Shown: positions 1 through 64,000 of the stretch, piece after piece
Layout: the number at the start of each line of letters is the position of its first letter
Position numbering within the stretch: the stretch's first letter is position 1
From: Streptomyces sp. 6-11-2
GTDB lineage: Bacteria; Actinomycetota; Actinomycetes; Streptomycetales; Streptomycetaceae
DNA length: 64,000 nucleotides
Assembly: GCF_006540305.1 (NCBI RefSeq)
Contig: NZ_BJOR01000001.1
Span: 4,650,001 to 4,714,000 of the forward strand
Reading direction: 5' to 3'
Translations under genes and position numbers: made by a program
The notes under the pieces: generated by a model
Databases searched by the model: none
What the model saw: only the letters and a program-made list of their open reading frames with translations
Told to the model about the DNA's origin: nothing

Positions 1-38
1 TGAGCATCGTCCACAAGAGGAAGGGCGCCGGGAACTGA
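1..38 (+). CDS. 3' end of an unidentified gene
   Basis: Only eleven codons and a TGA stop at 36-38 lie inside the window. The frame that starts at base 3 has G or C at every third position, as expected for a Streptomyces coding end, and would read SIVHKRKGAGN. Another forward frame stays open to 43 but has poorer codon bias. The product cannot be named from this fragment. Confidence 0.45.
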   Translation, partial: SIVHKRKGAGN

Positions 39-99
39 TCTAGCGTGGTGGGGGGACATCGAGCGGATGCCCGGCACCGGCCGTTGAACGGGGTGTGAC

Positions 100-417
100 A
101 TGACCGTGCGAGCGAGCAGGACGGACTCCGGTACGGCGGCTGCCGGCGCACCGGCTCCGATCACGAAGTCCCACGGCGCCCGCGCCGCGGCCGAGCGGGT
201 CGTCTCGGGCGATTCGGTGACCGTCTCCCTGGGCGGTCTCCGCTTCGAACTGCCGCCGCGGGACCAGCTCGCCTACCTCGCGGGCCTCGGCCTCCTCACG
301 GCTTTCGACCTCATCGAATGGCCGGTCGCGCTCGCCATCGCCGTCGGCCACGAACTGGCCCGCAGCCATCGCGGCAAAACCCTGCGCGAGTTCGGCGACG
401 CCCTGGAACAGGCCTGA
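100..417 (+). CDS. small conserved-type hypothetical protein with one hydrophobic segment
   Basis: This 105-residue protein starts at ATG 100 and is not a family I recognise. Residues 1-35 are polar and Ala/Gly-rich. Roughly residues 56-85 form a hydrophobic stretch interrupted by an acidic patch (FDLIEWP), which could be a membrane-associated hairpin or a single helix. The C-terminus is charged and amphipathic. Third-position GC is high throughout and no better frame overlaps it, so I take it as a real gene. It converges with the GPP34-family gene across an inverted repeat at 448-496. Function unknown. Confidence 0.6.
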   Translation: MTVRASRTDSGTAAAGAPAPITKSHGARAAAERVVSGDSVTVSLGGLRFELPPRDQLAYLAGLGLLTAFDLIEWPVALAIAVGHELARSHRGKTLREFGDALEQA

Positions 418-447
418 GCGCGCACCCGCGTGCCGGATGTCCGAATG

Positions 448-496
448 GTGATCAGGGCTGTGACCTGTGCGTACTCGGCAGGGAAACCCTGATCAC
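448..496. terminator. 10-bp perfect inverted repeat between convergent genes
   Basis: GTGATCAGGG at 448-457 is matched by CCCTGATCAC at 487-496 with a 29-base spacer. It lies between the stops of two converging genes, so a bidirectional terminator is the simplest reading, although the loop is long. A short tandem repeat (TGATCAC twice) overlaps the right arm. Confidence 0.45.
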
Positions 497-576
497 TGAT
501 CACTGCGGTTCGGCCGTGCCAGTGAACGCGGGACGTTCACCAAGCTGGGCGCGGTCGTGATGTTCAAGGCAACCCC

Positions 577-1230
577 TCACCCCGTCACCCCAGGTACGGA
601 AGACAAGATCACCGCCACTGCGGCCAGGGCCGCCGATACCGCTCTGCCTACCGTCTCCGTCGGCCCCAGGCCGGCCGCCACCTCCGCCATGCGCGGGACC
701 GTCTTCGCCGGGCCCTCGTCGGGGAGAGCCAGGTCGTGCAGGCCCGCGTGGTGGAGCAGGGTGATCAGTTCTGCCGTCCCCTGTGCCGGGGATGCTCCGG
801 CCAGTACCACCGCGGCCAGTTCGCCGCGCAGCGCGGCCGGTACCGACAGGTCCGTGACCGGGTAGCGGTGGGAGCCGAAGGCACCCAGTATCTTGCGGCC
901 CTCCCGGCGAACCAGGCCCTTCGCCAGCAGGCCGTCGTAGGCGGCCGTCAAGGCCTGGTCGCGTACGGCCAGGAGCCATGCCTGGGGCTTCGCCTCCGGG
1001 TGCTGCCGTATCTGCCCGGTCACCGCCGACGCCAACGGATCTTCCTCCGAAGGCTGCTGTACGGCGACCAGCCGACCGTCGCGGTCCACCACCCCGCCGG
1101 ACAGCACGAGCCGTAGCAGTGGTGCCGCCGCGACGGCGCATCCCACCCTCAACTGCTCCCGCGGCGTACCGTCCCGCGTGTCCAGCCCGAGCAGCACGAT
1201 CTGCTCGCTCACTGTCAGTCCCGCGTCCAT
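577..1230 (-). CDS. GPP34 (Golgi phosphoprotein 3-like) family protein
   Basis: This 217-residue protein has the layout of the bacterial GPP34 family. It opens with a short LTVSEQIVLLGLD segment, has a central winged-helix-like region with the GLVRREGRKILG turn (about residues 104-115), and ends in a hydrophobic helix (about 190-215). Eukaryotic relatives bind phosphatidylinositol 4-phosphate; the bacterial members, common in Streptomyces, have no settled role. I chose ATG 1230 because an AAAGGGGGG Shine-Dalgarno lies just upstream; a longer reading to 1359 would start without one. An 11-bp inverted repeat sits about 90 bases upstream and may be its operator. Confidence 0.8.
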   Translation of the reverse strand: MDAGLTVSEQIVLLGLDTRDGTPREQLRVGCAVAAAPLLRLVLSGGVVDRDGRLVAVQQPSEEDPLASAVTGQIRQHPEAKPQAWLLAVRDQALTAAYDGLLAKGLVRREGRKILGAFGSHRYPVTDLSVPAALRGELAAVVLAGASPAQGTAELITLLHHAGLHDLALPDEGPAKTVPRMAEVAAGLGPTETVGRAVSAALAAVAVILSSVPGVTG

Positions 1231-1738
1231 CGGCCCCCCTTTCCCCTCACAACGCACGGCGTCCGCCGCACGGTTCCGCCCGTTCCGGCCCGGGCACGAA
1301 CGCCCGGAGCCGGCGCTGGTTGCTGTACAGCAGCGGAGTACAGCAACCTCCAGGGCCAACCACAGCCAACCGCCGGCAGTCCGCCATGACCGCGCGACCA
1401 GCGTCCTGGACGTAGGTTGACCGTGACCGCTCAGAGCACAGCGGCTTACTTGAGGGCGCTCCGCGGACGAAAAAGATCAGCGTCCGAAACGCAGCTCCTC
1501 CAGCGGACCACCCATCCTGCTGTGTGCAAAGTGATCGCCACCGGGCCGTCCGTGGGCCGTGCGAGGGTGCCCGAGGCTGATCAATGACGACCGGCAGTGA
1601 CAGACCAGCGCCAGCCGCCAGCAGCGAAACCCCAGGTCAGAGCCCCCCGACCGCACGGGTTTCCGCGTAGGGGTGGCGGTACGGCAAGATGGGGTGTATC
1701 TGCCCACTGCCTGATTTCAAGCTGCCGGACGGTTTCTC
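1231..1738. other. 508-base divergent intergenic region (GPP34 gene / ettA)
   Basis: No convincing gene is present. The GPP34-proximal part holds a Shine-Dalgarno and the inverted repeat at 1318-1348. The ettA-proximal part (about 1440-1738) is less GC-biased and must carry the ettA promoter and leader, but I could not pick a clear -35/-10 pair. A leader of this length before an ABC-F gene could hold regulatory RNA structure; I see no intrinsic terminator with a U-run in it. Confidence 0.5.
1318..1348. promoter_or_regulatory. 11-bp perfect inverted repeat, candidate operator
   Basis: GGTTGCTGTAC at 1318-1328 and GTACAGCAACC at 1338-1348 are exact reverse complements separated by nine bases. 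The site is about 90 bases upstream of the GPP34 start and about 390 upstream of ettA. A dimeric regulator site is more likely than a terminator, because no gene ends nearby. Confidence 0.55.
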
Positions 1739-3403
<1,665 letters not shown>

Positions 3404-3412
3404 TCGAAGCAG

Positions 3413-3859
3413 ATGCGCCACATCTACCGCTGCCCGCTGCGCTGGGCGGACATGGACGCGTACGGCCACGTCAACAACGTGGTGTTCCTCCGCTACCTGG
3501 AGGAGGCACGCATCGATTTCCTGTTCCGCCCGGACAAGGAGTTCAAGCAGGGGTCCGTGGTGGCGCGTCACGAGATCGACTACAAGCGCCAGCTCGTCCA
3601 CCGGCACGCGCCGGTGGACGTCGAGCTGTGGGTCACCGAGATCAGGGCGGCGTCCTTCACCCTCACCTACGAGGTCAAGGACGGCGACCAGATCTATGTC
3701 CGCGCCTCGACGGTGATCGTGCCGTTCGACTTCGAGGCGCAGCGTCCGCGCCGGATCACCGCGGAGGAGCGCGAGTTCCTCCAGGAGTACACCGACGACG
3801 CCGGCACCGGTGACGACGCCGCGGTCGCGGGCGACAAGGAGGAGGCCGTCGCCGCATGA
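3413..3859 (+). CDS. acyl-CoA thioesterase, 4HBT hotdog family
   Basis: A 148-residue single hotdog-fold protein. The motif RWADMDAYGHVNNVVF near residues 9-24 carries the catalytic Asp and the His-Val-Asn-Asn signature of the YbgC/FadM branch of 4HBT thioesterases, which hydrolyse acyl-CoA thioesters in the cytoplasm. The C-terminal 25 residues are acidic and Ala-rich and look disordered. The gene begins nine bases after the ettA stop and its own stop overlaps the next start by ATGA, so translation is coupled. The substrate cannot be deduced. Confidence 0.88.
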   Translation: MRHIYRCPLRWADMDAYGHVNNVVFLRYLEEARIDFLFRPDKEFKQGSVVARHEIDYKRQLVHRHAPVDVELWVTEIRAASFTLTYEVKDGDQIYVRASTVIVPFDFEAQRPRRITAEEREFLQEYTDDAGTGDDAAVAGDKEEAVAA

Positions 3860-4581
3860 CGGCCCTCCACCTCGCCGACGAGACGGAGGCGGCCGACCTG
3901 GCCGCCTTCCTCTCCCGGCTGCTGCACTACGACCGTTCCGCCGCGGTGCGCCTCCAGGCGTCGGGCACGGCGCTCGCCGTCTTCGGACGGCCGGCGTCCT
4001 TCGAGGTGCTGGCGGTGCGCACGGTGCGGCTCGCCGAGCCGTACCGGAACGACCCGGACGCCACCCTCGACGTGACCGTCTCCGCCGGTGAACTGCTGGA
4101 GTCCGTCGACGAGTCGGCGGCCACGGCCGCTGTCCCGGCGGCGGTGACCGGACCGCCGTGGGCGGGCGTGCTGCCGCCGCGCGGCGGCTGGCGGGCGGAG
4201 CCGGGGCTGCCCCCGGCCGGGGTCCTGGGTGCCACGGTGGCCGCCGCGGTCGCCGAGTTCCGCTCCCGTACGGGGGAGTTGGCGCAGGAGCACCGCACGC
4301 GCGCCGAACTCGACCGGATCGGGCGGGAGATCTGGTCCCGGCTGGTCGGCGAGACCCAACTGCCCGTGCGCGCCGTGCACGCGGCACAGTCGCTGCGGTT
4401 CCTCAGGCCCCCCGCCGCCGTCGGCGAGGGGGACTCCGCGAGGCCCCGGGCGGCCTCCGGCGAGGAGGACCTCGCGCTGCTGTCGTCGGGGACGTGGCTG
4501 CGGCTGCGGACCCCCTACGGTTCGATCGCGGTACGGCGGGCGGAGGCCGGACTCGGCTCCCTGGACGTCAGCGTCCGCTGA
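3856..4581 (+). CDS. uncharacterised protein, third gene of the ettA operon
   Basis: A 241-residue soluble protein that I cannot assign to a characterised family. The N-terminal 80 residues look like an alpha/beta domain (LHLADETEAADLAAFLSRLL). The middle has a Pro/Gly-rich PPWAGVLPPRGGW element about residue 100, then an amphipathic helical stretch. The C-terminal 40 residues form probable strands. No signal peptide or membrane segment is visible. It overlaps the thioesterase by four bases and converges with the ABC ATPase gene, leaving ten bases between stops. Its conserved place after ettA and a thioesterase in Streptomyces is inference. Confidence 0.75.
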   Translation: MTALHLADETEAADLAAFLSRLLHYDRSAAVRLQASGTALAVFGRPASFEVLAVRTVRLAEPYRNDPDATLDVTVSAGELLESVDESAATAAVPAAVTGPPWAGVLPPRGGWRAEPGLPPAGVLGATVAAAVAEFRSRTGELAQEHRTRAELDRIGREIWSRLVGETQLPVRAVHAAQSLRFLRPPAAVGEGDSARPRAASGEEDLALLSSGTWLRLRTPYGSIAVRRAEAGLGSLDVSVR

Positions 4582-4591
4582 ACGCGGCGGC

Positions 4592-5551
4592 TCAGCCTCC
4601 CTCGCTGTCGTCCGGCCGCACCGCGATGTGGTCGGGCTCCAGTTCCAGCGCCACCCGGTCACGCATCCCCAGGGCCTGGGTGTACTCGGCGGGCAGCTGC
4701 AGACGGCCGGCCCGGTCGAGCATGGCGTACTCGCGGCTCACCAGCTTCTCGTCGCCGGTCGCCGCGTCCACCTCGCTGCGGCGCAGCACCTCGGTGGAGG
4801 TGCGGCCGTCGCGGATGGCGACCGTGCGGCGGACCTCGCCGGCGACCGCCTGGTCGTGGGTGACGATGACGATGGTCGTGCCCAGATGCTCGTTGGCGGT
4901 GCGGAACGCGGCGAAGACCTGCTCGCCGGTGTGGGAGTCCAGTTCGCCGGTGGGCTCGTCGGCGAGCAGTACCGCGGGGTTGTTGGCGAGGGCCACCGCG
5001 ATCGCCACGCGCTGCTGCTGGCCGCCCGACATCTGGTGCGGACGATGGTCCCGGCAGTGGCCGACCTCCAGCAACTCCAGCAGTTCCAGGGCGCGTTCGG
5101 CCTTGGCGCGGCGGCTGCGTCCACGGGCGCCGGACAACTGCATGGGCAGGGCGACGTTCTGCGCCGCCGTCAGGTAGGGGAGCAGGTTGCGGGAGGTCTG
5201 CTGCCAGACGAAGCCGACGACCTCGCGGCGGTAGCGCAGGCGGTCCTTCGCGGTCATGGCGAGCAGGTCGTGATCCCCGACCCGGGCCGCGCCGGCCGTG
5301 GGGGTGTCCAGCCCGGCGAGGATGTTCATCAGGGTGGACTTGCCGCTGCCGGACGCGCCGACGAGGGCCATCAGCTCGCCCTCGCGGACCAGCAGGTCCA
5401 GGCCCTGGAGGGCCTGGACCTCCACGCCGTCGGCGGTGAAGATGCGGACCAGACGGTCGCAGCTGATCAGCGCGTCGTGGCCGTAGGCCGGGCGGGTGCG
5501 GTTCGCGGTGGCACGCTCGGCCAGGTCGGCCAGGGTGGGGTTCGTCGTCAT
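4592..5551 (-). CDS. ABC exporter ATPase (MacB/LolD type) with AbrB-like C-terminal domain
   Basis: 319 residues. Residues 30-250 are a standard ABC ATPase: Walker A GASGSGKS at 65-72, Q-loop at 117, a MSGGQQQR signature near 174, Walker B LLADEP at 195-200 and switch His 232. The insert after Walker A and the paired FtsX permeases put it in the MacB/LolD group, which drives mechanotransmission or export rather than uptake. Unusually, residues 273-314 read LDRAGRLQLPAEY then GMRDRVALELEPDHIAVRP, the swapped-hairpin pattern of AbrB/SpoVT transcription factors. Start ATG 5551 follows AGGAGAG. The permease genes lie 49 bases upstream in the same operon. Confidence 0.9.
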   Translation of the reverse strand: MTTNPTLADLAERATANRTRPAYGHDALISCDRLVRIFTADGVEVQALQGLDLLVREGELMALVGASGSGKSTLMNILAGLDTPTAGAARVGDHDLLAMTAKDRLRYRREVVGFVWQQTSRNLLPYLTAAQNVALPMQLSGARGRSRRAKAERALELLELLEVGHCRDHRPHQMSGGQQQRVAIAVALANNPAVLLADEPTGELDSHTGEQVFAAFRTANEHLGTTIVIVTHDQAVAGEVRRTVAIRDGRTSTEVLRRSEVDAATGDEKLVSREYAMLDRAGRLQLPAEYTQALGMRDRVALELEPDHIAVRPDDSEGG

Positions 5552-5600
5552 CGGGGCTCTCCTGAGCGGCGGCTACGGCGGCTGTGGCGGTCCGGTCGGT

Positions 5601-8360
5601 TCATCTCGCGTCCCCCGCTCTCAACTCCCGTACCGATCCCTTGCGTCCCGTCCACCACGCCTGGCTCACGGCGATCCCCACGGTCAGCAGCAGCACCGCC
5701 GCCGCCGGCAGGGCCAGCGAGAGCGGGTCCGTCCGCAGCGCGTTCCCACCGGTGACCACCGTCGTCGACGGCAGCGCGATGACCGTCAGGTCGATACCGG
5801 GGGAGAGCAGCAGGACGGTCGCCCAGCCCGTCAGCGCTCCGCCCGCCGCGGCGAGCAGTGCCTGGGGCAGGGACTCCAGGACGAGCAGGCGGCGACCCTG
5901 CGCGCGGGTGAGGCCCATGGTGCGCAGGCGGGCGAGGAGCGCGGCACGCTCGGGCGCGGTGCGCAGCAGGGCGAGCAGCAGGGCCAGGACGGCGTAGCCG
6001 GCGCCGGCGGCCACCGCTACCGCGTAGACGCGCTCGGCGCCGGACTGGAGAGGCGAGTCGACGTACTGGGCCCGTTCCTCGGAACGCAGGTGCACGGACG
6101 CCGACTCGCCCACCGTCCGGCGCAGGGCGCCGGCGTCCGGGTGGCCGCCGGTCAGGAGCAGCGTGTTCGTACGGGCCGTCTCGCGGCTCAGCCCGGCCCG
6201 GTCCACGACCAGGAAGCTGGTGCCGATCACGGCCGGGGTCCGGTCCCGGACGGTGACGATCCGGACGGTGACGTCGGTACCGTCGCCCAGCATCACGTTG
6301 AAGGGCTGCTTGCCGAACATCTCGGCGATGGAGGGGGAGGCCAGCGCCGGCAGCGGGTCCCGGGGGCCGTCGGCCGGCCGCCGCAACTGCCGCTCGGGGA
6401 AGGCGCCGAGCCCGGTGCTCGTGGCCAGGGACGCGTAGGACGCCGGGTCGACGCCCGCCAGGGGCACCCGGGTCAGGTCCGTTCCCGCCTTGGCCAGGTA
6501 GTCCGTGCTCACTTCGGCGAGTTCCCGCACGCCCGGTGTCCGGCGGACCCGGTCGGACAGTCCGGCCGGCAGCGCTTCGGTTCCCTCGACGCGGGCTCCG
6601 GCGCCGACGGCGAGGAGAGCCGCTTGGTCGCGGGCACCGGCCACCCCGGCCAGTACGGAGCCTCCGAAGGCGGCGGTGGTGAGCGCGGTCAGCAGCGCCA
6701 GCAGGGGCAGCATCGCCGGGACGGACGTACGGCCCGCACGGGCCAGGGACAGATGACCCACCGCCCCGCGCAGCCGGCCGGCCGGACGCATCAGCCAGCG
6801 CAGCGGCAACGGGTACAGGCGGACCAGCAGCAGCGCCGCGATCACGCCCACCAGCACCGGGGCCAGGAACACCAGTTGGTCCCCCGACCCGCCCGAGGCA
6901 CCGGCATCCTCCGACGGCCCCGAGACCCCGTACCGCCGCAGCGCCTCCACCGCTCCCGCCGCGATCACCAGCAGCGTCAACTCGGCGACCGTGCGGCGCT
7001 GGGAGGGACGTACGGACACCGTGTCCTCGCGTGGTCCGTGGACGCGGACCGCGCGGTGGGCGACCACCGCGCGCACGGGCAGCGCGGCACAGGCGACGGC
7101 GGTGACCGCGGCGGCCGCGAGGACCGCGTAACCCGGGCGGCCCTCGGGGACCGCGAGCAGGGCCGCACCGAGTCCGAGTGCGCCGGCGGGCACGGCGACC
7201 ACCGCCGTCTCGGCGAGCAGCCGGCCGGCCAGACCGGGCAGGGAGGCGCCGCGGGCGCGCAGCAGGGTGAGTTCGAAGCGGCGGCGGTCGGCGGCCAGGC
7301 CACCGGCCATCAGCAGCACCACCGCGGCGACCGTCGCGCTGCCGAAGGCGGCGACGGCGACCAGCGGGGTGATGCCGGAACTCAGGCGGCCGTAGGAGAT
7401 GAGGATGTCGTCGAGGTCGGTGTCCACCTGCGTGGCCGGGTCGGTGGCCGCACGCACTTGTACCAGGCCCGGCCCGGACTTCAGGTTGGCGACCGCGCCC
7501 TTCAGGCCCTCGAGGTCGTGGGCCTGCAGGGCGCGGGTCTCGGGAGCCACCTGCCAGTAGCGCAAGGGGGTCCCCACGGTGCCCAGCAGAGCGGGGGCGG
7601 CCTCGGACGGCAGGAGCAGTGCGCCGAGCCAGTACATCGGCGGTTCGGGCTCGTCCGAGGGCACCTGCACCAGGGCCGGGGTGCGCAGCAGCGGCGAGGT
7701 CGACCAGTAGGCGCCGTCGGGCTCGCGCGGGGTGATGATGCCGGTGACGCGGACCGCGAGCGCCGGGCCGGACACGGCGGGTACGTGGATGACCGAACCG
7801 ACCTCGATGTGCAGGCTCTTGGCCGTCGCGGCGCTCACGGCGGCCTCCACGTCCGGGGTCGAGGCCGTCACCCGCCCGGTCGCCCGCGGCATCCGGCCCG
7901 CGCGCAGCGAGGAGTGCTCGGCCAGCCCACTGGGTGCGACCAGGCGAATTTTCGCGGGCAGCCCGCTGGGCCTGGGGATCCAGCGGTCGGGGACGGGGAG
8001 GTCGGTGCCGTTCACCACCCCGTACGACGACTGGCCGGGGTCGGCGACGAGCGGGCGCGGAATGGTGCCGAGGACCTTGGTGTGCTGCCGGCCCATGGCC
8101 GACGGGAGCAGCGCCTGTTCCCGCTGCCGGTCCGGGCCCTGGGGCACCTGGGCGTATACCGTCAAGGTGGTGCGTGGCGGGGTGGCCCGCTCGACGGCCT
8201 GGGCCAGACCGGCGTTCTCGTACCGGTCGAGCGCGCGGGGGAACGCGGCCGCAAGGAACGCGGTCAGCGCGACCAGCAGGGCGAGGGCGGCCGCGGCACC
8301 CGGCGCGGTGCGGAGGCGTACCCGGACCCAGGCGGGAGTGACGGCGTTCAGCTCACTCAC
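5601..8360 (-). CDS. large FtsX-type ABC permease
   Basis: A 919-residue membrane protein with an N-terminal transmembrane helix (about 20-42), a large extracellular segment, a cluster of helices near 330-450, a second group in the middle, and three C-terminal helices (about 770-900). This is the duplicated FtsX/MacB_PCD arrangement seen in Streptomyces exporters with one ATPase. It starts at GTG 8360 inside the end of the upstream permease (eight bases shared), so the two are translationally coupled, and is followed by the ATPase gene. It probably forms the heterodimeric membrane unit with the 1093-residue protein. The substrate is unknown. Confidence 0.88.
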   Translation of the reverse strand: MSELNAVTPAWVRVRLRTAPGAAAALALLVALTAFLAAAFPRALDRYENAGLAQAVERATPPRTTLTVYAQVPQGPDRQREQALLPSAMGRQHTKVLGTIPRPLVADPGQSSYGVVNGTDLPVPDRWIPRPSGLPAKIRLVAPSGLAEHSSLRAGRMPRATGRVTASTPDVEAAVSAATAKSLHIEVGSVIHVPAVSGPALAVRVTGIITPREPDGAYWSTSPLLRTPALVQVPSDEPEPPMYWLGALLLPSEAAPALLGTVGTPLRYWQVAPETRALQAHDLEGLKGAVANLKSGPGLVQVRAATDPATQVDTDLDDILISYGRLSSGITPLVAVAAFGSATVAAVVLLMAGGLAADRRRFELTLLRARGASLPGLAGRLLAETAVVAVPAGALGLGAALLAVPEGRPGYAVLAAAAVTAVACAALPVRAVVAHRAVRVHGPREDTVSVRPSQRRTVAELTLLVIAAGAVEALRRYGVSGPSEDAGASGGSGDQLVFLAPVLVGVIAALLLVRLYPLPLRWLMRPAGRLRGAVGHLSLARAGRTSVPAMLPLLALLTALTTAAFGGSVLAGVAGARDQAALLAVGAGARVEGTEALPAGLSDRVRRTPGVRELAEVSTDYLAKAGTDLTRVPLAGVDPASYASLATSTGLGAFPERQLRRPADGPRDPLPALASPSIAEMFGKQPFNVMLGDGTDVTVRIVTVRDRTPAVIGTSFLVVDRAGLSRETARTNTLLLTGGHPDAGALRRTVGESASVHLRSEERAQYVDSPLQSGAERVYAVAVAAGAGYAVLALLLALLRTAPERAALLARLRTMGLTRAQGRRLLVLESLPQALLAAAGGALTGWATVLLLSPGIDLTVIALPSTTVVTGGNALRTDPLSLALPAAAVLLLTVGIAVSQAWWTGRKGSVRELRAGDAR

Positions 8361-11300
8361 CTCCGCGGTCTCGAAGGGACAGCGCCGGGTCGGGCCGGCG
8401 CAGGGTCAGTACCGCCGTGACGACGAGCGGCGCGGCGGCGACGGCCGCCAGCAGCAGGACCACCCGAGCGGCGGGCAGTTCGACCAGGACGGTCGGCAGC
8501 GGTTTCGCGGCCTGCCCGGTCAGTACGATCAGCGGGATCACCGTGCGGGCCAGTACGGTGCCCAGAACCACGCCGACCGCCAGCGCCAGGGCCACCAGCA
8601 CGCCCTGCTCGGCCGCGAGCGTCCGGGCCAGCTGGCGGCGCGGGGCGCCCATGGCACGCAGGAGGGCGAATTCGGCGTCCCGCTCCCTGCGGGCCCCGAC
8701 AGCCCCGACCACGAAGCCGACAGCGGCCAGCGCCGCCGCGGCCGCGGAAGCCGCGGTGAAGGCGGCCGCGGGCCCGGCGCCGAACGGGTCGTCGTGCAAC
8801 TGGGCGGCGATCTCGTCCCGCACGATCACTCGCGCCGGGTCGATGTCGGGCAGGGCCCGCAGGGCCGCGGCCACGGCCGCCGACCGGTGGGCGTCGGTGC
8901 GCAGCCACCACTCGGTGGGCGCGGCCCGGTCGCCGGACTGTGACTGGAGCAGCCGGTTGACCGACCGCAGGTCCATCAGCAGACCTCCGCCGTCGTGCGC
9001 GGCGTCCGGGGAACCGCCCTGATCGGCAGTGCCCGTGGTCGGCAGCGCCCGTACCGAACGCACGATCCGGACCGGAACGTTCTCGCCGCCGAAGGTCACG
9101 TCCACCCGCTGCCCCTCGCGTGCACCCGTGGATTCGAGGAAACGGTCGGTCGCCACGGCCGCGACCTCCGTCTGCGCGGGCTGCGCCGCCTGGAGCCGCA
9201 CGGTCACCGAGCCCGTCACCCAGGGCTGGTCGTGCGGCACGTAGCCGGTGCCGTAGGTGACGGTCAGCGGGCGGGTGGACGTCACGGCCGCCTTGGCCGG
9301 GGAGGTGCCGTTGTCGCCGTCGGGAGTGGAGGCGATGTTGTTGCCGATCGAGGTCGCCTTCCAGGCCGTCGGCGCACTCAGTCGCCGTACCGTCCCGTCG
9401 GCGCCGGTGGCGGTCACCTCGGAGACGGTGAGGCGGTGCCGCTCGGCGACGTCGACGGGCTGGTTGAGGGACAGATCGAGACCGATCAGGGTCAGGGGGC
9501 CCGCGTCCGCGGGGAGGGTCAGGTCCAGGGGGCGGGAGCGGCCGTCGGCGGGCAGCGTGCCCAGCGGCATGCGGTACGGGACTCCGCGACTGTCCTCGAC
9601 GGTGACTCCCATGTCCACCGGCATCCTCGTGCCGGAGCCGTGGATGTCTGCGGTCAGCCGCAGGCTGGCCGTCCCGGCGGGCAGCTTCAGCCCCGCCGTC
9701 GGGCTCTTGGGCGCGAGCCCCGCCAGCAGTGGCCGTACGGAATCGGACGCCAGGTCGGGGCGCATCAGCATCGTGTCCGCCGCGTTCACGGTGTCCAGCG
9801 CGAGCACGGTTGCGGCGCGGTTGCCGGACAGCGGCAGAGTGGTGCGGACGGCTGGGGCGGCGGCGCTCACGCGCGGGAGGGCCGCGTACTGCTCGGTGCG
9901 GCCGAGGTCCCCCTCCCCGGCGGCCAGTACGCGCACCGGCGCACCCGCCCGGAAGTCCGCCTGGTCGTCCTGCGAGCGGTCCCAGGAAGCTCCCTGACCG
10001 ATCGCCAGCATGCCCAGCGCGATGGCGAGTACGAGCAGCAGCACCGGCCCGGCCCCGCGCATCGGGCGGCGGCTGAACTGCCAGCCCGCCAGCGCGGCCG
10101 GCAGTCCGCGGCCGCCGGTCGCGCGCCGCTCGGCCAGCCGGGCCACCGGCGGCAGCAGCCGCAGGGTCAGCACCGTTCCGGCCAGCAGGGCCAGTGCGGG
10201 CGCGACGACCAGCAGCGGGTCGATGCCGAGCGCGCCCGTGAGGTCGCCGCCGACCGCGCCGGAGGGCTGCCCGTTCAGCTGCCAGTACGCCACACCGGCC
10301 ACCGCCAGCAGTCCCAGGTCCGCGCCGGCGCGCAGCGGCGCGGGCAGCGTACGGGCCCGCGAGCCGGTCGTGAACGACGAGGTCAGCGCGGGCAGCGTCA
10401 CCGCCATCGCGCAGCCCAGCGCCACGGCCGCCGCCACCAGCCAGACCCCTGGCCGCCCGGTCGCGGAGACGTCCGGGTGCAGTCCGATCCGGGCCAGGGC
10501 GCCCTGCTCGGCCAGCAGCCCGGTCAGCGGTCCCGCCAGCAGCGGCGCGCAGGCCACGGCGGGCACGGCGAGCAGCAGCGCCTCGGTGGCGGCGAGGCCG
10601 GCGATCCGGGCGCGGGAGCCGCCGCGGGCCCGCAGCAGGCGGGTCTCCCTGCTGCGTTCGGTGCTCAGCAGCCGGGCCACCAGCAGCAGCGCGTAGCCGG
10701 CGAGCAACGCCAGCTGGAGCACGGCGATCATCAGGGTGGAGCGGGCCACGAGCAGGGAGCGGTCGATCCGGTCCAGGACGGTGGGCAGCGAGGACGTGAC
10801 CTCCGGTGTGCCGCTCACCGCCGTGGACGTGCGCAGGGACGCGGCACTCTCGCGCACCGCGTCGCGCAGCGCTCCGATCCGTCCGGTCGCCAGCGTGGAG
10901 AAGTCCGCCGACGCCTGCCACGCGGTCTGTCCCGCGCTCACCCTGCCGCCGGTGAGGACGGCGGGGTCGGTCAGCAGCGGCCCGTACATCGTGAAGCCGA
11001 CCTTGCGGACGCCGCGGCCGCCCAGATCGTCCAGCCGCCAGTACGGCGCGTCGGCGCGGACGGGGCGGTAGAGCCCGGTGATCCGAATCTGGGCCTTCCG
11101 GCCGTCGAGGCGGTCGGTGAGGGTGAGCCGGGCGCCGGGCTTCAGCCCGAGGCGCTGCGCGGCGGTCTGCGGCAGCGCGACCTCGAGGTCACCCGTCGCC
11201 GTCTCGCCGGGGAGGCGTCCGGAGACGAGCCGCACCTGGGTGGGGTCGATCGCCGCGAGGTACGTCAGGTCCGGGTCGCCCGAGCGCTCCGCCGGGGGCC

Positions 11301-11634
11301 GCAGGGACAGGGGCAGGCCGTAGGGGCCGGAGCGCACCAGGGTGCGCACGGTGACCGGCAGTCCGTCGAAGGCCTTGCGGGCCTGCTCGCGTACGGCGGT
11401 GTCGGCGGCCGCGCGCTTCTCGGACGGTGTGTCGACGCGGACGACCAAGGTGGCGTCGGCGGCGTTGCGCGGGTCCCGCAGGGAGTGGCGCAGCGCCGCG
11501 TCGCCGATCGCGCCGGAGTAGGCGGTGAGTGTCGCCAGTACCGCCGTGGTCAGCAGCACCGTGAGCAACGCGGCTGCCAGCAGCAACCGGTGCGCCCGCG
11601 CACGCAGCAGGACGAATCCAGTGAACCCCGCCAC
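8353..11634 (-). CDS. very large FtsX-type ABC permease
   Basis: At 1093 residues this is the longest membrane protein here. An N-terminal helix (about 10-35) is followed by a roughly 270-residue extracellular domain, a block of helices around 290-560, a second large extracellular domain (about 570-960), and three C-terminal helices ending at RRPDPALSLRDRGGE. The permease core repeats the FtsX pattern twice. GTG 11634 is preceded by AGGGGGAG. It is the first gene of the three-gene exporter operon (permease, permease, ATPase). The extracellular domains could touch lipoproteins or cell-wall enzymes, as in MacB/FtsX systems, but nothing in the window names a partner. Confidence 0.88.
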   Translation of the reverse strand: MAGFTGFVLLRARAHRLLLAAALLTVLLTTAVLATLTAYSGAIGDAALRHSLRDPRNAADATLVVRVDTPSEKRAAADTAVREQARKAFDGLPVTVRTLVRSGPYGLPLSLRPPAERSGDPDLTYLAAIDPTQVRLVSGRLPGETATGDLEVALPQTAAQRLGLKPGARLTLTDRLDGRKAQIRITGLYRPVRADAPYWRLDDLGGRGVRKVGFTMYGPLLTDPAVLTGGRVSAGQTAWQASADFSTLATGRIGALRDAVRESAASLRTSTAVSGTPEVTSSLPTVLDRIDRSLLVARSTLMIAVLQLALLAGYALLLVARLLSTERSRETRLLRARGGSRARIAGLAATEALLLAVPAVACAPLLAGPLTGLLAEQGALARIGLHPDVSATGRPGVWLVAAAVALGCAMAVTLPALTSSFTTGSRARTLPAPLRAGADLGLLAVAGVAYWQLNGQPSGAVGGDLTGALGIDPLLVVAPALALLAGTVLTLRLLPPVARLAERRATGGRGLPAALAGWQFSRRPMRGAGPVLLLVLAIALGMLAIGQGASWDRSQDDQADFRAGAPVRVLAAGEGDLGRTEQYAALPRVSAAAPAVRTTLPLSGNRAATVLALDTVNAADTMLMRPDLASDSVRPLLAGLAPKSPTAGLKLPAGTASLRLTADIHGSGTRMPVDMGVTVEDSRGVPYRMPLGTLPADGRSRPLDLTLPADAGPLTLIGLDLSLNQPVDVAERHRLTVSEVTATGADGTVRRLSAPTAWKATSIGNNIASTPDGDNGTSPAKAAVTSTRPLTVTYGTGYVPHDQPWVTGSVTVRLQAAQPAQTEVAAVATDRFLESTGAREGQRVDVTFGGENVPVRIVRSVRALPTTGTADQGGSPDAAHDGGGLLMDLRSVNRLLQSQSGDRAAPTEWWLRTDAHRSAAVAAALRALPDIDPARVIVRDEIAAQLHDDPFGAGPAAAFTAASAAAAALAAVGFVVGAVGARRERDAEFALLRAMGAPRRQLARTLAAEQGVLVALALAVGVVLGTVLARTVIPLIVLTGQAAKPLPTVLVELPAARVVLLLAAVAAAPLVVTAVLTLRRPDPALSLRDRGGE

Positions 11635-11787
11635 CCGGCTCCCCCTGCCGTTGTCCAGACCTTTTCGGTGATGTTGTCAGAGGGAGCGCGGCGCGGGTAA
11701 GCGTTTGTGGGCCGAGCTTGACCGGATCGTGATCGGAATCCGGCGCCGGACGACCGGAATCCGGTACTCAGGTTTCTGTGTGGCGGC

Positions 11788-12192
11788 TCAGTCGGGTGTG
11801 TTCACCATCGACGCCGCCGCGTACGTCAGGTAGTTCCACAGCGTCTGCTCGTGCTCCTGCGACAGGCCGAGCTCGTCGACCGCCACCCGCATGTGCCGCA
11901 GCCAGGCGTCGTGCGCCGCCCGGTCGACCCGGAAGGGCGCGTGCCGCATCCGCAGCCGCGGATGGCCGCGCCGCTCGCCGTACGTCGTCGGACCGCCCCA
12001 GTACTGGATCAGGAACAGCCGCAGCCGCTCCTCGGCCGGTTCCAGATCCTCCTCGGGATACATCGCCCGCAACTCGGGATCCCCGGCCACCCCCTCGTAG
12101 AAACGGTGGACCAGCCGGCGGAAGGTCTCCTCGCCGCCGACCTGCTCGTAGAAGGTCTGCTCCTGAAGCGTGCCACGCCGAATCTCATTCAC
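11788..12192 (-). CDS. glbO: truncated hemoglobin, group II (trHbO type)
   Basis: A 134-residue 2-on-2 globin. The B-helix FY pair (about residues 31-32), a long central [15 protein letters not shown] segment, proximal His in RMRHAPF (F8) and Trp in AWLRHM (G8) are the hallmarks of group II truncated hemoglobins, which bind O2 and NO and are thought to handle reactive oxygen and nitrogen species. It starts at GTG 12192 with a poor Shine-Dalgarno. It is same-strand with the FHA gene behind it and the exporter ahead, with gaps of 105 and 153 bases, so it probably has its own promoter. Confidence 0.93.
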
Positions 12193-12297
12193 CCGTCCAT
12201 GCTCTCAGACGGCCGGACGGAGGACCGGAGGCCTAGGACCTGCCCGGATGACAGGGCCTGGGCTTCCGGGTTTCCGACGTGTTCCGGACGAGAGACC

Positions 12298-13560
12298 CTA
12301 GCCACGCCTGATCGTGATCGTCGTCCAGGCGCCCACGTGCACGCGGTCGCCGTCCTGGAGGGGGACCGGCACGAAGGGCTGGATGGGGTCCTCCGAGCCG
12401 TTGACCGTGGTGCCGTTGGTCGAGTTCTGGTCGACCACCGCCCAGCTGCCGTCGGGCTGCTGGACCAGCACCGCGTGCTGGTGGGAGACGCCCGGGTCCT
12501 CCGGCGGGACCGACAGGTCGATGTCGGGGGTGTCGCCGGTGGAGTGCCGGCGGCGGCCGATGGTGACCTGGTTGCCGGTGAGCGTGCGCTGCTGCTCGGG
12601 CGAGTACGCGGGCAGGTTCAGACCCGCGGCCTCGGGGCCGGAGCGCTGCATCATCGCCATGAAGTAGTCGCGGTCCGGGCCGATCGTCGCCGTCCAGGTC
12701 GCGGGCTGCTGCGGCTGCTGCGGGAAGGCCGGTCCCGGCGGGGCCTGGGTGGCACCCGGCTGCGGGTAGCCGTAGCCGCCCGCCTGGCCGGGGCCGGGAC
12801 GGCCGGGGACGCCCGGACCGGAGGGGCCCGTGGACGACGGCGGGGAGATCACCCAGTCGTCGTCACCGCCGTGCGGCGGCCGGCCGGTCTCCTGCGGGAA
12901 CCCGGGCGGTGCCGGCGGGCCGGGCTGCTGGAACGCCTGCGGGGCACCACCGGGCGCTCCGGGGGCACCGGGCGGCGGCGGAACCGGCCGTGACGGGTCG
13001 CCGCCGAAGTTCGGCGGGCCGGGGCGGCCGGGGGGCTCGGTCCCGAAGTTCGGGGGGCCGGGGCGGCCGGGGGGCTCGGTCCCGAAGGGCGGGGCGTGCG
13101 GGATCGGCTCGGCGGGCCGGTTCACCTGGGACGGCCGGGAGCCCTGGTACTCGAACGTGTCGCCGCCGAAGGCCGGACCGGGCGGCTGCGGGAAACGCGG
13201 GCCGGGACCGGGACCGGGACCGGGACCGGGCGGCGCGGCCGGCGTGTACGAGGTCGCCGTGTTCGTCAGGAAGTTCCACCGGCACTCCTCGCAGAACGGC
13301 GCGCCGCCCTCACGGGGCGTACGGCACTGCGGGCAGAGCTCCGGCTCGGGGTTCGGTACGGCGGACAGGTGCGGGCGCCCACCGGGCACGCCGGGCGCAC
13401 CCGGCTGACCGGGACCGGCGGGCCCCGGCGCGGGCGGGAAGCCGTAGCCCCCGACCGGGGGCGGCGGGGGAGGCGGAGGCACGGCACCGGCCATGCGGTG
13501 ACCGCACACCTCGCACCAGTCGTCGGAACCCGACTGGTGTCCGTTCGGGCAGGTCGGCAT
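12298..13560 (-). CDS. FHA-domain protein with two zinc ribbons
   Basis: 420 residues. Two four-cysteine zinc ribbons open the protein: C4/H8 with C16-x2-C19, and C76-x2-C79 with C90-x2-C93. A 220-residue Pro/Gly-rich disordered linker with tandem repeats follows. A C-terminal FHA domain runs from about 332 to 418 with the phosphothreonine-binding signature GRRRHS, then VSHQHA and NSTNGT. FHA domains read Thr-phosphorylated partners; GarA/OdhI, the PknG targets in mycobacteria and corynebacteria, are FHA proteins. It is the last gene of the operon that begins with the GlnX-like gene. A GarA-like role is inference; the linker and ribbons are not GarA-like. Confidence 0.9.
   Translation of the reverse strand: MPTCPNGHQSGSDDWCEVCGHRMAGAVPPPPPPPPVGGYGFPPAPGPAGPGQPGAPGVPGGRPHLSAVPNPEPELCPQCRTPREGGAPFCEECRWNFLTNTATSYTPAAPPGPGPGPGPGPRFPQPPGPAFGGDTFEYQGSRPSQVNRPAEPIPHAPPFGTEPPGRPGPPNFGTEPPGRPGPPNFGGDPSRPVPPPPGAPGAPGGAPQAFQQPGPPAPPGFPQETGRPPHGGDDDWVISPPSSTGPSGPGVPGRPGPGQAGGYGYPQPGATQAPPGPAFPQQPQQPATWTATIGPDRDYFMAMMQRSGPEAAGLNLPAYSPEQQRTLTGNQVTIGRRRHSTGDTPDIDLSVPPEDPGVSHQHAVLVQQPDGSWAVVDQNSTNGTTVNGSEDPIQPFVPVPLQDGDRVHVGAWTTITIRRG
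13004..13090 (-). repeat. 39-bp tandem repeat inside the FHA gene
   Basis: Two 39-base units begin at 13021 and 13060, and a partial third lies at 13004-13020. They encode GTEPPGRPGPPNF repeated in frame. A separate run of six-base GGACCG repeats at about 13203-13228 encodes GPGP. Both are in the disordered linker and are prone to length change. Confidence 0.8.
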
Positions 13561-13653
13561 GTCGGCGCTTCCCCCTCTCCTTCTCCGGCCGGTGCGGCCG
13601 GATTTCTCCCACCCCGAGGGGTCGGGCTCGCTGTCCTGGGCGGTCTTCCCGTG

Positions 13654-15000
13654 TCACTTCTTCACGCGAACGGTCTTGGTGGACCGGGTTTCGAGAGTCA
13701 TCTCGTCGGCCTCGTCGACCTTCGCTTTCAGTCGCACAGTACCCGTCGCGGCGTCGACCACGTCCACCACCTTCGCAAGCAGTTTCGCAGTATCCGCGTT
13801 CCCCGAGGCTCCGGCGAGCTGAACAGCGCGGCCCAGCTTGGCCGTTGCTCCATCGAAATCGCCTGCTTTACGAAGGTCGAGGCCCTGCTGGATGGCCTGC
13901 GCCAGTTCGGCCTGCCCGGTGTAGTGCGCCACCTGCGGATTGATCGAGGTGGAGGCGGTCATGTCGTCGGTCCACACGGCCCGTACCAGGCCCTGGGCGC
14001 CGAGATTCTGCACCGTGCCGTCCGGTTTGGGCACCACCAGGGAGATCCGGGCGGCGAGCATCTCCTGCCCGATGCCGGCCGCGGGCACCTCCACACAGAG
14101 GTGGTAGTCGCGGGACTCGTCCCCCCAGGATCCGGTGGGATAGTCCCCGGCGCGCGGGCCCGCCTCGGCCCGGCGGTCGGTCAACTCCTCAACGGATGGG
14201 GCGACTTGCTTGACGAACTTGATGGTCGTGCCCACCGGCGTCCATACCCGCAGCCAGACGTCCGCGACCTCCTTGCCCATCGCCGTCTCCATCATCCGCC
14301 TGAAGTCGGCGGCCAGGCCCGCCGGATCGGCGACGATGTCGGCGGTGCCGAGCAGCGCGGAGGCGATCTGTGTGACTTCTTTCACTTCCCAGTCGGTGCC
14401 CACGCCCCGCGCGTCACATGTGAAGCGCCCCGCGCATGCGTCGAGTGTCCGCCGGAGGTCCTCGGGCGACTCGTGCTCGTTGCGGCCGTCGGTGAGCAGG
14501 ATCCCGTGCCGGATGGCGACGTCGGCCGAGGACAGCAGCCGGTCGGCCAGCCGCAGCCAGGTGCCGATGGCCGTGCCGCCGCCCGCGCTGAGCCTGCGCA
14601 GCGCCTGCTTGGCCTGGTCGCGGGTGGTCGCGTCGGCGACCGCGAGCCGGCCGCCGCCCGGATAGACCTCCTTGGCCACGTGCGTGCCGCCGATCACCGC
14701 GAAGTGCACACCGTCGCGCAGGGTGTCGATCGCGGCGGCCGTGGCGTCCCGGGCGTTGCGCATCTTGGTCGGCGGATAGTCCATCGAACCCGAGCAGTCG
14801 ACCATGATCGCCACCGCGGCGGACGGTCCCTGCCCGGGCGTGTACAGGTGCGGTGCCGCGACCGCGCTGCCGATCGTGCCGCCGCCGGTCGCGCTGACCG
14901 TGACGATCGAGTTGACCTCCCGGCCGCCCTCCGGCAGGTACTCGTTCTGGTACACGTCCACCGCGAACTGCGGCACGCTGGGCTTCGAGAAATTCGCCAT
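13654..15000 (-). CDS. vWA-domain protein (TerY-like)
   Basis: 448 residues. The von Willebrand A domain starts near residue 60. Its MIDAS metal site is VDCSGSMD (Asp68, Ser70, Ser72), with a Thr in GGTAIGTW and an Asp in LLTDGRNEHES completing the set. A beta-rich region and a short helical C-terminus follow. ATG 15000 is chosen because AGAGGGGGAT precedes it; an upstream in-frame start at 15117 lacks a ribosome site. No signal peptide is seen, so the protein is cytoplasmic. Its place between a PP2C phosphatase and an FHA protein, behind a kinase, recalls the TerY-phosphorylation triad (vWA, PP2C, kinase). Confidence 0.87.
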   Translation of the reverse strand: MANFSKPSVPQFAVDVYQNEYLPEGGREVNSIVTVSATGGGTIGSAVAAPHLYTPGQGPSAAVAIMVDCSGSMDYPPTKMRNARDATAAAIDTLRDGVHFAVIGGTHVAKEVYPGGGRLAVADATTRDQAKQALRRLSAGGGTAIGTWLRLADRLLSSADVAIRHGILLTDGRNEHESPEDLRRTLDACAGRFTCDARGVGTDWEVKEVTQIASALLGTADIVADPAGLAADFRRMMETAMGKEVADVWLRVWTPVGTTIKFVKQVAPSVEELTDRRAEAGPRAGDYPTGSWGDESRDYHLCVEVPAAGIGQEMLAARISLVVPKPDGTVQNLGAQGLVRAVWTDDMTASTSINPQVAHYTGQAELAQAIQQGLDLRKAGDFDGATAKLGRAVQLAGASGNADTAKLLAKVVDVVDAATGTVRLKAKVDEADEMTLETRSTKTVRVKK

Positions 15001-15136
15001 GCTGTCCCAGATCCCCCTCTGGACCCCGTGAACGGGGACGACGACTGTGGACGGACCGGCCCCCGCCGGCCCGCGGAGCTTCCCCGCGCCGAGGGCTCGG
15101 CCGGGGGGTCTCGTCACGCGCCCCCGCGTACGTCCC

Positions 15137-16840
15137 TCAGGCCGATCCTGCCCCCTGCGGCGTGGCCGGGAACGGCAGGACGGCCACTGTTACGTTGTCG
15201 TGGCCCCCGCCGTCCAGGGCGTGGCCGACCAGGACCCGGGCGCTGTGCAGCGGGCGCACGGCGGCGTCGAGGGGGACGGCCTCGGCCATCTCCCGGGCCG
15301 TCTCGGCGTAGTTCCACAGCCCGTCCGTGCACACCACGACCACTCCCGGCCGGTCCGGCTTGAAGGAGGCGGTGTGCGGCTCCAGTTCGTAGGCGTCCGC
15401 GCCGAGCCAGCCGGTGATCGCGTGGGCGCGCTCGTCGGCGTACGCCTCCGCCTCGGACATCAGGCCCGCGGAGACCATCTGCGCGGCCCACGAGTCGTCC
15501 TCGGTGAGCCGGGCCGGGGGCGCGCCGCGGTCCACCGGGACCCAGTAGGCGCGGCTGTCGCCGACCCAGCCGACGACCAGCAGTCCGGAGGTGACCACCG
15601 CGCCGACGAACGTGCAGGCCGGCGCGTTCTGGTGGGCGGAGTGCCGGCCGGCCGGCGCGGGCTCCCCGGCGAGCGCGTCGACCGCCTGCGCGGCGGCGAC
15701 GATCGCGTCGTGCATGGCCTGCTGCGGGTGCGTGCCGCGGGGCAGCGCGGCCAGCAGCGACTCGCTCGCCGCTCGGGAGGCGGCCAGGGAGGCGTCGTCG
15801 GGGCGGGTCGCGGAGGACACGCCGTCGCAGACGATCGCCGCGAGGGCGGGAGAGCCGTCGGGCAGCGCGGTACGGCCGAGGGCGAAGGCGTCCTCGTTGC
15901 GGTGGTGGCGCAGGCCGCGGTCGCTGACGGCGGCGATCGGGCCCGACTCCTGTTCCATGTGGTCGCGTTCGCGCGGCTGGGCGTGCCCGCAGTTCTCGCA
16001 GTAGCCGTCGCTGTCGACCCGGCCGGCCCGGCAGGCCACGCACACCGTGGTGGCCTCGCCCGGGGCGCCGTCGCCCGGGGTGCCCTCGGCCGGAGCGGCG
16101 GTGTCGGAGTCGGCGGGCACGCGCGGGTCCGGTGCCTGCAGCGGGTACTCGTCGGGCTCCGCCGGCCGGTCGAACCGCACGCCCGAGGCGGACGCCCCTT
16201 GCTGCTGTGGCTGTCCCTGTGGCTGCGGACCCTGGCCTTGCGGCTGCGGGTGCTGCTGTGGCTGTGTTTGCGCCTGTCCTTGTCCTTGCGGCTGCTGCTG
16301 AACTGCGGCCTGTGCGTGGGCCTGCGGCTGCGGCTGCGGCTGCGGCCGGCCCGTCGCCCGGGCCTCGGCTGGTGGCTGTGGCTGCGGCTGCGGTTGCGGC
16401 TGGGGTTGACCCGTCTGTGGTTGCTGCGGGGACTGCGCCACCGGATGCGGCCGCTGCTGGACCGCCGCCTGCACCGCCGCCTGGGCCTGCGCCTGGGACT
16501 GGGCTTGAGCCTGCGCCTGTGCCTGCCGTGCCGGTGCCGGCAGCGGGGAGCCGCTCGAGTCCGTGCCCGGCAGGTCCGTCGGCAGATGCAGCCGTGGCGG
16601 GGCCTCGGAGGCGTCCGGGTGCGGTGCGCGCGGCCATACGGCGTCGTCGGCACGCTCGCCGGGGCCGGCCGGGCGCGGCACCGCGCCGCGGTCCATGGTG
16701 AGCGTCGGCGTGTCGCCCGGTCCCTCGGCGGCCGCGGACAGGTCGTACCCGCACGCGCCGCAGAAGCGGTCACCCGATTCGAGCGGCTCCGCACAGCTCG
16801 GGCACTTCGGCAGCGCGGCCTGCTGGTGCATCTGCGACAT
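15137..16840 (-). CDS. PP2C-family Ser/Thr phosphatase with two zinc ribbons and Gln/Pro-rich linker
   Basis: About 567 residues. Zinc ribbon 1 is C13-x2-C16 with C27-x2-C30; ribbon 2 is C267-x2-C270 with C281-x2-C284. Between them, residues 105-215 are a low-complexity Gln/Pro/Ala segment. The C-terminal PP2C domain (about 300-567) has the metal-binding and catalytic motifs RNEDAF, AIVCDGVSS, GWVGDSRAYW, VVCTDGLWNY and GHDNVTVAVL. It should remove phosphates placed by the neighbouring PknG-like kinase. ATG 16840 lies next to the kinase stop (TAG at 16844-16846), with GTGGGTG as ribosome site inside the kinase gene, so the two are translationally coupled. Confidence 0.92.
   Translation of the reverse strand: MSQMHQQAALPKCPSCAEPLESGDRFCGACGYDLSAAAEGPGDTPTLTMDRGAVPRPAGPGERADDAVWPRAPHPDASEAPPRLHLPTDLPGTDSSGSPLPAPARQAQAQAQAQSQAQAQAAVQAAVQQRPHPVAQSPQQPQTGQPQPQPQPQPQPPAEARATGRPQPQPQPQAHAQAAVQQQPQGQGQAQTQPQQHPQPQGQGPQPQGQPQQQGASASGVRFDRPAEPDEYPLQAPDPRVPADSDTAAPAEGTPGDGAPGEATTVCVACRAGRVDSDGYCENCGHAQPRERDHMEQESGPIAAVSDRGLRHHRNEDAFALGRTALPDGSPALAAIVCDGVSSATRPDDASLAASRAASESLLAALPRGTHPQQAMHDAIVAAAQAVDALAGEPAPAGRHSAHQNAPACTFVGAVVTSGLLVVGWVGDSRAYWVPVDRGAPPARLTEDDSWAAQMVSAGLMSEAEAYADERAHAITGWLGADAYELEPHTASFKPDRPGVVVVCTDGLWNYAETAREMAEAVPLDAAVRPLHSARVLVGHALDGGGHDNVTVAVLPFPATPQGAGSA
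16195..16520 (-). repeat. CAG/CCG-type low-complexity coding repeat
   Basis: Imperfect short repeats of Gln, Pro and Ala codons encode the linker of the phosphatase. The pattern drifts from QAQAQAQ to PQPQPQP blocks. It is coding throughout, in frame, and is a likely site of replication slippage. Confidence 0.75.
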
Positions 16841-16843
16841 CAA

Positions 16844-19393
16844 CTACACCCACGTCCGGGGGCGGTAACGGTTGGCACGTTCCACCAGGTCGATCCTCTC
16901 CTCGCCACCGGGCGCCAGCCGGGCCAGCGTGCGGTACGAACGCTCCAGGCCGAAGCGGAGTCCCCGCTCGTCCAGATCGCTCCCGAGCAGCACCCGCCGG
17001 GCGGCCGGGTCGGTGGCCCGGCCCCCGGAGAGTACCCAGTCCAGGGCGCAGCCGAGGACTTCCGCCGACAACAGCTCGCGCCGCGCCGGGTCCAGACCGT
17101 AGGCCTGAAGTGCCTCGACCTGCCCGGAGGCGGCCGTCAGATCGTCCAGGAACGGCGTGTCGGACGCCGCCGCCGTACGGTGCCTCAGCCGTGCCCGTAC
17201 GGCCGCCACGCGCGCCGCCGTGTAGTGGATCGAGGACTCCGGAACGGACTCCAGGGTCCGTACCGCGCCGGGCCGTTCGCCGGTGGCGAGCTGCACGCGG
17301 GCCAGCCCGAACGCGGCGCTGACCTGGCTCGGGTCGGTCGACCACACCAGGCGGTAGTACTCGGCGGCGTTGTCGAGCTGGCCGAGCACCTCGGCGCACA
17401 GACCGAGCGCCAGCTTCGGCGCGACCTCACCGGGGAAGGCGTCGTAGACCGCGTCGAAGGCGAGGGCCGCCTCCTCGTGGTCGCCGGTGACCAGGGAGGC
17501 CACGCCCCGGTACCAGACGACCCGCCAGTCGTCCGGGTTCCGCTGCTCCAGTTGGCGCAGGACCTCCAGCGCGGTGGCCGGTTCGCCGGTCTCCAGCCGG
17601 GCCCTGACCTGGCGCAGCCGGGTCTCGGCCGACTGCGTGGGCGCCGCCGCGAGCGCGTGCGCCAGTTCCCCGGGCGCGGACGTCAACAGGCCTGCCAGAA
17701 AACCCGCGTTCGGGTCACTCGGGTCGACGTGGGGGACCGGCAGGGCGAGCGCGGCGGCGGGCGTGTCGACGGGCTTGACGAGCGCCGGGAGAGCCGGGAG
17801 AGCCGGGAGAGCCGGGGCGTTCGGCGTGTCCGGGACGCCGTGGCCGTGCGCGGTACCGGCCGCGAGGGCCGGGGCCGATCCGCGCGAGCGTGTCGCCCGC
17901 GCTCCCAGCCGGGACACGTCCCCGTCCAGCCTCGGGAACAACTCCGTGTCCGTCACCCGCAGTTCCGGGCCGAACAGCGTCGAAAGAGCCGGCCGGGCCC
18001 GGCCGGTCTGGAGGGACACGACCTCCCGCAGCACGCCCGTGAGCTGCTCCGCCATCTCCTGCGCCGAGGCGAACCGGCGGGCCGGGTCGGGGTCGGTGGC
18101 ACGGACCAGCAGGCGGTAGAAGGACTCGTACTGGCGGAAGACCTCGATGTTGTCGGGGTCGGGCAGGGAGTCCGCGAAGACGTTCGTGTAGCCCTGGAAG
18201 TCGAAGGTGAGGACGGCGAGCGTACGGCCCACCGTGTACAGGTCGCTGGCCACCGACGGGCCGACCTCGGCGACCTCGGGCGCCTGGTAGCCGACCGTGC
18301 CGTAGATGGCCGACTCGTCGTCGTCCATACGGCGCACCGCGCCCATGTCGATCAGCTTGAGCTGGTCCTCGGTCTGGATCGCGTTGTCGACCTTGAAGTC
18401 GCAGTACAGCAGGTTGCGGCTGTGCAGATGACCGAGCGCCTCCAGCGCCTCGATCCCGTACGCGCAGGCCTGCTCCACCGGCAGCGGGTCGCGTCTGCTC
18501 TCCGGGGTGCGACGGGAGTTGGCGATCTCCTTCAGCGACTTGCCGCCGACGTACTCCATCACGATGTAGCCGTCGAGGGAGCCGGTCCGCTGGTCGAGGT
18601 GCTCGACGAAGTTGTAGATCCGCACGATGTTGGCGTGCTCGATCTCCGCCAGGAACCGCCGCTCGGAGATCGCCGCCGCCATCGCGTCCTGGTCGCCGGT
18701 GTCCAGCAGGCCCTTGAGGACCACCCAGCGGTCGGACACGGCCCGGTCCACGGCGAGGTAGATCCAGCCCAGGCCGCCGTGCGCCAGACAGCCCACGACC
18801 TCGTACTGGCCGTGGACGATGTCCCCGGCCCTCAGCTTGGGCACGAAGGAGTACGGGTGCCCGCACTTGGTGCAGAAGCCCTCCGTACGGCCCGGGCGGT
18901 CCCCCCGCGCGCGCCCGACCGGCGCACCGCAGTCCGAGCGCGAGCAGAACCGCTTGCGCTCCGGCACCTCGGGGTTCTCCAGCACCATCGAACGCGGGTC
19001 CGGCCGCGGCACCTGCGGCACCTGCACCAGACCCGCGCCCAGCCGGCCGCGGCCGGAGGAGCCCGTCGTGGAGCCGGAGCTGCGCACCGACACCGACCGG
19101 CCGGTCGCCTTGCCCGACAGCGAGCGCGAGAGCCGTCCCGACACCGAGCGGCGCGATTTCGACGACTGCGACGACGTACGGGAACTGCGGGCGCTGGAGG
19201 CCGAGCCGCCGCTGCCCACCGAACCCCGCGAGTCCCCGCCGCCGGTGACGCCGGTGGGCGGCGAGCCCACCATGCCGGTCGCCGAGACGACCGGCGCGAG
19301 ACCGCACGTGTCGCAGTACAGCTCGCCGCCGCCGACGTCCTCGTACGACCCGCCGCAGCCCGGCCGCTGACAGGTCTGCCCCGCCTGACTCAT
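16844..19393 (-). CDS. pknG: PknG-like serine/threonine protein kinase with two zinc ribbons and TPR region
   Basis: 849 residues in PknG order: cysteine modules, kinase, TPR-like tail. Ribbon 1 uses C8, C13, C27, C30; a basic Ser-rich linker spans 50-115; ribbon 2 uses C150, C155, C174, C177. The kinase domain (about 197-460) has Lys in VVLKGL (about 227), catalytic loop YCDFKVDN (330-337) and DMG in place of DFG, all PknG-like. About 590-849 is helical and repeat-rich (AALAFDAVYDAFPG, LDNAAEYYRLVW). In mycobacteria PknG phosphorylates the FHA protein GarA to control glutamate and TCA metabolism. ATG 19393 follows AGGGGGA; the coiled-coil gene ends eight bases upstream. Confidence 0.92.
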   Translation of the reverse strand: MSQAGQTCQRPGCGGSYEDVGGGELYCDTCGLAPVVSATGMVGSPPTGVTGGGDSRGSVGSGGSASSARSSRTSSQSSKSRRSVSGRLSRSLSGKATGRSVSVRSSGSTTGSSGRGRLGAGLVQVPQVPRPDPRSMVLENPEVPERKRFCSRSDCGAPVGRARGDRPGRTEGFCTKCGHPYSFVPKLRAGDIVHGQYEVVGCLAHGGLGWIYLAVDRAVSDRWVVLKGLLDTGDQDAMAAAISERRFLAEIEHANIVRIYNFVEHLDQRTGSLDGYIVMEYVGGKSLKEIANSRRTPESRRDPLPVEQACAYGIEALEALGHLHSRNLLYCDFKVDNAIQTEDQLKLIDMGAVRRMDDDESAIYGTVGYQAPEVAEVGPSVASDLYTVGRTLAVLTFDFQGYTNVFADSLPDPDNIEVFRQYESFYRLLVRATDPDPARRFASAQEMAEQLTGVLREVVSLQTGRARPALSTLFGPELRVTDTELFPRLDGDVSRLGARATRSRGSAPALAAGTAHGHGVPDTPNAPALPALPALPALVKPVDTPAAALALPVPHVDPSDPNAGFLAGLLTSAPGELAHALAAAPTQSAETRLRQVRARLETGEPATALEVLRQLEQRNPDDWRVVWYRGVASLVTGDHEEAALAFDAVYDAFPGEVAPKLALGLCAEVLGQLDNAAEYYRLVWSTDPSQVSAAFGLARVQLATGERPGAVRTLESVPESSIHYTAARVAAVRARLRHRTAAASDTPFLDDLTAASGQVEALQAYGLDPARRELLSAEVLGCALDWVLSGGRATDPAARRVLLGSDLDERGLRFGLERSYRTLARLAPGGEERIDLVERANRYRPRTWV

Positions 19394-19401
19394 GACTCCC
19401 C

Positions 19402-20709
19402 CTACCGTCCCTCGGGCCCGCCCTGCTCCGGCACCCGCGAGCCGCCGAGCGACTCGGCCGCCGCCTGCTGGTAGCGCAGCACGGCCTGTTCGGCCACCCG
19501 CAGGTCGCAGGGCGCGCTCCACAGCATGCGGCGCGCCGCGTCGTACCGCTCGACCAGCAGCGGGTCCTCCGCCAGGCCGTGCCGGGCGACCTTCGCCTTG
19601 TACGCGTCCAGCCGCCCGCGCAGCTCGGCACGGACCGCCAGCGGCGCGGTGACCGCCGTCAACGACTCGCGGGCGCGCTGAAGTTCGTCCTCCGCCTTCT
19701 GCTCCAGCGACTCCAGCAGCGGCGACAGCCGGTGCCACCGGGCCTGCCTGCGGTACTCGGCGGCCGTCGCCAGCTGCTCCTGAAGGGCGGTCGGCGGACC
19801 GCTGACCACCGGTACCTCCGTGGCGGCGATCTTCGCCAGCACCTCACCGCGCGCGGTGCGCGCCTCGGCGAGCGTGCGGTCCGCGCGCGAGAGCACGTCC
19901 CGCAGCCTGATCAGCCGCTGCTCGGCATCCTGCCGGACCCCGAGCACGGCGTCGATCTCCCGGCGCACCTCGTCCAGCGCCCGCGCCTCCCGGTCGTACA
20001 CCGTGGTGTCCGGCCGTCCGCCGCCCGGCGCCGAACTGCCCTGCGCGGGCACCCAGAAGGCGAGCGGATCGGAGATCACCTCCGCGCGCAGCCTCGTCAG
20101 CGTGCGCGTGACGCGCTCCAGGTCGTCGCCCGCCGGATGCTCGCCGGGGCGGACGCCGACCGAGTGCGCGAGCCGGCGGGTGCGCTGGAGCTCCGCGGCC
20201 AGCAGATCGATCCGCGCGGGCAGCGCCGACCACACCGCGTCGGCGGCGACCACCATGTCCAGACCGGTCGCGTACAGCTCGTTCATCCGGTCCACCAGCG
20301 TGGCCAGGGAGAAGCTCTGGCTGAGCCGGCCCGGACCGGGCAGGGCGGGCGCGCCCGCGGCGGCCGCGCCGGGGACGGTGACGGACTCGCCGCGCAGCAG
20401 CCCGGTCAGCTCCACCAGGTCCTCGCGGCTGGACCAGCGGCGGCGGGCGCGGATCTCACGGGCGGTGCGCAGCGCGCCGCTGTAGGCGTCGAAGTACGCC
20501 CACAGCAGCGTGATCGACGCCTCGGTGGCCGCCCAGCGCTCCTCGGTGACGCCGGTCAGCTCGGCGCCTTCCAGGAGTCTGCGGCCCGCGTGGTCCTGAA
20601 GGGCGAGCAGCGAGGTCTCGATGGCCTCGTGCTCCGCGCCGAGCCGCGCCAGCGCACGGTCCACCTCGTCCCGGTCCATGACGGGCCCGGCGGGGTCCGT
20701 GACGCCCAT
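19402..20709 (-). CDS. coiled-coil protein between kinase and GlnH-like gene
   Basis: A 435-residue soluble protein of unknown family. It is almost entirely helical, with heptad-like stretches at about 25-110 and 215-400 (for example ALDEVRREIDAVLGVRQDAE and a later EQLATAAEYRRQ). No catalytic motif, signal peptide or membrane helix is seen. ATG 20709 has an excellent GAGAGGTGAT ribosome site. It lies between the extracellular sensor genes and the PknG-like kinase in a continuous operon. A scaffold or adaptor linking the membrane sensor to the kinase is plausible but is inference; the classical mycobacterial glnX-glnH-pknG cluster has no such gene. Confidence 0.8.
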   Translation of the reverse strand: MGVTDPAGPVMDRDEVDRALARLGAEHEAIETSLLALQDHAGRRLLEGAELTGVTEERWAATEASITLLWAYFDAYSGALRTAREIRARRRWSSREDLVELTGLLRGESVTVPGAAAAGAPALPGPGRLSQSFSLATLVDRMNELYATGLDMVVAADAVWSALPARIDLLAAELQRTRRLAHSVGVRPGEHPAGDDLERVTRTLTRLRAEVISDPLAFWVPAQGSSAPGGGRPDTTVYDREARALDEVRREIDAVLGVRQDAEQRLIRLRDVLSRADRTLAEARTARGEVLAKIAATEVPVVSGPPTALQEQLATAAEYRRQARWHRLSPLLESLEQKAEDELQRARESLTAVTAPLAVRAELRGRLDAYKAKVARHGLAEDPLLVERYDAARRMLWSAPCDLRVAEQAVLRYQQAAAESLGGSRVPEQGGPEGR

Positions 20710-20789
20710 CGATCACCTCTCGCTGCTGCGTGTCGCCTGTGCACTGCCGGTTCTGCTGCTCCGTCGGTGCCGCGCCGGCCGGCGACCGG

Positions 20790-21806
20790 TCACCGGTAGC
20801 TCGGCGTCGGCGCGGTGGCCGACGGTGAGTCCTTACCCAGCGTGGCGGACAGCCACGTCCCGTACGACGCCTTCCAGCCTCCGTCCTTGCGGTAGTTCTC
20901 CAGTGTCCGGTTGACCCGGCGGACCAGATCGTCGGCACCGAGCTTCATGGCCACACCGTAGAACTCCTTGGTGAAGGAGGCGCCCTTCAAGGCCACCGTG
21001 GGGTCCTGCGCGGCCTGGCTTGCGGCGAGCGCGCCGTCCGTCACCACCGCGTCCACCTCGCCGAGTTGGAGCCGCACCAGGCAGTCCAGCTGGTTGGGGA
21101 CGGTGGTGGTGATGTCGGTGGACGCGGGGAGCCTGCCGTCCCTGGTGTCGGCGGACAGGTGGTCGTAGGCCGTGGAGCCGGTCGCCGAGCAGATCCTCTT
21201 CCCGGCGAGGGAGCCGTCGTAGCCGGTGATGCCGGAGGTCTTGGGGGCCAGGACCTGCTGGCCGGTCAGGAAGTAGGGGGCGGAGAACGCCACCTGCTTC
21301 AGCCGGTCGCAGGTGATGGTCATGGTGCGCACCACCATGTCCACCCGGCCGCTGCGGATCGCGGGTATCCGCTCGTTGGTGGGGATGGCCTTGAACTGGA
21401 CCTTGTTCGCGTCGCCGAGGATGTCCTCGGCGATGCGGTGCACGAGGTCGATGTCGAAGCCCTCCAGCGCGCCGGAGGCGTTGTTCGGGTTGCGGTAGCC
21501 CCAGCGGTAGCTGTTCTGGTCGACGCCGACCGACAGATAGCCGCGCGACCGGATGGCGCTCAGCGTGGGGCCGCCGGCGCCGGACGGGGACGGGCTCAGG
21601 TTCTGCGCCTGGCTGTCCTGGCAGTTGTCCGCCTTGGACTGCGTGCCCTGAGCGGCTCGCGAGCCGCTTGTGGCGGGGCCGCCGGCGCCCTGCGGCTGGG
21701 TGCGGGGCAGCAGCAGGACGAAGGCCAGTGCCAGGGCGCAGACGGCCGCCATCGCGCCGACACCGCCCCAGCCCTTCAGGCCGGCCCGCAGACGTCGTGC
21801 TCGCAT
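20790..21806 (-). CDS. glnH: GlnH-like extracellular amino-acid-binding protein, membrane-anchored
   Basis: 338 residues. An N-terminal helix (about 15-34) follows a basic RARRLRAG start and has no lipobox Cys after it, so the protein is probably held by an uncleaved signal anchor. From about residue 70 it is a type II periplasmic-binding fold of the amino-acid family (LSVGVDQNSYRWGYRN, GFDIDLVHRIAEDI, FSAPYFLTGQQVL). GlnH in mycobacteria binds Asp/Glu and signals through GlnX to PknG. ATG 21806 is preceded by AAAGGGGG; a GTG at 21845 overlapping the upstream stop is an alternative. No permease or importer ATPase is adjacent, which supports sensing rather than uptake. Confidence 0.87.
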   Translation of the reverse strand: MRARRLRAGLKGWGGVGAMAAVCALALAFVLLLPRTQPQGAGGPATSGSRAAQGTQSKADNCQDSQAQNLSPSPSGAGGPTLSAIRSRGYLSVGVDQNSYRWGYRNPNNASGALEGFDIDLVHRIAEDILGDANKVQFKAIPTNERIPAIRSGRVDMVVRTMTITCDRLKQVAFSAPYFLTGQQVLAPKTSGITGYDGSLAGKRICSATGSTAYDHLSADTRDGRLPASTDITTTVPNQLDCLVRLQLGEVDAVVTDGALAASQAAQDPTVALKGASFTKEFYGVAMKLGADDLVRRVNRTLENYRKDGGWKASYGTWLSATLGKDSPSATAPTPSYR

Positions 21807-21841
21807 CGCCACGCCCCCTTTCACCGCTGCCACGCTCCCTT

Positions 21842-23290
21842 TCACCGGTACTCCGAAAGCCTGCGCCCGATGCCCAGCACCGCGCCGGCCGCGCCGAACA
21901 CCGCGAGCACCGCGGAGCCGACCGGCAGGCCCGTCATCGCGGCCCGGCCGTCCTCCGCGGCCTGCCGGAACCGGCCCGTCTCATGGGTGAGCGCCGACGC
22001 GAGGGAGGCGTCGACGTTGTCGAAGCACTCACCCGTCGACTCCGTCCGGTCCTTGGCGGTGGTGCCGATGACCCGGTCGCGTGCCTTCTGGTAGTCGCCG
22101 GAGTCGTTGGCCTGGCGGGCCAGTTCGTGTCGTTGCTTCCACACCTTCATCGACTCGTTCGCCGTGTCCACCGGCTTTCTGCCCCCCGGGTCCTCGGCGA
22201 GGGCGCCGGCCCGGGACAGCGTCCGGGCGAGGGTGCCGAGTTCCTGGTCGTACGCCCAGTCGTAGGCGTCCATGACCGTGCCGTCCTTCAGCGTCTTGGT
22301 CTCCGCGCCGCGGCTGACGAGGGTCAGGTTCTCGTCGCTGCGTGCCTTGAGGGAGGCGATACGGGCGTCGTGCAGCACGTTCAGCGAGCGCACGCCGTGC
22401 GTGTAGGAGCCGTTGAGTCCCGCGCGCGCGACGCTGTGGCCGATCACCAGCCACAGCAGGACGACGGTGGTGGCGGCGGTCGCGGCGACCAGGCCGTGGT
22501 TCAGCACCCGGTTCGTGCGCCGGTAGTTGCGCCGCTGGGCCCAGGCGAGGGCGGCCAGGGCGACGACGCCGAGGGCGATCGCGGCCCACGGGTACGGTGT
22601 CGCGTCCCCGTAGTCGGAGCGGAGCCGCTGGTTCTCCTTCTGGTACAGGTCCTCGGCCGCCGGGAGCATCTCGTCCTGCATGGTCTCGTTGGCGGCGCGC
22701 AGGTACGCGCCGCCCACCGGGAAGCCCTGGCGGTTGTTGGCGCGGGCGGACTCGACCAGGCCCTTGTAGCGCGGCAGGAGCTCGTTGAGCTTGGTGATGG
22801 TGGTCGCGGAGGGGCTGCCGGGGGCGGAGTTGGCGGCGGCGGTGACCAGCTTGGCGGCGGCCGTGCGGACATCGGACTCGTAGCGCTCGCGGGTGGCCGT
22901 CGTCTCCTGGAGACCGGCCAGGTAGCCGCTGGTCGCCATGGTGTTGGCGTCGGCGAGCGAGCGGTAGATGTCCGCCGCGTCGGAGCTGAGCGGCTGGCTG
23001 CGGTGCAGGACGTCGTCGGCGGCCGAGGAGCGGTCGGTGGCCTGGAGGGCGGTGACGGCGCCGAAGGCCAGGACGAGAAGGGCGATGACGGCGCCGATGA
23101 CGCGGAGGCGGCCGGGCTCCGTGGTGGCGGCGGCGCGCAGGCGTTCGGCGCCCTCCGCGAAGGCGGTGCGGCGCGGGGGCGCGGGGGGCCGCGCGGCGGG
23201 AGCGGGGACCGCGGGCTGCGGCGGAACCGCCGGCAGGGTGGGCAGGCCCGGCCCCGGCGGTGCCGAACTGCTCGTCGGCGGTTGTGTCAC
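21842..23290 (-). CDS. glnX: GlnX-like four-helix membrane sensor
   Basis: 482 residues. A Pro/Ala-rich cytoplasmic N-terminus of about 60 residues leads into TM1 (about 64-84). A helical extracellular domain of about 150 residues follows, then TM2 and TM3 close together (about 232-285), a second helical extracellular domain, and TM4 (about 455-475). Two extracellular helical bundles between paired helices is the GlnX plan; GlnX passes the ligand state of GlnH to PknG. The start GTG 23290 follows GGGGGAGG. It is first in a seven-gene operon running to the FHA gene, and the next start (GTG 21845) may overlap its stop. Confidence 0.82.
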   Translation of the reverse strand: MTQPPTSSSAPPGPGLPTLPAVPPQPAVPAPAARPPAPPRRTAFAEGAERLRAAATTEPGRLRVIGAVIALLVLAFGAVTALQATDRSSAADDVLHRSQPLSSDAADIYRSLADANTMATSGYLAGLQETTATRERYESDVRTAAAKLVTAAANSAPGSPSATTITKLNELLPRYKGLVESARANNRQGFPVGGAYLRAANETMQDEMLPAAEDLYQKENQRLRSDYGDATPYPWAAIALGVVALAALAWAQRRNYRRTNRVLNHGLVAATAATTVVLLWLVIGHSVARAGLNGSYTHGVRSLNVLHDARIASLKARSDENLTLVSRGAETKTLKDGTVMDAYDWAYDQELGTLARTLSRAGALAEDPGGRKPVDTANESMKVWKQRHELARQANDSGDYQKARDRVIGTTAKDRTESTGECFDNVDASLASALTHETGRFRQAAEDGRAAMTGLPVGSAVLAVFGAAGAVLGIGRRLSEYR

Positions 23291-23420
23291 TGCTGACCTC
23301 CCCCGTGGTCATCCGTCGCCGCAAGTATCGCTGCCGGGACCGGCATCCGCACCGGCCTTCACCGGAACTCGGCCGGGCCGCAGTGCGCCCGCCCCGTACC
23401 ACCCCTTGCCCATGAATACG

Positions 23421-23447
23421 CCGGGGGAACCAGTTCGGTTCCCCCGG
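23421..23447 (-). terminator. intrinsic terminator of the csn operon
   Basis: CCGGGGGAACC at 23421-23431 pairs perfectly with GGTTCCCCCGG at 23437-23447 across a five-base loop, 43 bases beyond the csnK stop. It separates the csn operon from the same-strand GlnX operon. A 15-base tandem duplication (23458-23487) lies between it and csnK. Confidence 0.8.
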
Positions 23448-23489
23448 CCGCGCTCGCGGGATGCCCACCGTCGGGATGCCCACCGTCTC

Positions 23490-24461
23490 TCACTGTTCGA
23501 AGTGGGCCCGCACCCTTTCCCGGGCCGCCGCCGGCGCTCCCACGTGGTCCAGGCCCAGGAGGGCCGCGCCCAGGACCGGACGGGCCGTGACGACCCGCGG
23601 GACCGCTTTGGGGGCGCGGGCGGCGAGGAGGTCGCGTACGGCGTCGTCGAGCCGGGGGTGGCGGGCGGCGAGGACACTGCCGCCGAGGAGGACCGGTGTC
23701 TCCTCGTCGAGCAGACCGAGGCGGGTCAGGGCGACCGTGGCCATGGCCACCACCTCCTCGGCCTGGCGGTCGACGATCGTGCGGGCGATCGGATCGCCCT
23801 GGTCGGCCGTGGTGAACAGGACCGGGGCCAGTTCGTGGCGGCGGTTGTGGTCGACGTGCCGCAGGTGCAGCGCCTCGATGAGGGCGTACACGGAGGCCAG
23901 CCCGAAGTGGGCGGGGAGGGTGCGGGACAGGGCGGTGGGCGCGCCGCGGCCGTCCTCCGCGCGGGCCGCGTACCACAGGGCCTCCTCCGCCAGGCCCCAG
24001 CCGCCGCCCCAGTCGCCGGAGACGCGGCCGAGCGCGGGGAAGCGCGCGGTGCGGCCGTCCGGGAGCATGCCGACGCAGTTGATGCCGGCGCCGCAGACGA
24101 CCGCGACCCCGCGCGGTTCGGCCACGCCCGCGCGCAGGATCGCGAACGTGTCGTTGCGGACCTCCACCGTCGTGCCCCACGCGCGCGCGTGCAGGGCGGA
24201 CGCCAACTGCTCCTCCTCCACCGGGAGATCGGCGTTGGCCAGGCATGCCGAGACATGGCCGGCGGCGGTGACGCCGGCCTGCGCGTACGCCCGCCGGACC
24301 GTTTCCTCCAGGGCGTCCACCGCGGTCCCGACACCCACGGCCGGCGGCCGGAACCCGCCGCCGCGGGCCGTGGCGAGGACGTGCCCGTCGGCCGCCACCA
24401 CCGCCACGTCGGTCTTGCTGTTGCCCGCGTCGATGGCGAGGACGCTTGCGGTCAGGCCCAC
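23490..24461 (-). CDS. csnK: BadF/BadG-type sugar kinase, probable glucosamine/N-acetylglucosamine kinase
   Basis: 323 residues of the BadF/BadG/BcrA ATPase family, to which bacterial N-acetylglucosamine kinases belong. The phosphate-1 loop is AIDAGNSKTD near residue 9. Phosphate-2 lies around VVCGAGINCVG, and an adenosine-motif GDWGGGWGLAEEAL follows. The GTG start at 24461 sits ten bases inside the end of the GH4 gene with GGGAG upstream, so it is coupled. Its place in the operon fits csnK of S. coelicolor, the kinase that phosphorylates glucosamine released from imported chitosan oligosaccharides. The enzyme would act in the cytoplasm. Confidence 0.88.
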   Translation of the reverse strand: MGLTASVLAIDAGNSKTDVAVVAADGHVLATARGGGFRPPAVGVGTAVDALEETVRRAYAQAGVTAAGHVSACLANADLPVEEEQLASALHARAWGTTVEVRNDTFAILRAGVAEPRGVAVVCGAGINCVGMLPDGRTARFPALGRVSGDWGGGWGLAEEALWYAARAEDGRGAPTALSRTLPAHFGLASVYALIEALHLRHVDHNRRHELAPVLFTTADQGDPIARTIVDRQAEEVVAMATVALTRLGLLDEETPVLLGGSVLAARHPRLDDAVRDLLAARAPKAVPRVVTARPVLGAALLGLDHVGAPAAARERVRAHFEQ

Positions 24462-25717
24462 GCGAGGTACTCCCGGTTGTGCGCGACGAGTTGGTCGGTG
24501 AGGGCCTCGGCGTAGGCGTACTGGCCGATCAGGGGGTGCGCGAGGAGGGCGCGGAAGACCCGGTCCCGGCCGCCGCGCAGGGCCGCCTCCAGCGCCAGGT
24601 CCTCGTACGCCGTCACGTCCGCCATCAGGCCCGCGTACAGCGGGTCCATGTCGGAGACGGGGAGGGGGACCGGGCCCTTGGAACCCACCGCCGCCTGCAC
24701 CTCGATCACGGCGTCGTCCGGGAGGAAGGGCAGGGTGCCCTTGTTGTACGTGTTCACCACCTGGTACGGGTTGCCCCCTCCGCCCAGCAGGGCCGCCGCC
24801 AGGTCCACGGCCGCCTCCGAGTAGTAGGCGCCGCCCCGCCCGGCCAGCAGGGCAGGCTTCTCCACCAGGGCCGGGTCGCCGTACATCGCCAGCAGCTCCC
24901 GCTCCATCGCCGCCACTTCGGCCGCCCGGGACGGCTTGGTGCGCAGCTCCTCCACGACCTCGTCGTGCGCGTAGTAGTAGCGCAGGTAGTAGGAGGGCAC
25001 CACGCCCAGGCGGTCCAGGAGCGGGCGGGGCAGGCGCAGGCCGCCGGCGATCGACTCGCCGTGCTCGGCCAGGAGCGCGGGCAGTACGTCCTCGCCCTCC
25101 GGGCCGCCCAGACGCACCCCCGTCTCCCAGGTGAGGTGGTTCAGGCCCACGTGGTCCAGGTGGACGTCGGCGGGCGCGACGCCGAGCATCTGCGCGAACT
25201 TGCGCTGGAAGCCGATCGCCACGTTGCACAGGCCGACCGCCCGGTGACCGGCCTGGAGCAGGGCGCGGGTGACGATGCCGACCGGGTTGGTGAAGTCGAT
25301 GATCCAGGCGTTCGGGTTCGTGCGGCGGACGCGGTCGGCGATGTCCAGGACCACCGGGACCGTGCGCAGCGCCTTGGCCAGACCGCCCGCGCCGGTGGTC
25401 TCCTGACCCACGCAGCCGCACTCCAGGGGCCATGTCTCGTCCTGCTGCCGGGCCGCCTGGCCGCCGACGCGCAGCTGGAGCAGTACCGCGTCGGCGCCGT
25501 CCACGGCCGCGTCCAGGTCGGAGGTGGTGACGACACGGCCGGGGTGGCCCTGGTGGGCGAAGATGCGGCGGGCCAGTCCGCCCACCAGCTCCAGCCGGTC
25601 CGTCGCCGGGTCCACGAGCACGAGTTCCTCGACGGGCAGGGTGTCCCTCAGACGTGCGAAACCGTCGACGAGTTCGGGGGTGTAGGTCGAGCCGCCGCCG
25701 ACCACGGTGAGTTTCAT
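24452..25717 (-). CDS. csnH: glycoside hydrolase family 4, chitosan-oligosaccharide operon enzyme
   Basis: 421 residues of GH4, the NAD- and metal-dependent glycosidases that cleave through redox/elimination chemistry. It has the NAD-binding GGGSTYTPELV at residues 7-17, a metal-ligand Cys in GLCNVAIG (Cys164) and GLNHLTWE with His194. The family is often labelled 6-phospho-beta-glucosidase, but no phosphotransferase system is encoded here and the operon is csn-type, so the substrate is more likely an imported glucosamine oligosaccharide. Start ATG 25717 lies five bases after the permease stop. It overlaps the kinase start. Confidence 0.87.
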   Translation of the reverse strand: MKLTVVGGGSTYTPELVDGFARLRDTLPVEELVLVDPATDRLELVGGLARRIFAHQGHPGRVVTTSDLDAAVDGADAVLLQLRVGGQAARQQDETWPLECGCVGQETTGAGGLAKALRTVPVVLDIADRVRRTNPNAWIIDFTNPVGIVTRALLQAGHRAVGLCNVAIGFQRKFAQMLGVAPADVHLDHVGLNHLTWETGVRLGGPEGEDVLPALLAEHGESIAGGLRLPRPLLDRLGVVPSYYLRYYYAHDEVVEELRTKPSRAAEVAAMERELLAMYGDPALVEKPALLAGRGGAYYSEAAVDLAAALLGGGGNPYQVVNTYNKGTLPFLPDDAVIEVQAAVGSKGPVPLPVSDMDPLYAGLMADVTAYEDLALEAALRGGRDRVFRALLAHPLIGQYAYAEALTDQLVAHNREYLAWA

Positions 25718-25722
25718 GCTGT

Positions 25723-26616
25723 TCAACCCTTCACTCCGGTGAGTGTGACGCCCTCGACGAACGCCTTCTGGGCGAAGAAGAACACGAGGATCACTGGGGC
25801 CATGACCAGAACGGTCGCGGCCATGGTGAGGTTCCAGTCGGTGTGGTGGGCGCCCTTGAAGGACTCCAGTCCGTAGGACAGGGTCCAGGCGCCCGGGTTC
25901 TCCGAGGCGTAGATCTGCGGGCCGAAGTAGTCGTTCCAGGCGTAGAAGAACTGGAAGAGGGCGACGGCCGCGAGACCGGGTCTGGCCATGGGGACGACGA
26001 CCTTCAGCAGGGTGCGCAGCTCGCCGCAGCCGTCGACCCTCGCCGCGTCCAGGTACTCGTTCGGAATGGTCGTCAGGAACTGCCGCAGCAGGAAGACGGA
26101 GAACGCGTCGCCGAACGCCATCGGGATGATCAGCGGCCACAGCGTGCCGGACAGGTCCAGCTGCTTGGCCCAGAACAGGTACATCGGGATGATGATCACC
26201 TGCGGGGGCAGCATCATCATCGAGATCACCAGCATGAGCGACAGGTTGCGGCCCCGGAAGCGGAACTTCGCCAGCGCGTACGCCACGGGCAGCGAGGACG
26301 CGACCGTCAGGACCGTGCCGAGACCGGCGTAGACCAGCGTGTTCCGCCACCAGGTCAGGAAGCCCGGGGTGTCGAGGACCCTCTTGTAGTTGCCCCACTC
26401 CCAGGTGTGCGGGACCAGGTCGCGGCTGAGGGCCTGGCTGTCGCTCATCAGCGAGGTCAGCAGGACGAACACGAAGGGCAGGACGAAGAACAGCGCGGCC
26501 GCCACGCCCAGCGAGTGGACCGCGATCCACTCCAGCACCGCCCTGCGGCGGGCCGTGCGCTCGGCGGGGGAGGGCCGTGTCTTCGACCCCACCGGCTTGT
26601 CGAGCACTTGGGCCAT
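25723..26616 (-). CDS. csnG: sugar ABC transporter permease (MalG type)
   Basis: 297 residues with six predicted transmembrane helices. The family-specific EAA loop reads LDAARVDGCGELRTLLKVVVPMARPG (about residues 190-215; abbreviated as EAA-G motif with Gly at the turn), the site that docks the ATPase. The short cytoplasmic N-terminus is basic. It is the partner of the MalF-type permease two bases upstream. No ATPase gene is in the operon, which is normal for Streptomyces carbohydrate importers served by the shared MsiK ATPase. Start ATG 26616. Confidence 0.9.
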   Translation of the reverse strand: MAQVLDKPVGSKTRPSPAERTARRRAVLEWIAVHSLGVAAALFFVLPFVFVLLTSLMSDSQALSRDLVPHTWEWGNYKRVLDTPGFLTWWRNTLVYAGLGTVLTVASSLPVAYALAKFRFRGRNLSLMLVISMMMLPPQVIIIPMYLFWAKQLDLSGTLWPLIIPMAFGDAFSVFLLRQFLTTIPNEYLDAARVDGCGELRTLLKVVVPMARPGLAAVALFQFFYAWNDYFGPQIYASENPGAWTLSYGLESFKGAHHTDWNLTMAATVLVMAPVILVFFFAQKAFVEGVTLTGVKG

Positions 26617-26618
26617 CG

Positions 26619-27560
26619 TCAGTCACCTGCCTGGATGAGACCGCCCCGGCGCCGCATCAGGAACGCGGTGAACACCATCGACAGGGCGAACAGCACCAGC
26701 GCCACCACGCAGGCCGAGCCGTAGTCGAAGCGCTGGAAGCCGAGGTTGTACACGAGCTGGGGGAGGGTGAGGGTGGACTTGTCCGGGTAGCCGGGCTCGA
26801 ACTGGGTGCCCGCGCCCTGGATCACGCCCGAGGCGACCTTTCCGGCGATCAGCGGCTGGGTGTAGTACTGCATCGTCTGGATCACGCCCGTGACCACCGC
26901 GAACATCACGATCGGCGAGATGTTCGGCAGCGTGACGTACCGGAAGCGCTGCCAGGGCGAGGCGCCGTCCAGCTCCGCGGCCTCGTACTGCTCCGTGGGT
27001 ACGTCGAGCAGCGCGGCCATGAAGATGACCATCAGGTCGCCCACGCCCCACAGGGCGAGCATCGTCAGGGCCGGTTTGGACCAGGCGGGGTCGTTGAACC
27101 AGCCGGGCGCGGAGATCCCGACCCGCTCCAGCAGGGAGTTGACCGGGCCCGTGCCGGGGTTGAGGAGGAAGGCGAAGGCCATGGTCGCCGCCACCGGCGG
27201 GGCCAGGTAGGGCAGGTAGAACAGGGTACGGAAGACTCCCGTGCCCGTCCTGATCCTGGTGATCAGCAGGCCCACGCCGAGTCCGAAGACCACGCGCAGG
27301 CTCACCATCACCAGTACCAGCCACAGGGTGTTGCGCAGGGCCGGCCAGAACAGCGGGTAGTTCTGGAAGACGTACGTCCAGTTCCCGGTGCCGCGCCAGG
27401 TCGGCGGCTGGAAGCCGTCGTAGCGCACGAACGAGAAGTAGACGGTGGAGATCAGCGGATACGCGAAGAAGACCGCGAAGCCGATCAGCCACGGCGACAT
27501 GAAGGCGAGGGTCTTCAGCGCCGAACGGCGGCGCTTGGACGCCAGGGTGACGGTGGTCAT
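26619..27560 (-). CDS. csnF: sugar ABC transporter permease (MalF type)
   Basis: 313 residues with six predicted transmembrane helices and a basic N-terminus (SKRRRSALK). The EAA-type cytoplasmic loop AAELDGASPWQRFRYVTLP (about residues 190-208) marks a CUT1-family permease for di- or oligosaccharides. It lies between the solute-binding protein gene and the MalG-type permease, separated by six and two bases, so translation is coupled along the operon. It should form the importer core with its neighbour and an unlinked ATPase. Start ATG 27560. Confidence 0.9.
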   Translation of the reverse strand: MTTVTLASKRRRSALKTLAFMSPWLIGFAVFFAYPLISTVYFSFVRYDGFQPPTWRGTGNWTYVFQNYPLFWPALRNTLWLVLVMVSLRVVFGLGVGLLITRIRTGTGVFRTLFYLPYLAPPVAATMAFAFLLNPGTGPVNSLLERVGISAPGWFNDPAWSKPALTMLALWGVGDLMVIFMAALLDVPTEQYEAAELDGASPWQRFRYVTLPNISPIVMFAVVTGVIQTMQYYTQPLIAGKVASGVIQGAGTQFEPGYPDKSTLTLPQLVYNLGFQRFDYGSACVVALVLFALSMVFTAFLMRRRGGLIQAGD

Positions 27561-27566
27561 GCGCGC

Positions 27567-28904
27567 CTACTTTGCCTGCGCGATGTCCGTGTCGATCTGC
27601 TGGGCCGCCTTGCGCAGGCCGGCCTTGAGATCCTTCGCCCGGCCGCTCTCGTAGTCGTAGCCGAACTGCTGGATCGTCACCAGGTACTGGCCGCCGTTGA
27701 CGGAGGCGGGCGTCGTGGTCGACTGCGGGTCGGCGGCGATGTCCAGGAAGGTCTTGAAGCGCGGGTCGTGCTTCAGCTTCGGGGACTTCAGCGCGGCCAG
27801 TGTGGAGGGCACGTTGTGGATGTCGTTGGCGAAGCCGACCACCGCGTCGGTGTCCGTGGTCATGTACTTCACCAGTTCCCAGGCCGCGTTCTGCTTCTTG
27901 CTGGTGGCGGCGATGCCGGCGATGGTGCCGGTGATGTAGCCCTTGCCGTACTGGTCGGCCTGGTCGTCAGGGACGGGCAGCGGGGCGACGCCTATCTCGA
28001 ACTTCGGCTTGGCCTCCTCGGCCATGCCCAGCCGCCACTCGCCGTCGAGCTGCATGGCCACCTGGCCGGTGTGGAAGGGGTGCTTGGGGCCCCACTCGTC
28101 GCCGAGGGTGGCGCGGTACTTCTCCAGCTTCCGGTAGCCGCCGAGTTCGTCCACGAGCCGCTTCTGAAGGGTGAAGCCCTTCTCGAACGCGGGGTCCTTC
28201 GCCAGGTTCGACGTGCCGCTGGAGTCGAAGTACGTCGGGGAGAACTGCGCGAAGTAGTGCTCGGTCGTCGATTCCCAGCCGTGGTAGTTCGGCATGAAGC
28301 CGAGCTGCCGGTAGCCGTCGCCCTGGGGGATCGTCAGCTTCTTGGCGTCGGCCTCGAACTCGGACCAGGTCCTCGGGGGGTTCTCGATGCCCGCGGCGGC
28401 GAAGGCGTCCTTGTTGTAGTAGAGGCCGTAGGCGTCGCCCAGCAGCGGCACCGTGCAGCGCTTGCCGTCGAACTGTGTGTACTCGTTCATCGCCTTCGGG
28501 AAGGTCTTCTCCGGGTCTGTGCCCGTCTTCTGGAAGAACGGGGTGAGATCGACCAGCGCGCCCGAGGAGCAGAACTTGCCGACGTTGTTGGTGGTGAAGG
28601 AGGAGATCACGTCGGGCGCCTTGTCGCCGCCGGTGCGCAGCGCCTGGTTGATCTTGTCGTCGGTCATGTTGCCGACGACGTCGACACGGATGTTGGGGTG
28701 CGCCTTCCGGAAGCCGTCGATCAGCGACGTGACGGCTTTCACCTCGCTCGGATCGCTCCAGGCGTGCCAGAAGTTGATGGTGGTGTCCTTCGACGCGTCG
28801 TCGTTCGCGCCGGCGTCGGGCTGACCGGTACAGGCGGTGGCGAGCAGCGCCATGGCGGCGGAGGCAGCGAGGGCGAGGGCCGCTTTCCTGGACACTTCGG
28901 GCAT
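27567..28904 (-). CDS. csnE: sugar-binding lipoprotein of the csn importer
   Basis: 445 residues. The N-terminus is a lipoprotein signal peptide with lipobox LLATAC (lipidated Cys25). The rest is a CUT1 extracellular solute-binding protein: TTINFWHAWSD at the start of the mature fold, a GGDKAPDVISSF strand and a Trp-containing WESTTEHYF ligand-side segment. It is expected to capture chitosan-derived glucosamine oligosaccharides outside the membrane and deliver them to the two permeases. ATG 28904 is preceded by AGGGAGAT. It follows the regulator gene by 70 bases. Confidence 0.9.
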   Translation of the reverse strand: MPEVSRKAALALAASAAMALLATACTGQPDAGANDDASKDTTINFWHAWSDPSEVKAVTSLIDGFRKAHPNIRVDVVGNMTDDKINQALRTGGDKAPDVISSFTTNNVGKFCSSGALVDLTPFFQKTGTDPEKTFPKAMNEYTQFDGKRCTVPLLGDAYGLYYNKDAFAAAGIENPPRTWSEFEADAKKLTIPQGDGYRQLGFMPNYHGWESTTEHYFAQFSPTYFDSSGTSNLAKDPAFEKGFTLQKRLVDELGGYRKLEKYRATLGDEWGPKHPFHTGQVAMQLDGEWRLGMAEEAKPKFEIGVAPLPVPDDQADQYGKGYITGTIAGIAATSKKQNAAWELVKYMTTDTDAVVGFANDIHNVPSTLAALKSPKLKHDPRFKTFLDIAADPQSTTTPASVNGGQYLVTIQQFGYDYESGRAKDLKAGLRKAAQQIDTDIAQAK

Positions 28905-28974
28905 GGCTGGATCTCCCTGGGACGGGCGGGCGGTGAGGGAAGGGGCGGGGCGGGTACGGCAGCCGGTACGTCGG

Positions 28975-30186
28975 TCAGCGCGAGGTGTCGAAGACCTCGT
29001 CGCGGGTTTTCGCGAGCGCGCTCTCCAACGCGCCGCGCAGCACGGGGTGTTCACGGACGTCGCCGACCACCAGGCGGGGCCGGGAGGCGGCCAGTTCCTC
29101 CAGTTCGGCCTGGACCAGGGCACGCAGCACCTCGCCGCCGGCGGTGAGCGAGGCGCCGCTGAGGACGACGAGTTCGGGGTCGAGGACGGAGACGAGGGAG
29201 GCGAGACCGGTCGCGAGCCGGGTCGCGTACGTCGTCAGGAGCATGCGGTGGGGGCCGGTGGCGTGGTCGGCGGCGCGGGCGACGAGTTCGGCGGCGGCCT
29301 CGGCGGAGGATCCCGTGGGCAGGTCCTCGATGCCCAGCTCGCGGGCCATCTTCGGCAGCGCCTGCGAGCCGGCCAGTTCCTGGTAGCCGCCGCTGTTGGC
29401 CCTGGTGACCTGGCGGACCAGCGGGGTGCCCGGCACCGGCAGGAAGCCGACCTCGCCGGCACCGCCGGTCCAGCCGCGGTGCAGCCGGCCGCCGAGCACC
29501 AGGGCGGCGCCCAGGCCCTCCTGGTTCCACAGCAGCACGAAGTCCTGGTGGCCGCGGGCCGCGCCGAGCCGCTGCTCGGCCATGGCCACGAGGTTGACGT
29601 CGTTCTCGTACTCCACCGCCATCGGCAGGGCGGCGGCGAGTTCGTCGAGCAGGGTGGGGGAGTGCCAGCCGGGCAGATGGGAGGCGTAACGCAGGCGGCC
29701 GGTGTTGGGGTCGAAGGCGCCGGGGGTGCCGATGACCAGCCGGTGCACGTCGCCGCGGGCCAGCCCCGCCGCCTTCACCGCGCCGTCGAGGGCGTCGGTG
29801 ACCTGTCGTACGACGGGCTGGGACGGGCGCCGGCCGGGGGTCGGCAGCTCGTACTCGCCGACGGTGCGGCCGGTGATGTCGGCGACGGCGGCGCGGATGC
29901 GGAGGGGAGTGACGTCCAGCCCGGCGGCGTGGGCGGCGGCCGGGTTGACCGCGTACAGCTGGGCGTTGGGGCCCGGGCGTCCCTCGCTGGTCCCCGTGGC
30001 GAGAACCAGCCCGGCGGCCTCCAGGCGGGCCAGGAGCTGGGAGACGGTCGGCTTGGACAGGCCGGTCAGCTTGCCGATCCTGGTGCGCGACAGCGGCCCG
30101 TGCTCCAGCAGGAGGTCCAGGGCGGCGCGGTCGTTCATGGCGCGCAGGACCCGCGGGGTGCCCGGCGTGCCGGTGGCTCCTGACAT
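28975..30186 (-). CDS. csnR: ROK-family transcriptional repressor (CsnR-like)
   Basis: 403 residues. An N-terminal winged helix-turn-helix (about 20-75: GPLSRTRIGKLTGLSKPTV then QLLARLEAAGLV) is followed by a ROK sugar-kinase-like domain with EYENDVNLVAMAEQR. The DNA-binding domain marks it as a regulator, not a kinase. In S. coelicolor and S. lividans the orthologous position holds CsnR, which represses the csn operon and the chitosanase gene csnA. ATG 30186 is used; ATG 30213 and GTG 30216, nearer the operator, are in frame. The palindrome at 30220-30234 lies directly upstream and supports autoregulation of csnR-E-F-G-H-K. Confidence 0.88.
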   Translation of the reverse strand: MSGATGTPGTPRVLRAMNDRAALDLLLEHGPLSRTRIGKLTGLSKPTVSQLLARLEAAGLVLATGTSEGRPGPNAQLYAVNPAAAHAAGLDVTPLRIRAAVADITGRTVGEYELPTPGRRPSQPVVRQVTDALDGAVKAAGLARGDVHRLVIGTPGAFDPNTGRLRYASHLPGWHSPTLLDELAAALPMAVEYENDVNLVAMAEQRLGAARGHQDFVLLWNQEGLGAALVLGGRLHRGWTGGAGEVGFLPVPGTPLVRQVTRANSGGYQELAGSQALPKMARELGIEDLPTGSSAEAAAELVARAADHATGPHRMLLTTYATRLATGLASLVSVLDPELVVLSGASLTAGGEVLRALVQAELEELAASRPRLVVGDVREHPVLRGALESALAKTRDEVFDTSR

Positions 30187-30219
30187 AGTCGGCACCTGCC
30201 TCCCCCTGGACATCACTGT

Positions 30220-30234
30220 TAGGAAAGTTTCCTA
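30220..30234. promoter_or_regulatory. CsnR-type operator palindrome
   Basis: TAGGAAAGTTTCCTA is a perfect palindrome around one central base, 34 bases upstream of the chosen csnR start. It is AT-richer than its surroundings. From memory it closely resembles the operator reported for CsnR at the chitosanase gene. I found no second copy in the window. Confidence 0.75.
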
Positions 30235-30352
30235 TTCGGGTGGGAGGAAGGTATGCCCGGGGCGAAGCGAACGTCAAGAGAAAAGCGGCCCCGGCAGCGG
30301 AGCAGTTGCCCGCGGGGCGGCGAGGGGTGTGTGCGGCGGGAGCCCGGTCCGG

Positions 30353-30943
30353 TCAGTCCTTGACGAACGGCGCCGTGTCCAGCGTGGGGTACGGCGCCGG
30401 GAGGGGGAGCGGATCGCCGAGGTCGACCTTGGCCTCGCCGTCGTAGTACGCCTTGGTGGGGTCCTCGTCGGGGAGCACGGGGGTGGTGTAGCAGTGGGCG
30501 GCCCGGGTCTCGCGGTTGACCAGGACGTAGACGGAGACGCCCGCGGCGGCGTAGGTGCGGAGCTTGGGGCCGGTGTCCGTCCAGTGGTTGCTCGACGTCA
30601 CCTCGCCGACGAGGGCGATCATGTCGACGGGGTACCAGCCCTTGTGGGTCTTGCGGTAGGACTCGTCGAGTTCGGAGGCCTTGCGTCGCCGGACGTAGAA
30701 GTCCGGAATGAGCAGGGCCATGGTGCCGCCGTCCTTGTTGGCGGCGCGATAACCGTTGCCCATGCCCGCCAGTTCGAACCCGGCGTTGAAGAACTGGACC
30801 GCGAGCTTGAAGGCGCCGTCGTTGTGATGGTCGTTCGGCTGTGGAGGCACGATGACCGTCCCCTCGATGTACTCCGGCCGAATCGGCATCGGCGACGCCT
30901 TTTCGATCGCGTTCAACAGGTCGATGGGGTCCACCTGCGTCAT
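30353..30943 (-). CDS. Uma2-family (DUF820) restriction-endonuclease-fold protein
   Basis: About 196 residues. The fold has a conserved Glu in EYIEGTVIV (about residue 27), an Asp in LLIPDFYV (about 80) and ALVGEVTSSN with Glu near 110, the PD-(D/E)xK-like layout of Uma2 proteins, which are abundant and poorly understood in Streptomyces and cyanobacteria. Start choice is unsettled: ATG 30943 shares TGATG with the stop of an 11-codon leader frame that has a strong AAGGAG site, while in-frame ATG 30955 has no ribosome site of its own. It stands alone between the csn operon and the MscS gene. Confidence 0.8.
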   Translation of the reverse strand: MTQVDPIDLLNAIEKASPMPIRPEYIEGTVIVPPQPNDHHNDGAFKLAVQFFNAGFELAGMGNGYRAANKDGGTMALLIPDFYVRRRKASELDESYRKTHKGWYPVDMIALVGEVTSSNHWTDTGPKLRTYAAAGVSVYVLVNRETRAAHCYTTPVLPDEDPTKAYYDGEAKVDLGDPLPLPAPYPTLDTAPFVKD

Positions 30944-30978
30944 CACCGGCTCCATGATCGGTTCGGCGCTCCGCTCAT
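30943..30978 (-). CDS. possible 11-codon leader peptide upstream of the Uma2 gene
   Basis: ATG 30978 is preceded by AAGGAGACC at good spacing. The frame reads MSGAPNRSWSR and stops with TGA at 30945-30943, sharing its last base with the Uma2 ATG at 30943. The arrangement would couple Uma2 translation to the leader. It could also be chance; no family exists to compare. Confidence 0.35.
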   Translation of the reverse strand: MSGAPNRSWSR

Positions 30979-31132
30979 CGCTGGTCTCCTTGTCGCGCTG
31001 GTGTCAGGCTACGCCCGCGCCGGGTGCCCCGGCAGAACGATGGAGCGCGCGGGGCGCGTCGTGCGGCGGAATCCGCACCCCTTCACTCGAACGAGTGTGC
31101 TGAAGCGTTCCGTCCCCCCTTTCGTGCACGCG

Positions 31133-31168
31133 AGAGGCGGCGCCCGGGGCTTTCCGGGCGCCGCCTCT
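31133..31168 (-). terminator. terminator downstream of the MscS gene
   Basis: AGAGGCGGCGCCCGG (31133-31147) and CCGGGCGCCGCCTCT (31154-31168) form a 15-bp stem with a six-base loop. It begins 24 bases beyond the MscS stop. A perfect CACTCG-AA-CGAGTG palindrome lies nearby at 31084-31097. Confidence 0.8.
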
Positions 31169-31191
31169 TTCGCCGTGAGGGTGCGGTGGTT

Positions 31192-32307
31192 CTACTTCGA
31201 CAGCGACGGCGGCGGGATCGGCGAGGCCGCCAGGGACTGCGGGGAGGTGGTGCTGGCGAACGCCGAGGGGGCCGACATGCCCGCCGTCGGGTCGGCTGCC
31301 GGGGCCTCTTCCGCCGGGGCCGTCGCGTCGCCCACGATCCTGATGCCGGCCACGTCGAAGGCGCGCTTGACACGCCAGCGCAGCTCCCGCTCGACGGTCA
31401 CCGACTTGCCCGGCATGGTCTTGGCGGTGACGCGGACGACCATGGAGTCGATCAGCACGCTGTCCAGGCCGAGCACCTCGATCGGGCTCCACAGGAGCTC
31501 GTTCCATGGCTCCTCCTTGCTCATCCGCTCGGCGACCTCGTCGAGGGTGGCCTTCACCTTGTCCAGGTCCTCGTCCGTCCTGACGGTGACGTCGACACCG
31601 GCCGTGGCCCAGCCCTGGGAGAGGTTGCCGATGCGCTTGATCTCGCCGTTGCGGACGTACCAGATCTCGCCGTTCGCCCCGCGCAGCTTGGTCACGCGCA
31701 GTCCGACCTCGATCACCTCGCCGGCGGCGACGCCCGCGTCGATCGAGTCGCCGACGCCGTACTGGTCCTCCAGGATCATGAAGACGCCGGAGAGGAAGTC
31801 GGTGACCAGGTTGCGGGCGCCGAAACCGATCGCCACACCGGCCACACCGGCCGAGGCCAGCAGGGGGGCCAGGTTGATCTCGAAGGTGGACAGCACCATC
31901 AGCGCCGCCGTGCCCATGATCAGGAAGCTCGTCACCGAGCGCAGCACCGAGCCGATCGCCTGCGAGCGCTGCCGGCGGCGCTCGGCGTTGACCAGCAGCC
32001 CGCCCAGCGCGGTGCCGTCCACCGCCTGGGCGGTACGGGCCATGCGGTCTATGACCTTGGTGATCGCCCGCCGGACCACCCCTCTCAGCACCGCCGCGAT
32101 CACCAGGATCAGCAGGATCTTCAGGCCGATGGCGAGCCACGTGGACCAGTTCTGCTCGACCCAGCTGGCGGCGTTCGTCGCGGTCTCGTGGGCGTCCTGG
32201 AACGTCGGGACCGTCAGAGCCGGCGACTCGGAGGGCGACGGCGACGGCGACGGACCGGCAGCCGGCAGGGCGGCGGGCAAGGACACGGCAGGTACCTCCA
32301 GGTGCAT
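31192..32307 (-). CDS. MscS-family mechanosensitive channel
   Basis: 371 residues. After an N-terminal Pro/Ser-rich segment (about 18-40) come three hydrophobic helices: about 58-78, about 120-145 and the pore-lining TM3 around LLASAGVAGVAIGFGARNLV, which has the Gly/Ala pattern typical of MscS. The beta domain follows (FMILEDQYGVGD, then VIEVGLRVTKLRG), then an alpha/beta domain and a disordered C-terminal tail. It would relieve osmotic downshock. ATG 32307 has GGAGGG at close spacing. It is divergent from the HNH gene. Confidence 0.9.
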   Translation of the reverse strand: MHLEVPAVSLPAALPAAGPSPSPSPSESPALTVPTFQDAHETATNAASWVEQNWSTWLAIGLKILLILVIAAVLRGVVRRAITKVIDRMARTAQAVDGTALGGLLVNAERRRQRSQAIGSVLRSVTSFLIMGTAALMVLSTFEINLAPLLASAGVAGVAIGFGARNLVTDFLSGVFMILEDQYGVGDSIDAGVAAGEVIEVGLRVTKLRGANGEIWYVRNGEIKRIGNLSQGWATAGVDVTVRTDEDLDKVKATLDEVAERMSKEEPWNELLWSPIEVLGLDSVLIDSMVVRVTAKTMPGKSVTVERELRWRVKRAFDVAGIRIVGDATAPAEEAPAADPTAGMSAPSAFASTTSPQSLAASPIPPPSLSK

Positions 32308-32619
32308 CTGCCCTCCGGCACGGGGTCAATATCGACTGGGTCACGAAGAGATCACCGGACGGGCAGAACCACCACACTAACGGGGCAGGGTGTGTGGGTT
32401 CCCGTGAAGTTCGGGGAAGGGCGCATGGGGACACGGTGACCACCGGCCTCTGAACAGGCTGTGTGAAGGGGCCGTGGCCCGGGGGATGAATGAGATGTGG
32501 TCGAAAACACTCCCAGCCCGTTACCGGGACATGGTGGCGCGTTCACCAGGCATGAGGGGAAACTGACTGCAGGCAGCCCCGGCGCGAGCCACGCGCCGCC
32601 GGCGTACAAGGAGGCATCC
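32308..32619. other. 312-base divergent promoter region (MscS / HNH)
   Basis: It must hold promoters for both flanking genes. I saw no inverted repeat of note and no clear -35/-10 pair. A weak open frame continues upstream from the HNH gene to 32497 but has no ribosome site, and the strong site is at 32608-32614. Confidence 0.5.
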
Positions 32620-33156
32620 GTGCCGCATGTCCTGGTCCTCAACGCGTCGTACGAGCCGCTCGGCGTCGTACCGCTCCGCCGCGCGCTCGTCCTCGTCCTC
32701 GAGAACAAGGCAGTCTGCCTCGAGGAGTCCGGCGCCTATCTGCACAGCGCAACCGTTACCGTCCCCGCACCCAGCGTGGTCCGGCTCAAGCGTTTCGTGC
32801 GGGTTCCCTACCGGGGGCCCGTTCCTCTGACCCGCAGGGCGCTGTTCGCGCGCGACGGGGGCCGGTGCATGTACTGCGGTGGCATCGCCACCAGCGTCGA
32901 CCACGTCATCCCGCGCTCGCGCGGGGGCAAACACGTCTGGGACAACGTGGTGGCCTCCTGCCGCCGCTGCAACCATGTCAAGGCCGACCGCCACCTGGTC
33001 GAGCTCGGCTGGCGCCTGCGCCACAAGCCGGCCCCGCCCACAGGCCTGGCCTGGCGCATCATCGGCACCGGGCATAGGGACCCGCGCTGGCTGCCCTACC
33101 TGCAGCCGTACGGCGCGGACGACGCCCTGGCCCGGATCGACGGCATCTCCGCCTGA
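32620..33156 (+). CDS. HNH endonuclease family protein
   Basis: 178 residues. A conserved N-terminal region (VLVLNASYEPLGVVPLRRAL) is typical of this actinobacterial family. The HNH core runs from about 85 to 135 with zinc-binding Cys pairs CMYCG and CRRCNH flanking DHVIPRSRGG, where the catalytic His sits. The nuclease fold is certain; the cellular role is not, since members are chromosomal and lack a modification partner here. GTG 32620 is fixed by a near-perfect AAGGAGG at 32608-32614. A strong terminator follows the gene. Confidence 0.9.
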   Translation: MPHVLVLNASYEPLGVVPLRRALVLVLENKAVCLEESGAYLHSATVTVPAPSVVRLKRFVRVPYRGPVPLTRRALFARDGGRCMYCGGIATSVDHVIPRSRGGKHVWDNVVASCRRCNHVKADRHLVELGWRLRHKPAPPTGLAWRIIGTGHRDPRWLPYLQPYGADDALARIDGISA

Positions 33157-33188
33157 CGATTCCGGGCCTTCGCATTGCCGACGGGTGC

Positions 33189-33231
33189 GACGCCCGGCCC
33201 GCGTCCTGTTCGGGTACGCGGGCCGGGCGTC
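33189..33231. terminator. strong hairpin terminator after the HNH gene
   Basis: A 16-bp perfect stem, left arm 33189-33204 and right arm 33216-33231, closes an 11-base loop 32 bases after the HNH stop. The converging membrane-protein gene ends at 33339, so the hairpin can serve both directions. Confidence 0.85.
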
Positions 33232-33338
33232 ACACCCGGCCCCAGCCGAACCAGCTCGCGCGGGAGGAGCAGGACGTCACCGGTCCGTCCGATGGTGAAA
33301 ATCGGCCCCTCGCCCGATGTGCCCCGGGTCTGGTGGAC

Positions 33339-33965
33339 TCACCTTCTGCGGTCGGCCGAGAAAAGAACAAGGAGCATCCCCAGCGTCAACAGCCCCACCG
33401 CCACCGCCCACGATGTTCCATTCCCGGTGCCGGCACGCGGCCATTCCCACCACTGTGCATGAGCGCCCTCAAGGTCCGGGGTTCCCAAGAGGAAGGCCGG
33501 GATGGTCTGGCCGAGGGGCAGAAGCCAGGAGAGCCTGAAGCCCAGCAATGCGGCGGAGATGCCCGCCAGGCCCGTAAAGCCCAAGGTATTCCTGAAAGCC
33601 AAGGGCAGTGCGTCCGGTTCGCCGGAGAGGAGCAGGGCGACGCAGGACAGGAAAACCGCGGTCCCCAGTGCCGCAGCCAGGTGCCAAGCGAGCACATGGC
33701 TGCGGGGGCGGGCCGACGCCCCGGAGAAGTCAGCCATTCCGTCGATGGCCGAGATGAGCACGCCGATGCCCAGGAGTAACGGCATGAACGCGGCGCCGGA
33801 TGCCGGAATGGGCTTACCACCGCTCACGTTCGGGAAGAGGACAGCATGTCCTCCCCACCAGGTGAGTGCCACGGTACAGACCACCATGAACGCCAAGGAC
33901 CGCGCGCTGTGATGCGACCGCAGGTGGGAGCGCAGCGGTGAGAATGCGCGATCGCCGGTCAGCAT
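33339..33965 (-). CDS. membrane protein, third gene of an ABC cassette
   Basis: 208 residues with six predicted helices and a basic N-terminus, so an integral membrane protein without a recognisable family motif. Helices lie at about 22-45, 58-75, 90-112, 122-145 and 185-203, with a shorter one near 148-160. Its ATG (33965) overlaps the stop of the 410-residue membrane protein by seven bases, so the two are coupled and probably act together with the ATPase two genes upstream. It may be a second ABC-2-type permease subunit. Codon bias is slightly weaker than in the flanking core genes. Confidence 0.75.
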   Translation of the reverse strand: MLTGDRAFSPLRSHLRSHHSARSLAFMVVCTVALTWWGGHAVLFPNVSGGKPIPASGAAFMPLLLGIGVLISAIDGMADFSGASARPRSHVLAWHLAAALGTAVFLSCVALLLSGEPDALPLAFRNTLGFTGLAGISAALLGFRLSWLLPLGQTIPAFLLGTPDLEGAHAQWWEWPRAGTGNGTSWAVAVGLLTLGMLLVLFSADRRR

Positions 33966-35191
33966 GACGCCCGCATCTCACGTGCCCACCGCTTCGCCTG
34001 GGTCACTTGATCGGCGTTGGGCAGGGTGAGGGCCCGGCGAACCTCCGACTGCCATCCCGTGTCTCCCGAGTACACGTAGTCGGGCAGCTTGCTGGAGCCC
34101 GTGACACGTGCCTCCATCCACGCCTCCAGCCGGAGTCCCGCGTACATCCTTCGTTCGGCCTTTTCCTCAGGCTCCTCTTCGCACCAGGTTTTGTGCGGGG
34201 ACGTCAGTTCCAGAAGCATGGTGTGCAGAAGGTCCCTTTGACCGTGGTCGAGCGTGAAGCCACCCAAGCCGTTTCGCTCCAGGCCTTGCTCCGTATAGCG
34301 TTCCGGGGCGGGCAGAACGCCCTGAGCAGCCGCGATGACCTTCTGTGCAGCGTCGACGGCTCCGTCAAGTCGTTTCGCGTGCTCGGGCCACACGCACACG
34401 GTGCTTCCGCCGCCCGGGGCGCAGACCGGCGTTTCGGGCCGGCGGTTCTCCAGGAGGGAGCTGTCGTTGCCCGGCATGGCGGCCATGCAGACCAGCGTGG
34501 CAACGGAGAAGAAGCCGCCGGCGGTTGCCGCGCCCTTCAGGCGCGTGTCCCTGCTCATCAGCGCGTTGACGGTGCACATGGCCGCGACGGCGAACACGGT
34601 GACCACGAGTCGCCATGCCATGTGCGTGGCCGACAGGCGCACGTCGATGGCGTGGTAGAAGACCACATCGGTGAGTGGAGAGGACTGCGATCCGAAGACC
34701 AGGCTGAAGAGGAGAAACCCTCCGACTGCGGCAATCGCACCGGTGAAGCGGCTGGGCAGCACGCGGCCGATGAAGTGTCCGAGCGCCAGGGCGAACACCA
34801 CTCCGGAGACCCCGAAAAGAACGTACTCGGGCCACGGCCCGCCTGGCGCCCCTGCCGTGGCGGCCCAGGCGGACACGGTACAGAGGAGATAGACCGCGCC
34901 GAGCCATACGGTGTCGGCGGCCAGCCGGCTCAGTTCCACCTGATAGGGAGGGCGCGCGGCAAGAATCGTTTCCGAGCCGCTGCGGCGGAACTGGGAGGAC
35001 CTGTGGGCCGCGATGCCGACCGCGGCCACCATCAGGGGAATGGCGGCGCGGGTCGCCGCGGCGGAGGTCTCCGGCCAGGAGCCCCTCCACTCGCCTCCCA
35101 CGAGGAAGACCATGGCGGCGGAGGCGATGAGCAGAGGAAGTACCGTCCAGCGGACGGGAGTCCGACGAAGTTCGACCAGGAATCCGCTCAT
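33959..35191 (-). CDS. ABC-2-like membrane protein with a large C-terminal domain
   Basis: 410 residues. The first 250 contain six or seven predicted helices. The last 160 are hydrophilic and include a two-cysteine segment PVCAPGGGSTVCVWPEH and a helical tail, similar in layout to the DUF7224-type domain of Streptomyces ABC cassettes (recalled, not searched). If the topology is as expected, this domain lies outside. It overlaps the ATPase stop by four bases (ATGA) and the next membrane gene by seven. Together they form a three-gene transporter of unknown substrate. Confidence 0.75.
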   Translation of the reverse strand: MSGFLVELRRTPVRWTVLPLLIASAAMVFLVGGEWRGSWPETSAAATRAAIPLMVAAVGIAAHRSSQFRRSGSETILAARPPYQVELSRLAADTVWLGAVYLLCTVSAWAATAGAPGGPWPEYVLFGVSGVVFALALGHFIGRVLPSRFTGAIAAVGGFLLFSLVFGSQSSPLTDVVFYHAIDVRLSATHMAWRLVVTVFAVAAMCTVNALMSRDTRLKGAATAGGFFSVATLVCMAAMPGNDSSLLENRRPETPVCAPGGGSTVCVWPEHAKRLDGAVDAAQKVIAAAQGVLPAPERYTEQGLERNGLGGFTLDHGQRDLLHTMLLELTSPHKTWCEEEPEEKAERRMYAGLRLEAWMEARVTGSSKLPDYVYSGDTGWQSEVRRALTLPNADQVTQAKRWAREMRASC

Positions 35192-35952
35192 GACGCATCA
35201 GTCACGTGTGAAGCCGACCTGCTCAAGGCCGAGGCATAACCCTGTTCCAGGGGTGTGTCCCCAGGAGAACCGGGAGTGGCCAACTTCTCCAGTTCGGTCG
35301 GTGTGCCGACGAACCGAAGGGTGCCCTCATGCAGAACACCTATGCGCGCACAGGTGTGAGCGACGTCTTCAACCAGGTGTGTGCTGAGCAGGACACAGCT
35401 GGCCTCTGCCAGATCCCGGATCAGTTCCCTGAACCTGACCCTCTGATGCGGATCGAGACCTGTGGTCGGCTCGTCAAGAATCACCAGTCCGGGGCGTCCT
35501 GCAATCGCCTGGGCGATCCCTGCGCGACGCAGCATGCCTCCGGACAGCCTCCGCAGCGGGGTGTTGGCCTGCTCGCCGAGCTCCACCCGCTCGATTGCTT
35601 CCGCGGCCACTACCGGAATGCGGCTCCGGGGAACCTCACGCAGCCAAGCACAGTGCCTCACGAAATCGACGACTGTGAAGTCTGCGGGGTAGGCAAAGCT
35701 CTGGGGAAGGAACCCGATCTCACGCCGCGCTGCTCGGAGCTCCTTCGCCGTGGTGATCTCTTTCCCGAACACCCGGACGCTCCCTGACGTGGGCCTGCTC
35801 ACCGTGGCCAGACTCCGCAGGAGCGTGCTCTTGCCCGCGCCGTTGGGTCCCAGAAGCCCGAAGGCTCCCGCGTCGAGTTCAAGGTCGAGTCCACGAACGA
35901 CCGGTTTACGCTTGTATCCCTGGTGGAGGGAATTTACTTCTAGCAGCGGCAT
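35188..35952 (-). CDS. ABC transporter ATPase (ABC-2/CcmA type)
   Basis: 254 residues. Walker A GPNGAGKS lies near residue 35, a LSGGMLRR signature near 135 and Walker B LVILDEPTTGLD near 155. The GGMLRR form of the signature and the short length match export-type ATPases of the CcmA/ABC-2 class. ATG 35952 has a modest AGGA site. It is first in a three-gene operon with two membrane proteins and is isolated from the secreted-protein gene upstream by a perfect hairpin. Drug, peptide or lipid export is possible; the sequence does not decide. Confidence 0.9.
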   Translation of the reverse strand: MPLLEVNSLHQGYKRKPVVRGLDLELDAGAFGLLGPNGAGKSTLLRSLATVSRPTSGSVRVFGKEITTAKELRAARREIGFLPQSFAYPADFTVVDFVRHCAWLREVPRSRIPVVAAEAIERVELGEQANTPLRRLSGGMLRRAGIAQAIAGRPGLVILDEPTTGLDPHQRVRFRELIRDLAEASCVLLSTHLVEDVAHTCARIGVLHEGTLRFVGTPTELEKLATPGSPGDTPLEQGYASALSRSASHVTDAS

Positions 35953-35970
35953 GTGTGATCCTATGGGACA

Positions 35971-36003
35971 GCGCTGGGGCGTACTTTCACTACGCCCCAG
36001 CGC
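35971..36003 (-). terminator. terminator after the small secreted-protein gene
   Basis: GCGCTGGGGCGTA (35971-35983) and TACGCCCCAGCGC (35991-36003) are a perfect 13-bp stem with a seven-base loop. It begins 16 bases past the stop of the 98-residue gene and shortly before the ABC ATPase start, so some read-through or attenuation of the ABC operon is conceivable. Confidence 0.85.
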
Positions 36004-36019
36004 GTTCGTTCACGCAGCG

Positions 36020-36316
36020 TCAGAGGAGCTCGACGACGACCTTCTCGATGCTGAAGGTGCAGTCCGGCACGTAGACCCGGACGGTGCCGCTCTTCTGGTC
36101 GACGCGCTGTGAGTACTTGTCCGACTCGAAGTTGCAGACGGCCTTGGCGCGCCACACGCCGGAGCCGGTGCACTCGGCCCAGCCGCCGGTGTTGCCCGCA
36201 CTGGTCTTGCAGGACAGGGCCTGAGCGCCGGCCTCGGCGGCCGAAGCGGACGTTGCCCCGAACAGCAGGGCAGCGCCCGCGAGTGCGGCGCCTATGGTTG
36301 CAGCTCTCTTGCGCAT
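36020..36316 (-). CDS. small secreted four-cysteine protein
   Basis: 98 residues. A clear Sec signal peptide (RKRAATIGAALAGAALLFG, with cleavage likely after ASASA near residue 26) leaves a mature protein of about 72 residues. It has four cysteines, which would allow two disulfides, and a predicted beta-rich fold (VWRAKAVCNFES, GTVRVYVPDC). I do not recognise the family. ATG 36316 has a strong GGGGAGGAA ribosome site. A perfect 17-base palindrome lies 28 bases upstream and a perfect hairpin ends the gene, so it is probably its own regulated unit beside the ABC cassette. Confidence 0.8.
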   Translation of the reverse strand: MRKRAATIGAALAGAALLFGATSASAAEAGAQALSCKTSAGNTGGWAECTGSGVWRAKAVCNFESDKYSQRVDQKSGTVRVYVPDCTFSIEKVVVELL

Positions 36317-36343
36317 GAAGAATTCCTCCCCTAGGCATGCAAA

Positions 36344-36360
36344 AATCCCTTAAAGGGATT
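36344..36360. promoter_or_regulatory. 17-base perfect palindrome, candidate operator
   Basis: AATCCCTTAAAGGGATT is two 8-base arms around a central A. It lies 28-44 bases upstream of the secreted-protein start, where a repressor would block transcription or an early leader. It lacks a following U-run, so a terminator is unlikely. Confidence 0.55.
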
Positions 36361-36587
36361 AGACGTCGAGGTGCTCCCGACGCCCAGATGAACATATCCT
36401 GCATGCGGGGATTCAGGGCGCCATTCGTAGATCTTGGCTAAAACCACCCCCCTGATCGTCGCGATTTTGCGTCGAATCGCCAGTAAATTGGCCACGAAGT
36501 CCCGCGGTAAAGGTAAGTATTCAGCCTGCGAGCTCGAGAAGCTCGGCCCAGGGCTTTGTCGGCGTAGCCGCGTGAGGTCCGGTTGTT

Positions 36588-36619
36588 CCGGTCCCGGGGT
36601 CCAGGGTCCCCGGGACCGG
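36588..36619 (-). terminator. terminator of the padR-ABC-FtsX operon
   Basis: CCGGTCCCGGGG (36588-36599) and CCCCGGGACCGG (36608-36619) form a 12-bp perfect stem with an eight-base loop, four bases past the permease stop. Confidence 0.85.
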
Positions 36620-36623
36620 AGGA

Positions 36624-37973
36624 TCACGCGTACCGCAGCTCCGCCGGGCGGACCGAGCGGTGGAGCAGGGACAGGGACGCGGCCGTGGCCAGCAGGCAGG
36701 TGGCGTACACGCCGGCGGGGACCAGGAGTGACGTGTAGGGCACGGTCCCGGTGGTGAAGGCTCCGTAGCAGATGCCGATCGCCAGGCCGCCGATGCCCGC
36801 CACGAGTACGGCCGGGGCCAGGGGCAGGGCGGTTTCCAGCAGGAGGGCCCGGGCGAGCACCCGGATGGGTACTCCGGCGGCCACCTGCGCGGCCAGGGCC
36901 CGGCGCCGGGTGGCGACGGACTCGGCGGTACCGACGGCGAGCGCCGTGAGGACGATCGCGAGGGCGAGGGCGATGGCTGCGGCCGTGAGGTTCAGCCCCG
37001 TCGTGTAGAAGGAGGCGTCCTCGGCGAAACCGTGCGTGTCGTCCGCGGTCCCCAGCCCCGCGAGCAGCGCCTGCCGCACCCCCATGAACCCGGTCCCGAC
37101 CACCGTCACCAGCAGCACCGCCGCATGGGTGCGGGCCGCCGCCCACGGGTCGTCCCGCAGCCGTTCCGCCGCGATCAGCACCGCCGGGGAGCCGGTCCGG
37201 GCCGCGAGCAGCCGGCCGGTCAGCCGGGACAGGGCGCCCGTGAGCCACACCGCGCCCGCGCCGACGGCCAGGACCGCCGCCATGACGATGACCGGGCCCC
37301 TCGACGAATGCCGGGAGCCGGCGGTCGTACCGGCCACCGCCCCCAGCGCCACCACGCCCACGACCAGCAGTCCGCCCACGAACAGCAGCGCCGGGCCACG
37401 CCCCGAGCGCGTAGGGCTCCGCCGCACCCACCCCAGTGGTGAGGCCACCACGCGGCGCAGCGCCAGCACCCCGGCCGCCATGCCCAGCGCCGGTACCACG
37501 ACCGCCACCAGCGTCATCCCGGCCCAGGCCGACGCGGTCGGCCGCTCCCACACGGCCACCAGCGCCGCCGCCGCCCCGGCCGTGGCGAGCGTCGAGCCCA
37601 GCAGACAGGCGAGCCCGGTCTCCAGCGCGGCGATCCGCCGCACCCGGCCCGGCTCCGCGCCCGCCAGCCGCAGCACGGCCGTCCGCCGGTCGCGGTGGAC
37701 CGCGCCGATCCGGGCGCACTGCCCGAGGAAGCCGAGGACGGGCACCAGCAGGAGCAGCAGGGAGACGATCACTCCGGAGCGCTCGCCGGGCTGGTCGAGC
37801 AGGCCGTTGCCGAAGGACAGGCGGTACTGCCCGCGTACCGTGGCCAGGACGGCGGCCGCCAGGCCCAGCCCCGTCGCGCACATCGCGCCCACCGCCGTCA
37901 GCGCGATCCGCCACCACTCCCGCCGGTCCGAACCCCGCACGAGCAGCCAGGCCAGCCGCAGATCGGTCCTCAC
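36624..37973 (-). CDS. FtsX-type ABC permease
   Basis: 449 residues with about ten hydrophobic segments arranged as two FtsX-like blocks: helices near 20-45, 65-85, 110-185, then 200-260, and a C-terminal group from 315 to 440. It has no large extracellular domain, unlike the permeases at 5.6-11.6 kb. GTG 37973 overlaps the ATPase stop as GTGA, so translation is coupled. With the LolD-like ATPase it should form an exporter controlled by the PadR regulator at the head of the operon, an arrangement usual for drug- or antimicrobial-peptide-responsive pumps. The substrate is not evident. Confidence 0.88.
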   Translation of the reverse strand: MRTDLRLAWLLVRGSDRREWWRIALTAVGAMCATGLGLAAAVLATVRGQYRLSFGNGLLDQPGERSGVIVSLLLLLVPVLGFLGQCARIGAVHRDRRTAVLRLAGAEPGRVRRIAALETGLACLLGSTLATAGAAAALVAVWERPTASAWAGMTLVAVVVPALGMAAGVLALRRVVASPLGWVRRSPTRSGRGPALLFVGGLLVVGVVALGAVAGTTAGSRHSSRGPVIVMAAVLAVGAGAVWLTGALSRLTGRLLAARTGSPAVLIAAERLRDDPWAAARTHAAVLLVTVVGTGFMGVRQALLAGLGTADDTHGFAEDASFYTTGLNLTAAAIALALAIVLTALAVGTAESVATRRRALAAQVAAGVPIRVLARALLLETALPLAPAVLVAGIGGLAIGICYGAFTTGTVPYTSLLVPAGVYATCLLATAASLSLLHRSVRPAELRYA

Positions 37974-38659
37974 GCGAGCACCCCCGACGCGACCGTCACG
38001 CCGTCCTGCAACCGCACCTCGCGGTCGGCGTACGCCGCCATCTGGGCGTCGTGCGTGATCAGCAGCACCGCCGTGCCCGCCTCCCGGGCGGCTCCCACCA
38101 GGGCCGTCATCACCTGTTCGCTCGCCAGCGAATCCAGTGCCCCCGTCGGCTCGTCCGCGAACACCACCTTCGGGGCGGTCACCAACGCCCGTGCCAGCGC
38201 CACGCGCTGCGCCTGTCCTCCGCTCAACTCCCCGGGCCGCGCGGCCTCCTGCTCCCGCACGCCGAACCGCTCCAGCCATGCCCCCGCCTGCTCCTGGGCC
38301 GCCCCCCGCGCGGTCCCGGCCAGCATCAGCGGCAGCGCGACGTTGTCCACGGCGGTCAACTCGGGGATCAGCTGGCCGAACTGGAACACCACCCCGAAGT
38401 CGGTGCGGCGCAGCTCGCTCAGGCGCCGCTCCGGCAGCCCGTCGACACGTTCCTCGCGGTACGTCACCGAGCCCGCGTCCGGCCGGACGATGCCCGCCAG
38501 GCAGTGCAGCAGTGTGGACTTCCCGCTGCCGCTGGCGCCGGTCACGGCGACGATCTCGCCCTCGCGCAGCTCCAGGCACGCCCCGCGCAGCGCCGGGGTC
38601 CTGCCATGGGACTTGACGAGGTCTCGGGCCACCAGAAGCGGCACCGGAGGGTTGCTCAT
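37970..38659 (-). CDS. ABC transporter ATPase (MacB/LolD type)
   Basis: 229 residues, a complete minimal ATPase. Walker A GASGSGKS lies near residue 41, an ELSGGQAQR signature near 143 and Walker B VVFADEPTGALD near 165; the switch His is in LLITHD. The family drives FtsX-type permeases. ATG 38659 overlaps the padR stop as ATGA, and the permease overlaps its own end, so three proteins are made from one coupled message. Unlike the ATPase at 4.6 kb, it has no C-terminal extension. Confidence 0.92.
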   Translation of the reverse strand: MSNPPVPLLVARDLVKSHGRTPALRGACLELREGEIVAVTGASGSGKSTLLHCLAGIVRPDAGSVTYREERVDGLPERRLSELRRTDFGVVFQFGQLIPELTAVDNVALPLMLAGTARGAAQEQAGAWLERFGVREQEAARPGELSGGQAQRVALARALVTAPKVVFADEPTGALDSLASEQVMTALVGAAREAGTAVLLITHDAQMAAYADREVRLQDGVTVASGVLA

Positions 38660-39198
38660 GCTCGGTCGACCTCCACGGTCAGAGCGGTCAAAGTGGTGAG
38701 CCGGGCCTGGGTGGTGGTCATCCAGCGCAGGTCGGCGTCGAGGTGGTTGAGGGCGTAGTCCGCCGAGAGCACCGTCGTCAGGTCGGCGCCCGGGGCGGTC
38801 TTGACCGCCGTCAGCTCCCGCATCCGCTCCATGTGCGCGTAGCGTTGCGCGAGCAGGTGGGCGGCGGGGTCGCCGCCGGTGAGGATCGCCACGACGACCT
38901 TCGCGAAGATCTCGTTCGCCACGAAGGGCGCGGGAGGCGTGACCTGCCCGGCCCAGACGGCCACGTCCCGGGAGCCCTCGGCCGTGAGGCGGTACAGCGT
39001 GCGCTCCGGGCCGCCGTCGGAGTCGGTGCCCTCCACCTGGGCCAGTCCGTCGCGGATCAGCCGCTGCAAGGTCGTGTAGACCTGCCCGTAGGCCAGCGGG
39101 CGGGCTTGCGGGAAGTGTTCGTCGTGGCGTCGCTTCAGGTCGTAGCCATGGCTCGGCCCTCCGGCGAGCAGGCCCAGCAGGATGTGGCGGGTGCTCAT
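38656..39198 (-). CDS. PadR-family transcriptional regulator
   Basis: About 180 residues. The N-terminal winged helix has the PadR signature (HILLGLLAGGPSHGYDLKRR, then LAYGQVYTTLQRLIRDGLAQ). The C-terminal half is the helical dimerisation domain seen in PadR subfamily 1/2 (VWAGQVTPPAPF, then a long helix). It probably represses its own operon with the ABC exporter until a ligand binds. ATG 39198 is chosen; ATG 39222 is in frame but lies inside the repeated operator-like sequence. There is no strong ribosome site, so a leaderless message is possible. Confidence 0.9.
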   Translation of the reverse strand: MSTRHILLGLLAGGPSHGYDLKRRHDEHFPQARPLAYGQVYTTLQRLIRDGLAQVEGTDSDGGPERTLYRLTAEGSRDVAVWAGQVTPPAPFVANEIFAKVVVAILTGGDPAAHLLAQRYAHMERMRELTAVKTAPGADLTTVLSADYALNHLDADLRWMTTTQARLTTLTALTVEVDRA

Positions 39199-39202
39199 GT
39201 GC

Positions 39203-39231
39203 TCAGTATGTACTGAGTACATGTACTGAGT
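39203..39231. promoter_or_regulatory. PadR-type operator with direct and inverted repeats
   Basis: An 11-base unit ATGTACTGAGT occurs at 39208-39218 and again at 39221-39231, 13 bases apart. A perfect 12-bp palindrome AGTACATGTACT overlaps it (39216-39227), and an imperfect one lies at 39204-39215. The site touches the padR start, as expected for autorepression; the ATGT/ACAT content fits PadR boxes. Confidence 0.65.
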
Positions 39232-39304
39232 GAATAGTGATCTCCGGAAAATCCCGCCGGACGATTCCGCCGGACGATCTGAACGCGTCGGCTGCCCGGT
39301 GGGC

Positions 39305-42300
39305 TCAGTCCGCGACCGCGTACGCCTCCACCGACCAGAGCGAATAGCCGTACTGGGTGGCTCGTCTGTCGCCCTGCACGCGGATGTAGCGGACGTCCCG
39401 CGCGTCCATGCGCACGGTTTCGCGGCCGCCGGTGCTGTCGCGGACGGTGGTGGCGGTGCGCCAGCGGCGGCCGTCGGGGGAGACCTGGACGCGGTAGGCG
39501 GAGGGGTGGGCGTCCTGCCAGTGGAGGGCGACCTTGCCCAGGCGCACCGCGTGCGGCAGCTCCACCTGCCACCAGGCGCCGTCGTCGACGGGGGAGGACC
39601 AGCGGGTGTCCGGGTTGCCGTCGATCGCGGCGGAGGCCGGGAAGTCGGAGGTCTCGTCGGCGGAGGAGCTCGCCGTGCCGGTGCGCGCCAGGTCGGAGCC
39701 GGTGGTGCGCGGGAAGGCGCGGACCGTGAGGGTGCGGGTCACCCCGGCGAAGGTGACGCGGATGTCGTACGCGCGTGCGGGCGTGGCGGGCGGCACGGTC
39801 ACCTCGACGGGTACGTCCACCGTGGTGCCGCGGGGCACGGTGAGCGAGGTGGCGGGAACACGGACCTCGATGCCCTCGGGGGCCTCGACGGTGACCTTGC
39901 CCCGTACGTCGGCCGGACGGCCGGAGGACAGCCGGGCGGTCAGCCGCTCCGTGCCGCCGATCTCCGCGTCGGCCTCGGCGCGCGGCAGCTCCAGGTCCGC
40001 GACCGGGGTGTCGGCGAACCAGGGGACCAGGTGGCGCACCCGGGTCGGGTAGGCGCCGGTCACGCGGACGGCGTCGACGCGGGTGCCGGCCGGCGGGGGA
40101 GTGGGCTGCACGAGGGCCGGCGGGCGCGTCCAGAGGCCCGGAGCCGGGGAGACCGGCGGCCAGAGGGCAGGCGGGTGTGTCACCGGGCCGCCCGGGGACG
40201 GGGACTGCGTGGTCTCCAGCTCCGTCGCGCCCCCCTGCGCCAGCGATCCCACCCGGCGCCAGCCATGTCCGGGGACGTGGACCTCGACGTCACCGATGGT
40301 TCCGGGGTCGCTGAGGACCGTCACGGCGGTGAGGGCGCGGGCGTGCGGGAAACGGATCGTGCGGCCGTCCGGCGCCCCGTCCGGGTCCGCCTCCGGCTCG
40401 TGCGTCAGGCCCGCCCAGGTCTCGTACTCCTGCCGCGCCCGGTCGAGGAAGGGGTCCAGTACGCCCTTGCCGACCGTCACATCGGCCTGCTTGGCCTCGG
40501 CCCGCAACCGGTCCAGCGTCCGGTACGCGGTCCAGGCCCCCGCCGCGTCGCCCGCGCGCTGGGCGCGGAGCATGTCGAGCGCCGCCTCGCCCGCCTTGCC
40601 GTAGCGGGCCAACTGCGCGGACCACGGCGCGACTTCGGCCGCCAGGGTGCCCTCGCCGGCCAGTCCGCGCGGCAGCTCGCGCAGCACCGTGAAGGCGGCG
40701 CGCAGCCGCTGCTCGGCACGATCGTTCGCGGCCCGGTCCGTCGTCGTGCGGGCCTGCCACAGGTCCGCGATCAGCGGGCGCAGATACGCCGACTCGGTGC
40801 CGCCGAGCACCGAGGACGCGTCGTTGCCGGCCAGGGCCGACAGCGCCTCGTGGCGCCGTGCGTCGCCCCCCGCGAGGTCGGCGATGGCCGCCTGCCAGGA
40901 CTCCTCGGGGCGGTAGTCGCGGGGGTTCCAGGCGTAGTCGGCCGCCGTGAACAGCGGGATGCGGGAGGCCTCCGCCTGCTCCATCGCGTTGGCCAGCAGG
41001 GCGGCCGAGCCGCTGGCGACGGCCGGTTCGCGCCCGGTGTACGGGCCGAGGAAGATCCGGTCCTCGGCGTAGTCGTTGACCGGGTAGTTGTCCATGGTGA
41101 CCAGCGGATGCGCGAACGCGGCGCGGGCGTCGGCCAGTTCGTCGCCGGTGATGGTCCGCGGCACCACGCCCACCCCGGTCCAGGCGACGTGCACCGACGC
41201 GTCCAGCGCGGTCGCCAGCGCCCGCCGGTAGGGCGTCGCGCCGTCCTCGTAGAACTCCGTCGGCATCAACGACAGCGGCGCCGCGTCCGGATGACGTTCC
41301 GCCAGGTGGCGGGCGACCTCGTTGGCCACCCGCGCCTGCGCCCGTGCCGCCGCGTCCGGGCCGGAGCCGAAACGGGCCGGGTCCGCGCCGCAGTGCCACT
41401 CGCTGTAGCTGACGTTCTGGAACTGGAGCTGGAACGCCCGGAAACCGAGCTCCCACATGGCGTCCAGCTTGCGGGTCAGCGCCCGTACGTCGTCGTCCGA
41501 GGCGAAGCACAGCGACTGGCCCGGCGCCACCGCCCAGCCGAGCGTGACGTGGTTGGCGCTCGCCCGGTCGGCCAGCTCCCGGAAGGCGGCCCGCTGCATG
41601 GCCGGGTACTGCTCGCGCCAGCGCTCCTGGCGGTAGAGGTCGTCGCCCGCGGCGTACAGGTACCGGTTCTGCTTGGTGCGGCCCATGAAGTCCAGCTGGG
41701 CGAGCCGCTGCTGCTGCGTCCACGCGGTGCCGTAGAAGCCCTCGGTGGTGCCGCGCACGGCGGTGCCCGGCCAGTCCCGGACGGTCACGCCGGGGACGGT
41801 CCCGTCGGGGCGCAGCAGCTGCCGCAGCGTCTGCACGGCGTGGAACAGGCCGTCCTCGCCTGCGCCGGTGAGCGTCAGGGCGCCGCCGCCGGTGGTGACG
41901 AGGTAGCCGCCGGAGGGCAGCGCGTGCCGAGGGTCGCCGTGCGCCCGCTCGGTGTACGCGCGCACCACCAGGGCGCCCGCCGGAACCGGGTCCGTGACGG
42001 CGAGGTCCGTGACCGACCGGGTCCCGGCCCCGTACAGCAGCGAGCGCAGCGCGCTCAGGGCGTACGGGTCCGCCTCCGTGTCGGTGACGAGGGCGACGTC
42101 CCGGTCGGCGACCTTCACCGCGCCGCCGGTCGTCCGCAGGGACTGCGGGCGCGGCCACACCGCGGGGCCGGAGGAGTCCGCGGCGGGGTGCTCCGGCTTC
42201 GCGGCCGGGAGGCCGGCGCCCGGGTCGGGCGCCGACGGCGCCGCGACGGCCGCGGGTGCGGCTCCCAGTGTTCCGGCCATGACGGCGAACGCGAGTGCGG

Positions 42301-42340
42301 CCGCGCTCTTCCCATGCCCCATACCGCGCCGACGCCGCAC
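39305..42340 (-). CDS. secreted GH84-like protein with C-terminal CBM32 domain
   Basis: 1011 residues. A signal peptide with Arg-rich n-region (RRRRG) precedes an N-terminal GH20b/GH84-type beta domain (about 55-165). The GH84 barrel spans about 170-460 (RGTTEGFYGTAW, APGQSLCF, PTEFY, VAWTG, NYPVND, YAWNP). Helical and beta regions follow, then a C-terminal F5/8 type C (CBM32) domain (about 870-1011). GH84 enzymes release beta-N-acetylglucosamine, but the catalytic Asp-Asp is replaced here by Gln308-Asn309 (FQLQFQNVS). GTG 42340 is fixed by GAGGAGGGG; ATG 42322 is too far from it. It is same-strand with padR but probably has its own promoter. Confidence 0.85.
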   Translation of the reverse strand: MRRRRGMGHGKSAAALAFAVMAGTLGAAPAAVAAPSAPDPGAGLPAAKPEHPAADSSGPAVWPRPQSLRTTGGAVKVADRDVALVTDTEADPYALSALRSLLYGAGTRSVTDLAVTDPVPAGALVVRAYTERAHGDPRHALPSGGYLVTTGGGALTLTGAGEDGLFHAVQTLRQLLRPDGTVPGVTVRDWPGTAVRGTTEGFYGTAWTQQQRLAQLDFMGRTKQNRYLYAAGDDLYRQERWREQYPAMQRAAFRELADRASANHVTLGWAVAPGQSLCFASDDDVRALTRKLDAMWELGFRAFQLQFQNVSYSEWHCGADPARFGSGPDAAARAQARVANEVARHLAERHPDAAPLSLMPTEFYEDGATPYRRALATALDASVHVAWTGVGVVPRTITGDELADARAAFAHPLVTMDNYPVNDYAEDRIFLGPYTGREPAVASGSAALLANAMEQAEASRIPLFTAADYAWNPRDYRPEESWQAAIADLAGGDARRHEALSALAGNDASSVLGGTESAYLRPLIADLWQARTTTDRAANDRAEQRLRAAFTVLRELPRGLAGEGTLAAEVAPWSAQLARYGKAGEAALDMLRAQRAGDAAGAWTAYRTLDRLRAEAKQADVTVGKGVLDPFLDRARQEYETWAGLTHEPEADPDGAPDGRTIRFPHARALTAVTVLSDPGTIGDVEVHVPGHGWRRVGSLAQGGATELETTQSPSPGGPVTHPPALWPPVSPAPGLWTRPPALVQPTPPPAGTRVDAVRVTGAYPTRVRHLVPWFADTPVADLELPRAEADAEIGGTERLTARLSSGRPADVRGKVTVEAPEGIEVRVPATSLTVPRGTTVDVPVEVTVPPATPARAYDIRVTFAGVTRTLTVRAFPRTTGSDLARTGTASSSADETSDFPASAAIDGNPDTRWSSPVDDGAWWQVELPHAVRLGKVALHWQDAHPSAYRVQVSPDGRRWRTATTVRDSTGGRETVRMDARDVRYIRVQGDRRATQYGYSLWSVEAYAVAD

Positions 42341-42579
42341 GGCCCCTCCTCGTCGATCGGCCTTCGCCGGGCGGGGCCGAAGGCAGTGTCGAAGAGTCCT
42401 GACCACACCATCCCTGCGGGAAGGTGTCAACGAGAGTGGCCGTTGTGCCGTGATTGCCCCAACCTGGTGAAGGGGAATGTGACCAGCGGCACGTAGGTCG
42501 TTCTCGTACGTCTGCCGCGGCGAGCACTGGGTAGGGCTGCGGTAATCCCCTTGATGCCGTACTCGACAAGGAGGCCCCC

Positions 42580-42843
42580 GTGGCCGCACCGGCACACCTT
42601 CTGCTCTCGGCCCTGTCCAAACACGTGGCGGAGCCGCCCGCCGACCACCTGCTGCCCGCCGACCCCGGCCTGAGCGTGTTCGGCGCGGAGGGCACCCGCG
42701 CCGACGTCCCGCTGACCAGCGAGCCGCCGCTGCCCGACGCCGAGCCGCTGACCAGCGAGCCGCCACTCGCCGAGCCGGCCCCCCTGACCAGCGAATCGGT
42801 CGCCGAGTCGGCCGGACAGGACCCCTGTCGAGCGGAGTTGTAG
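42580..42843 (+). CDS. small repeat-containing protein directly upstream of malQ
   Basis: 87 residues, GTG 42580 with AAGGAGG upstream. The N-terminal half (AAPAHLLLSALSKHVAEPP) is helical. The C-terminal half is three 12-residue repeats starting PLTSE (PLTSEPPLPDAE, PLTSEPPLAEPA, PLTSESVAESAG), acidic and Pro-rich and probably disordered. The TAG stop is immediately followed by the malQ ATG, so translation is coupled. I know no function; no signal peptide is present. The strong ribosome site and coupling argue that it is made. Confidence 0.75.
   Translation: MAAPAHLLLSALSKHVAEPPADHLLPADPGLSVFGAEGTRADVPLTSEPPLPDAEPLTSEPPLAEPAPLTSESVAESAGQDPCRAEL
42709..42816 (+). repeat. 36-base in-frame tandem repeat, three copies
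   Basis: Units begin at 42709, 42745 and 42781 and share CCGCTGACCAGCGAG with decay in the third copy. Each encodes 12 residues of the small protein before malQ. Confidence 0.85.
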
Positions 42844-45126
42844 ATGACGGAACCGCGGCCGGACGAACCTCCCGGACCTTCCGAAACTCCCGGATCTTCC
42901 GGAGGATCTCCCGGACTTCTCGGTGACGAGCTGACCCGGCTCGCCGCGCTGCACGGCGTCGCCACCTCCTACAGCCCCTCCCCGGGCCGTAGGGTCACCG
43001 CCTCCGCCAGCGCGGTCGTCGCGGCCCTGGCCGCCCTGGACGTCGACGCGAGCACCCCCGCGGCCGCCCGCGCCGCGCTCACCGCCCGCGAACGAGAACG
43101 GGACGAACGGCTGCTGCCGCCGACGGTGGTGTGCTGGCTGGGCCCCACGGACAGTCCCACCGGCGGCTCCACGGACGGCTCCACCGGCGGTCCCGCGACG
43201 GATCCTGTCACCGGCGGCGCCCCTGCGGCCGAGGCGGACGTCGGGCTGCCGCCGCCCGCCCTCGCCGGGCTGCCGCCCGGCACCCGGCTGGACGTCGAGA
43301 CCGAGCGGGGCGGGACCCGCTCCTGGGTGCAGGGTGTGGACGGGACGGACCGCCTGGACCGCCTTCCGCCGGGCGTCCACCGGCTGACCGCCACCGCCCC
43401 CGACGGCCGCACCGGGCAGGCGCACCTGATCGCCGCCCCGCCCCGGCTGCCCACTCCGGCGGGACGCTCGTACGGGCTGCTCGTCCAGCTGTACTCCCTC
43501 CTCTCCCACCGCTCCTGGGGCATGGGCGACCTCGGTGACCTCGCCGAGCTGAGCGGCTGGGCCGGACGGGCGCTGGGTGCCGGATTCGTGCAGGTCAACC
43601 CGCTGCACGCGGCCGTGCCCGGACCGCCCGCCGACCCGTCCCCCTACCGCCCCTCCTCGCGCCGCTTCCCCGACCCGGTGCACCTGCGCGTCGAGGAGGT
43701 CCCGGAGTTCGCGTACGTCGAGGAGCAGGACCGGCTGCGGCCCTTGCCGGAGCGGGCCGGCCGGCTGCGCGCCGCCGTACTGGACGAGGGCGCCCTGATC
43801 GACCGGGACGCGGTGTGGGAGCTCAAGCGAGAGGCGCTGGAGCTGGTGCGGCGGGTGCCGCTCGGTCCCGGCCGCCGCGCCGCCTACGCCGACTTCCTCG
43901 CCGGGCAGGGCCGGGCCCTGGAGGACCACGCCACCTGGTACGCCCTCGCCGAGGTGCACGGCTCGGACTGGAGCCGGTGGCCCGAGGGACTGCGGGACCC
44001 GCGCTCGGCGGAGACGGCCCGCGCCCGCGCCGCGCTGGCGGACCGCGTCGACTTCCACTCCTGGCTCGCCTGGCTCACCGACGCCCAGCTCACCGCCGCC
44101 CAGCGCACGGCCCGCGAGGCGGGCATGGGGATCGGGATCGTGCACGACCTCGCCGTGGGCGTGCACCCCGGCGGGGCCGACGCCTGGGCGCAGCGGGACC
44201 ACTTCGCGGCCGGCATGTCGGTCGGCGCGCCGCCGGACGCCTTCAACGCGCGCGGTCAGGACTGGGGCCTGCCGCCCTGGCGCCCCGACCGCCTCGCCGC
44301 CTCCGGCTACGCGCCCTTCCGCCGGCTGCTGCGCGCCCTGTTCCGCTACGCGGGCGCCCTGCGCATCGACCACGTCATGGGCCTGTTCCGGCTGTGGTGG
44401 ATCCCGCAGGGCCTGCCGCCCACCGAGGGCACGTACGTCCGCTACGACGCCGAGGCCATGCTCGCCGTGCTGGTGCTGGAGGCCTCGCGGGCGGGGGCCG
44501 TGGTGATCGGCGAGGACCTCGGGACGGTGGAGCCCGGAGTGCGGGAGACCCTGGACCGGCGCGGGGTGCTCGGCACCTCGGTGCTGTGGTTCGAACGGGA
44601 CTGGGAGGGGTCGGGCCGCCCGCTGCCCCCCGAACGCTGGCGCGCGGACTGCCTGGCCACCGCCACCACCCACGACCTGCCGTCCACCGCGGCCCGCCTC
44701 ACCGGCGAGCACGTCGAACTGCGCCACCGCCTCGGCCTGCTCACCCGCCCCCTGGAGGAGGAGCGCGCGGAGGCCGCCGCGGACACGAGCGAATGGCTGG
44801 CCCTGCTGGCGGAGCTGGGCCTGCTGCGAGGCACGGACGGCGGTGCCGGCGGCTGCTCGGAGGAGGCCGGGATCCAGGCCGTCCACCGCTTCCTGCTGCG
44901 CACCCCGGCCCGCATGATCGGCCTGTGGCTGCCCGACACGGTCGGCGACCGGCGTCCGCAGAACCTGCCCGGAACCTGGGACCAGTACCCGAACTGGCGC
45001 CTGCCCGTCGCCGACGCCGACGGCCGCCCGGTGACCCTGGAGGACCTCGCCGCGTCCCCCCGGCTGCACGCCCTGACGGACGTGCTGCGGACGGACGCTC
45101 GGGCCGCGCCGGGCGACGCGGGCTGA
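42844..45126 (+). CDS. malQ: 4-alpha-glucanotransferase (amylomaltase), GH77
   Basis: 760 residues. An N-terminal MalQ-specific domain with a Gly/Thr/Ser-rich insert (about 100-135) precedes the GH77 barrel. The catalytic nucleophile region is ALRIDHVMGLFRLW (about 505), the acid/base region VIGEDLGTVEP (about 560), and a later THDLPS (about 620) carries the third conserved Asp. It transfers glucan chains between maltodextrins in the cytoplasm, feeding glycogen and maltose metabolism. ATG 42844 follows the stop of the small upstream gene with AGCGGAG as ribosome site. Length fits the long actinobacterial MalQ type. Confidence 0.95.
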   Translation: MTEPRPDEPPGPSETPGSSGGSPGLLGDELTRLAALHGVATSYSPSPGRRVTASASAVVAALAALDVDASTPAAARAALTARERERDERLLPPTVVCWLGPTDSPTGGSTDGSTGGPATDPVTGGAPAAEADVGLPPPALAGLPPGTRLDVETERGGTRSWVQGVDGTDRLDRLPPGVHRLTATAPDGRTGQAHLIAAPPRLPTPAGRSYGLLVQLYSLLSHRSWGMGDLGDLAELSGWAGRALGAGFVQVNPLHAAVPGPPADPSPYRPSSRRFPDPVHLRVEEVPEFAYVEEQDRLRPLPERAGRLRAAVLDEGALIDRDAVWELKREALELVRRVPLGPGRRAAYADFLAGQGRALEDHATWYALAEVHGSDWSRWPEGLRDPRSAETARARAALADRVDFHSWLAWLTDAQLTAAQRTAREAGMGIGIVHDLAVGVHPGGADAWAQRDHFAAGMSVGAPPDAFNARGQDWGLPPWRPDRLAASGYAPFRRLLRALFRYAGALRIDHVMGLFRLWWIPQGLPPTEGTYVRYDAEAMLAVLVLEASRAGAVVIGEDLGTVEPGVRETLDRRGVLGTSVLWFERDWEGSGRPLPPERWRADCLATATTHDLPSTAARLTGEHVELRHRLGLLTRPLEEERAEAAADTSEWLALLAELGLLRGTDGGAGGCSEEAGIQAVHRFLLRTPARMIGLWLPDTVGDRRPQNLPGTWDQYPNWRLPVADADGRPVTLEDLAASPRLHALTDVLRTDARAAPGDAG

Positions 45127-45201
45127 CCGCCGGGCCACGCGCGCCGGTTCCGGACGGTGCGGATACGGCACCCCGGGCGCGCGACCCGTTTCGGGGTTCG
45201 C

Positions 45202-45207
45202 TACGTT
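45202..45207 (+). promoter_or_regulatory. -10 element of a likely leaderless promoter
   Basis: TACGTT lies six to seven bases before the GTG at 45214, so transcription would begin at or next to the start codon. No ribosome site is present. A -35 box is not obvious. Confidence 0.4.
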
Positions 45208-45213
45208 TGCACC

Positions 45214-45477
45214 GTGGACAAGAAGAACGCCCTGCGCGCCGGCGCTCTGGCCGCCGGTACGACGCTGATGATGCTGCTCATGTCGTCTCCCGCGCTCGCG
45301 CTGACCCGCGACGACGGCGACGACCCCGGCCCGGGCCTGAGCGTCGTCCAGACGCTGGGTCTGTTCGTCGGTCTCCCTCTCCTGCTGTTCCTGGTCATCA
45401 CCGGTCTGGTCATGGTCCTGGACAAGTCCAAGGACCGGCAGCCGCGCGCGAGCCGGGACGTGGACGTCAAGGTCTGA
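45214..45477 (+). CDS. small membrane protein
   Basis: 87 residues. An N-terminal hydrophobic segment (about 8-30, ending LLMSSPALA) is probably a signal peptide or first helix. A second strong helix is at about 45-68 (LGLFVGLPLLLFLVITGLVMV), and a basic tail follows (KSKDRQPRASRD). It would be a one- or two-helix membrane protein with a cytoplasmic C-terminus. GTG 45214 has a -10 element just in front and no ribosome site, so it is probably leaderless. It is a common type of small Streptomyces protein; no function is known to me. It converges with the MarR gene. Confidence 0.75.
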   Translation: MDKKNALRAGALAAGTTLMMLLMSSPALALTRDDGDDPGPGLSVVQTLGLFVGLPLLLFLVITGLVMVLDKSKDRQPRASRDVDVKV

Positions 45478-45532
45478 CCGAGTCCTCCTCCCGCCGCGGG
45501 CCGTCCGCAGCACACTTCCTCCGAGGGCGTCG

Positions 45533-45576
45533 ACCTCGCCGTACGTACGCGCACAGCCGCCGTACGTGGGCGAGGT
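45533..45576. terminator. imperfect hairpin between convergent genes
   Basis: ACCTCGCC (45533-45540) pairs with GGCGAGGT (45569-45576), and an imperfect inner stem involves two CGTACGT elements. It lies between the small membrane-protein gene and the marR gene, which end toward each other. Confidence 0.5.
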
Positions 45577-45638
45577 GGGCGCCCTGGGTGCGTTGCGGGA
45601 CCGGCAGGCCGGGCGACCGCGGGATCACCGGCCGGCCC

Positions 45639-46166
45639 CTACGCCGGCGCCCCCGGTGACTCCGACGTCCCGGCCATCAGCTCCCTGAGCAGAGTGGCCA
45701 GTTCGCCCGCCCGTTCGGCGTCCAGGGCGGACAGCGCCTCCGTCTGCGCGGCCAGTCCCGCGCCGACCGCCTCGTCGATGAGGCGCAGCCCCTTGTCGGT
45801 CAGCGTGACCTTGAGGCCGCGGCGGTCGTGCGGATCCGGCGAGCGGCGCAGCAGCCCCGCGGCCTCGAGCTTGTCCAGCCGCCCGGTCATCCCACCCGTG
45901 GTGAGCATGAGCGTCGCCGAGAGCTGCCGGGGCGAGAGGGTGTAGGGCTCGCCCGCCCGGCGCAGCGTGGCCAGCACGTCGAACTCGCCCCGCGAGATCC
46001 CGAACGGCGCGTACGCCTTCTCCATCCGGTCTCCCATCGCCCGTGAGAGCCGGAAGATCCGCCCGAAGACCTCCATCCCCGCGGTGTCGAGATCGGGCCG
46101 CACGCCCGCCCACTGGCCGATGATCGCGTCGACGGCGTCCCTGCGCTGCTGGGGGCGTTCACTCAT
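45639..46166 (-). CDS. MarR-family transcriptional regulator
   Basis: 175 residues with the MarR winged helix: a dimerisation N-terminus, a recognition region (ISRGEFDVLATLRRAG, then SPRQLSATLMLTTGGMTGRL) and the wing DPHDRRGLKVTLTDKG. MarR proteins repress adjacent efflux genes and release on binding small phenolic or drug-like ligands. The gene is divergent from the first EamA exporter, with direct and inverted repeats in between, so it probably controls that exporter and itself. ATG 46166 has no strong ribosome site. Confidence 0.93.
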   Translation of the reverse strand: MSERPQQRRDAVDAIIGQWAGVRPDLDTAGMEVFGRIFRLSRAMGDRMEKAYAPFGISRGEFDVLATLRRAGEPYTLSPRQLSATLMLTTGGMTGRLDKLEAAGLLRRSPDPHDRRGLKVTLTDKGLRLIDEAVGAGLAAQTEALSALDAERAGELATLLRELMAGTSESPGAPA

Positions 46167-46202
46167 GGACCGAGTATCCGCCGCCTCACGGTCGACCGCA
46201 AG

Positions 46203-46240
46203 AAAGTAGCTTGACGCTAAGTAGCTTGCAGCTAAGCTAT
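46203..46240. promoter_or_regulatory. MarR operator overlapping the EamA-gene promoter
   Basis: Two near-identical 18-base units (46204-46221 and 46219-46236) share AAGTAGCTTG and GCTAAG. An inverted repeat TAGCTT-6-AAGCTA lies at 46222-46239. The units cover a promoter with -35 TTGACG (46211-46216) and -10 TAAGCT (46233-46238), six bases before the ATG at 46245, so the exporter message is probably leaderless and blocked when the regulator binds. Confidence 0.7.
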
Positions 46241-46244
46241 TTGC

Positions 46245-47207
46245 ATGACCGTATCCCGGCGTCCCGCCGCCACCTGGTCCCTCGCCGCCCTCACCGCCCT
46301 CGCCCCCGTCTCCTGGGGCACCACCTATGCCGTCACCACCGAGTTCCTGCCGCCCGGCCGGCCGCTCTTCACAGCGCTGGCCCGGGCCCTGCCCGCCGGG
46401 CTGCTGCTGCTCGCGCTGGCCCGGGTGCTGCCGAAGGGCGCCTGGTGGTGGAAGGCGGCGGTCCTCGGCGCGCTGAACATCGGCGCCTTCTTCCCGCTGC
46501 TGTTCCTGTCCGCGTACCGCCTGCCGGGCGGGATGGCGGCGGTCGTCGGCTCGGTCGGACCGCTGTTCGTCATGGGGCTCTCGGCACCGCTGCTGGGGCA
46601 GCGGCCGACGGGGCGGGCGCTGCTCACCGGGGTCGTGGCCGCGTTCGGGGTCAGCCTCGTCGTGCTGAGGGCGGCCGGGGCACTGGACGGCGTGGGTGTC
46701 GCCGCCGCCCTCGCCTCCACCGCCTCGATGTCCACCGGCACCGTGCTGGCCAAGAGGTGGGGCCGCCCGGCCGGCGTGGGTCCGCTCGCGCTCACCGGCT
46801 GGCAGCTCACCACGGGCGGACTGCTGATCGCGCCCCTCGCCCTGCTGGCCGAGGGGCCGCCGCCCGCGCTGGACGCCCGGGCCCTCGGCGGCTACGCCTA
46901 CCTCGCCCTGGCCAACACGGCGCTCGCCTACTGGCTCTGGTTCCGCGGCATCGGCAGGCTCTCCGCCACCCGGGTCACCTTCCTCGGCCCGCTGTCACCG
47001 CTCACCGCCGCCGTGGTCGGCTGGGCCGTCCTGGGGCAGGCGCTCACCCCGGTCCAGCTCGTCGGCATGGCGCTGGCGTTCGGGGCGACGCTGGCGGGGC
47101 AGCTCGGCGCCGCCCGCCCGGCGGCCGCACCGCAACCATTCAGTTCCACTGAAAGGAATACTCGTAAAGATTCGATGGACCTGACCGGTTCGGTGCTGCG
47201 ACGGTAG
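46245..47207 (+). CDS. EamA/DMT-family exporter
   Basis: 320 residues with ten predicted transmembrane helices in two EamA repeats (about 15-140 and 155-290). Typical drug/metabolite-transporter motifs occur, such as PVSWGTTYAVTTEFLP at the start and an ALANTALAYWLWFRGI segment in repeat two. The polar C-terminal tail (about 295-320) is longer than usual. ATG 46245 lies within six bases of a -10 element and has no ribosome site, so a leaderless transcript is likely. Control by the divergent MarR gene is strongly suggested by the repeats. The substrate is unknown; amino-acid or drug export is typical for the family. Confidence 0.9.
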   Translation: MTVSRRPAATWSLAALTALAPVSWGTTYAVTTEFLPPGRPLFTALARALPAGLLLLALARVLPKGAWWWKAAVLGALNIGAFFPLLFLSAYRLPGGMAAVVGSVGPLFVMGLSAPLLGQRPTGRALLTGVVAAFGVSLVVLRAAGALDGVGVAAALASTASMSTGTVLAKRWGRPAGVGPLALTGWQLTTGGLLIAPLALLAEGPPPALDARALGGYAYLALANTALAYWLWFRGIGRLSATRVTFLGPLSPLTAAVVGWAVLGQALTPVQLVGMALAFGATLAGQLGAARPAAAPQPFSSTERNTRKDSMDLTGSVLRR

Positions 47208-47243
47208 AGCGGACCCCGCGCACCCGCCAGCGAGAGGACCTAC

Positions 47244-48203
47244 GTGGCCGACGTCCGCCCCCGGACCACCACACCGTCCCCAGCCACGGGCAGCCGCACC
47301 ACCGCCCGCCCCACCGTCACGAGCGGCCCGAGGGCGGGCGCCCCCGCTCTCGGAACCGCGCTCGCCGCCCTCGCCACCGTCGTCTGGGCCGGCAGCTTCG
47401 TCACCTCGCGCGCGCTGCACGACAGCGTGCCGCCGGTGCAGCACGCGTTCTGGCGCTGGGTGGTGGCGCTGGCCGCCGTCGCCCCGTTCGGCGCCCGCGC
47501 GGCCTGGCGGCAGCGGGCACTGGTCCGGCGCCACTTCGGCTATGTGCTGCTGACCTCCCTCCTCGGCGTCGCCGTCTACAACACCCTGGTCAACCAGGCA
47601 GGCCTGACCACCCCGGCGGCCAACATGGGCATGATCATGGCGGCCTCGCCGGTGCTGATGGCGGTCTTCGAACGGGCGAGCGGTGTACGGCTCGGAGCGC
47701 GCCGGGTCGTGGGGCTGCTGACCGCCTGCGCGGGCGTGCTGCTGCTCGTGGGCGGGGGAGGGGTGGCGTCGTTCACGGCCGGGGACCTGTGGATGATCGT
47801 CGCGGCCTGCTGCTTCGGTTCCTACAGCGCCCTGCTGCGCCGCCGCCCCGCCGAGTTCGACGGCGTCGCCTTCCTGTTCACCACGTTCCTGTTCGGCACC
47901 GTGCTGCTCCTGCCCGCGCAGGCTGTCAGCCTCGCGGTCCAGGGCGGCTTCGAACCGGCCCCCGGCACGGTGCTGCCCCTGCTCTACGTCGGCGTCATGT
48001 CCTCCGCCGTGGCGTTCTTCGCCTGGGGCAAGGCGATCGCCCTCATCGGCCCGACCCGCGCCGGACTCGTGTACTACCTGCAACCGGTCTGCGTGGCCCT
48101 GCTGTCGTGGGCCCTGCTCGGCGAGGCGATCGGCCCCCGGCAGGCGCTGTGCATGGCGCTGATCCTGGGCGGGGTGGTCCTCGGCACGGCTTCGCGCCGC
48201 TGA
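47244..48203 (+). CDS. EamA/DMT-family exporter, second
   Basis: 319 residues. A Thr/Pro-rich N-terminus of about 35 residues precedes ten helices in two EamA repeats (AALATVVWAGSFVTSRAL at the first; MSSAVAFFAWGKAIALIG in the second). It differs in sequence from the EamA protein just upstream, so it is not a recent duplication. GTG 47244 follows GAGAGGACC. The gap of 36 bases makes co-transcription with the first exporter likely, which would put both under the MarR regulator. The LysR gene follows 58 bases later on the same strand. Confidence 0.9.
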   Translation: MADVRPRTTTPSPATGSRTTARPTVTSGPRAGAPALGTALAALATVVWAGSFVTSRALHDSVPPVQHAFWRWVVALAAVAPFGARAAWRQRALVRRHFGYVLLTSLLGVAVYNTLVNQAGLTTPAANMGMIMAASPVLMAVFERASGVRLGARRVVGLLTACAGVLLLVGGGGVASFTAGDLWMIVAACCFGSYSALLRRRPAEFDGVAFLFTTFLFGTVLLLPAQAVSLAVQGGFEPAPGTVLPLLYVGVMSSAVAFFAWGKAIALIGPTRAGLVYYLQPVCVALLSWALLGEAIGPRQALCMALILGGVVLGTASRR

Positions 48204-48261
48204 GGGAACCCGCGCGGGAACTCCGCACGGCGGCCCCGTACGGCCCGTATAGGTTGCCGCC

Positions 48262-49173
48262 ATGGCCGAGTGGGAGATCCGGAAGCTGCTGATCCTGCGG
48301 ACCCTGCGGGAGCAGGGGACCGTGACCGCGACGGCCGAGGCGCTGCGGATGACGCCGTCCGCCGTCTCGCAGCAGCTGACCAACCTGTCCAGGCAGCTCG
48401 GGGTGGAACTGTTGCAGGCGCAGGGGCGGCGGGTGCGGCTCACGGACGCGGCGCGGCTCGTACTGCGGCACGCCGAGGCCGTGTTCGAACAACTGGAGCG
48501 CGCGGACGCCGAGTTGGCCGCGTATGCCAAGGGCGAGGCGGGTGAGGTGCGGGTGGGTGCCTTCTCGACCGCGGTGCCCGCGCTCGTGGTGCCGGCGGTA
48601 CGGGCGCTGCGCGGCACGCATCCGGCGGTGACCGTCCGGGTCCGGGAGACGGAGGCGGGCGAGGCCTACGAGCTGCTGGCGGCCGGAGAGGTCGACCTCG
48701 CGCTGTCCCTGGCCGCGCAGGCGCCCAGCACGGTGGACCCGCGGTTCACGCTGGTGCCGCTGCTCGCCGACCCGCTCGACCTCGCCCTGCCGCCGGGGCA
48801 CCGGCTGGCCTCGGCGGCCCGGGTACGGCTCGCCGAGCTGGCGGAGGAGGCGTGGATCTTCGGCGGCAGCGGACCCTGGTCGGACATCACACGCGCGGCC
48901 TGCGAGGCGGCCGGGTTCAGCCCGTACCAGGGCCACTCGGCGGCCGGCTGGACGGCGATCCTGGCGATGGTGGAGGCGGGCATGGGCGTGGCACTCGTCC
49001 CACGCATGGCGGCGGTGAGCAGGGAGGGCGTCGTGATGCGCGCCCTGGCCGCCGACCGGCCGTACCGGCATGTGGTGGCGGCCGTGCGCAAGGGGGCGCG
49101 GGACGCGCCCGCGCCCGCGAGGGTGCTGGAGGCACTGCGGTCCGCGGCCGCCGGGCTCGCCCGCCCCGAGTGA
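48262..49173 (+). CDS. LysR-family transcriptional regulator
   Basis: 303 residues. The N-terminal helix-turn-helix (about 4-62: LLILRTLREQGTVTATAEAL, then TPSAVSQQLTNLSRQLG) is followed by a substrate-binding domain (about 88-295: GEVRVGAFSTAVPALVVPAV, DLALSLAAQ, AMVEAGMGVALVPRM). LysR members of this sort often control an adjacent exporter or enzyme; here the nearest candidates are the EamA genes on the same strand. TATAGGTT lies about 14 bases before the ATG with no good ribosome site, so its message may also be leaderless. Confidence 0.92.
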   Translation: MAEWEIRKLLILRTLREQGTVTATAEALRMTPSAVSQQLTNLSRQLGVELLQAQGRRVRLTDAARLVLRHAEAVFEQLERADAELAAYAKGEAGEVRVGAFSTAVPALVVPAVRALRGTHPAVTVRVRETEAGEAYELLAAGEVDLALSLAAQAPSTVDPRFTLVPLLADPLDLALPPGHRLASAARVRLAELAEEAWIFGGSGPWSDITRAACEAAGFSPYQGHSAAGWTAILAMVEAGMGVALVPRMAAVSREGVVMRALAADRPYRHVVAAVRKGARDAPAPARVLEALRSAAAGLARPE

Positions 49174-49200
49174 CGGGAAAGGCGGAGACCGGAAGGGAAA

Positions 49201-49229
49201 GGGGCGCCCGGTCGAACACCGGGCGCCCC
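49201..49229. terminator. bidirectional terminator between lysR and pepN
   Basis: GGGGCGCCCGGT (49201-49212) and ACCGGGCGCCCC (49218-49229) make a 12-bp perfect stem with a five-base loop between two converging genes. Confidence 0.88.
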
Positions 49230-49274
49230 CTGTCGCCGCACGGGCGGTGGTACGGCATCGCCGTACCGGCGGTG

Positions 49275-51857
49275 TTACGGCTGGGCCGCCGCGTCCGCCG
49301 CCTGGGCCTTCAGGGCGCGCTCGACGCCCGCCCGCGACTCCGAGACCAGCCGGCGCAGCGCCGCGTTCGGCTCGGCCGAGACCAGCCACTCGTCGGTCGT
49401 GCGCAGGATGTCCTCGGACACCTGGATCGACGGGTAGAGGCCGACCGCGATCTGCTGGGCCATCTCGTGGGAGCGGGCGCCCCAGATGTCCTTGACCACC
49501 TCGAAGTACCGGTCGGCGTAGGCCGCCAGCAGCTCGCGCTGGTCGGTCTGGACGAAGCCCGCGATGACCGCCTCCTGGACGGCGTTCGGGAGCTTGTCGG
49601 ACTCGACGACCGACGCCCAGGCCTCCGCCTTGGCCTCCTCGGTCGGGCGGGCGGCGCGGGCGGTGGCCGCGTGCCGCTCACCGGCCGCGGTCCTGTCGCG
49701 CTCGTACTCGCCCGCGATCTCCGCCTCGTCGAACCGGCCGACGGCCGCGAGCCGCTCCACGAACGCCCAGCGCAGCTCCGTGTCGACGACCAGGCCCTCG
49801 ATGGTGTGCGAGCCGTCCAGCAGGGACTCGAGCAGGTCCAGCTGCTCCGGGGTACGGGCGGTCGCCGCGAAGGCGCGCGCCCACGCCAGCTGGTGGTCGC
49901 TGCCCGCCTCCGCCGCGCGCAGATGGGCCAGCGTGGCGTCGGTCCAGCGGGTGAGCAGGGCCTCGCGGGCGGCCGGGTCGGCGTACAGGTCGACGGCCAG
50001 CTTCACCTGGCGGTGCAGCGACTGCACGACACCGATGTCGGACTCCTTGCCGATCCCGGACAGCACCAGCGACAGGTAGTCGCGGGTCGCCAGCTCCCCG
50101 TCCCGGGTCATGTCCCAGGCCGACGCCCAGCACAGGGCGCGCGGCAGCGAGGACTCGAAGTCGCCCAGGTGCTCGGTGACGACGGCCAGCGACCCCTCGT
50201 CCAGGCGCACCTTGGCGTACGACAGGTCGTCGTCGTTGAGCAGGATCACCGCCGGGCGGGGCCGCCCGGCCAGCTGCGGCACGGCGGTCAGCTCGCCGTC
50301 CACGTCCAGCTCGATCCGGCCGTCCGCGGCGCGCACCAGCTTGCCGCTCGCCTCGTCGAGGTCGTACAGGCCGACCGCGATCCGGTGCGGGCGCAGGGTC
50401 GGCTCGCCCTTCGCGCCGGCGGGCAGGGCGGGGGCCTCCTGGCGGATGGCGAAGGAGGTGATGACGCCCTGTGCGTCGGTCTCGATCTCCGGGCGCAGGA
50501 TGTTGATGCCGGCCGTCTCCAGCCACTTCTTCGACCAGGTCTTCAGGTCGCGCCCGGAGGTCTCCTCCAGCGCGCCCAGCAGGTCGGACAGGCGCGTGTT
50601 GCCATAGGCGTGCCGCTTGAAGTACGCCTGCACGCCGCGGAAGAACTCGTCCATGCCGACGTAGGCCACCAGCTGCTTGAGGACGCTCGCGCCCTTGGCG
50701 TAGGTGATGCCGTCGAAGTTGACGAGGACGTCGTCCAGGTCGTGGATCTCCGCCATGATCGGGTGGGTGGACGGCAGCTGGTCCTGCCGGTACGCCCAGG
50801 TCTTCATCTGGTTGGCGAACGTGGTCCACGAGTGCGGCCACTTCGAGCCGGGGGCGTACGCCATGCAGGCGGCCTCGGCGTAGGTGGCGAACGACTCGTT
50901 CAGCCACAGGTCGTTCCACCACTCCATGGTGACCAGGTCGCCGAACCACATGTGGGCCAGCTCGTGCAGGATCGTGGTGGCCCGCGCCTCGTACGCCGCG
51001 TCGGTCACCTTGGACCGGAAGACGTACTGGTCGCGGATGGTGACCGCGCCCGCGTTCTCCATCGCGCCCGCGTTGAACTCCGGCACGAAGAGCTGGTCGT
51101 ACTTCTCGAACGGGTAGGCGTAGTCGAACTTCTCCTGGAACCAGTCGAAGCCCTGCCGGGTCACGTCGAAGATCGCGTCCGCGTCGAGGAACTCGGCGAG
51201 CGAGGGCCGGCAGTAGATGCCGAGCGGGACCGACTGCCCGTCCTTCTCGTACACGCTGTGCACGCTGTGGTACGGGCCGACGATCAGCGCCGTGATGTAC
51301 GTCGAGATGCGCGGCGTCGGCTCGAACACCCAGACGTTGTTCTCGGGCTCGGGGGTCGGCGAGTTGGACACGACCGTCCAGCCCTCGGGCGCCTTGACCG
51401 TGAACTGGAAGGTGGCCTTCAGGTCCGGCTGCTCGAAGTTGGCGAAGACCCGGCGGGCGTCCGGGACCTCGAACTGGGTGTAGAGGTAGGCCTGGTCGTC
51501 GACCGGGTCGACGAAGCGGTGCAGGCCCTCACCGGTGTTGGTGTACGCGCAGTCGGCGACGACGCGCAGCACGTTGCGGCCCCGGAGCAGGCCCGGCAGG
51601 GCGATCCGGGAGTCCTCGAAGACCTCGGCGGGGTCGAGGGAGTCGCCGTTGAGGGTCACCTCGTGGACGGCCGGGGCCACCAGGTCGACGAAGGAGGCGG
51701 CGCCGTCCTCGGCGACGTCGAAGCGCACCGTGGTCACGGACCGGTAGGTGCCGCCCTCCTGCGCGCCGGAGAGGTCGAGATCGATCTCGTACGAGTCAAC
51801 GGTGAGCAGCTTCGCCCGCTGCTGCGCCTCTTCGCGAGTCAGGTTTGTGCCAGGCAC
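49275..51857 (-). CDS. pepN: aminopeptidase N, M1 family (first paralogue)
   Basis: 860 residues, the standard length of actinobacterial M1 aminopeptidases. The beta-sandwich N-domain is followed by the GAMEN exopeptidase motif (264-268) and the zinc site HELAH (298-302) with third ligand Glu321 in WLNES, then the ERAP1-like helical C-domain. It removes N-terminal residues from peptides in the cytoplasm, and no signal peptide is present. GTG 51857 follows GAGGAG. A second M1 gene with the same start context and architecture lies at 59.2-61.8 kb. Both open with VPG-NL, which suggests an old duplication. Confidence 0.95.
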   Translation of the reverse strand: MPGTNLTREEAQQRAKLLTVDSYEIDLDLSGAQEGGTYRSVTTVRFDVAEDGAASFVDLVAPAVHEVTLNGDSLDPAEVFEDSRIALPGLLRGRNVLRVVADCAYTNTGEGLHRFVDPVDDQAYLYTQFEVPDARRVFANFEQPDLKATFQFTVKAPEGWTVVSNSPTPEPENNVWVFEPTPRISTYITALIVGPYHSVHSVYEKDGQSVPLGIYCRPSLAEFLDADAIFDVTRQGFDWFQEKFDYAYPFEKYDQLFVPEFNAGAMENAGAVTIRDQYVFRSKVTDAAYEARATTILHELAHMWFGDLVTMEWWNDLWLNESFATYAEAACMAYAPGSKWPHSWTTFANQMKTWAYRQDQLPSTHPIMAEIHDLDDVLVNFDGITYAKGASVLKQLVAYVGMDEFFRGVQAYFKRHAYGNTRLSDLLGALEETSGRDLKTWSKKWLETAGINILRPEIETDAQGVITSFAIRQEAPALPAGAKGEPTLRPHRIAVGLYDLDEASGKLVRAADGRIELDVDGELTAVPQLAGRPRPAVILLNDDDLSYAKVRLDEGSLAVVTEHLGDFESSLPRALCWASAWDMTRDGELATRDYLSLVLSGIGKESDIGVVQSLHRQVKLAVDLYADPAAREALLTRWTDATLAHLRAAEAGSDHQLAWARAFAATARTPEQLDLLESLLDGSHTIEGLVVDTELRWAFVERLAAVGRFDEAEIAGEYERDRTAAGERHAATARAARPTEEAKAEAWASVVESDKLPNAVQEAVIAGFVQTDQRELLAAYADRYFEVVKDIWGARSHEMAQQIAVGLYPSIQVSEDILRTTDEWLVSAEPNAALRRLVSESRAGVERALKAQAADAAAQP

Positions 51858-51969
51858 GCGGTCATCTCCTCGTGATGTGTGGATTGCGCCATCCTTCCAC
51901 GTGACCCGCGCGGAACGCGACGACCGGATCCCGCCGGTGACCGGGGCGGCGGGGCGTGAGGCTGAGGGC

Positions 51970-53506
<1,537 letters not shown>

Positions 53507-53646
53507 TCACTTCACTGGCTCCGCGTACGTGGTACGCGCAGGACGGTTCCATCATGCGTCTGTCCCGGGTCCGTCTGTCCAATCCATTGCCCACGGAGTG
53601 GGACGGAGCGGGACGGCCAGGTGGGCGGGCTCCGCCGGAAACGCAA

Positions 53647-53675
53647 GGGGCGGGCTCCGAAGTGGAGCCCGCCCC
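53647..53675 (-). terminator. terminator of the subtilase gene
   Basis: GGGGCGGGCTCC (53647-53658) and GGAGCCCGCCCC (53664-53675) form a perfect 12-bp stem with a five-base loop, 32 bases past the stop at 53707. Confidence 0.88.
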
Positions 53676-53706
53676 GCCGTTCACGTACCGGAGATGGAGA
53701 CCGCCG

Positions 53707-56700
53707 TTACGGGACGACCTTGCCGATCTTCACGCTGCCGAGGCCCGCGGCGGTGCCACGGGTGTTCAGCACCTGCACCTCGCCGAAGAACTCGCGGCCC
53801 GCGGGGGCCGGCTGGTTCGCGACGACGTCGGCGGAGATCTGCGCCGTGCCGTTCGGGGCGAGCGTGTACACCTTCGCCTCGTCGACCTTGACCGAGCCGA
53901 GCGCCGCCGAGTAGTACACGTCCCGGTAGTCGTAGGCCGTGGTGCCGGCCGGCACCGAGTAGGCGTCGATCAGGACGGTGTACGTGCCCGCGGCGGGCTT
54001 GGCGATGGAGACGGACTCCTCCGAGCCGCCCGCGGCCGAGTAGGCGACGCGCGTGCCGGCGGCGTTGTACACGTACAGGTCCAGGTCGGCACCGGCGTCC
54101 GAGACGTTGCCGATGGCGACGTCCAGGCGCTCGGCACCGGCGGGGACGACCACCGTCATGGTCTTGGAATCACCGTCGGCGATGGTGGGGCGGTCCGACT
54201 TCGACGAGCCCAGCGAGCCGCCCTTCAGCTTGGCGTCCAGCCCGGCGAGCTTGTTCGTCAGCGTCCAGGACACGGGGGCCGGAGTACCGGCCTTCGCCTC
54301 GTCGACCGTCTGCACCGCGGGGCTGAAGTCCAGCCCGTAGACCGCCGCGTTCAGCGTGTACGGGTTGTCCAGCAGCGGCGAGGTACGACGCGACTCGACC
54401 TCGATCTCCCACACTCCCGGCATCGGCTTGGCGTACGAACGCACGTCCGGACGGCAGGTGTTGGCCGGGTTGTTGTAGTTCGGGTAGCAGTACGGCGTCG
54501 ACGTGTTGTCCACCGGGGTGCCGTACGGGTGGATCGCGATGAAGCGGGTCTGGCTGCCGTCCTTGAGACCGCTCATCGAGACCTCGAGGGTCTTCGCACC
54601 CTCCGGGACGGTCACGAAGTACGACGTGGTGCTGTTGCGCTGCGCGACGCCCGACACCGAGTAGGTGTAGGACGGCTTGGCGATCTCCGTCGAGACCACG
54701 ACGGTCAGCATGATCTGCTTGTCCACGCCCTCGGTGCGGCGGTCGTCGACCTCGAGGATCGCGCTGTGCACACCGGCGGAGGCGGGACGCGCCTCGATCT
54801 TGACCGTCACCGGCTTGTTCAGCGGCAGCGAGACCTCGTCGTCGCCGAGGATCTTGAAGGTGCCGTCGTCGTTCTTCAGGCCCAGCTTGTGCTTGACCGA
54901 ACCGGCCGGGCCCGTCGTACGGGTGACCTGGACCTCGTAGGTCTTCTTCTGGCCCTTCTTCAGGCCGCCCTCGCGGTCGTACAGGCCGGTGCCGAAGTCA
55001 GGGGTCTTCAGCGCCCAGGACAGCGAGGTGTTGACCGGGGCCTTGACCGTGTACTCGTGCGCCGAGGCGCCCTTCTCGATCGACTTCCAGGCCTTGACGA
55101 TGTCCATCAGGCCCGCGCCCTCGCTGTGCGGCTGCTCGCCCTTGATGTGCTGGGCGGTCGAGGTCAGCGCGGTGCGCAGCGTCGCCGGGGTGAGGTCGAT
55201 GTGCTTCTGCTTGGCCGCCGACAGCAGCAGCGCGGACGCGCCGGCCGCCTGCGGGGAAGCCATCGAGGTGCCCTGGAGCATCGAGTAGCCGGCCGGCAGC
55301 GAGTAGCCGGCCTCGGCGACCGGGCCGCCGGGCAGCCAGGTCTGCGTGGTGTTGATGGCCGCGCCGGGCGCCGAGATGATCGGCGTGAAGCCGCCGTCCT
55401 CACGCGGGCCGCGCGAGGAGAACGGCATCATGGCGTACTTCTTGTCCACGACGGAGCCGTAGTTGGCCGCCCAGGTCTCCTTGGAGATGGTCGCGCCGAC
55501 CGAGATGACCTTGTTGGCGAGGCTGGGGTCACCGATGGTGTTCAGGCCCGGGCCGCTGTTGCCCGCCGAGATGACGAGCTGCACGCCGTAGGTGTCGATG
55601 AGCCGGGTGTACAGCTCCGCGCGGGCGTTGTTGCCGTCGTTGAGCGCCGGCAGGCCGCCGATGGACATGTTGACGATGTCCACGCCGCGGTTGACGACGA
55701 GGTCGATCATGCCCTCGGTGAGCGCGACGTTGGTGCAGCTGCCGCTCCAGGTGCAGGCCCGGGAGGAGACGATCTTCGCGCCCGGGGCGGCGCCGTTCAT
55801 CTTGCCGCCGAACAGGCTGTTGGCGGCGGTGATGCCGGCGACATGCGTGCCGTGCTCGGACTCGATCACGCCGATGTTGACGAAGTCGGCCTTCTTGCCG
55901 ATCCAGGACCCGCCGTAGGGGTCCATCGCCACGTCCTTGCGGATCTCCACGACGAACGGCACGCGCAGGTCGGCGCCGGTCTCCGGGTCCTTCTTGTCCT
56001 GGCCGAAGTAGCCGACCTGGTAGCCGTCCTTGTACGGCTTCATCGGAACGTCGTCCGTGAAGTCGTTGTTGTTGTTCAGGTCGACGCGGACGGTGCCGGT
56101 CGCCGGGTCGTACAGGACGCCCCACACGCTGGTGGTCCTGCCGTCGCGGTCCAGGTCGCCGTCGGCGTCGCCGCCCTTGGTCGCGGACTCGCTGAAGGTG
56201 TTGAACAGGAAGGAGCCCGCCGGGGTCTTCCAGGTCTTGCCGCCCGAGGTGAACTGGGGGCCCGTGACGGTGGTGGTCATCGGGCGCCAGGTGCCGTCGC
56301 TGTCGACGATCGGGTCGGTCGCGGTGACCCAGTCGACGATCTTGCGCTCACCGGTGGTGGTCTTCTGGAGCGCCGGGTGGCCGAGGTCCACGCCGGAGTC
56401 GAGGACGCCGATGGTGACGCCCCGGCCGTCCGCCTTCGGGTTCTTCTTCACGAAGTCGACGGCGCCCGTCTCGAAGGACGGGTTGTACGGGTTCTCGGCG
56501 GGGGTGTTCTTGTCCGGCGCCGGGTAGGTGCCCTTGTCCTTCCCCTTGCCCTTGTCCTTGCCCTGGGGTGCGTCGGCCTCGGGCCTCGGGTCGTCGAGCG
56601 GGATGTCCTGCTTGAGGTCGATGGCCTGCACGGAGGACAGCTTCGCGGCGGCGGCGATCGCCGAGTCCGCCTTGTCCGTCGGCACGGTGGCGCGGACGTA

Positions 56701-57033
56701 GCCGAGCTTGTCGTAGGCGCGGCCCACGGCGCCGCCGTCGATCGCGTCCAGCTGCTTGGCGACCTGCGCGGTCTGCCCGGGCGCGGTCGCGATCATCATG
56801 GTGACGTTCTTGGCGCCCTCGGCCTTGGCCTCGGCGAGCAGTTCGGCGTCGACCGAACCGAGTTTGTCGCCCGTCGGCTTGACGGTCGGGTCGGTGGACG
56901 CGGGGCCGTCCTGGGCGACGGCCAGGGGTATCGGGCCGGCCACGGAGAGCGCGGCCACCACGCCGGCGGCCATGGCGATGCGGGCCAGGCGTCTCGCGCC
57001 CGTGAGCGGTGCGCGCTGGGGGTCGGGGGTCAT
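53707..57033 (-). CDS. secreted S8 subtilisin-like protease
   Basis: About 1108 residues. A signal peptide (RLARIAMAAGVVAALSVAG) is followed by an inhibitor-I9-like prodomain (about 55-150) and a Lys/Gly-rich spacer (about 160-171). The S8 domain has Asp in VLDSGVDLG (about 212), His in SEHGTHVAG (about 395) and Ser in QGTSMASPQ (about 590); a long insert lies between Asp and His. The C-terminal 450 residues form Ig-like and PPC-type beta domains. It should degrade protein outside the cell. ATG 57033 fits the AAGGG site best; ATG 57039 is in frame. Confidence 0.92.
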   Translation of the reverse strand: MTPDPQRAPLTGARRLARIAMAAGVVAALSVAGPIPLAVAQDGPASTDPTVKPTGDKLGSVDAELLAEAKAEGAKNVTMMIATAPGQTAQVAKQLDAIDGGAVGRAYDKLGYVRATVPTDKADSAIAAAAKLSSVQAIDLKQDIPLDDPRPEADAPQGKDKGKGKDKGTYPAPDKNTPAENPYNPSFETGAVDFVKKNPKADGRGVTIGVLDSGVDLGHPALQKTTTGERKIVDWVTATDPIVDSDGTWRPMTTTVTGPQFTSGGKTWKTPAGSFLFNTFSESATKGGDADGDLDRDGRTTSVWGVLYDPATGTVRVDLNNNNDFTDDVPMKPYKDGYQVGYFGQDKKDPETGADLRVPFVVEIRKDVAMDPYGGSWIGKKADFVNIGVIESEHGTHVAGITAANSLFGGKMNGAAPGAKIVSSRACTWSGSCTNVALTEGMIDLVVNRGVDIVNMSIGGLPALNDGNNARAELYTRLIDTYGVQLVISAGNSGPGLNTIGDPSLANKVISVGATISKETWAANYGSVVDKKYAMMPFSSRGPREDGGFTPIISAPGAAINTTQTWLPGGPVAEAGYSLPAGYSMLQGTSMASPQAAGASALLLSAAKQKHIDLTPATLRTALTSTAQHIKGEQPHSEGAGLMDIVKAWKSIEKGASAHEYTVKAPVNTSLSWALKTPDFGTGLYDREGGLKKGQKKTYEVQVTRTTGPAGSVKHKLGLKNDDGTFKILGDDEVSLPLNKPVTVKIEARPASAGVHSAILEVDDRRTEGVDKQIMLTVVVSTEIAKPSYTYSVSGVAQRNSTTSYFVTVPEGAKTLEVSMSGLKDGSQTRFIAIHPYGTPVDNTSTPYCYPNYNNPANTCRPDVRSYAKPMPGVWEIEVESRRTSPLLDNPYTLNAAVYGLDFSPAVQTVDEAKAGTPAPVSWTLTNKLAGLDAKLKGGSLGSSKSDRPTIADGDSKTMTVVVPAGAERLDVAIGNVSDAGADLDLYVYNAAGTRVAYSAAGGSEESVSIAKPAAGTYTVLIDAYSVPAGTTAYDYRDVYYSAALGSVKVDEAKVYTLAPNGTAQISADVVANQPAPAGREFFGEVQVLNTRGTAAGLGSVKIGKVVP

Positions 57034-57039
57034 CGGCAT

Positions 57040-57350
57040 CCCTTGCAGGTAAAGGAACCAAGCGAGGTGCGATCGGGGTCGATCGCGATCGTCCGGATTT
57101 CGGAGTCGGATGATCGCTCAGCTTTACCCAAAGGAAAGATGTTTGACGAGACTTGGTCCTGGCGGGATGGAAGCATGGCGTACTTCCGCCATGCGCCACG
57201 AGGGGCATAGGGGCCCAAACCGTGGCGCTTCCCTCAGTACCGCAGGAGGGCAACCACTGCTGCCGGAACGGGCGTTCACCCGGCCGCGCGCGGGGCCCCG
57301 TCCTCGCCGATTCACACCGGACAGCCCCCTTCCTGCCGTAACGTCCACCC
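57040..57350. other. 311-base divergent promoter region (subtilase / Nudix)
   Basis: A 12-bp palindrome CGATCGCGATCG lies at 57080-57091, about 45 bases upstream of the protease start, in a region with many GATC/CGATC elements. The Nudix-proximal half shows nothing I can identify. The small open frames in it have no ribosome sites. Confidence 0.5.
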
Positions 57351-57797
57351 ATGAACAAGGAGTTGAGGGTGGCGGCCTACGCCGTGTGTGTGCGGGACGG
57401 ACGGCTGCTGCTGGCCCGCTGGGTGGCGGGCGATGGCACCCGGCGGTGGACCCTGCCCGGCGGTGGCATGGAACACGGCGAGGACCCCTACGACACGGTG
57501 GTGCGCGAGGCCGAGGAGGAGACCGGCTACACCGTCGAACCGGTCGCCCTCCTGGGCCTGGACTCCGTCCGCCGCAACTACCCGCGCCCCCTGGGCGCCC
57601 AGGCCGACTTCCACGGCCTGCGCATCCTCTACGAGGGCCGTGTCACCGGCGGTGAACTGCGCCACGAGACGGGCGGCTCCACGGACCGGGCCGCCTGGCA
57701 CCCCCTGGACGCGGTACCCGCACTGCGCCGCGTCGGCCTGGTCGACGTGGGCCTGCGCCTGTGGCACGACCGCCCGCCTGCGGGAAACCCCACCTGA
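57351..57797 (+). CDS. Nudix hydrolase
   Basis: 148 residues. The Nudix box is complete: GGGMEHGEDPYDTV then REAEEETGY (about residues 38-62), with the metal-binding REAEEE. The family hydrolyses nucleoside diphosphates linked to another group, for example damaged nucleotides or nucleotide sugars; the substrate cannot be predicted. It stands alone with its own promoter, divergent from the subtilase and convergent with the AbiEi-like gene across a strong hairpin. ATG 57351 has no clear ribosome site. Confidence 0.93.
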   Translation: MNKELRVAAYAVCVRDGRLLLARWVAGDGTRRWTLPGGGMEHGEDPYDTVVREAEEETGYTVEPVALLGLDSVRRNYPRPLGAQADFHGLRILYEGRVTGGELRHETGGSTDRAAWHPLDAVPALRRVGLVDVGLRLWHDRPPAGNPT

Positions 57798-57858
57798 CGG
57801 CACCCGCCTGCCGCCCCGGCCGTCCGCGACGCACGCCCGTACGTCCCGTGGTGTGCGC

Positions 57859-57894
57859 GGAGGGGCCGCCGGGACGTGGTCCGGCGGCCCCTCC
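57859..57894. terminator. bidirectional terminator (Nudix / AbiEi-like)
   Basis: A 14-bp perfect stem, arms 57859-57872 and 57881-57894, with an eight-base loop lies between two converging stops. Confidence 0.88.
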
Positions 57895-57934
57895 TCTCCC
57901 CCTCCTGACGTGCCCCCCGGCGGGCGCTCGGGCA

Positions 57935-58996
57935 CTACCGGGGAAGCGCCACCACGCGCGCGGCCGGGTCGCGGCCGGTGGCCGCCATCAGGGCGGTGCG
58001 GACGACGGTCGCCTGCTGGTACAGGGACTCCCGCAGCTTCCGGGGGGTGAGGTGGACGACCGTGATGCCCAGCCGCTCCAGGTGCTCGCGCTTGCGGGCG
58101 TACTCGGAGCACAGGGCCTCGTCGGCCGGCCGGCCGCCCTGGCGGGGTGCGCGGGTGTCCAGCTTCAGCGCGACCGCCTGCTCCGGCCAGTACGCGTCCA
58201 CGCCGCCGAGACGGGGGCCGCCCGGCAGCCGCAGGTCCACGTTCCAGACCGGGTCCGGCAGCCCGTGCTCACGCACCATCCGGTACAGCCGGTCCTCCGC
58301 GAGCGCCCGCCCCTCGGCCAGCAGCAGGCCCACCGCGTCCACCACGTGCGGCCGGCCCAGCAGCCCGGCCCCGGTCAGCTCGCGGACCACGGCGGACGGT
58401 TCGCAGTACCCGCCGCGCACCGCCTCCGTCAGCAGCCGCTGTACCGTTCCCGCGTCGGACAGACCGGCGACCGCGTCCGCCAGGGCGCGCGGCACCGGGG
58501 CCACCGGCAGACCCGTGACCGCCTCGGCGGCGGGCAGGCCGGCCGCCCGGACGATCCGCGCGCAGCCGGCCGAGCGCAGCCGCCGGCCGCGCGCCACCAG
58601 GACGTCGATCTGCTCCAGGGCCGGCAGGCCGGGCGACGTGGCGAAGCCGTGCAGGGTGAGCGCCGCCAGACCGGTGACCATCACCTCCGCGTACACCGGG
58701 CGGTGCGGATCCTCGGCGGTCGGCTGCGCCGGCACCCCGGCGGCCGTGCGCGGGAGCGGTCCGCGCGCCGCGTACAGGAGCACCGCGTGCAGCCGCTCCT
58801 CACTGGTCGGTGGGCCCGGATGCAGAAGGAACACGCCCGGCAGGAGTTGTTGCCAGGGGCCTCCGGCACGGCACCGCACGGCCGTCTCGGCCGCCGGTAC
58901 TCCGTGCTCGCGCAGCTGAGTGGTGGTCAGGACCCGGCGGGGCGCCTCGGCGAGGTGGTGCAGGGGGCGGGGGGAGAGAGGGGTTTCGTGGTTCAT
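57935..58996 (-). CDS. AbiEi-like / endonuclease-fold protein
   Basis: 353 residues. The N-terminal part looks like the winged-helix of AbiEi-type antitoxins (VLTTTQLREHGVPAAETAV, about residues 22-40), and the middle is helical. The C-terminal 120 residues resemble the DUF559/Vsr endonuclease fold (GGVDAYWPEQAVALKLDTR, KREHLERLGITVVHL), but the usual acidic active-site residues after YWPE are replaced by KLDT, so nuclease activity is doubtful. No toxin gene is adjacent. ATG 58996 is used; GTG 59005 is a possible earlier start. Such proteins are common in actinomycetes and of unknown role. Confidence 0.7.
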   Translation of the reverse strand: MNHETPLSPRPLHHLAEAPRRVLTTTQLREHGVPAAETAVRCRAGGPWQQLLPGVFLLHPGPPTSEERLHAVLLYAARGPLPRTAAGVPAQPTAEDPHRPVYAEVMVTGLAALTLHGFATSPGLPALEQIDVLVARGRRLRSAGCARIVRAAGLPAAEAVTGLPVAPVPRALADAVAGLSDAGTVQRLLTEAVRGGYCEPSAVVRELTGAGLLGRPHVVDAVGLLLAEGRALAEDRLYRMVREHGLPDPVWNVDLRLPGGPRLGGVDAYWPEQAVALKLDTRAPRQGGRPADEALCSEYARKREHLERLGITVVHLTPRKLRESLYQQATVVRTALMAATGRDPAARVVALPR

Positions 58997-59100
58997 GTAC
59001 GGCACGTTTCCCGCGCCGTGACCGGCCCTCAACCGGTGTTACACGCCCGTTGACAAACATGGACAAGCTCGCCCTGAAGGACGGTTGTTCGGATGCCGGA

Positions 59101-59134
59101 AACCCCTGGTCCCGTCGTGGGTGGACCAGGGGTT
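59101..59134 (-). terminator. terminator of the second pepN
   Basis: AACCCCTGGTCC (59101-59112) and GGACCAGGGGTT (59123-59134) form a 12-bp stem with a ten-base loop, 66 bases past the stop at 59200. Confidence 0.82.
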
Positions 59135-59199
59135 ACGGCGAGCCGGGCACGCATCCTGTAACAGCTGCGGCGTGCCCGACCCTTGGCCAGAACTACGGG

Positions 59200-61800
59200 T
59201 CAGCCGGCGGACGTTCCGGCCGCCGCGTCGCACGCCTGTCCACGCAGCGCCCGGGCCAGGTCGTCCCGGGCCTCCAGCACCAGGCGGCGCAGGGCGGGAG
59301 CGGCGCCCTCGTGCGCGGCGAGCCACGCGTCGGCCGCCTCCAGGGTCTCCGGCGAGTCCTGCAACGCCGGGAACAGCCCCCGTACGACGTCCATGCCGAT
59401 CTGGATGGACCGCTCCGTCCACACCCGCTCGATCGCCTCGAAGTACCTCGGTGTGTACGGCGCGAGCAGCTCCCGCTGGGAGGCCTGCCCGAAGCCCGCG
59501 ATGGTCGCCTCCACCAGCGCGTTCGACAACGCGTCCGAGTCGACCACCTGCTCCCAGGCCCGCGCCTTGACGGCGGCCGAGGGCCGCGCGGCCAGGCAGC
59601 GCACCTGGTGCCGCTTGCCGGAGGCGGTGTCGTCCCGGGCGAGTTCGGCGGCGAGCACCTTCTCGTCCGCCACCCCGTGCGCCGCCAGCGGCTCCAGGAA
59701 CGCCCAGCGCAGCTCCTGGTCGACCTCCAGGCCGGCGATCTCCTTCGTGCCGTCCAGCAGGCCCTTCAGCAGCTCCAGGTCGTCCGGCGCCGAGGCTGCC
59801 GTGGCGAAGAAGCGCGCCCACGCGAGCTGGTGCTCGCTGCCCGGCTCGGCCTGCCGCAGCTCGGCCAGCGCGCCCTCGGCCAGCGCCCGCCCGCCGGTCT
59901 CCCGCCACTGCGGCGCCGCGTAGTGCACCAGCGCGGACTCCGCCCAGGCGTGCAGCATCTGGAGCACGCCGATGTCGGTCTCGCGCCCGGCGAAGCGCAG
60001 CACCAGGCCCACGAAGTCCCGCGCCGGCAGCAGCGCGTCCCGGGTCAGGTTCCACAGCGCCGACCAGCACAGCGCGCGGGCCAGCGGGTCGGTCAGGCCG
60101 CCCAGGTGCTCCCGCAGGGTCGCCAGCGAGGTCTCGTCGAAGCGGATCTTGCAGTAGGTCAGGTCGTCGTCGTTGACCAGCACCAGATCGGGCGCGTCCG
60201 CACCCGCCAGCTCGGACACCACCGTACGGGCGCCGGCCACGTCGGTCTCGGCGCGCGCGTACCGCTCCAGTGCCCCCACCTGGGACCGCTGGTACAGGCC
60301 CACCGCCACCCGGTGCGGGCGTAGCTCCGGGTGGCCCGCCGGGGCAATGACAGAGGCCTCCTGCACCACGGCCAGCTCCTCGATCCGGCCGTCGGCGCCC
60401 AGCACCACCTGCGGGGTCAGCGAGTTGACCCCGGCCGTCTGGAGCCACGACCGCGCCCACGCGCCCATGTCACGGCCGCTGGTCTCCTCCAGCACCGCGA
60501 GCAGGTCTCCCAGCCGGGTGTTGCCGTAGGCGTGCCGCTTGAAGTAGCGCCGCGCGCCCTCCAGGAACGCGTCCTGGCCGACGTAGGCCACCAGCTGCTT
60601 GAGCACCGAGGCGCCCTTGGCGTACGTGATGCCGTCGAAGTTCAGCTTGGCGTCCTGGAGGTCGCGGATGTCCGCGGTGACCGGGTGCGTGGAGGGCAGC
60701 TGGTCCGCGCGGTACGCCCAGGCCTTGCGGCGGTTGGCGAAGGTGATCCAGCCGTCCGTGAAGCGAGTCGCGCCGACCAGCGAGAACGAGCCCATGAAGT
60801 CGGCGAAGGACTCCTTCAGCCACAGGTCGTCCCACCACTCCATGGTGACCAGGTCGCCGAACCACATGTGCGCCATCTCGTGCAGGATCACATTGGCCCG
60901 GGCCTCGTAGGAGGCCTGCGTGACCTTCCCGCGGAAGATGTACTCCTCCCGGAAGGTGACCAGGCCCGGGTTCTCCATCGCGCCGAGGTTGTACTCGGGC
61001 ACGAACGCCTGGTCGTACTTGCCGAACGGGTACGGGTAGTCGAAGTGGTCGTGGAAGAAGTCCAGGCCCTGCTTGGTGACCAGGAAGACGTCCTCGGCGT
61101 CGAAGTGCTTGGCGAGCCCCTTGCGGCACAGCGCGCCCAGCGGGATCTCCAGCCGCGTACCGTCCTCGAACACCCGTTCGTAGGAGTCCGTCACCCGGTG
61201 GTACGGGCCCGCGACCACGCAGGTGATGTACGTCGAGATCGGCTTGGTCTCGGCGAACCGCCACACCCCGTCCTGCCGCTCGCCGACGCCGTTGCTCCAC
61301 ACCGTCCAGTCCTCGGGCGCCCGCACCTCGAAGCGGAACGGCGCCTTCAGGTCAGGCTGCTCGAAGTTGGCGAAGACCCGGCGGGAGTCGGCGGGCTCGT
61401 ACTGCGTGTAGAGGTAGACCTCGCCGTCCTCCGGGTCGACGAAGCGGTGCAGGCCCTCGCCGGTGCGCGAGTAGGCGCACTGCGCGTCCACGACGAGCTC
61501 GTTGTCGGCGGACAGGTCCTCCAGGAGGATCCGGGAGCCGTCGAAGACCTCGCTGGGGTCGAGGTCCCTGCCGTTGAGCGAGACGGCGGTGACGCTCGGC
61601 GCGAGCAGGTCCGCGAAGCTCGACGCGCCCGGCTCGTTGCAGCGGAACCGGATCGTCGTCACGGACCGGAACGTCCGCGGACCGTTCCCGGTGTCCTCGC
61701 CCACCGCGGACCGCACGTCCAGGGACACCTCGTACCCGTCGACGGACAGCAGGGCGGCCCGCTCCCGGGCCTCGTCGCGGGACAGATTCTCACCGGGCAC
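59200..61800 (-). CDS. pepN: aminopeptidase N, M1 family (second paralogue)
   Basis: 866 residues with the same domain order as the first copy. GAMEN lies at 273-277, zinc-binding HEMAH at 307-311 and Glu330 in WLKES; long identical blocks occur, such as RRVFANFEQPDLKA and HMWFGDLVTMEWW. The C-terminal ERAP1-like half is more divergent. GTG 61800 follows GAGGGAG. It is divergent from the thioredoxin-fold gene and ends at a hairpin. Two intact M1 enzymes may differ in residue preference or expression; the sequence alone does not tell. Confidence 0.95.
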   Translation of the reverse strand: MPGENLSRDEARERAALLSVDGYEVSLDVRSAVGEDTGNGPRTFRSVTTIRFRCNEPGASSFADLLAPSVTAVSLNGRDLDPSEVFDGSRILLEDLSADNELVVDAQCAYSRTGEGLHRFVDPEDGEVYLYTQYEPADSRRVFANFEQPDLKAPFRFEVRAPEDWTVWSNGVGERQDGVWRFAETKPISTYITCVVAGPYHRVTDSYERVFEDGTRLEIPLGALCRKGLAKHFDAEDVFLVTKQGLDFFHDHFDYPYPFGKYDQAFVPEYNLGAMENPGLVTFREEYIFRGKVTQASYEARANVILHEMAHMWFGDLVTMEWWDDLWLKESFADFMGSFSLVGATRFTDGWITFANRRKAWAYRADQLPSTHPVTADIRDLQDAKLNFDGITYAKGASVLKQLVAYVGQDAFLEGARRYFKRHAYGNTRLGDLLAVLEETSGRDMGAWARSWLQTAGVNSLTPQVVLGADGRIEELAVVQEASVIAPAGHPELRPHRVAVGLYQRSQVGALERYARAETDVAGARTVVSELAGADAPDLVLVNDDDLTYCKIRFDETSLATLREHLGGLTDPLARALCWSALWNLTRDALLPARDFVGLVLRFAGRETDIGVLQMLHAWAESALVHYAAPQWRETGGRALAEGALAELRQAEPGSEHQLAWARFFATAASAPDDLELLKGLLDGTKEIAGLEVDQELRWAFLEPLAAHGVADEKVLAAELARDDTASGKRHQVRCLAARPSAAVKARAWEQVVDSDALSNALVEATIAGFGQASQRELLAPYTPRYFEAIERVWTERSIQIGMDVVRGLFPALQDSPETLEAADAWLAAHEGAAPALRRLVLEARDDLARALRGQACDAAAGTSAG

Positions 61801-61935
61801 AGGCGGCACTCCCTCGGAAGTTTTCACGATGTGGACAGCACCGATCCTGCCATGCGGGTTTGCCGCGCGGCAGCCGGGAATGCCGTGCACGACCGTCGAT
61901 GTTGGCAGTTCAACGACCCTTTACCGAGGAGAGCC

Positions 61936-62610
61936 ATGTCCGAGACCGCCCCCGCCGCGACCCCGTCGTCCGGCAAGACTCCCGTCGACTTCTGGTTCGA
62001 CCCGCTGTGCCCCTGGGCCTGGATGACGTCCCGGTGGGTGCTGGAAGTGGAGAAGGTGCGGGACATCGAGGTCCGCTGGCACATCATGAGCCTCGCGGTG
62101 CTCAACGAGCCGAGGCTGGACGAACTGCCCGAGGAATACCGGGAGCTGCTGACCACCAAGGCGTGGGGGCCCGTACGGGTGGTCACCGCGGCCTGGCAGA
62201 AGCACGGCGAGGACGTCCTCGGCCCGCTCTACACCGCGCTCGGCACCCGCTTCCACAACCGGGGCGAGGGCCCCACCCGCGAGGCCGTCGTCGCCGCGCT
62301 CGACGAGGTGGGCCTGCCCGCCGACCTGATCGACTACGCCGACCAGGAGAACTTCGAGTTCGACGCCGAACTGCGCGCCTCGCACAAGGAGGGCATCGAG
62401 AAGGTCGGCCAGGACGTCGGCACCCCGGTCATCGCGGTCCCCGGCCCGGACGGCGAGCAGATCGCCTTCTTCGGACCGGTCGTCACCCCCACCCCCAAGG
62501 GCGAGCAGGCCGCCCGGCTCTGGGACGGCACCCTCGCGGTCGCCTCCGTCCCCGGCTTCTACGAGATCAAGCGCACCCGCACGGCGGGACCGGACTTCGG
62601 CAACCTGTGA
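61936..62610 (+). CDS. DsbA-like, mycothiol-dependent Rv2466c-family protein
   Basis: 224 residues of the DsbA/FrnE-like thioredoxin-fold group. The active-site motif near the N-terminus is CPWA (Cys25 to Ala28) in DPLCPWAWMTSRW, so the second redox Cys known from mycobacterial Rv2466c is absent. The insert and C-terminal half (GTPVIAVPGPDGEQIAFFG) keep the fold, including the cis-Pro region TPVIAV. The family reduces substrates with mycothiol, the actinobacterial thiol. ATG 61936 follows GAGGAG. It is divergent from pepN2 and converges with a small CxxC gene. Confidence 0.88.
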   Translation: MSETAPAATPSSGKTPVDFWFDPLCPWAWMTSRWVLEVEKVRDIEVRWHIMSLAVLNEPRLDELPEEYRELLTTKAWGPVRVVTAAWQKHGEDVLGPLYTALGTRFHNRGEGPTREAVVAALDEVGLPADLIDYADQENFEFDAELRASHKEGIEKVGQDVGTPVIAVPGPDGEQIAFFGPVVTPTPKGEQAARLWDGTLAVASVPGFYEIKRTRTAGPDFGNL

Positions 62611-62619
62611 CCCGGCCGG

Positions 62620-62841
62620 TCAGCGGAAGCTCTCGGGGAGGCTGAAGCCCTTCTTCTGGGCCCAGCGCGGCTGGACCCACAGGCAGCGCCCCTTGGGGCC
62701 CTGGCTCTCGCACCGCCACCAGCCGTGGCCGTCCCGCACTCCGCGTGCCTCGTTGATGTGCCTCGCCTCGTCCGGGCCCACCTTGCCGAAGGGGTGCGGC
62801 TTCTTCTCGGGGCAGTCGGGGCAGTGGATGTAGTCCGGCAT
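62620..62841 (-). CDS. small CxxC protein
   Basis: 73 residues. The start MPDYIHCPDCPEKKPHPFG has one Cys pair, and two more Cys lie later in WWRCESQGPKGRCLWVQ, so a small zinc-binding fold is possible. The rest is Trp-rich and basic (PRWAQKKGFSLPESFR). ATG 62841 has only a weak ribosome site (GAGGCG). It ends ten bases from the stop of the converging thioredoxin-fold gene. I know no characterised relative. The codon bias is good and no other frame competes. Confidence 0.65.
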   Translation of the reverse strand: MPDYIHCPDCPEKKPHPFGKVGPDEARHINEARGVRDGHGWWRCESQGPKGRCLWVQPRWAQKKGFSLPESFR

Positions 62842-62980
62842 GCGCGCCTCCGGTCCGGTCGTCGGATCGCTGTACGATTCGCCGGAATTGAGATCGTAAG
62901 GGCGCGAGTGTCGCGCCGCGAGCCCGGAACCGGCCCCGCCGGGGCTCGGAACCGGTCCCGCTGGGGCTGTATCCGAACGT

Positions 62981-63015
62981 GGAACCCCCGCGAGACACGC
63001 TCTCGCGGGGGTTCC
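62981..63015 (-). terminator. 15-bp perfect hairpin terminator after the permease gene
   Basis: GGAACCCCCGCGAGA (62981-62995) and TCTCGCGGGGGTTCC (63001-63015) pair fully around a five-base loop, 83 bases beyond the permease stop. A T-rich stretch follows on the plus strand, so it may work in both directions. Confidence 0.88.
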
Positions 63016-63098
63016 TTCTTTACGCCTGCCGGGTGAAGGGCGAAGGGTGAACAGGCGGTCACGAGGCCGGACGGTCCCGGACGGCGTTCCGGGATGCG

Positions 63099-64000
63099 TC
63101 AGCTCCCGGCGCGCCTGCGCTGCCGGATGTACCCGGCCGCCGCCAGGAACAGCGTCATGGCGCCCGTCGAGTACAGCTGCACCCGCGTGCCGGACTCCCC
63201 GGCCATCAGGGCGAAGACCGCCGCCATGCCGGCCAGGGCCACCCAGGTCAGCCACGGGAACGCCCACATCCGGACCACCAGCTTCTCCGGCGCCTCCTGC
63301 TCCAGCCTGCGGCGCAGCCGCAGTTGCGAGACGGCGATGAAGATCCAGACGACGAGGATCACCGCGCCGATCATGTTCAGCAGCCAGGGGAAGACGTCGT
63401 TGGGCCGCCAGTAGCTCAGCAGCACGCAGACGAAACCGAAGACGGAGCTGGCCAGCACCGCGATCCGCGGCACCCCGCCGGAGACCTTCGCCAGCGCCTT
63501 CGGGCCCTGACCGCGCTCGACCAGCGAGTACGCGATGCGCGAGGAGCCGTAGATGTTGGCGTTCATCGCGCTCAGCAGCGCGACCAGCACCACGACGCTC
63601 ATCAGCTGACCGGCCCCCGGGATGCCGAGGTGGTCCAGCGCGGCGACGTACGGGCCCTTCGCGACGACCTCCTCGGAGTCCCAGGGGACGAGCGTGACGA
63701 TCACCGCCATGGAGCCGACGTAGAACAGCGCGATCCGCCACATCGCCGTGCGCACGGCGCTCGCCACGCCGCGGATCGGGTTCTCCGACTCGGCCGCCGC
63801 GATGGTGACCGTCTCCAGGCCGCCGTAGGCGAAGACCGAGGCGAGCAGGCCGATGACCAGGCCGTGGCCACCGTGCGGCAGGAAGTCGGCGAGGTTCGAG
63901 GCACCCGGGGAGTCCGTGCCGGGCAGCACGCCCGCGACGGCCAGCACACCGAGGACCAGGAACAGGGCGATCGCGCCGACCTTCAGCGCGGCGAACCAGA
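63099..64000 (-). CDS. APC-family amino acid permease, 3' part
   Basis: About 300 C-terminal residues lie in the window; the start is beyond 64000. The open frame continues to the last base (WFAALKVGAIALFLVLG), so the truncation is only the window edge. Eight hydrophobic helices are visible. The segments FAYGGLETVTIAAAESENP and SAMNANIYGSSRIAYSLVERGQGPK are typical of the amino-acid transporter (AAT) branch of the APC superfamily, proton symporters for amino acids such as GABA, aromatic or branched acids. The C-terminus is short and basic (RQRRRAGS). The exact substrate is not predictable. Confidence 0.9.
   Translation of the reverse strand, partial: WFAALKVGAIALFLVLGVLAVAGVLPGTDSPGASNLADFLPHGGHGLVIGLLASVFAYGGLETVTIAAAESENPIRGVASAVRTAMWRIALFYVGSMAVIVTLVPWDSEEVVAKGPYVAALDHLGIPGAGQLMSVVVLVALLSAMNANIYGSSRIAYSLVERGQGPKALAKVSGGVPRIAVLASSVFGFVCVLLSYWRPNDVFPWLLNMIGAVILVVWIFIAVSQLRLRRRLEQEAPEKLVVRMWAFPWLTWVALAGMAAVFALMAGESGTRVQLYSTGAMTLFLAAAGYIRQRRRAGS

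Follow-up and report, generated by a model that had tools for sequence, protein, structure and literature searches.

The 8.7 Mb genome of Streptomyces sp. 6-11-2 carries, at 12298-23290 on the minus strand of the window (the whole 64,000-nucleotide stretch of DNA that was analyzed), seven consecutive genes that code, in order along that strand, for GlnX, GlnH, a helical protein here termed CC, the kinase PknG, a PP2C phosphatase, a vWA protein and an FHA protein (Table 1). This arrangement had been put forward in an initial annotation and is confirmed here with corrected gene limits. The most likely start of the PknG gene is the ATG at 19393 and that of the vWA gene the ATG at 15000, not the GTG at 15117; residues 1-47 of the version that begins at this GTG have a pLDDT under 50 in the predicted model, and the vWA residue numbers given below count from the GTG. 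For PP2C a start at 16840 is likely, and the ORF at 15114-16754 lies in a different frame. The genes had been described as separated by several gaps that overlap or fall under ten bases, which holds for three of the six junctions (a 4-base overlap of GlnX and GlnH, 8 bases between CC and PknG, and 3 between PknG and PP2C); the other three measure 80 (GlnH-CC), 136 (PP2C-vWA; 19 with the GTG start) and 93 bases (vWA-FHA). The scanned neighbors of the cluster are FtsX-type ABC and sugar genes.

Table 1. Genes of the cluster, listed in their order along the minus strand
Product	Position	Strand	Remarks
GlnX-family four-helix membrane transducer	21842..23290	-	482 aa, GTG start
GlnH-like amino-acid-binding protein, N-terminal membrane segment	20790..21845	-	351 aa; Pfam SBP_bac_3
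All-helical CC protein, no known family	19402..20709	-	predicted model
PknG: zinc-ribbon pattern (C8, C13, C27, C30), rubredoxin, kinase, TPR	16844..19393	-	849 aa; Pfam
PP2C phosphatase, two zinc-ribbon patterns ahead of the catalytic domain	15137..16840	-	567 aa; Pfam
vWA protein, predicted ArnB-like: vWA + beta-sandwich + C-terminal helical domain + tail DEMTLETRSTKTVR	13654..15000	-	
FHA protein: two N-terminal zinc-ribbon patterns, Pro/Gly-rich linker, C-terminal FHA domain	12298..13560	-	420 aa

We compared the locus with two samples. One comprises the 80 nearest Streptomyces loci, the best 80 of 569 confirmed PknG relatives, and therefore leans to close kin; all seven genes occur in the same order and on the same strand in 75 of these, and the five exceptions (L082, L084, L107, L125 and L129) lie on short contigs with one or two end genes missing. 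The wider sample comprises 60 loci picked to cover families before their neighbors had been seen, among them one from another class (L159) and two that are second copies in Streptomyces. Here the seven genes stand together with a full vWA gene in 21 loci, with the GlnX-GlnH sensor pair at the 5' end in 10, at the 3' end in 10 and on the opposite strand in 1; beyond these, L161 has the cluster with the vWA gene as a fragment, several further loci are partial, of which L160 and L186 are cut within 1.5 kb after PknG. Family f93, which belongs to the same order, has all seven genes in 5/5 fetched loci, drawn from 12 f93 genomes with a VWA_3_C match. Family f3 is, judged from sequence, a mycobacteria-like family (one of its PknGs scores 1282 bits against 2pzi, an entry named PknG that we take to be the M. 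tuberculosis PknG structure); 12 of its 16 loci have GlnX, GlnH and PknG only, 3 have PknG alone and 1 has all seven genes. The conserved cluster of sensor, kinase, phosphatase and FHA reader thus extends beyond the three-gene operon known from the literature, as had been anticipated. Regular separation of the FHA, vWA and PP2C genes from the sensor-kinase genes had been named as an observation that would speak against such a unit: it is seen in part, in the 12 three-gene f3 loci and in two loci with PP2C-vWA-FHA and no PknG match within the stretch read (L201 and L202).

The membrane protein has four hydrophobic regions and matches the NCBIfam model NF058618 (GlnX family) with 501 bits (cut-off 250), though it does not reach the equivalog model NF041460 ('protein kinase G-activating protein GlnX'; 179.6 bits against a cut-off of 780). 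By these profiles it is a member of the GlnX family and no strict equivalog, in agreement with the initial view of a four-helix protein related to GlnX; that it is unrelated to GlnX is excluded. The nearest solved relative of the GlnH protein in a PDB search is mycobacterial GlnH (6h1u; E 8e-48). It has one N-terminal hydrophobic segment, and no lipobox was found by eye. With the positions of the Asp/Glu pocket mapped by hand, the equivalents of Arg147 and Thr162 are kept and that of Trp232 is Gln. The latter position is Gln in 80/80 Streptomyces rows, Trp in 13/14 three-gene rows and Tyr in 10/21 long rows; since it varies between groups, the ligand of GlnH may differ as well. We saw no amino-acid permease among the scanned neighbors, and importer genes at 25.7-29.1 kb, which code for two BPD_transp_1 permeases and an SBP_bac_1 protein, look like sugar uptake genes. 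The earlier description of an anchored amino-acid-binding protein that lacks importer partners is retained.

The kinase contains the Pfam domains PF16919, PF00069 and PF16918 (rubredoxin, kinase and TPR), the combination that characterizes PknG (kinase and TPR, with rubredoxin outside corynebacteria), and its best solved match is likewise 2pzi; its catalytic residues are identical in 115/115 aligned loci. The proposal of a PknG-like kinase is thereby upheld. Ahead of the rubredoxin lies the N-terminal zinc-ribbon pattern, whose first three cysteines occur in 21/21 long and 80/80 Streptomyces rows and whose fourth occurs in 16/21 and 80/80; the segment from ribbon to rubredoxin is Ser-rich here. 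In the adjoining CC protein no family of Pfam or NCBIfam reaches its cut-off. Its predicted model (pLDDT 92) is nearly all helix and has no PDB match at E<=0.001. As five loci (L168, L173, L174, L176 and L178) have the other six genes without it, CC may be dispensable.

The phosphatase matches Pfam PP2C_2 (45 bits) and Zn_Ribbon_1 (28 bits), and the FHA protein Pfam FHA (60 bits). The metal-binding aspartates of the former and the phosphothreonine-binding residues of the latter are kept in the aligned loci, a few gaps or single exchanges aside. Each of the two proteins has two zinc-ribbon patterns, recognized by cysteine pattern only, and in the seven-gene loci 21/21 PP2C and 20/21 FHA proteins have one or more such patterns ahead of the domain. 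The FHA protein had been equated with GarA, an identification that we reject: its translation lacks an ETTS motif and its score against the OdhI model is 20 bits (cut-off 200), as against 190 bits for the GarA of the same genome, which combines SSETTSTIS with an FHA domain and is encoded at C1:6053225-6053626, at a distance of 1.38 Mb measured from the closer end of the cluster. In the genus, 35/35 genomes match the GarA/OdhI model strongly (E 1.0e-53 or better), with the ETTS motif checked in the present genome only; these include genomes without the cluster, so GarA is retained independently of it.

For the vWA protein the best full-length fold matches of the predicted model are 4fx5 and archaeal ArnB, with which it shares the succession of vWA, beta-sandwich and C-terminal helical domain. 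The protein is an orthologue of the solved 4FX5, which is identical in 433/433 residues to the vWA protein of a seven-gene locus, and the model predicts an ArnB-like fold. Its sequence identity with ArnB is 14%, and in the sequence profile the unrelated vWA proteins 4cn8 (53.5 bits) and 9c4f (48.9) outscore ArnB (39.8). The three-domain fold is described as widespread (PMC12852372), and hence the fold alone is no proof of FHA binding. The MIDAS is kept in 97/97 aligned rows. The C-terminal end of the protein reads DEMTLETRSTKTVRVKK (GTG numbering); in the rows that reach it (21/22), S479 and T482 occur in 21/21, T480 in 17 and T477 in 16. A different tail is found in L163, L196, L198, L199 and L188, the row of which ends earlier. 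The position of T477 lines up with the ETTS of GarA, and the Streptomyces tail resembles the GarA/OdhI peptide SDEVTVETTSVFRADFL, which reportedly served as a PknG substrate (PMC8546545). T477 is exchanged in other families (Ala in L180, L184, L185, L187 and L190, Val in L149, Ser in L189 and L192), for which reason the likeness is a lead only and the tail a candidate phospho-tail; outside Streptomyces the strict motif is present in only 17 of the 36 vWA ORFs, a set that includes fragments.

The genes also travel together at the level of whole genomes. PF16919 exceeds its cut-off in 118/315 genomes across the class. A PF16919 match is present in 105/105 genomes with an over-cut-off GlnX and in 79/81 with VWA_3_C; within the order, 95/99 genomes have VWA_3_C. 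Of the GlnX matches over cut-off, 106/110 have a PknG rubredoxin match no more than 12 kb away, as do 73/91 of the VWA_3_C matches; most of the remaining 18 VWA_3_C matches are on a contig with no listed PknG match, and three are on the same contig at a distance of at least 1.8 Mb. Loss of the cluster is joint: of 35 genomes of the genus, the present one included, two (G434 and G462) are without PknG, GlnX and VWA_3_C together and keep a GarA-type match. In one draft genome (G316) PknG matches at both ends only, its kinase part being gone, and GlnX, GlnH and vWA are fragments in several frames, with CC, PP2C and the FHA domain still matching well.

In a PknG tree the three-gene and solo PknGs of f3 form one clade, sister to the two f3 seven-gene PknGs in the set (L149 and L203), and this clade lies inside the seven-gene PknG clade. 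An AU test on a quick tree, with the group named after a tree had been seen, rejected (p 0.0001) a topology in which the 43 long-type rows, among them the three-gene L175 and L194, make up a clade that leaves out the 16 f3 rows. Given this nesting the three-gene operon studied in mycobacteria looks derived, and from the sequences the mycobacteria-like version looks like a cut-down descendant of the seven-gene block; three genes are also found, separately, in L194 and L175. No N-terminal ribbon of PknG was seen in the three-gene rows of f3, and L175 retains one. Across the 58 of the 60 wider loci that were scored, ribbon and downstream vWA gene were both present in 31 and both missing in 19, with 8 discordant (Fisher p 4.6e-8, kinship ignored), where ribbons were scored by pattern and eye and the vWA matches of L161, L173, L195 and L197 are fragments. 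The discordant loci are L175, L179 and L191, which have a ribbon without vWA, and L189, L192, L195 (cut at its 5' end), L196 and L197, which have vWA with no ribbon found. Among independent pairs on the tree, with states coded by hand, four changed in the same way, none oppositely and one was flat (sign test p 0.125). The ribbon also accompanies vWA in L163, L198 and L199, three loci in which neither PP2C nor FHA was found.

Taking these observations together, we see about even odds that the seven genes constitute one nutrient-sensing phospho-switch with the vWA protein as its hub, GarA as a separate target and the three-gene operon as a derived form. The initial annotation had proposed a writer-eraser-reader circuit with its own sensor; the identities of GlnX and GlnH and the wider conserved cluster favor this, and what it drew from GarA and TerY finds no support. 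As to who phosphorylates whom, how the ribbons dock and what the output is, we infer the following scheme. By orthology, an extracellular amino acid bound by GlnH would signal through GlnX to PknG. The proposed substrate of PknG is the vWA protein, which it would phosphorylate on threonines of the tail and of the helical domain at the C-terminus. The zinc-ribbon FHA protein might be held loosely through its ribbon, as in ArnA-ArnB, and then clamp onto the phosphothreonines, with PP2C resetting the switch. Because the ribbons co-occur with vWA, those on PknG, PP2C and FHA could be docking tags for this hub. GarA, encoded elsewhere, would be a second PknG target, and the three-gene operon of mycobacteria-like bacteria would have lost both the switch and the ribbon of PknG, with the GarA branch remaining.

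The strongest competing explanation, which we nevertheless consider rather unlikely, is that GarA stays the main target of PknG and that PP2C, vWA and FHA only tune the kinase, the FHA protein docking on autophosphorylated PknG and PP2C dephosphorylating PknG or GarA. The ETTS-bearing GarA encoded in the genome would fit this, as would the Ser-rich stretch between PknG ribbon and rubredoxin, given that mycobacterial PknG is described as recruiting its FHA substrate via a phosphorylated N-terminal region (PMC8546545). The strong conservation of the vWA tail and the tracking of vWA by the PknG ribbon even in the three loci where no PP2C or FHA was found speak against this; the persistence of GarA-type matches in two PknG-less Streptomyces genomes also weighs against GarA as main target, while being compatible with it. 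An improbable alternative is that two adjoining units of unrelated function are held together by general synteny, for which one may cite the absence of the trio from 12 of the 16 f3 loci and the occurrence of a trio with no PknG match in L201 and L202. This sits poorly with the 8- and 3-base junctions that flank PknG, with rearranged gene orders that still keep the genes together, with their joint loss and joint decay, and with VWA_3_C adjoining PknG in several families. Very improbable, in our judgment, is a TerY-P-type triad of vWA, PP2C and kinase acting in metal or phage stress, to which an amino-acid sensor was added. Like the triad, the cluster has genes of these three domain classes next to one another, which had led the initial annotation to compare the two, and zinc ribbons are indeed present, but the parallel fails on the kinase, the C-terminus of which is PknG_TPR instead of a zinc ribbon; the vWA protein is predicted to be ArnB-like, the scanned neighbors are those noted above, and PADLOC, which may hold no TerY-P model, gave generic kinase matches only.

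If the phospho-switch with its vWA hub is real, GarA is not the only target of PknG in Streptomyces, a genus from which many antibiotics come, and 4FX5, a solved structure with no assigned function, belongs in a nutrient-sensing operon. It would also connect research on bacterial PknG with that on archaeal Arn proteins, between which our literature search found no connecting paper, and would point to mycobacterial PknG as a reduced system. In many actinobacteria of soil, the block of seven genes couples the known amino-acid sensor and kinase, GlnH-GlnX-PknG, to a phosphatase and to a pair with the architecture of ArnA-ArnB, an archaeal starvation switch. A bolder and more tentative proposal, to which we give somewhat less than even credence, is that in ancestral actinobacteria the PknG system was a switch of the ArnA-ArnB type, driven by a sensor and organized around a vWA hub, with ribbons on kinase, phosphatase and FHA reader as docking tags, that mycobacterial PknG-GarA is its remnant after loss of the hub, and that archaeal starvation control and bacterial amino-acid sensing share an FHA-vWA device.

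The kinase, PP2C and FHA protein of the threonine phosphorylation pathway of type VI secretion act as writer, eraser and reader. This set, PpkA-PppA-Fha (PMC5995506), has counterparts in the Streptomyces cluster, the FHA protein of which falls far below the TagH cut-off (TIGR03354; 36 against 120.25 bits); no secretion genes were seen among the scanned neighbors. The TerY-P triad is described as consisting of a TerY-like vWA protein, PP2C and a kinase C-terminally fused to a zinc ribbon (PMC11090510); in the Streptomyces cluster, too, the genes for vWA, PP2C and kinase are neighbors, but with a vWA architecture that is probably different, other genes around them and additional FHA and sensor genes. 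In the archaellum regulatory network of Sulfolobus (PMC6509490, PMC12852372, PMC7472852), the zinc-finger FHA protein ArnA pairs with ArnB as a nutrient-dependent phospho-switch, together with the kinase ArnC and the phosphatase PP2A. Shared with it are a tripartite vWA protein adjoining a zinc-finger FHA protein (the ribbon here being a cysteine pattern), a Ser/Thr kinase with TPR-like repeats, a phosphatase and a nutrient input. The Streptomyces system differs in being bacterial, in having PP2C in place of the archaeal PP2A, and in its membrane sensor and the ribbons on kinase and phosphatase; we do not claim the cluster as a member of the Arn system. Also among the closest systems is the GlnH-GlnX-PknG-GarA/OdhI pathway of mycobacteria and C. 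glutamicum, for which published work (PMC6069109, PMC9769921, PMC8546545) gives a genetic link from GlnH-GlnX to PknG and only proposes a contact of GlnX with the TPR part. Orthologous sensor, transducer and kinase are clustered in Streptomyces too, and an ETTS-bearing GarA is also encoded; in contrast to that pathway, the Streptomyces cluster has four more genes, an extra N-terminal zinc ribbon on PknG, Gln for the ligand-contacting Trp of GlnH, and an FHA protein of its own that is not GarA.

Four PknG matches were recovered from a single genome (G508), one of which lies within a full seven-gene cluster (L149), and neither GlnX nor GlnH was found in the 20 kb read beside the PknG copies at L145, L148 and L150. 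Two further loci (L188 and L191) display a divergent PknG flanked by GlnX-GlnH pairs, two in all and oppositely oriented. The PP2C-vWA-FHA trio occurs at L201 and L202, where the 20 kb read contains no PknG match near the trio, though kinases of other kinds might be encoded nearby; PknG loci are also found in the genomes bearing these trios.

Some Streptomyces possess a second cassette, seen at L198 and also at L199, where HMM searches matched the kinase and the vWA protein, these two only. Within the window, the gene set upstream of the cluster looks like a sugar-uptake system.

Coordinates of the features discussed
Feature	Location	Remark
ABC ATPase, two large FtsX-like permease proteins	window 4592-11634	same strand as cluster, downstream
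BadF-type kinase, family 4 glycosidase, two permeases, binding protein, ROK regulator	window 23490-30216	upstream of cluster
PP2C-vWA-FHA trio	L201:7435-11585	
vWA protein with C-terminal zinc ribbon	L198, within 6675-12067	second cassette
Divergent PknG-like kinase	L198, within 6675-12067	rubredoxin 50 bits
Protein with trypsin-like domain	L198, within 6675-12067	second cassette
GarA	G000:C1:6053225-6053626	own genome, L003

The GarA protein encoded elsewhere in the same genome displays a zinc-ribbon pattern, CTRCGNRNAQNSRFCSNCG, at its N-terminus, preceding the ETTS motif.
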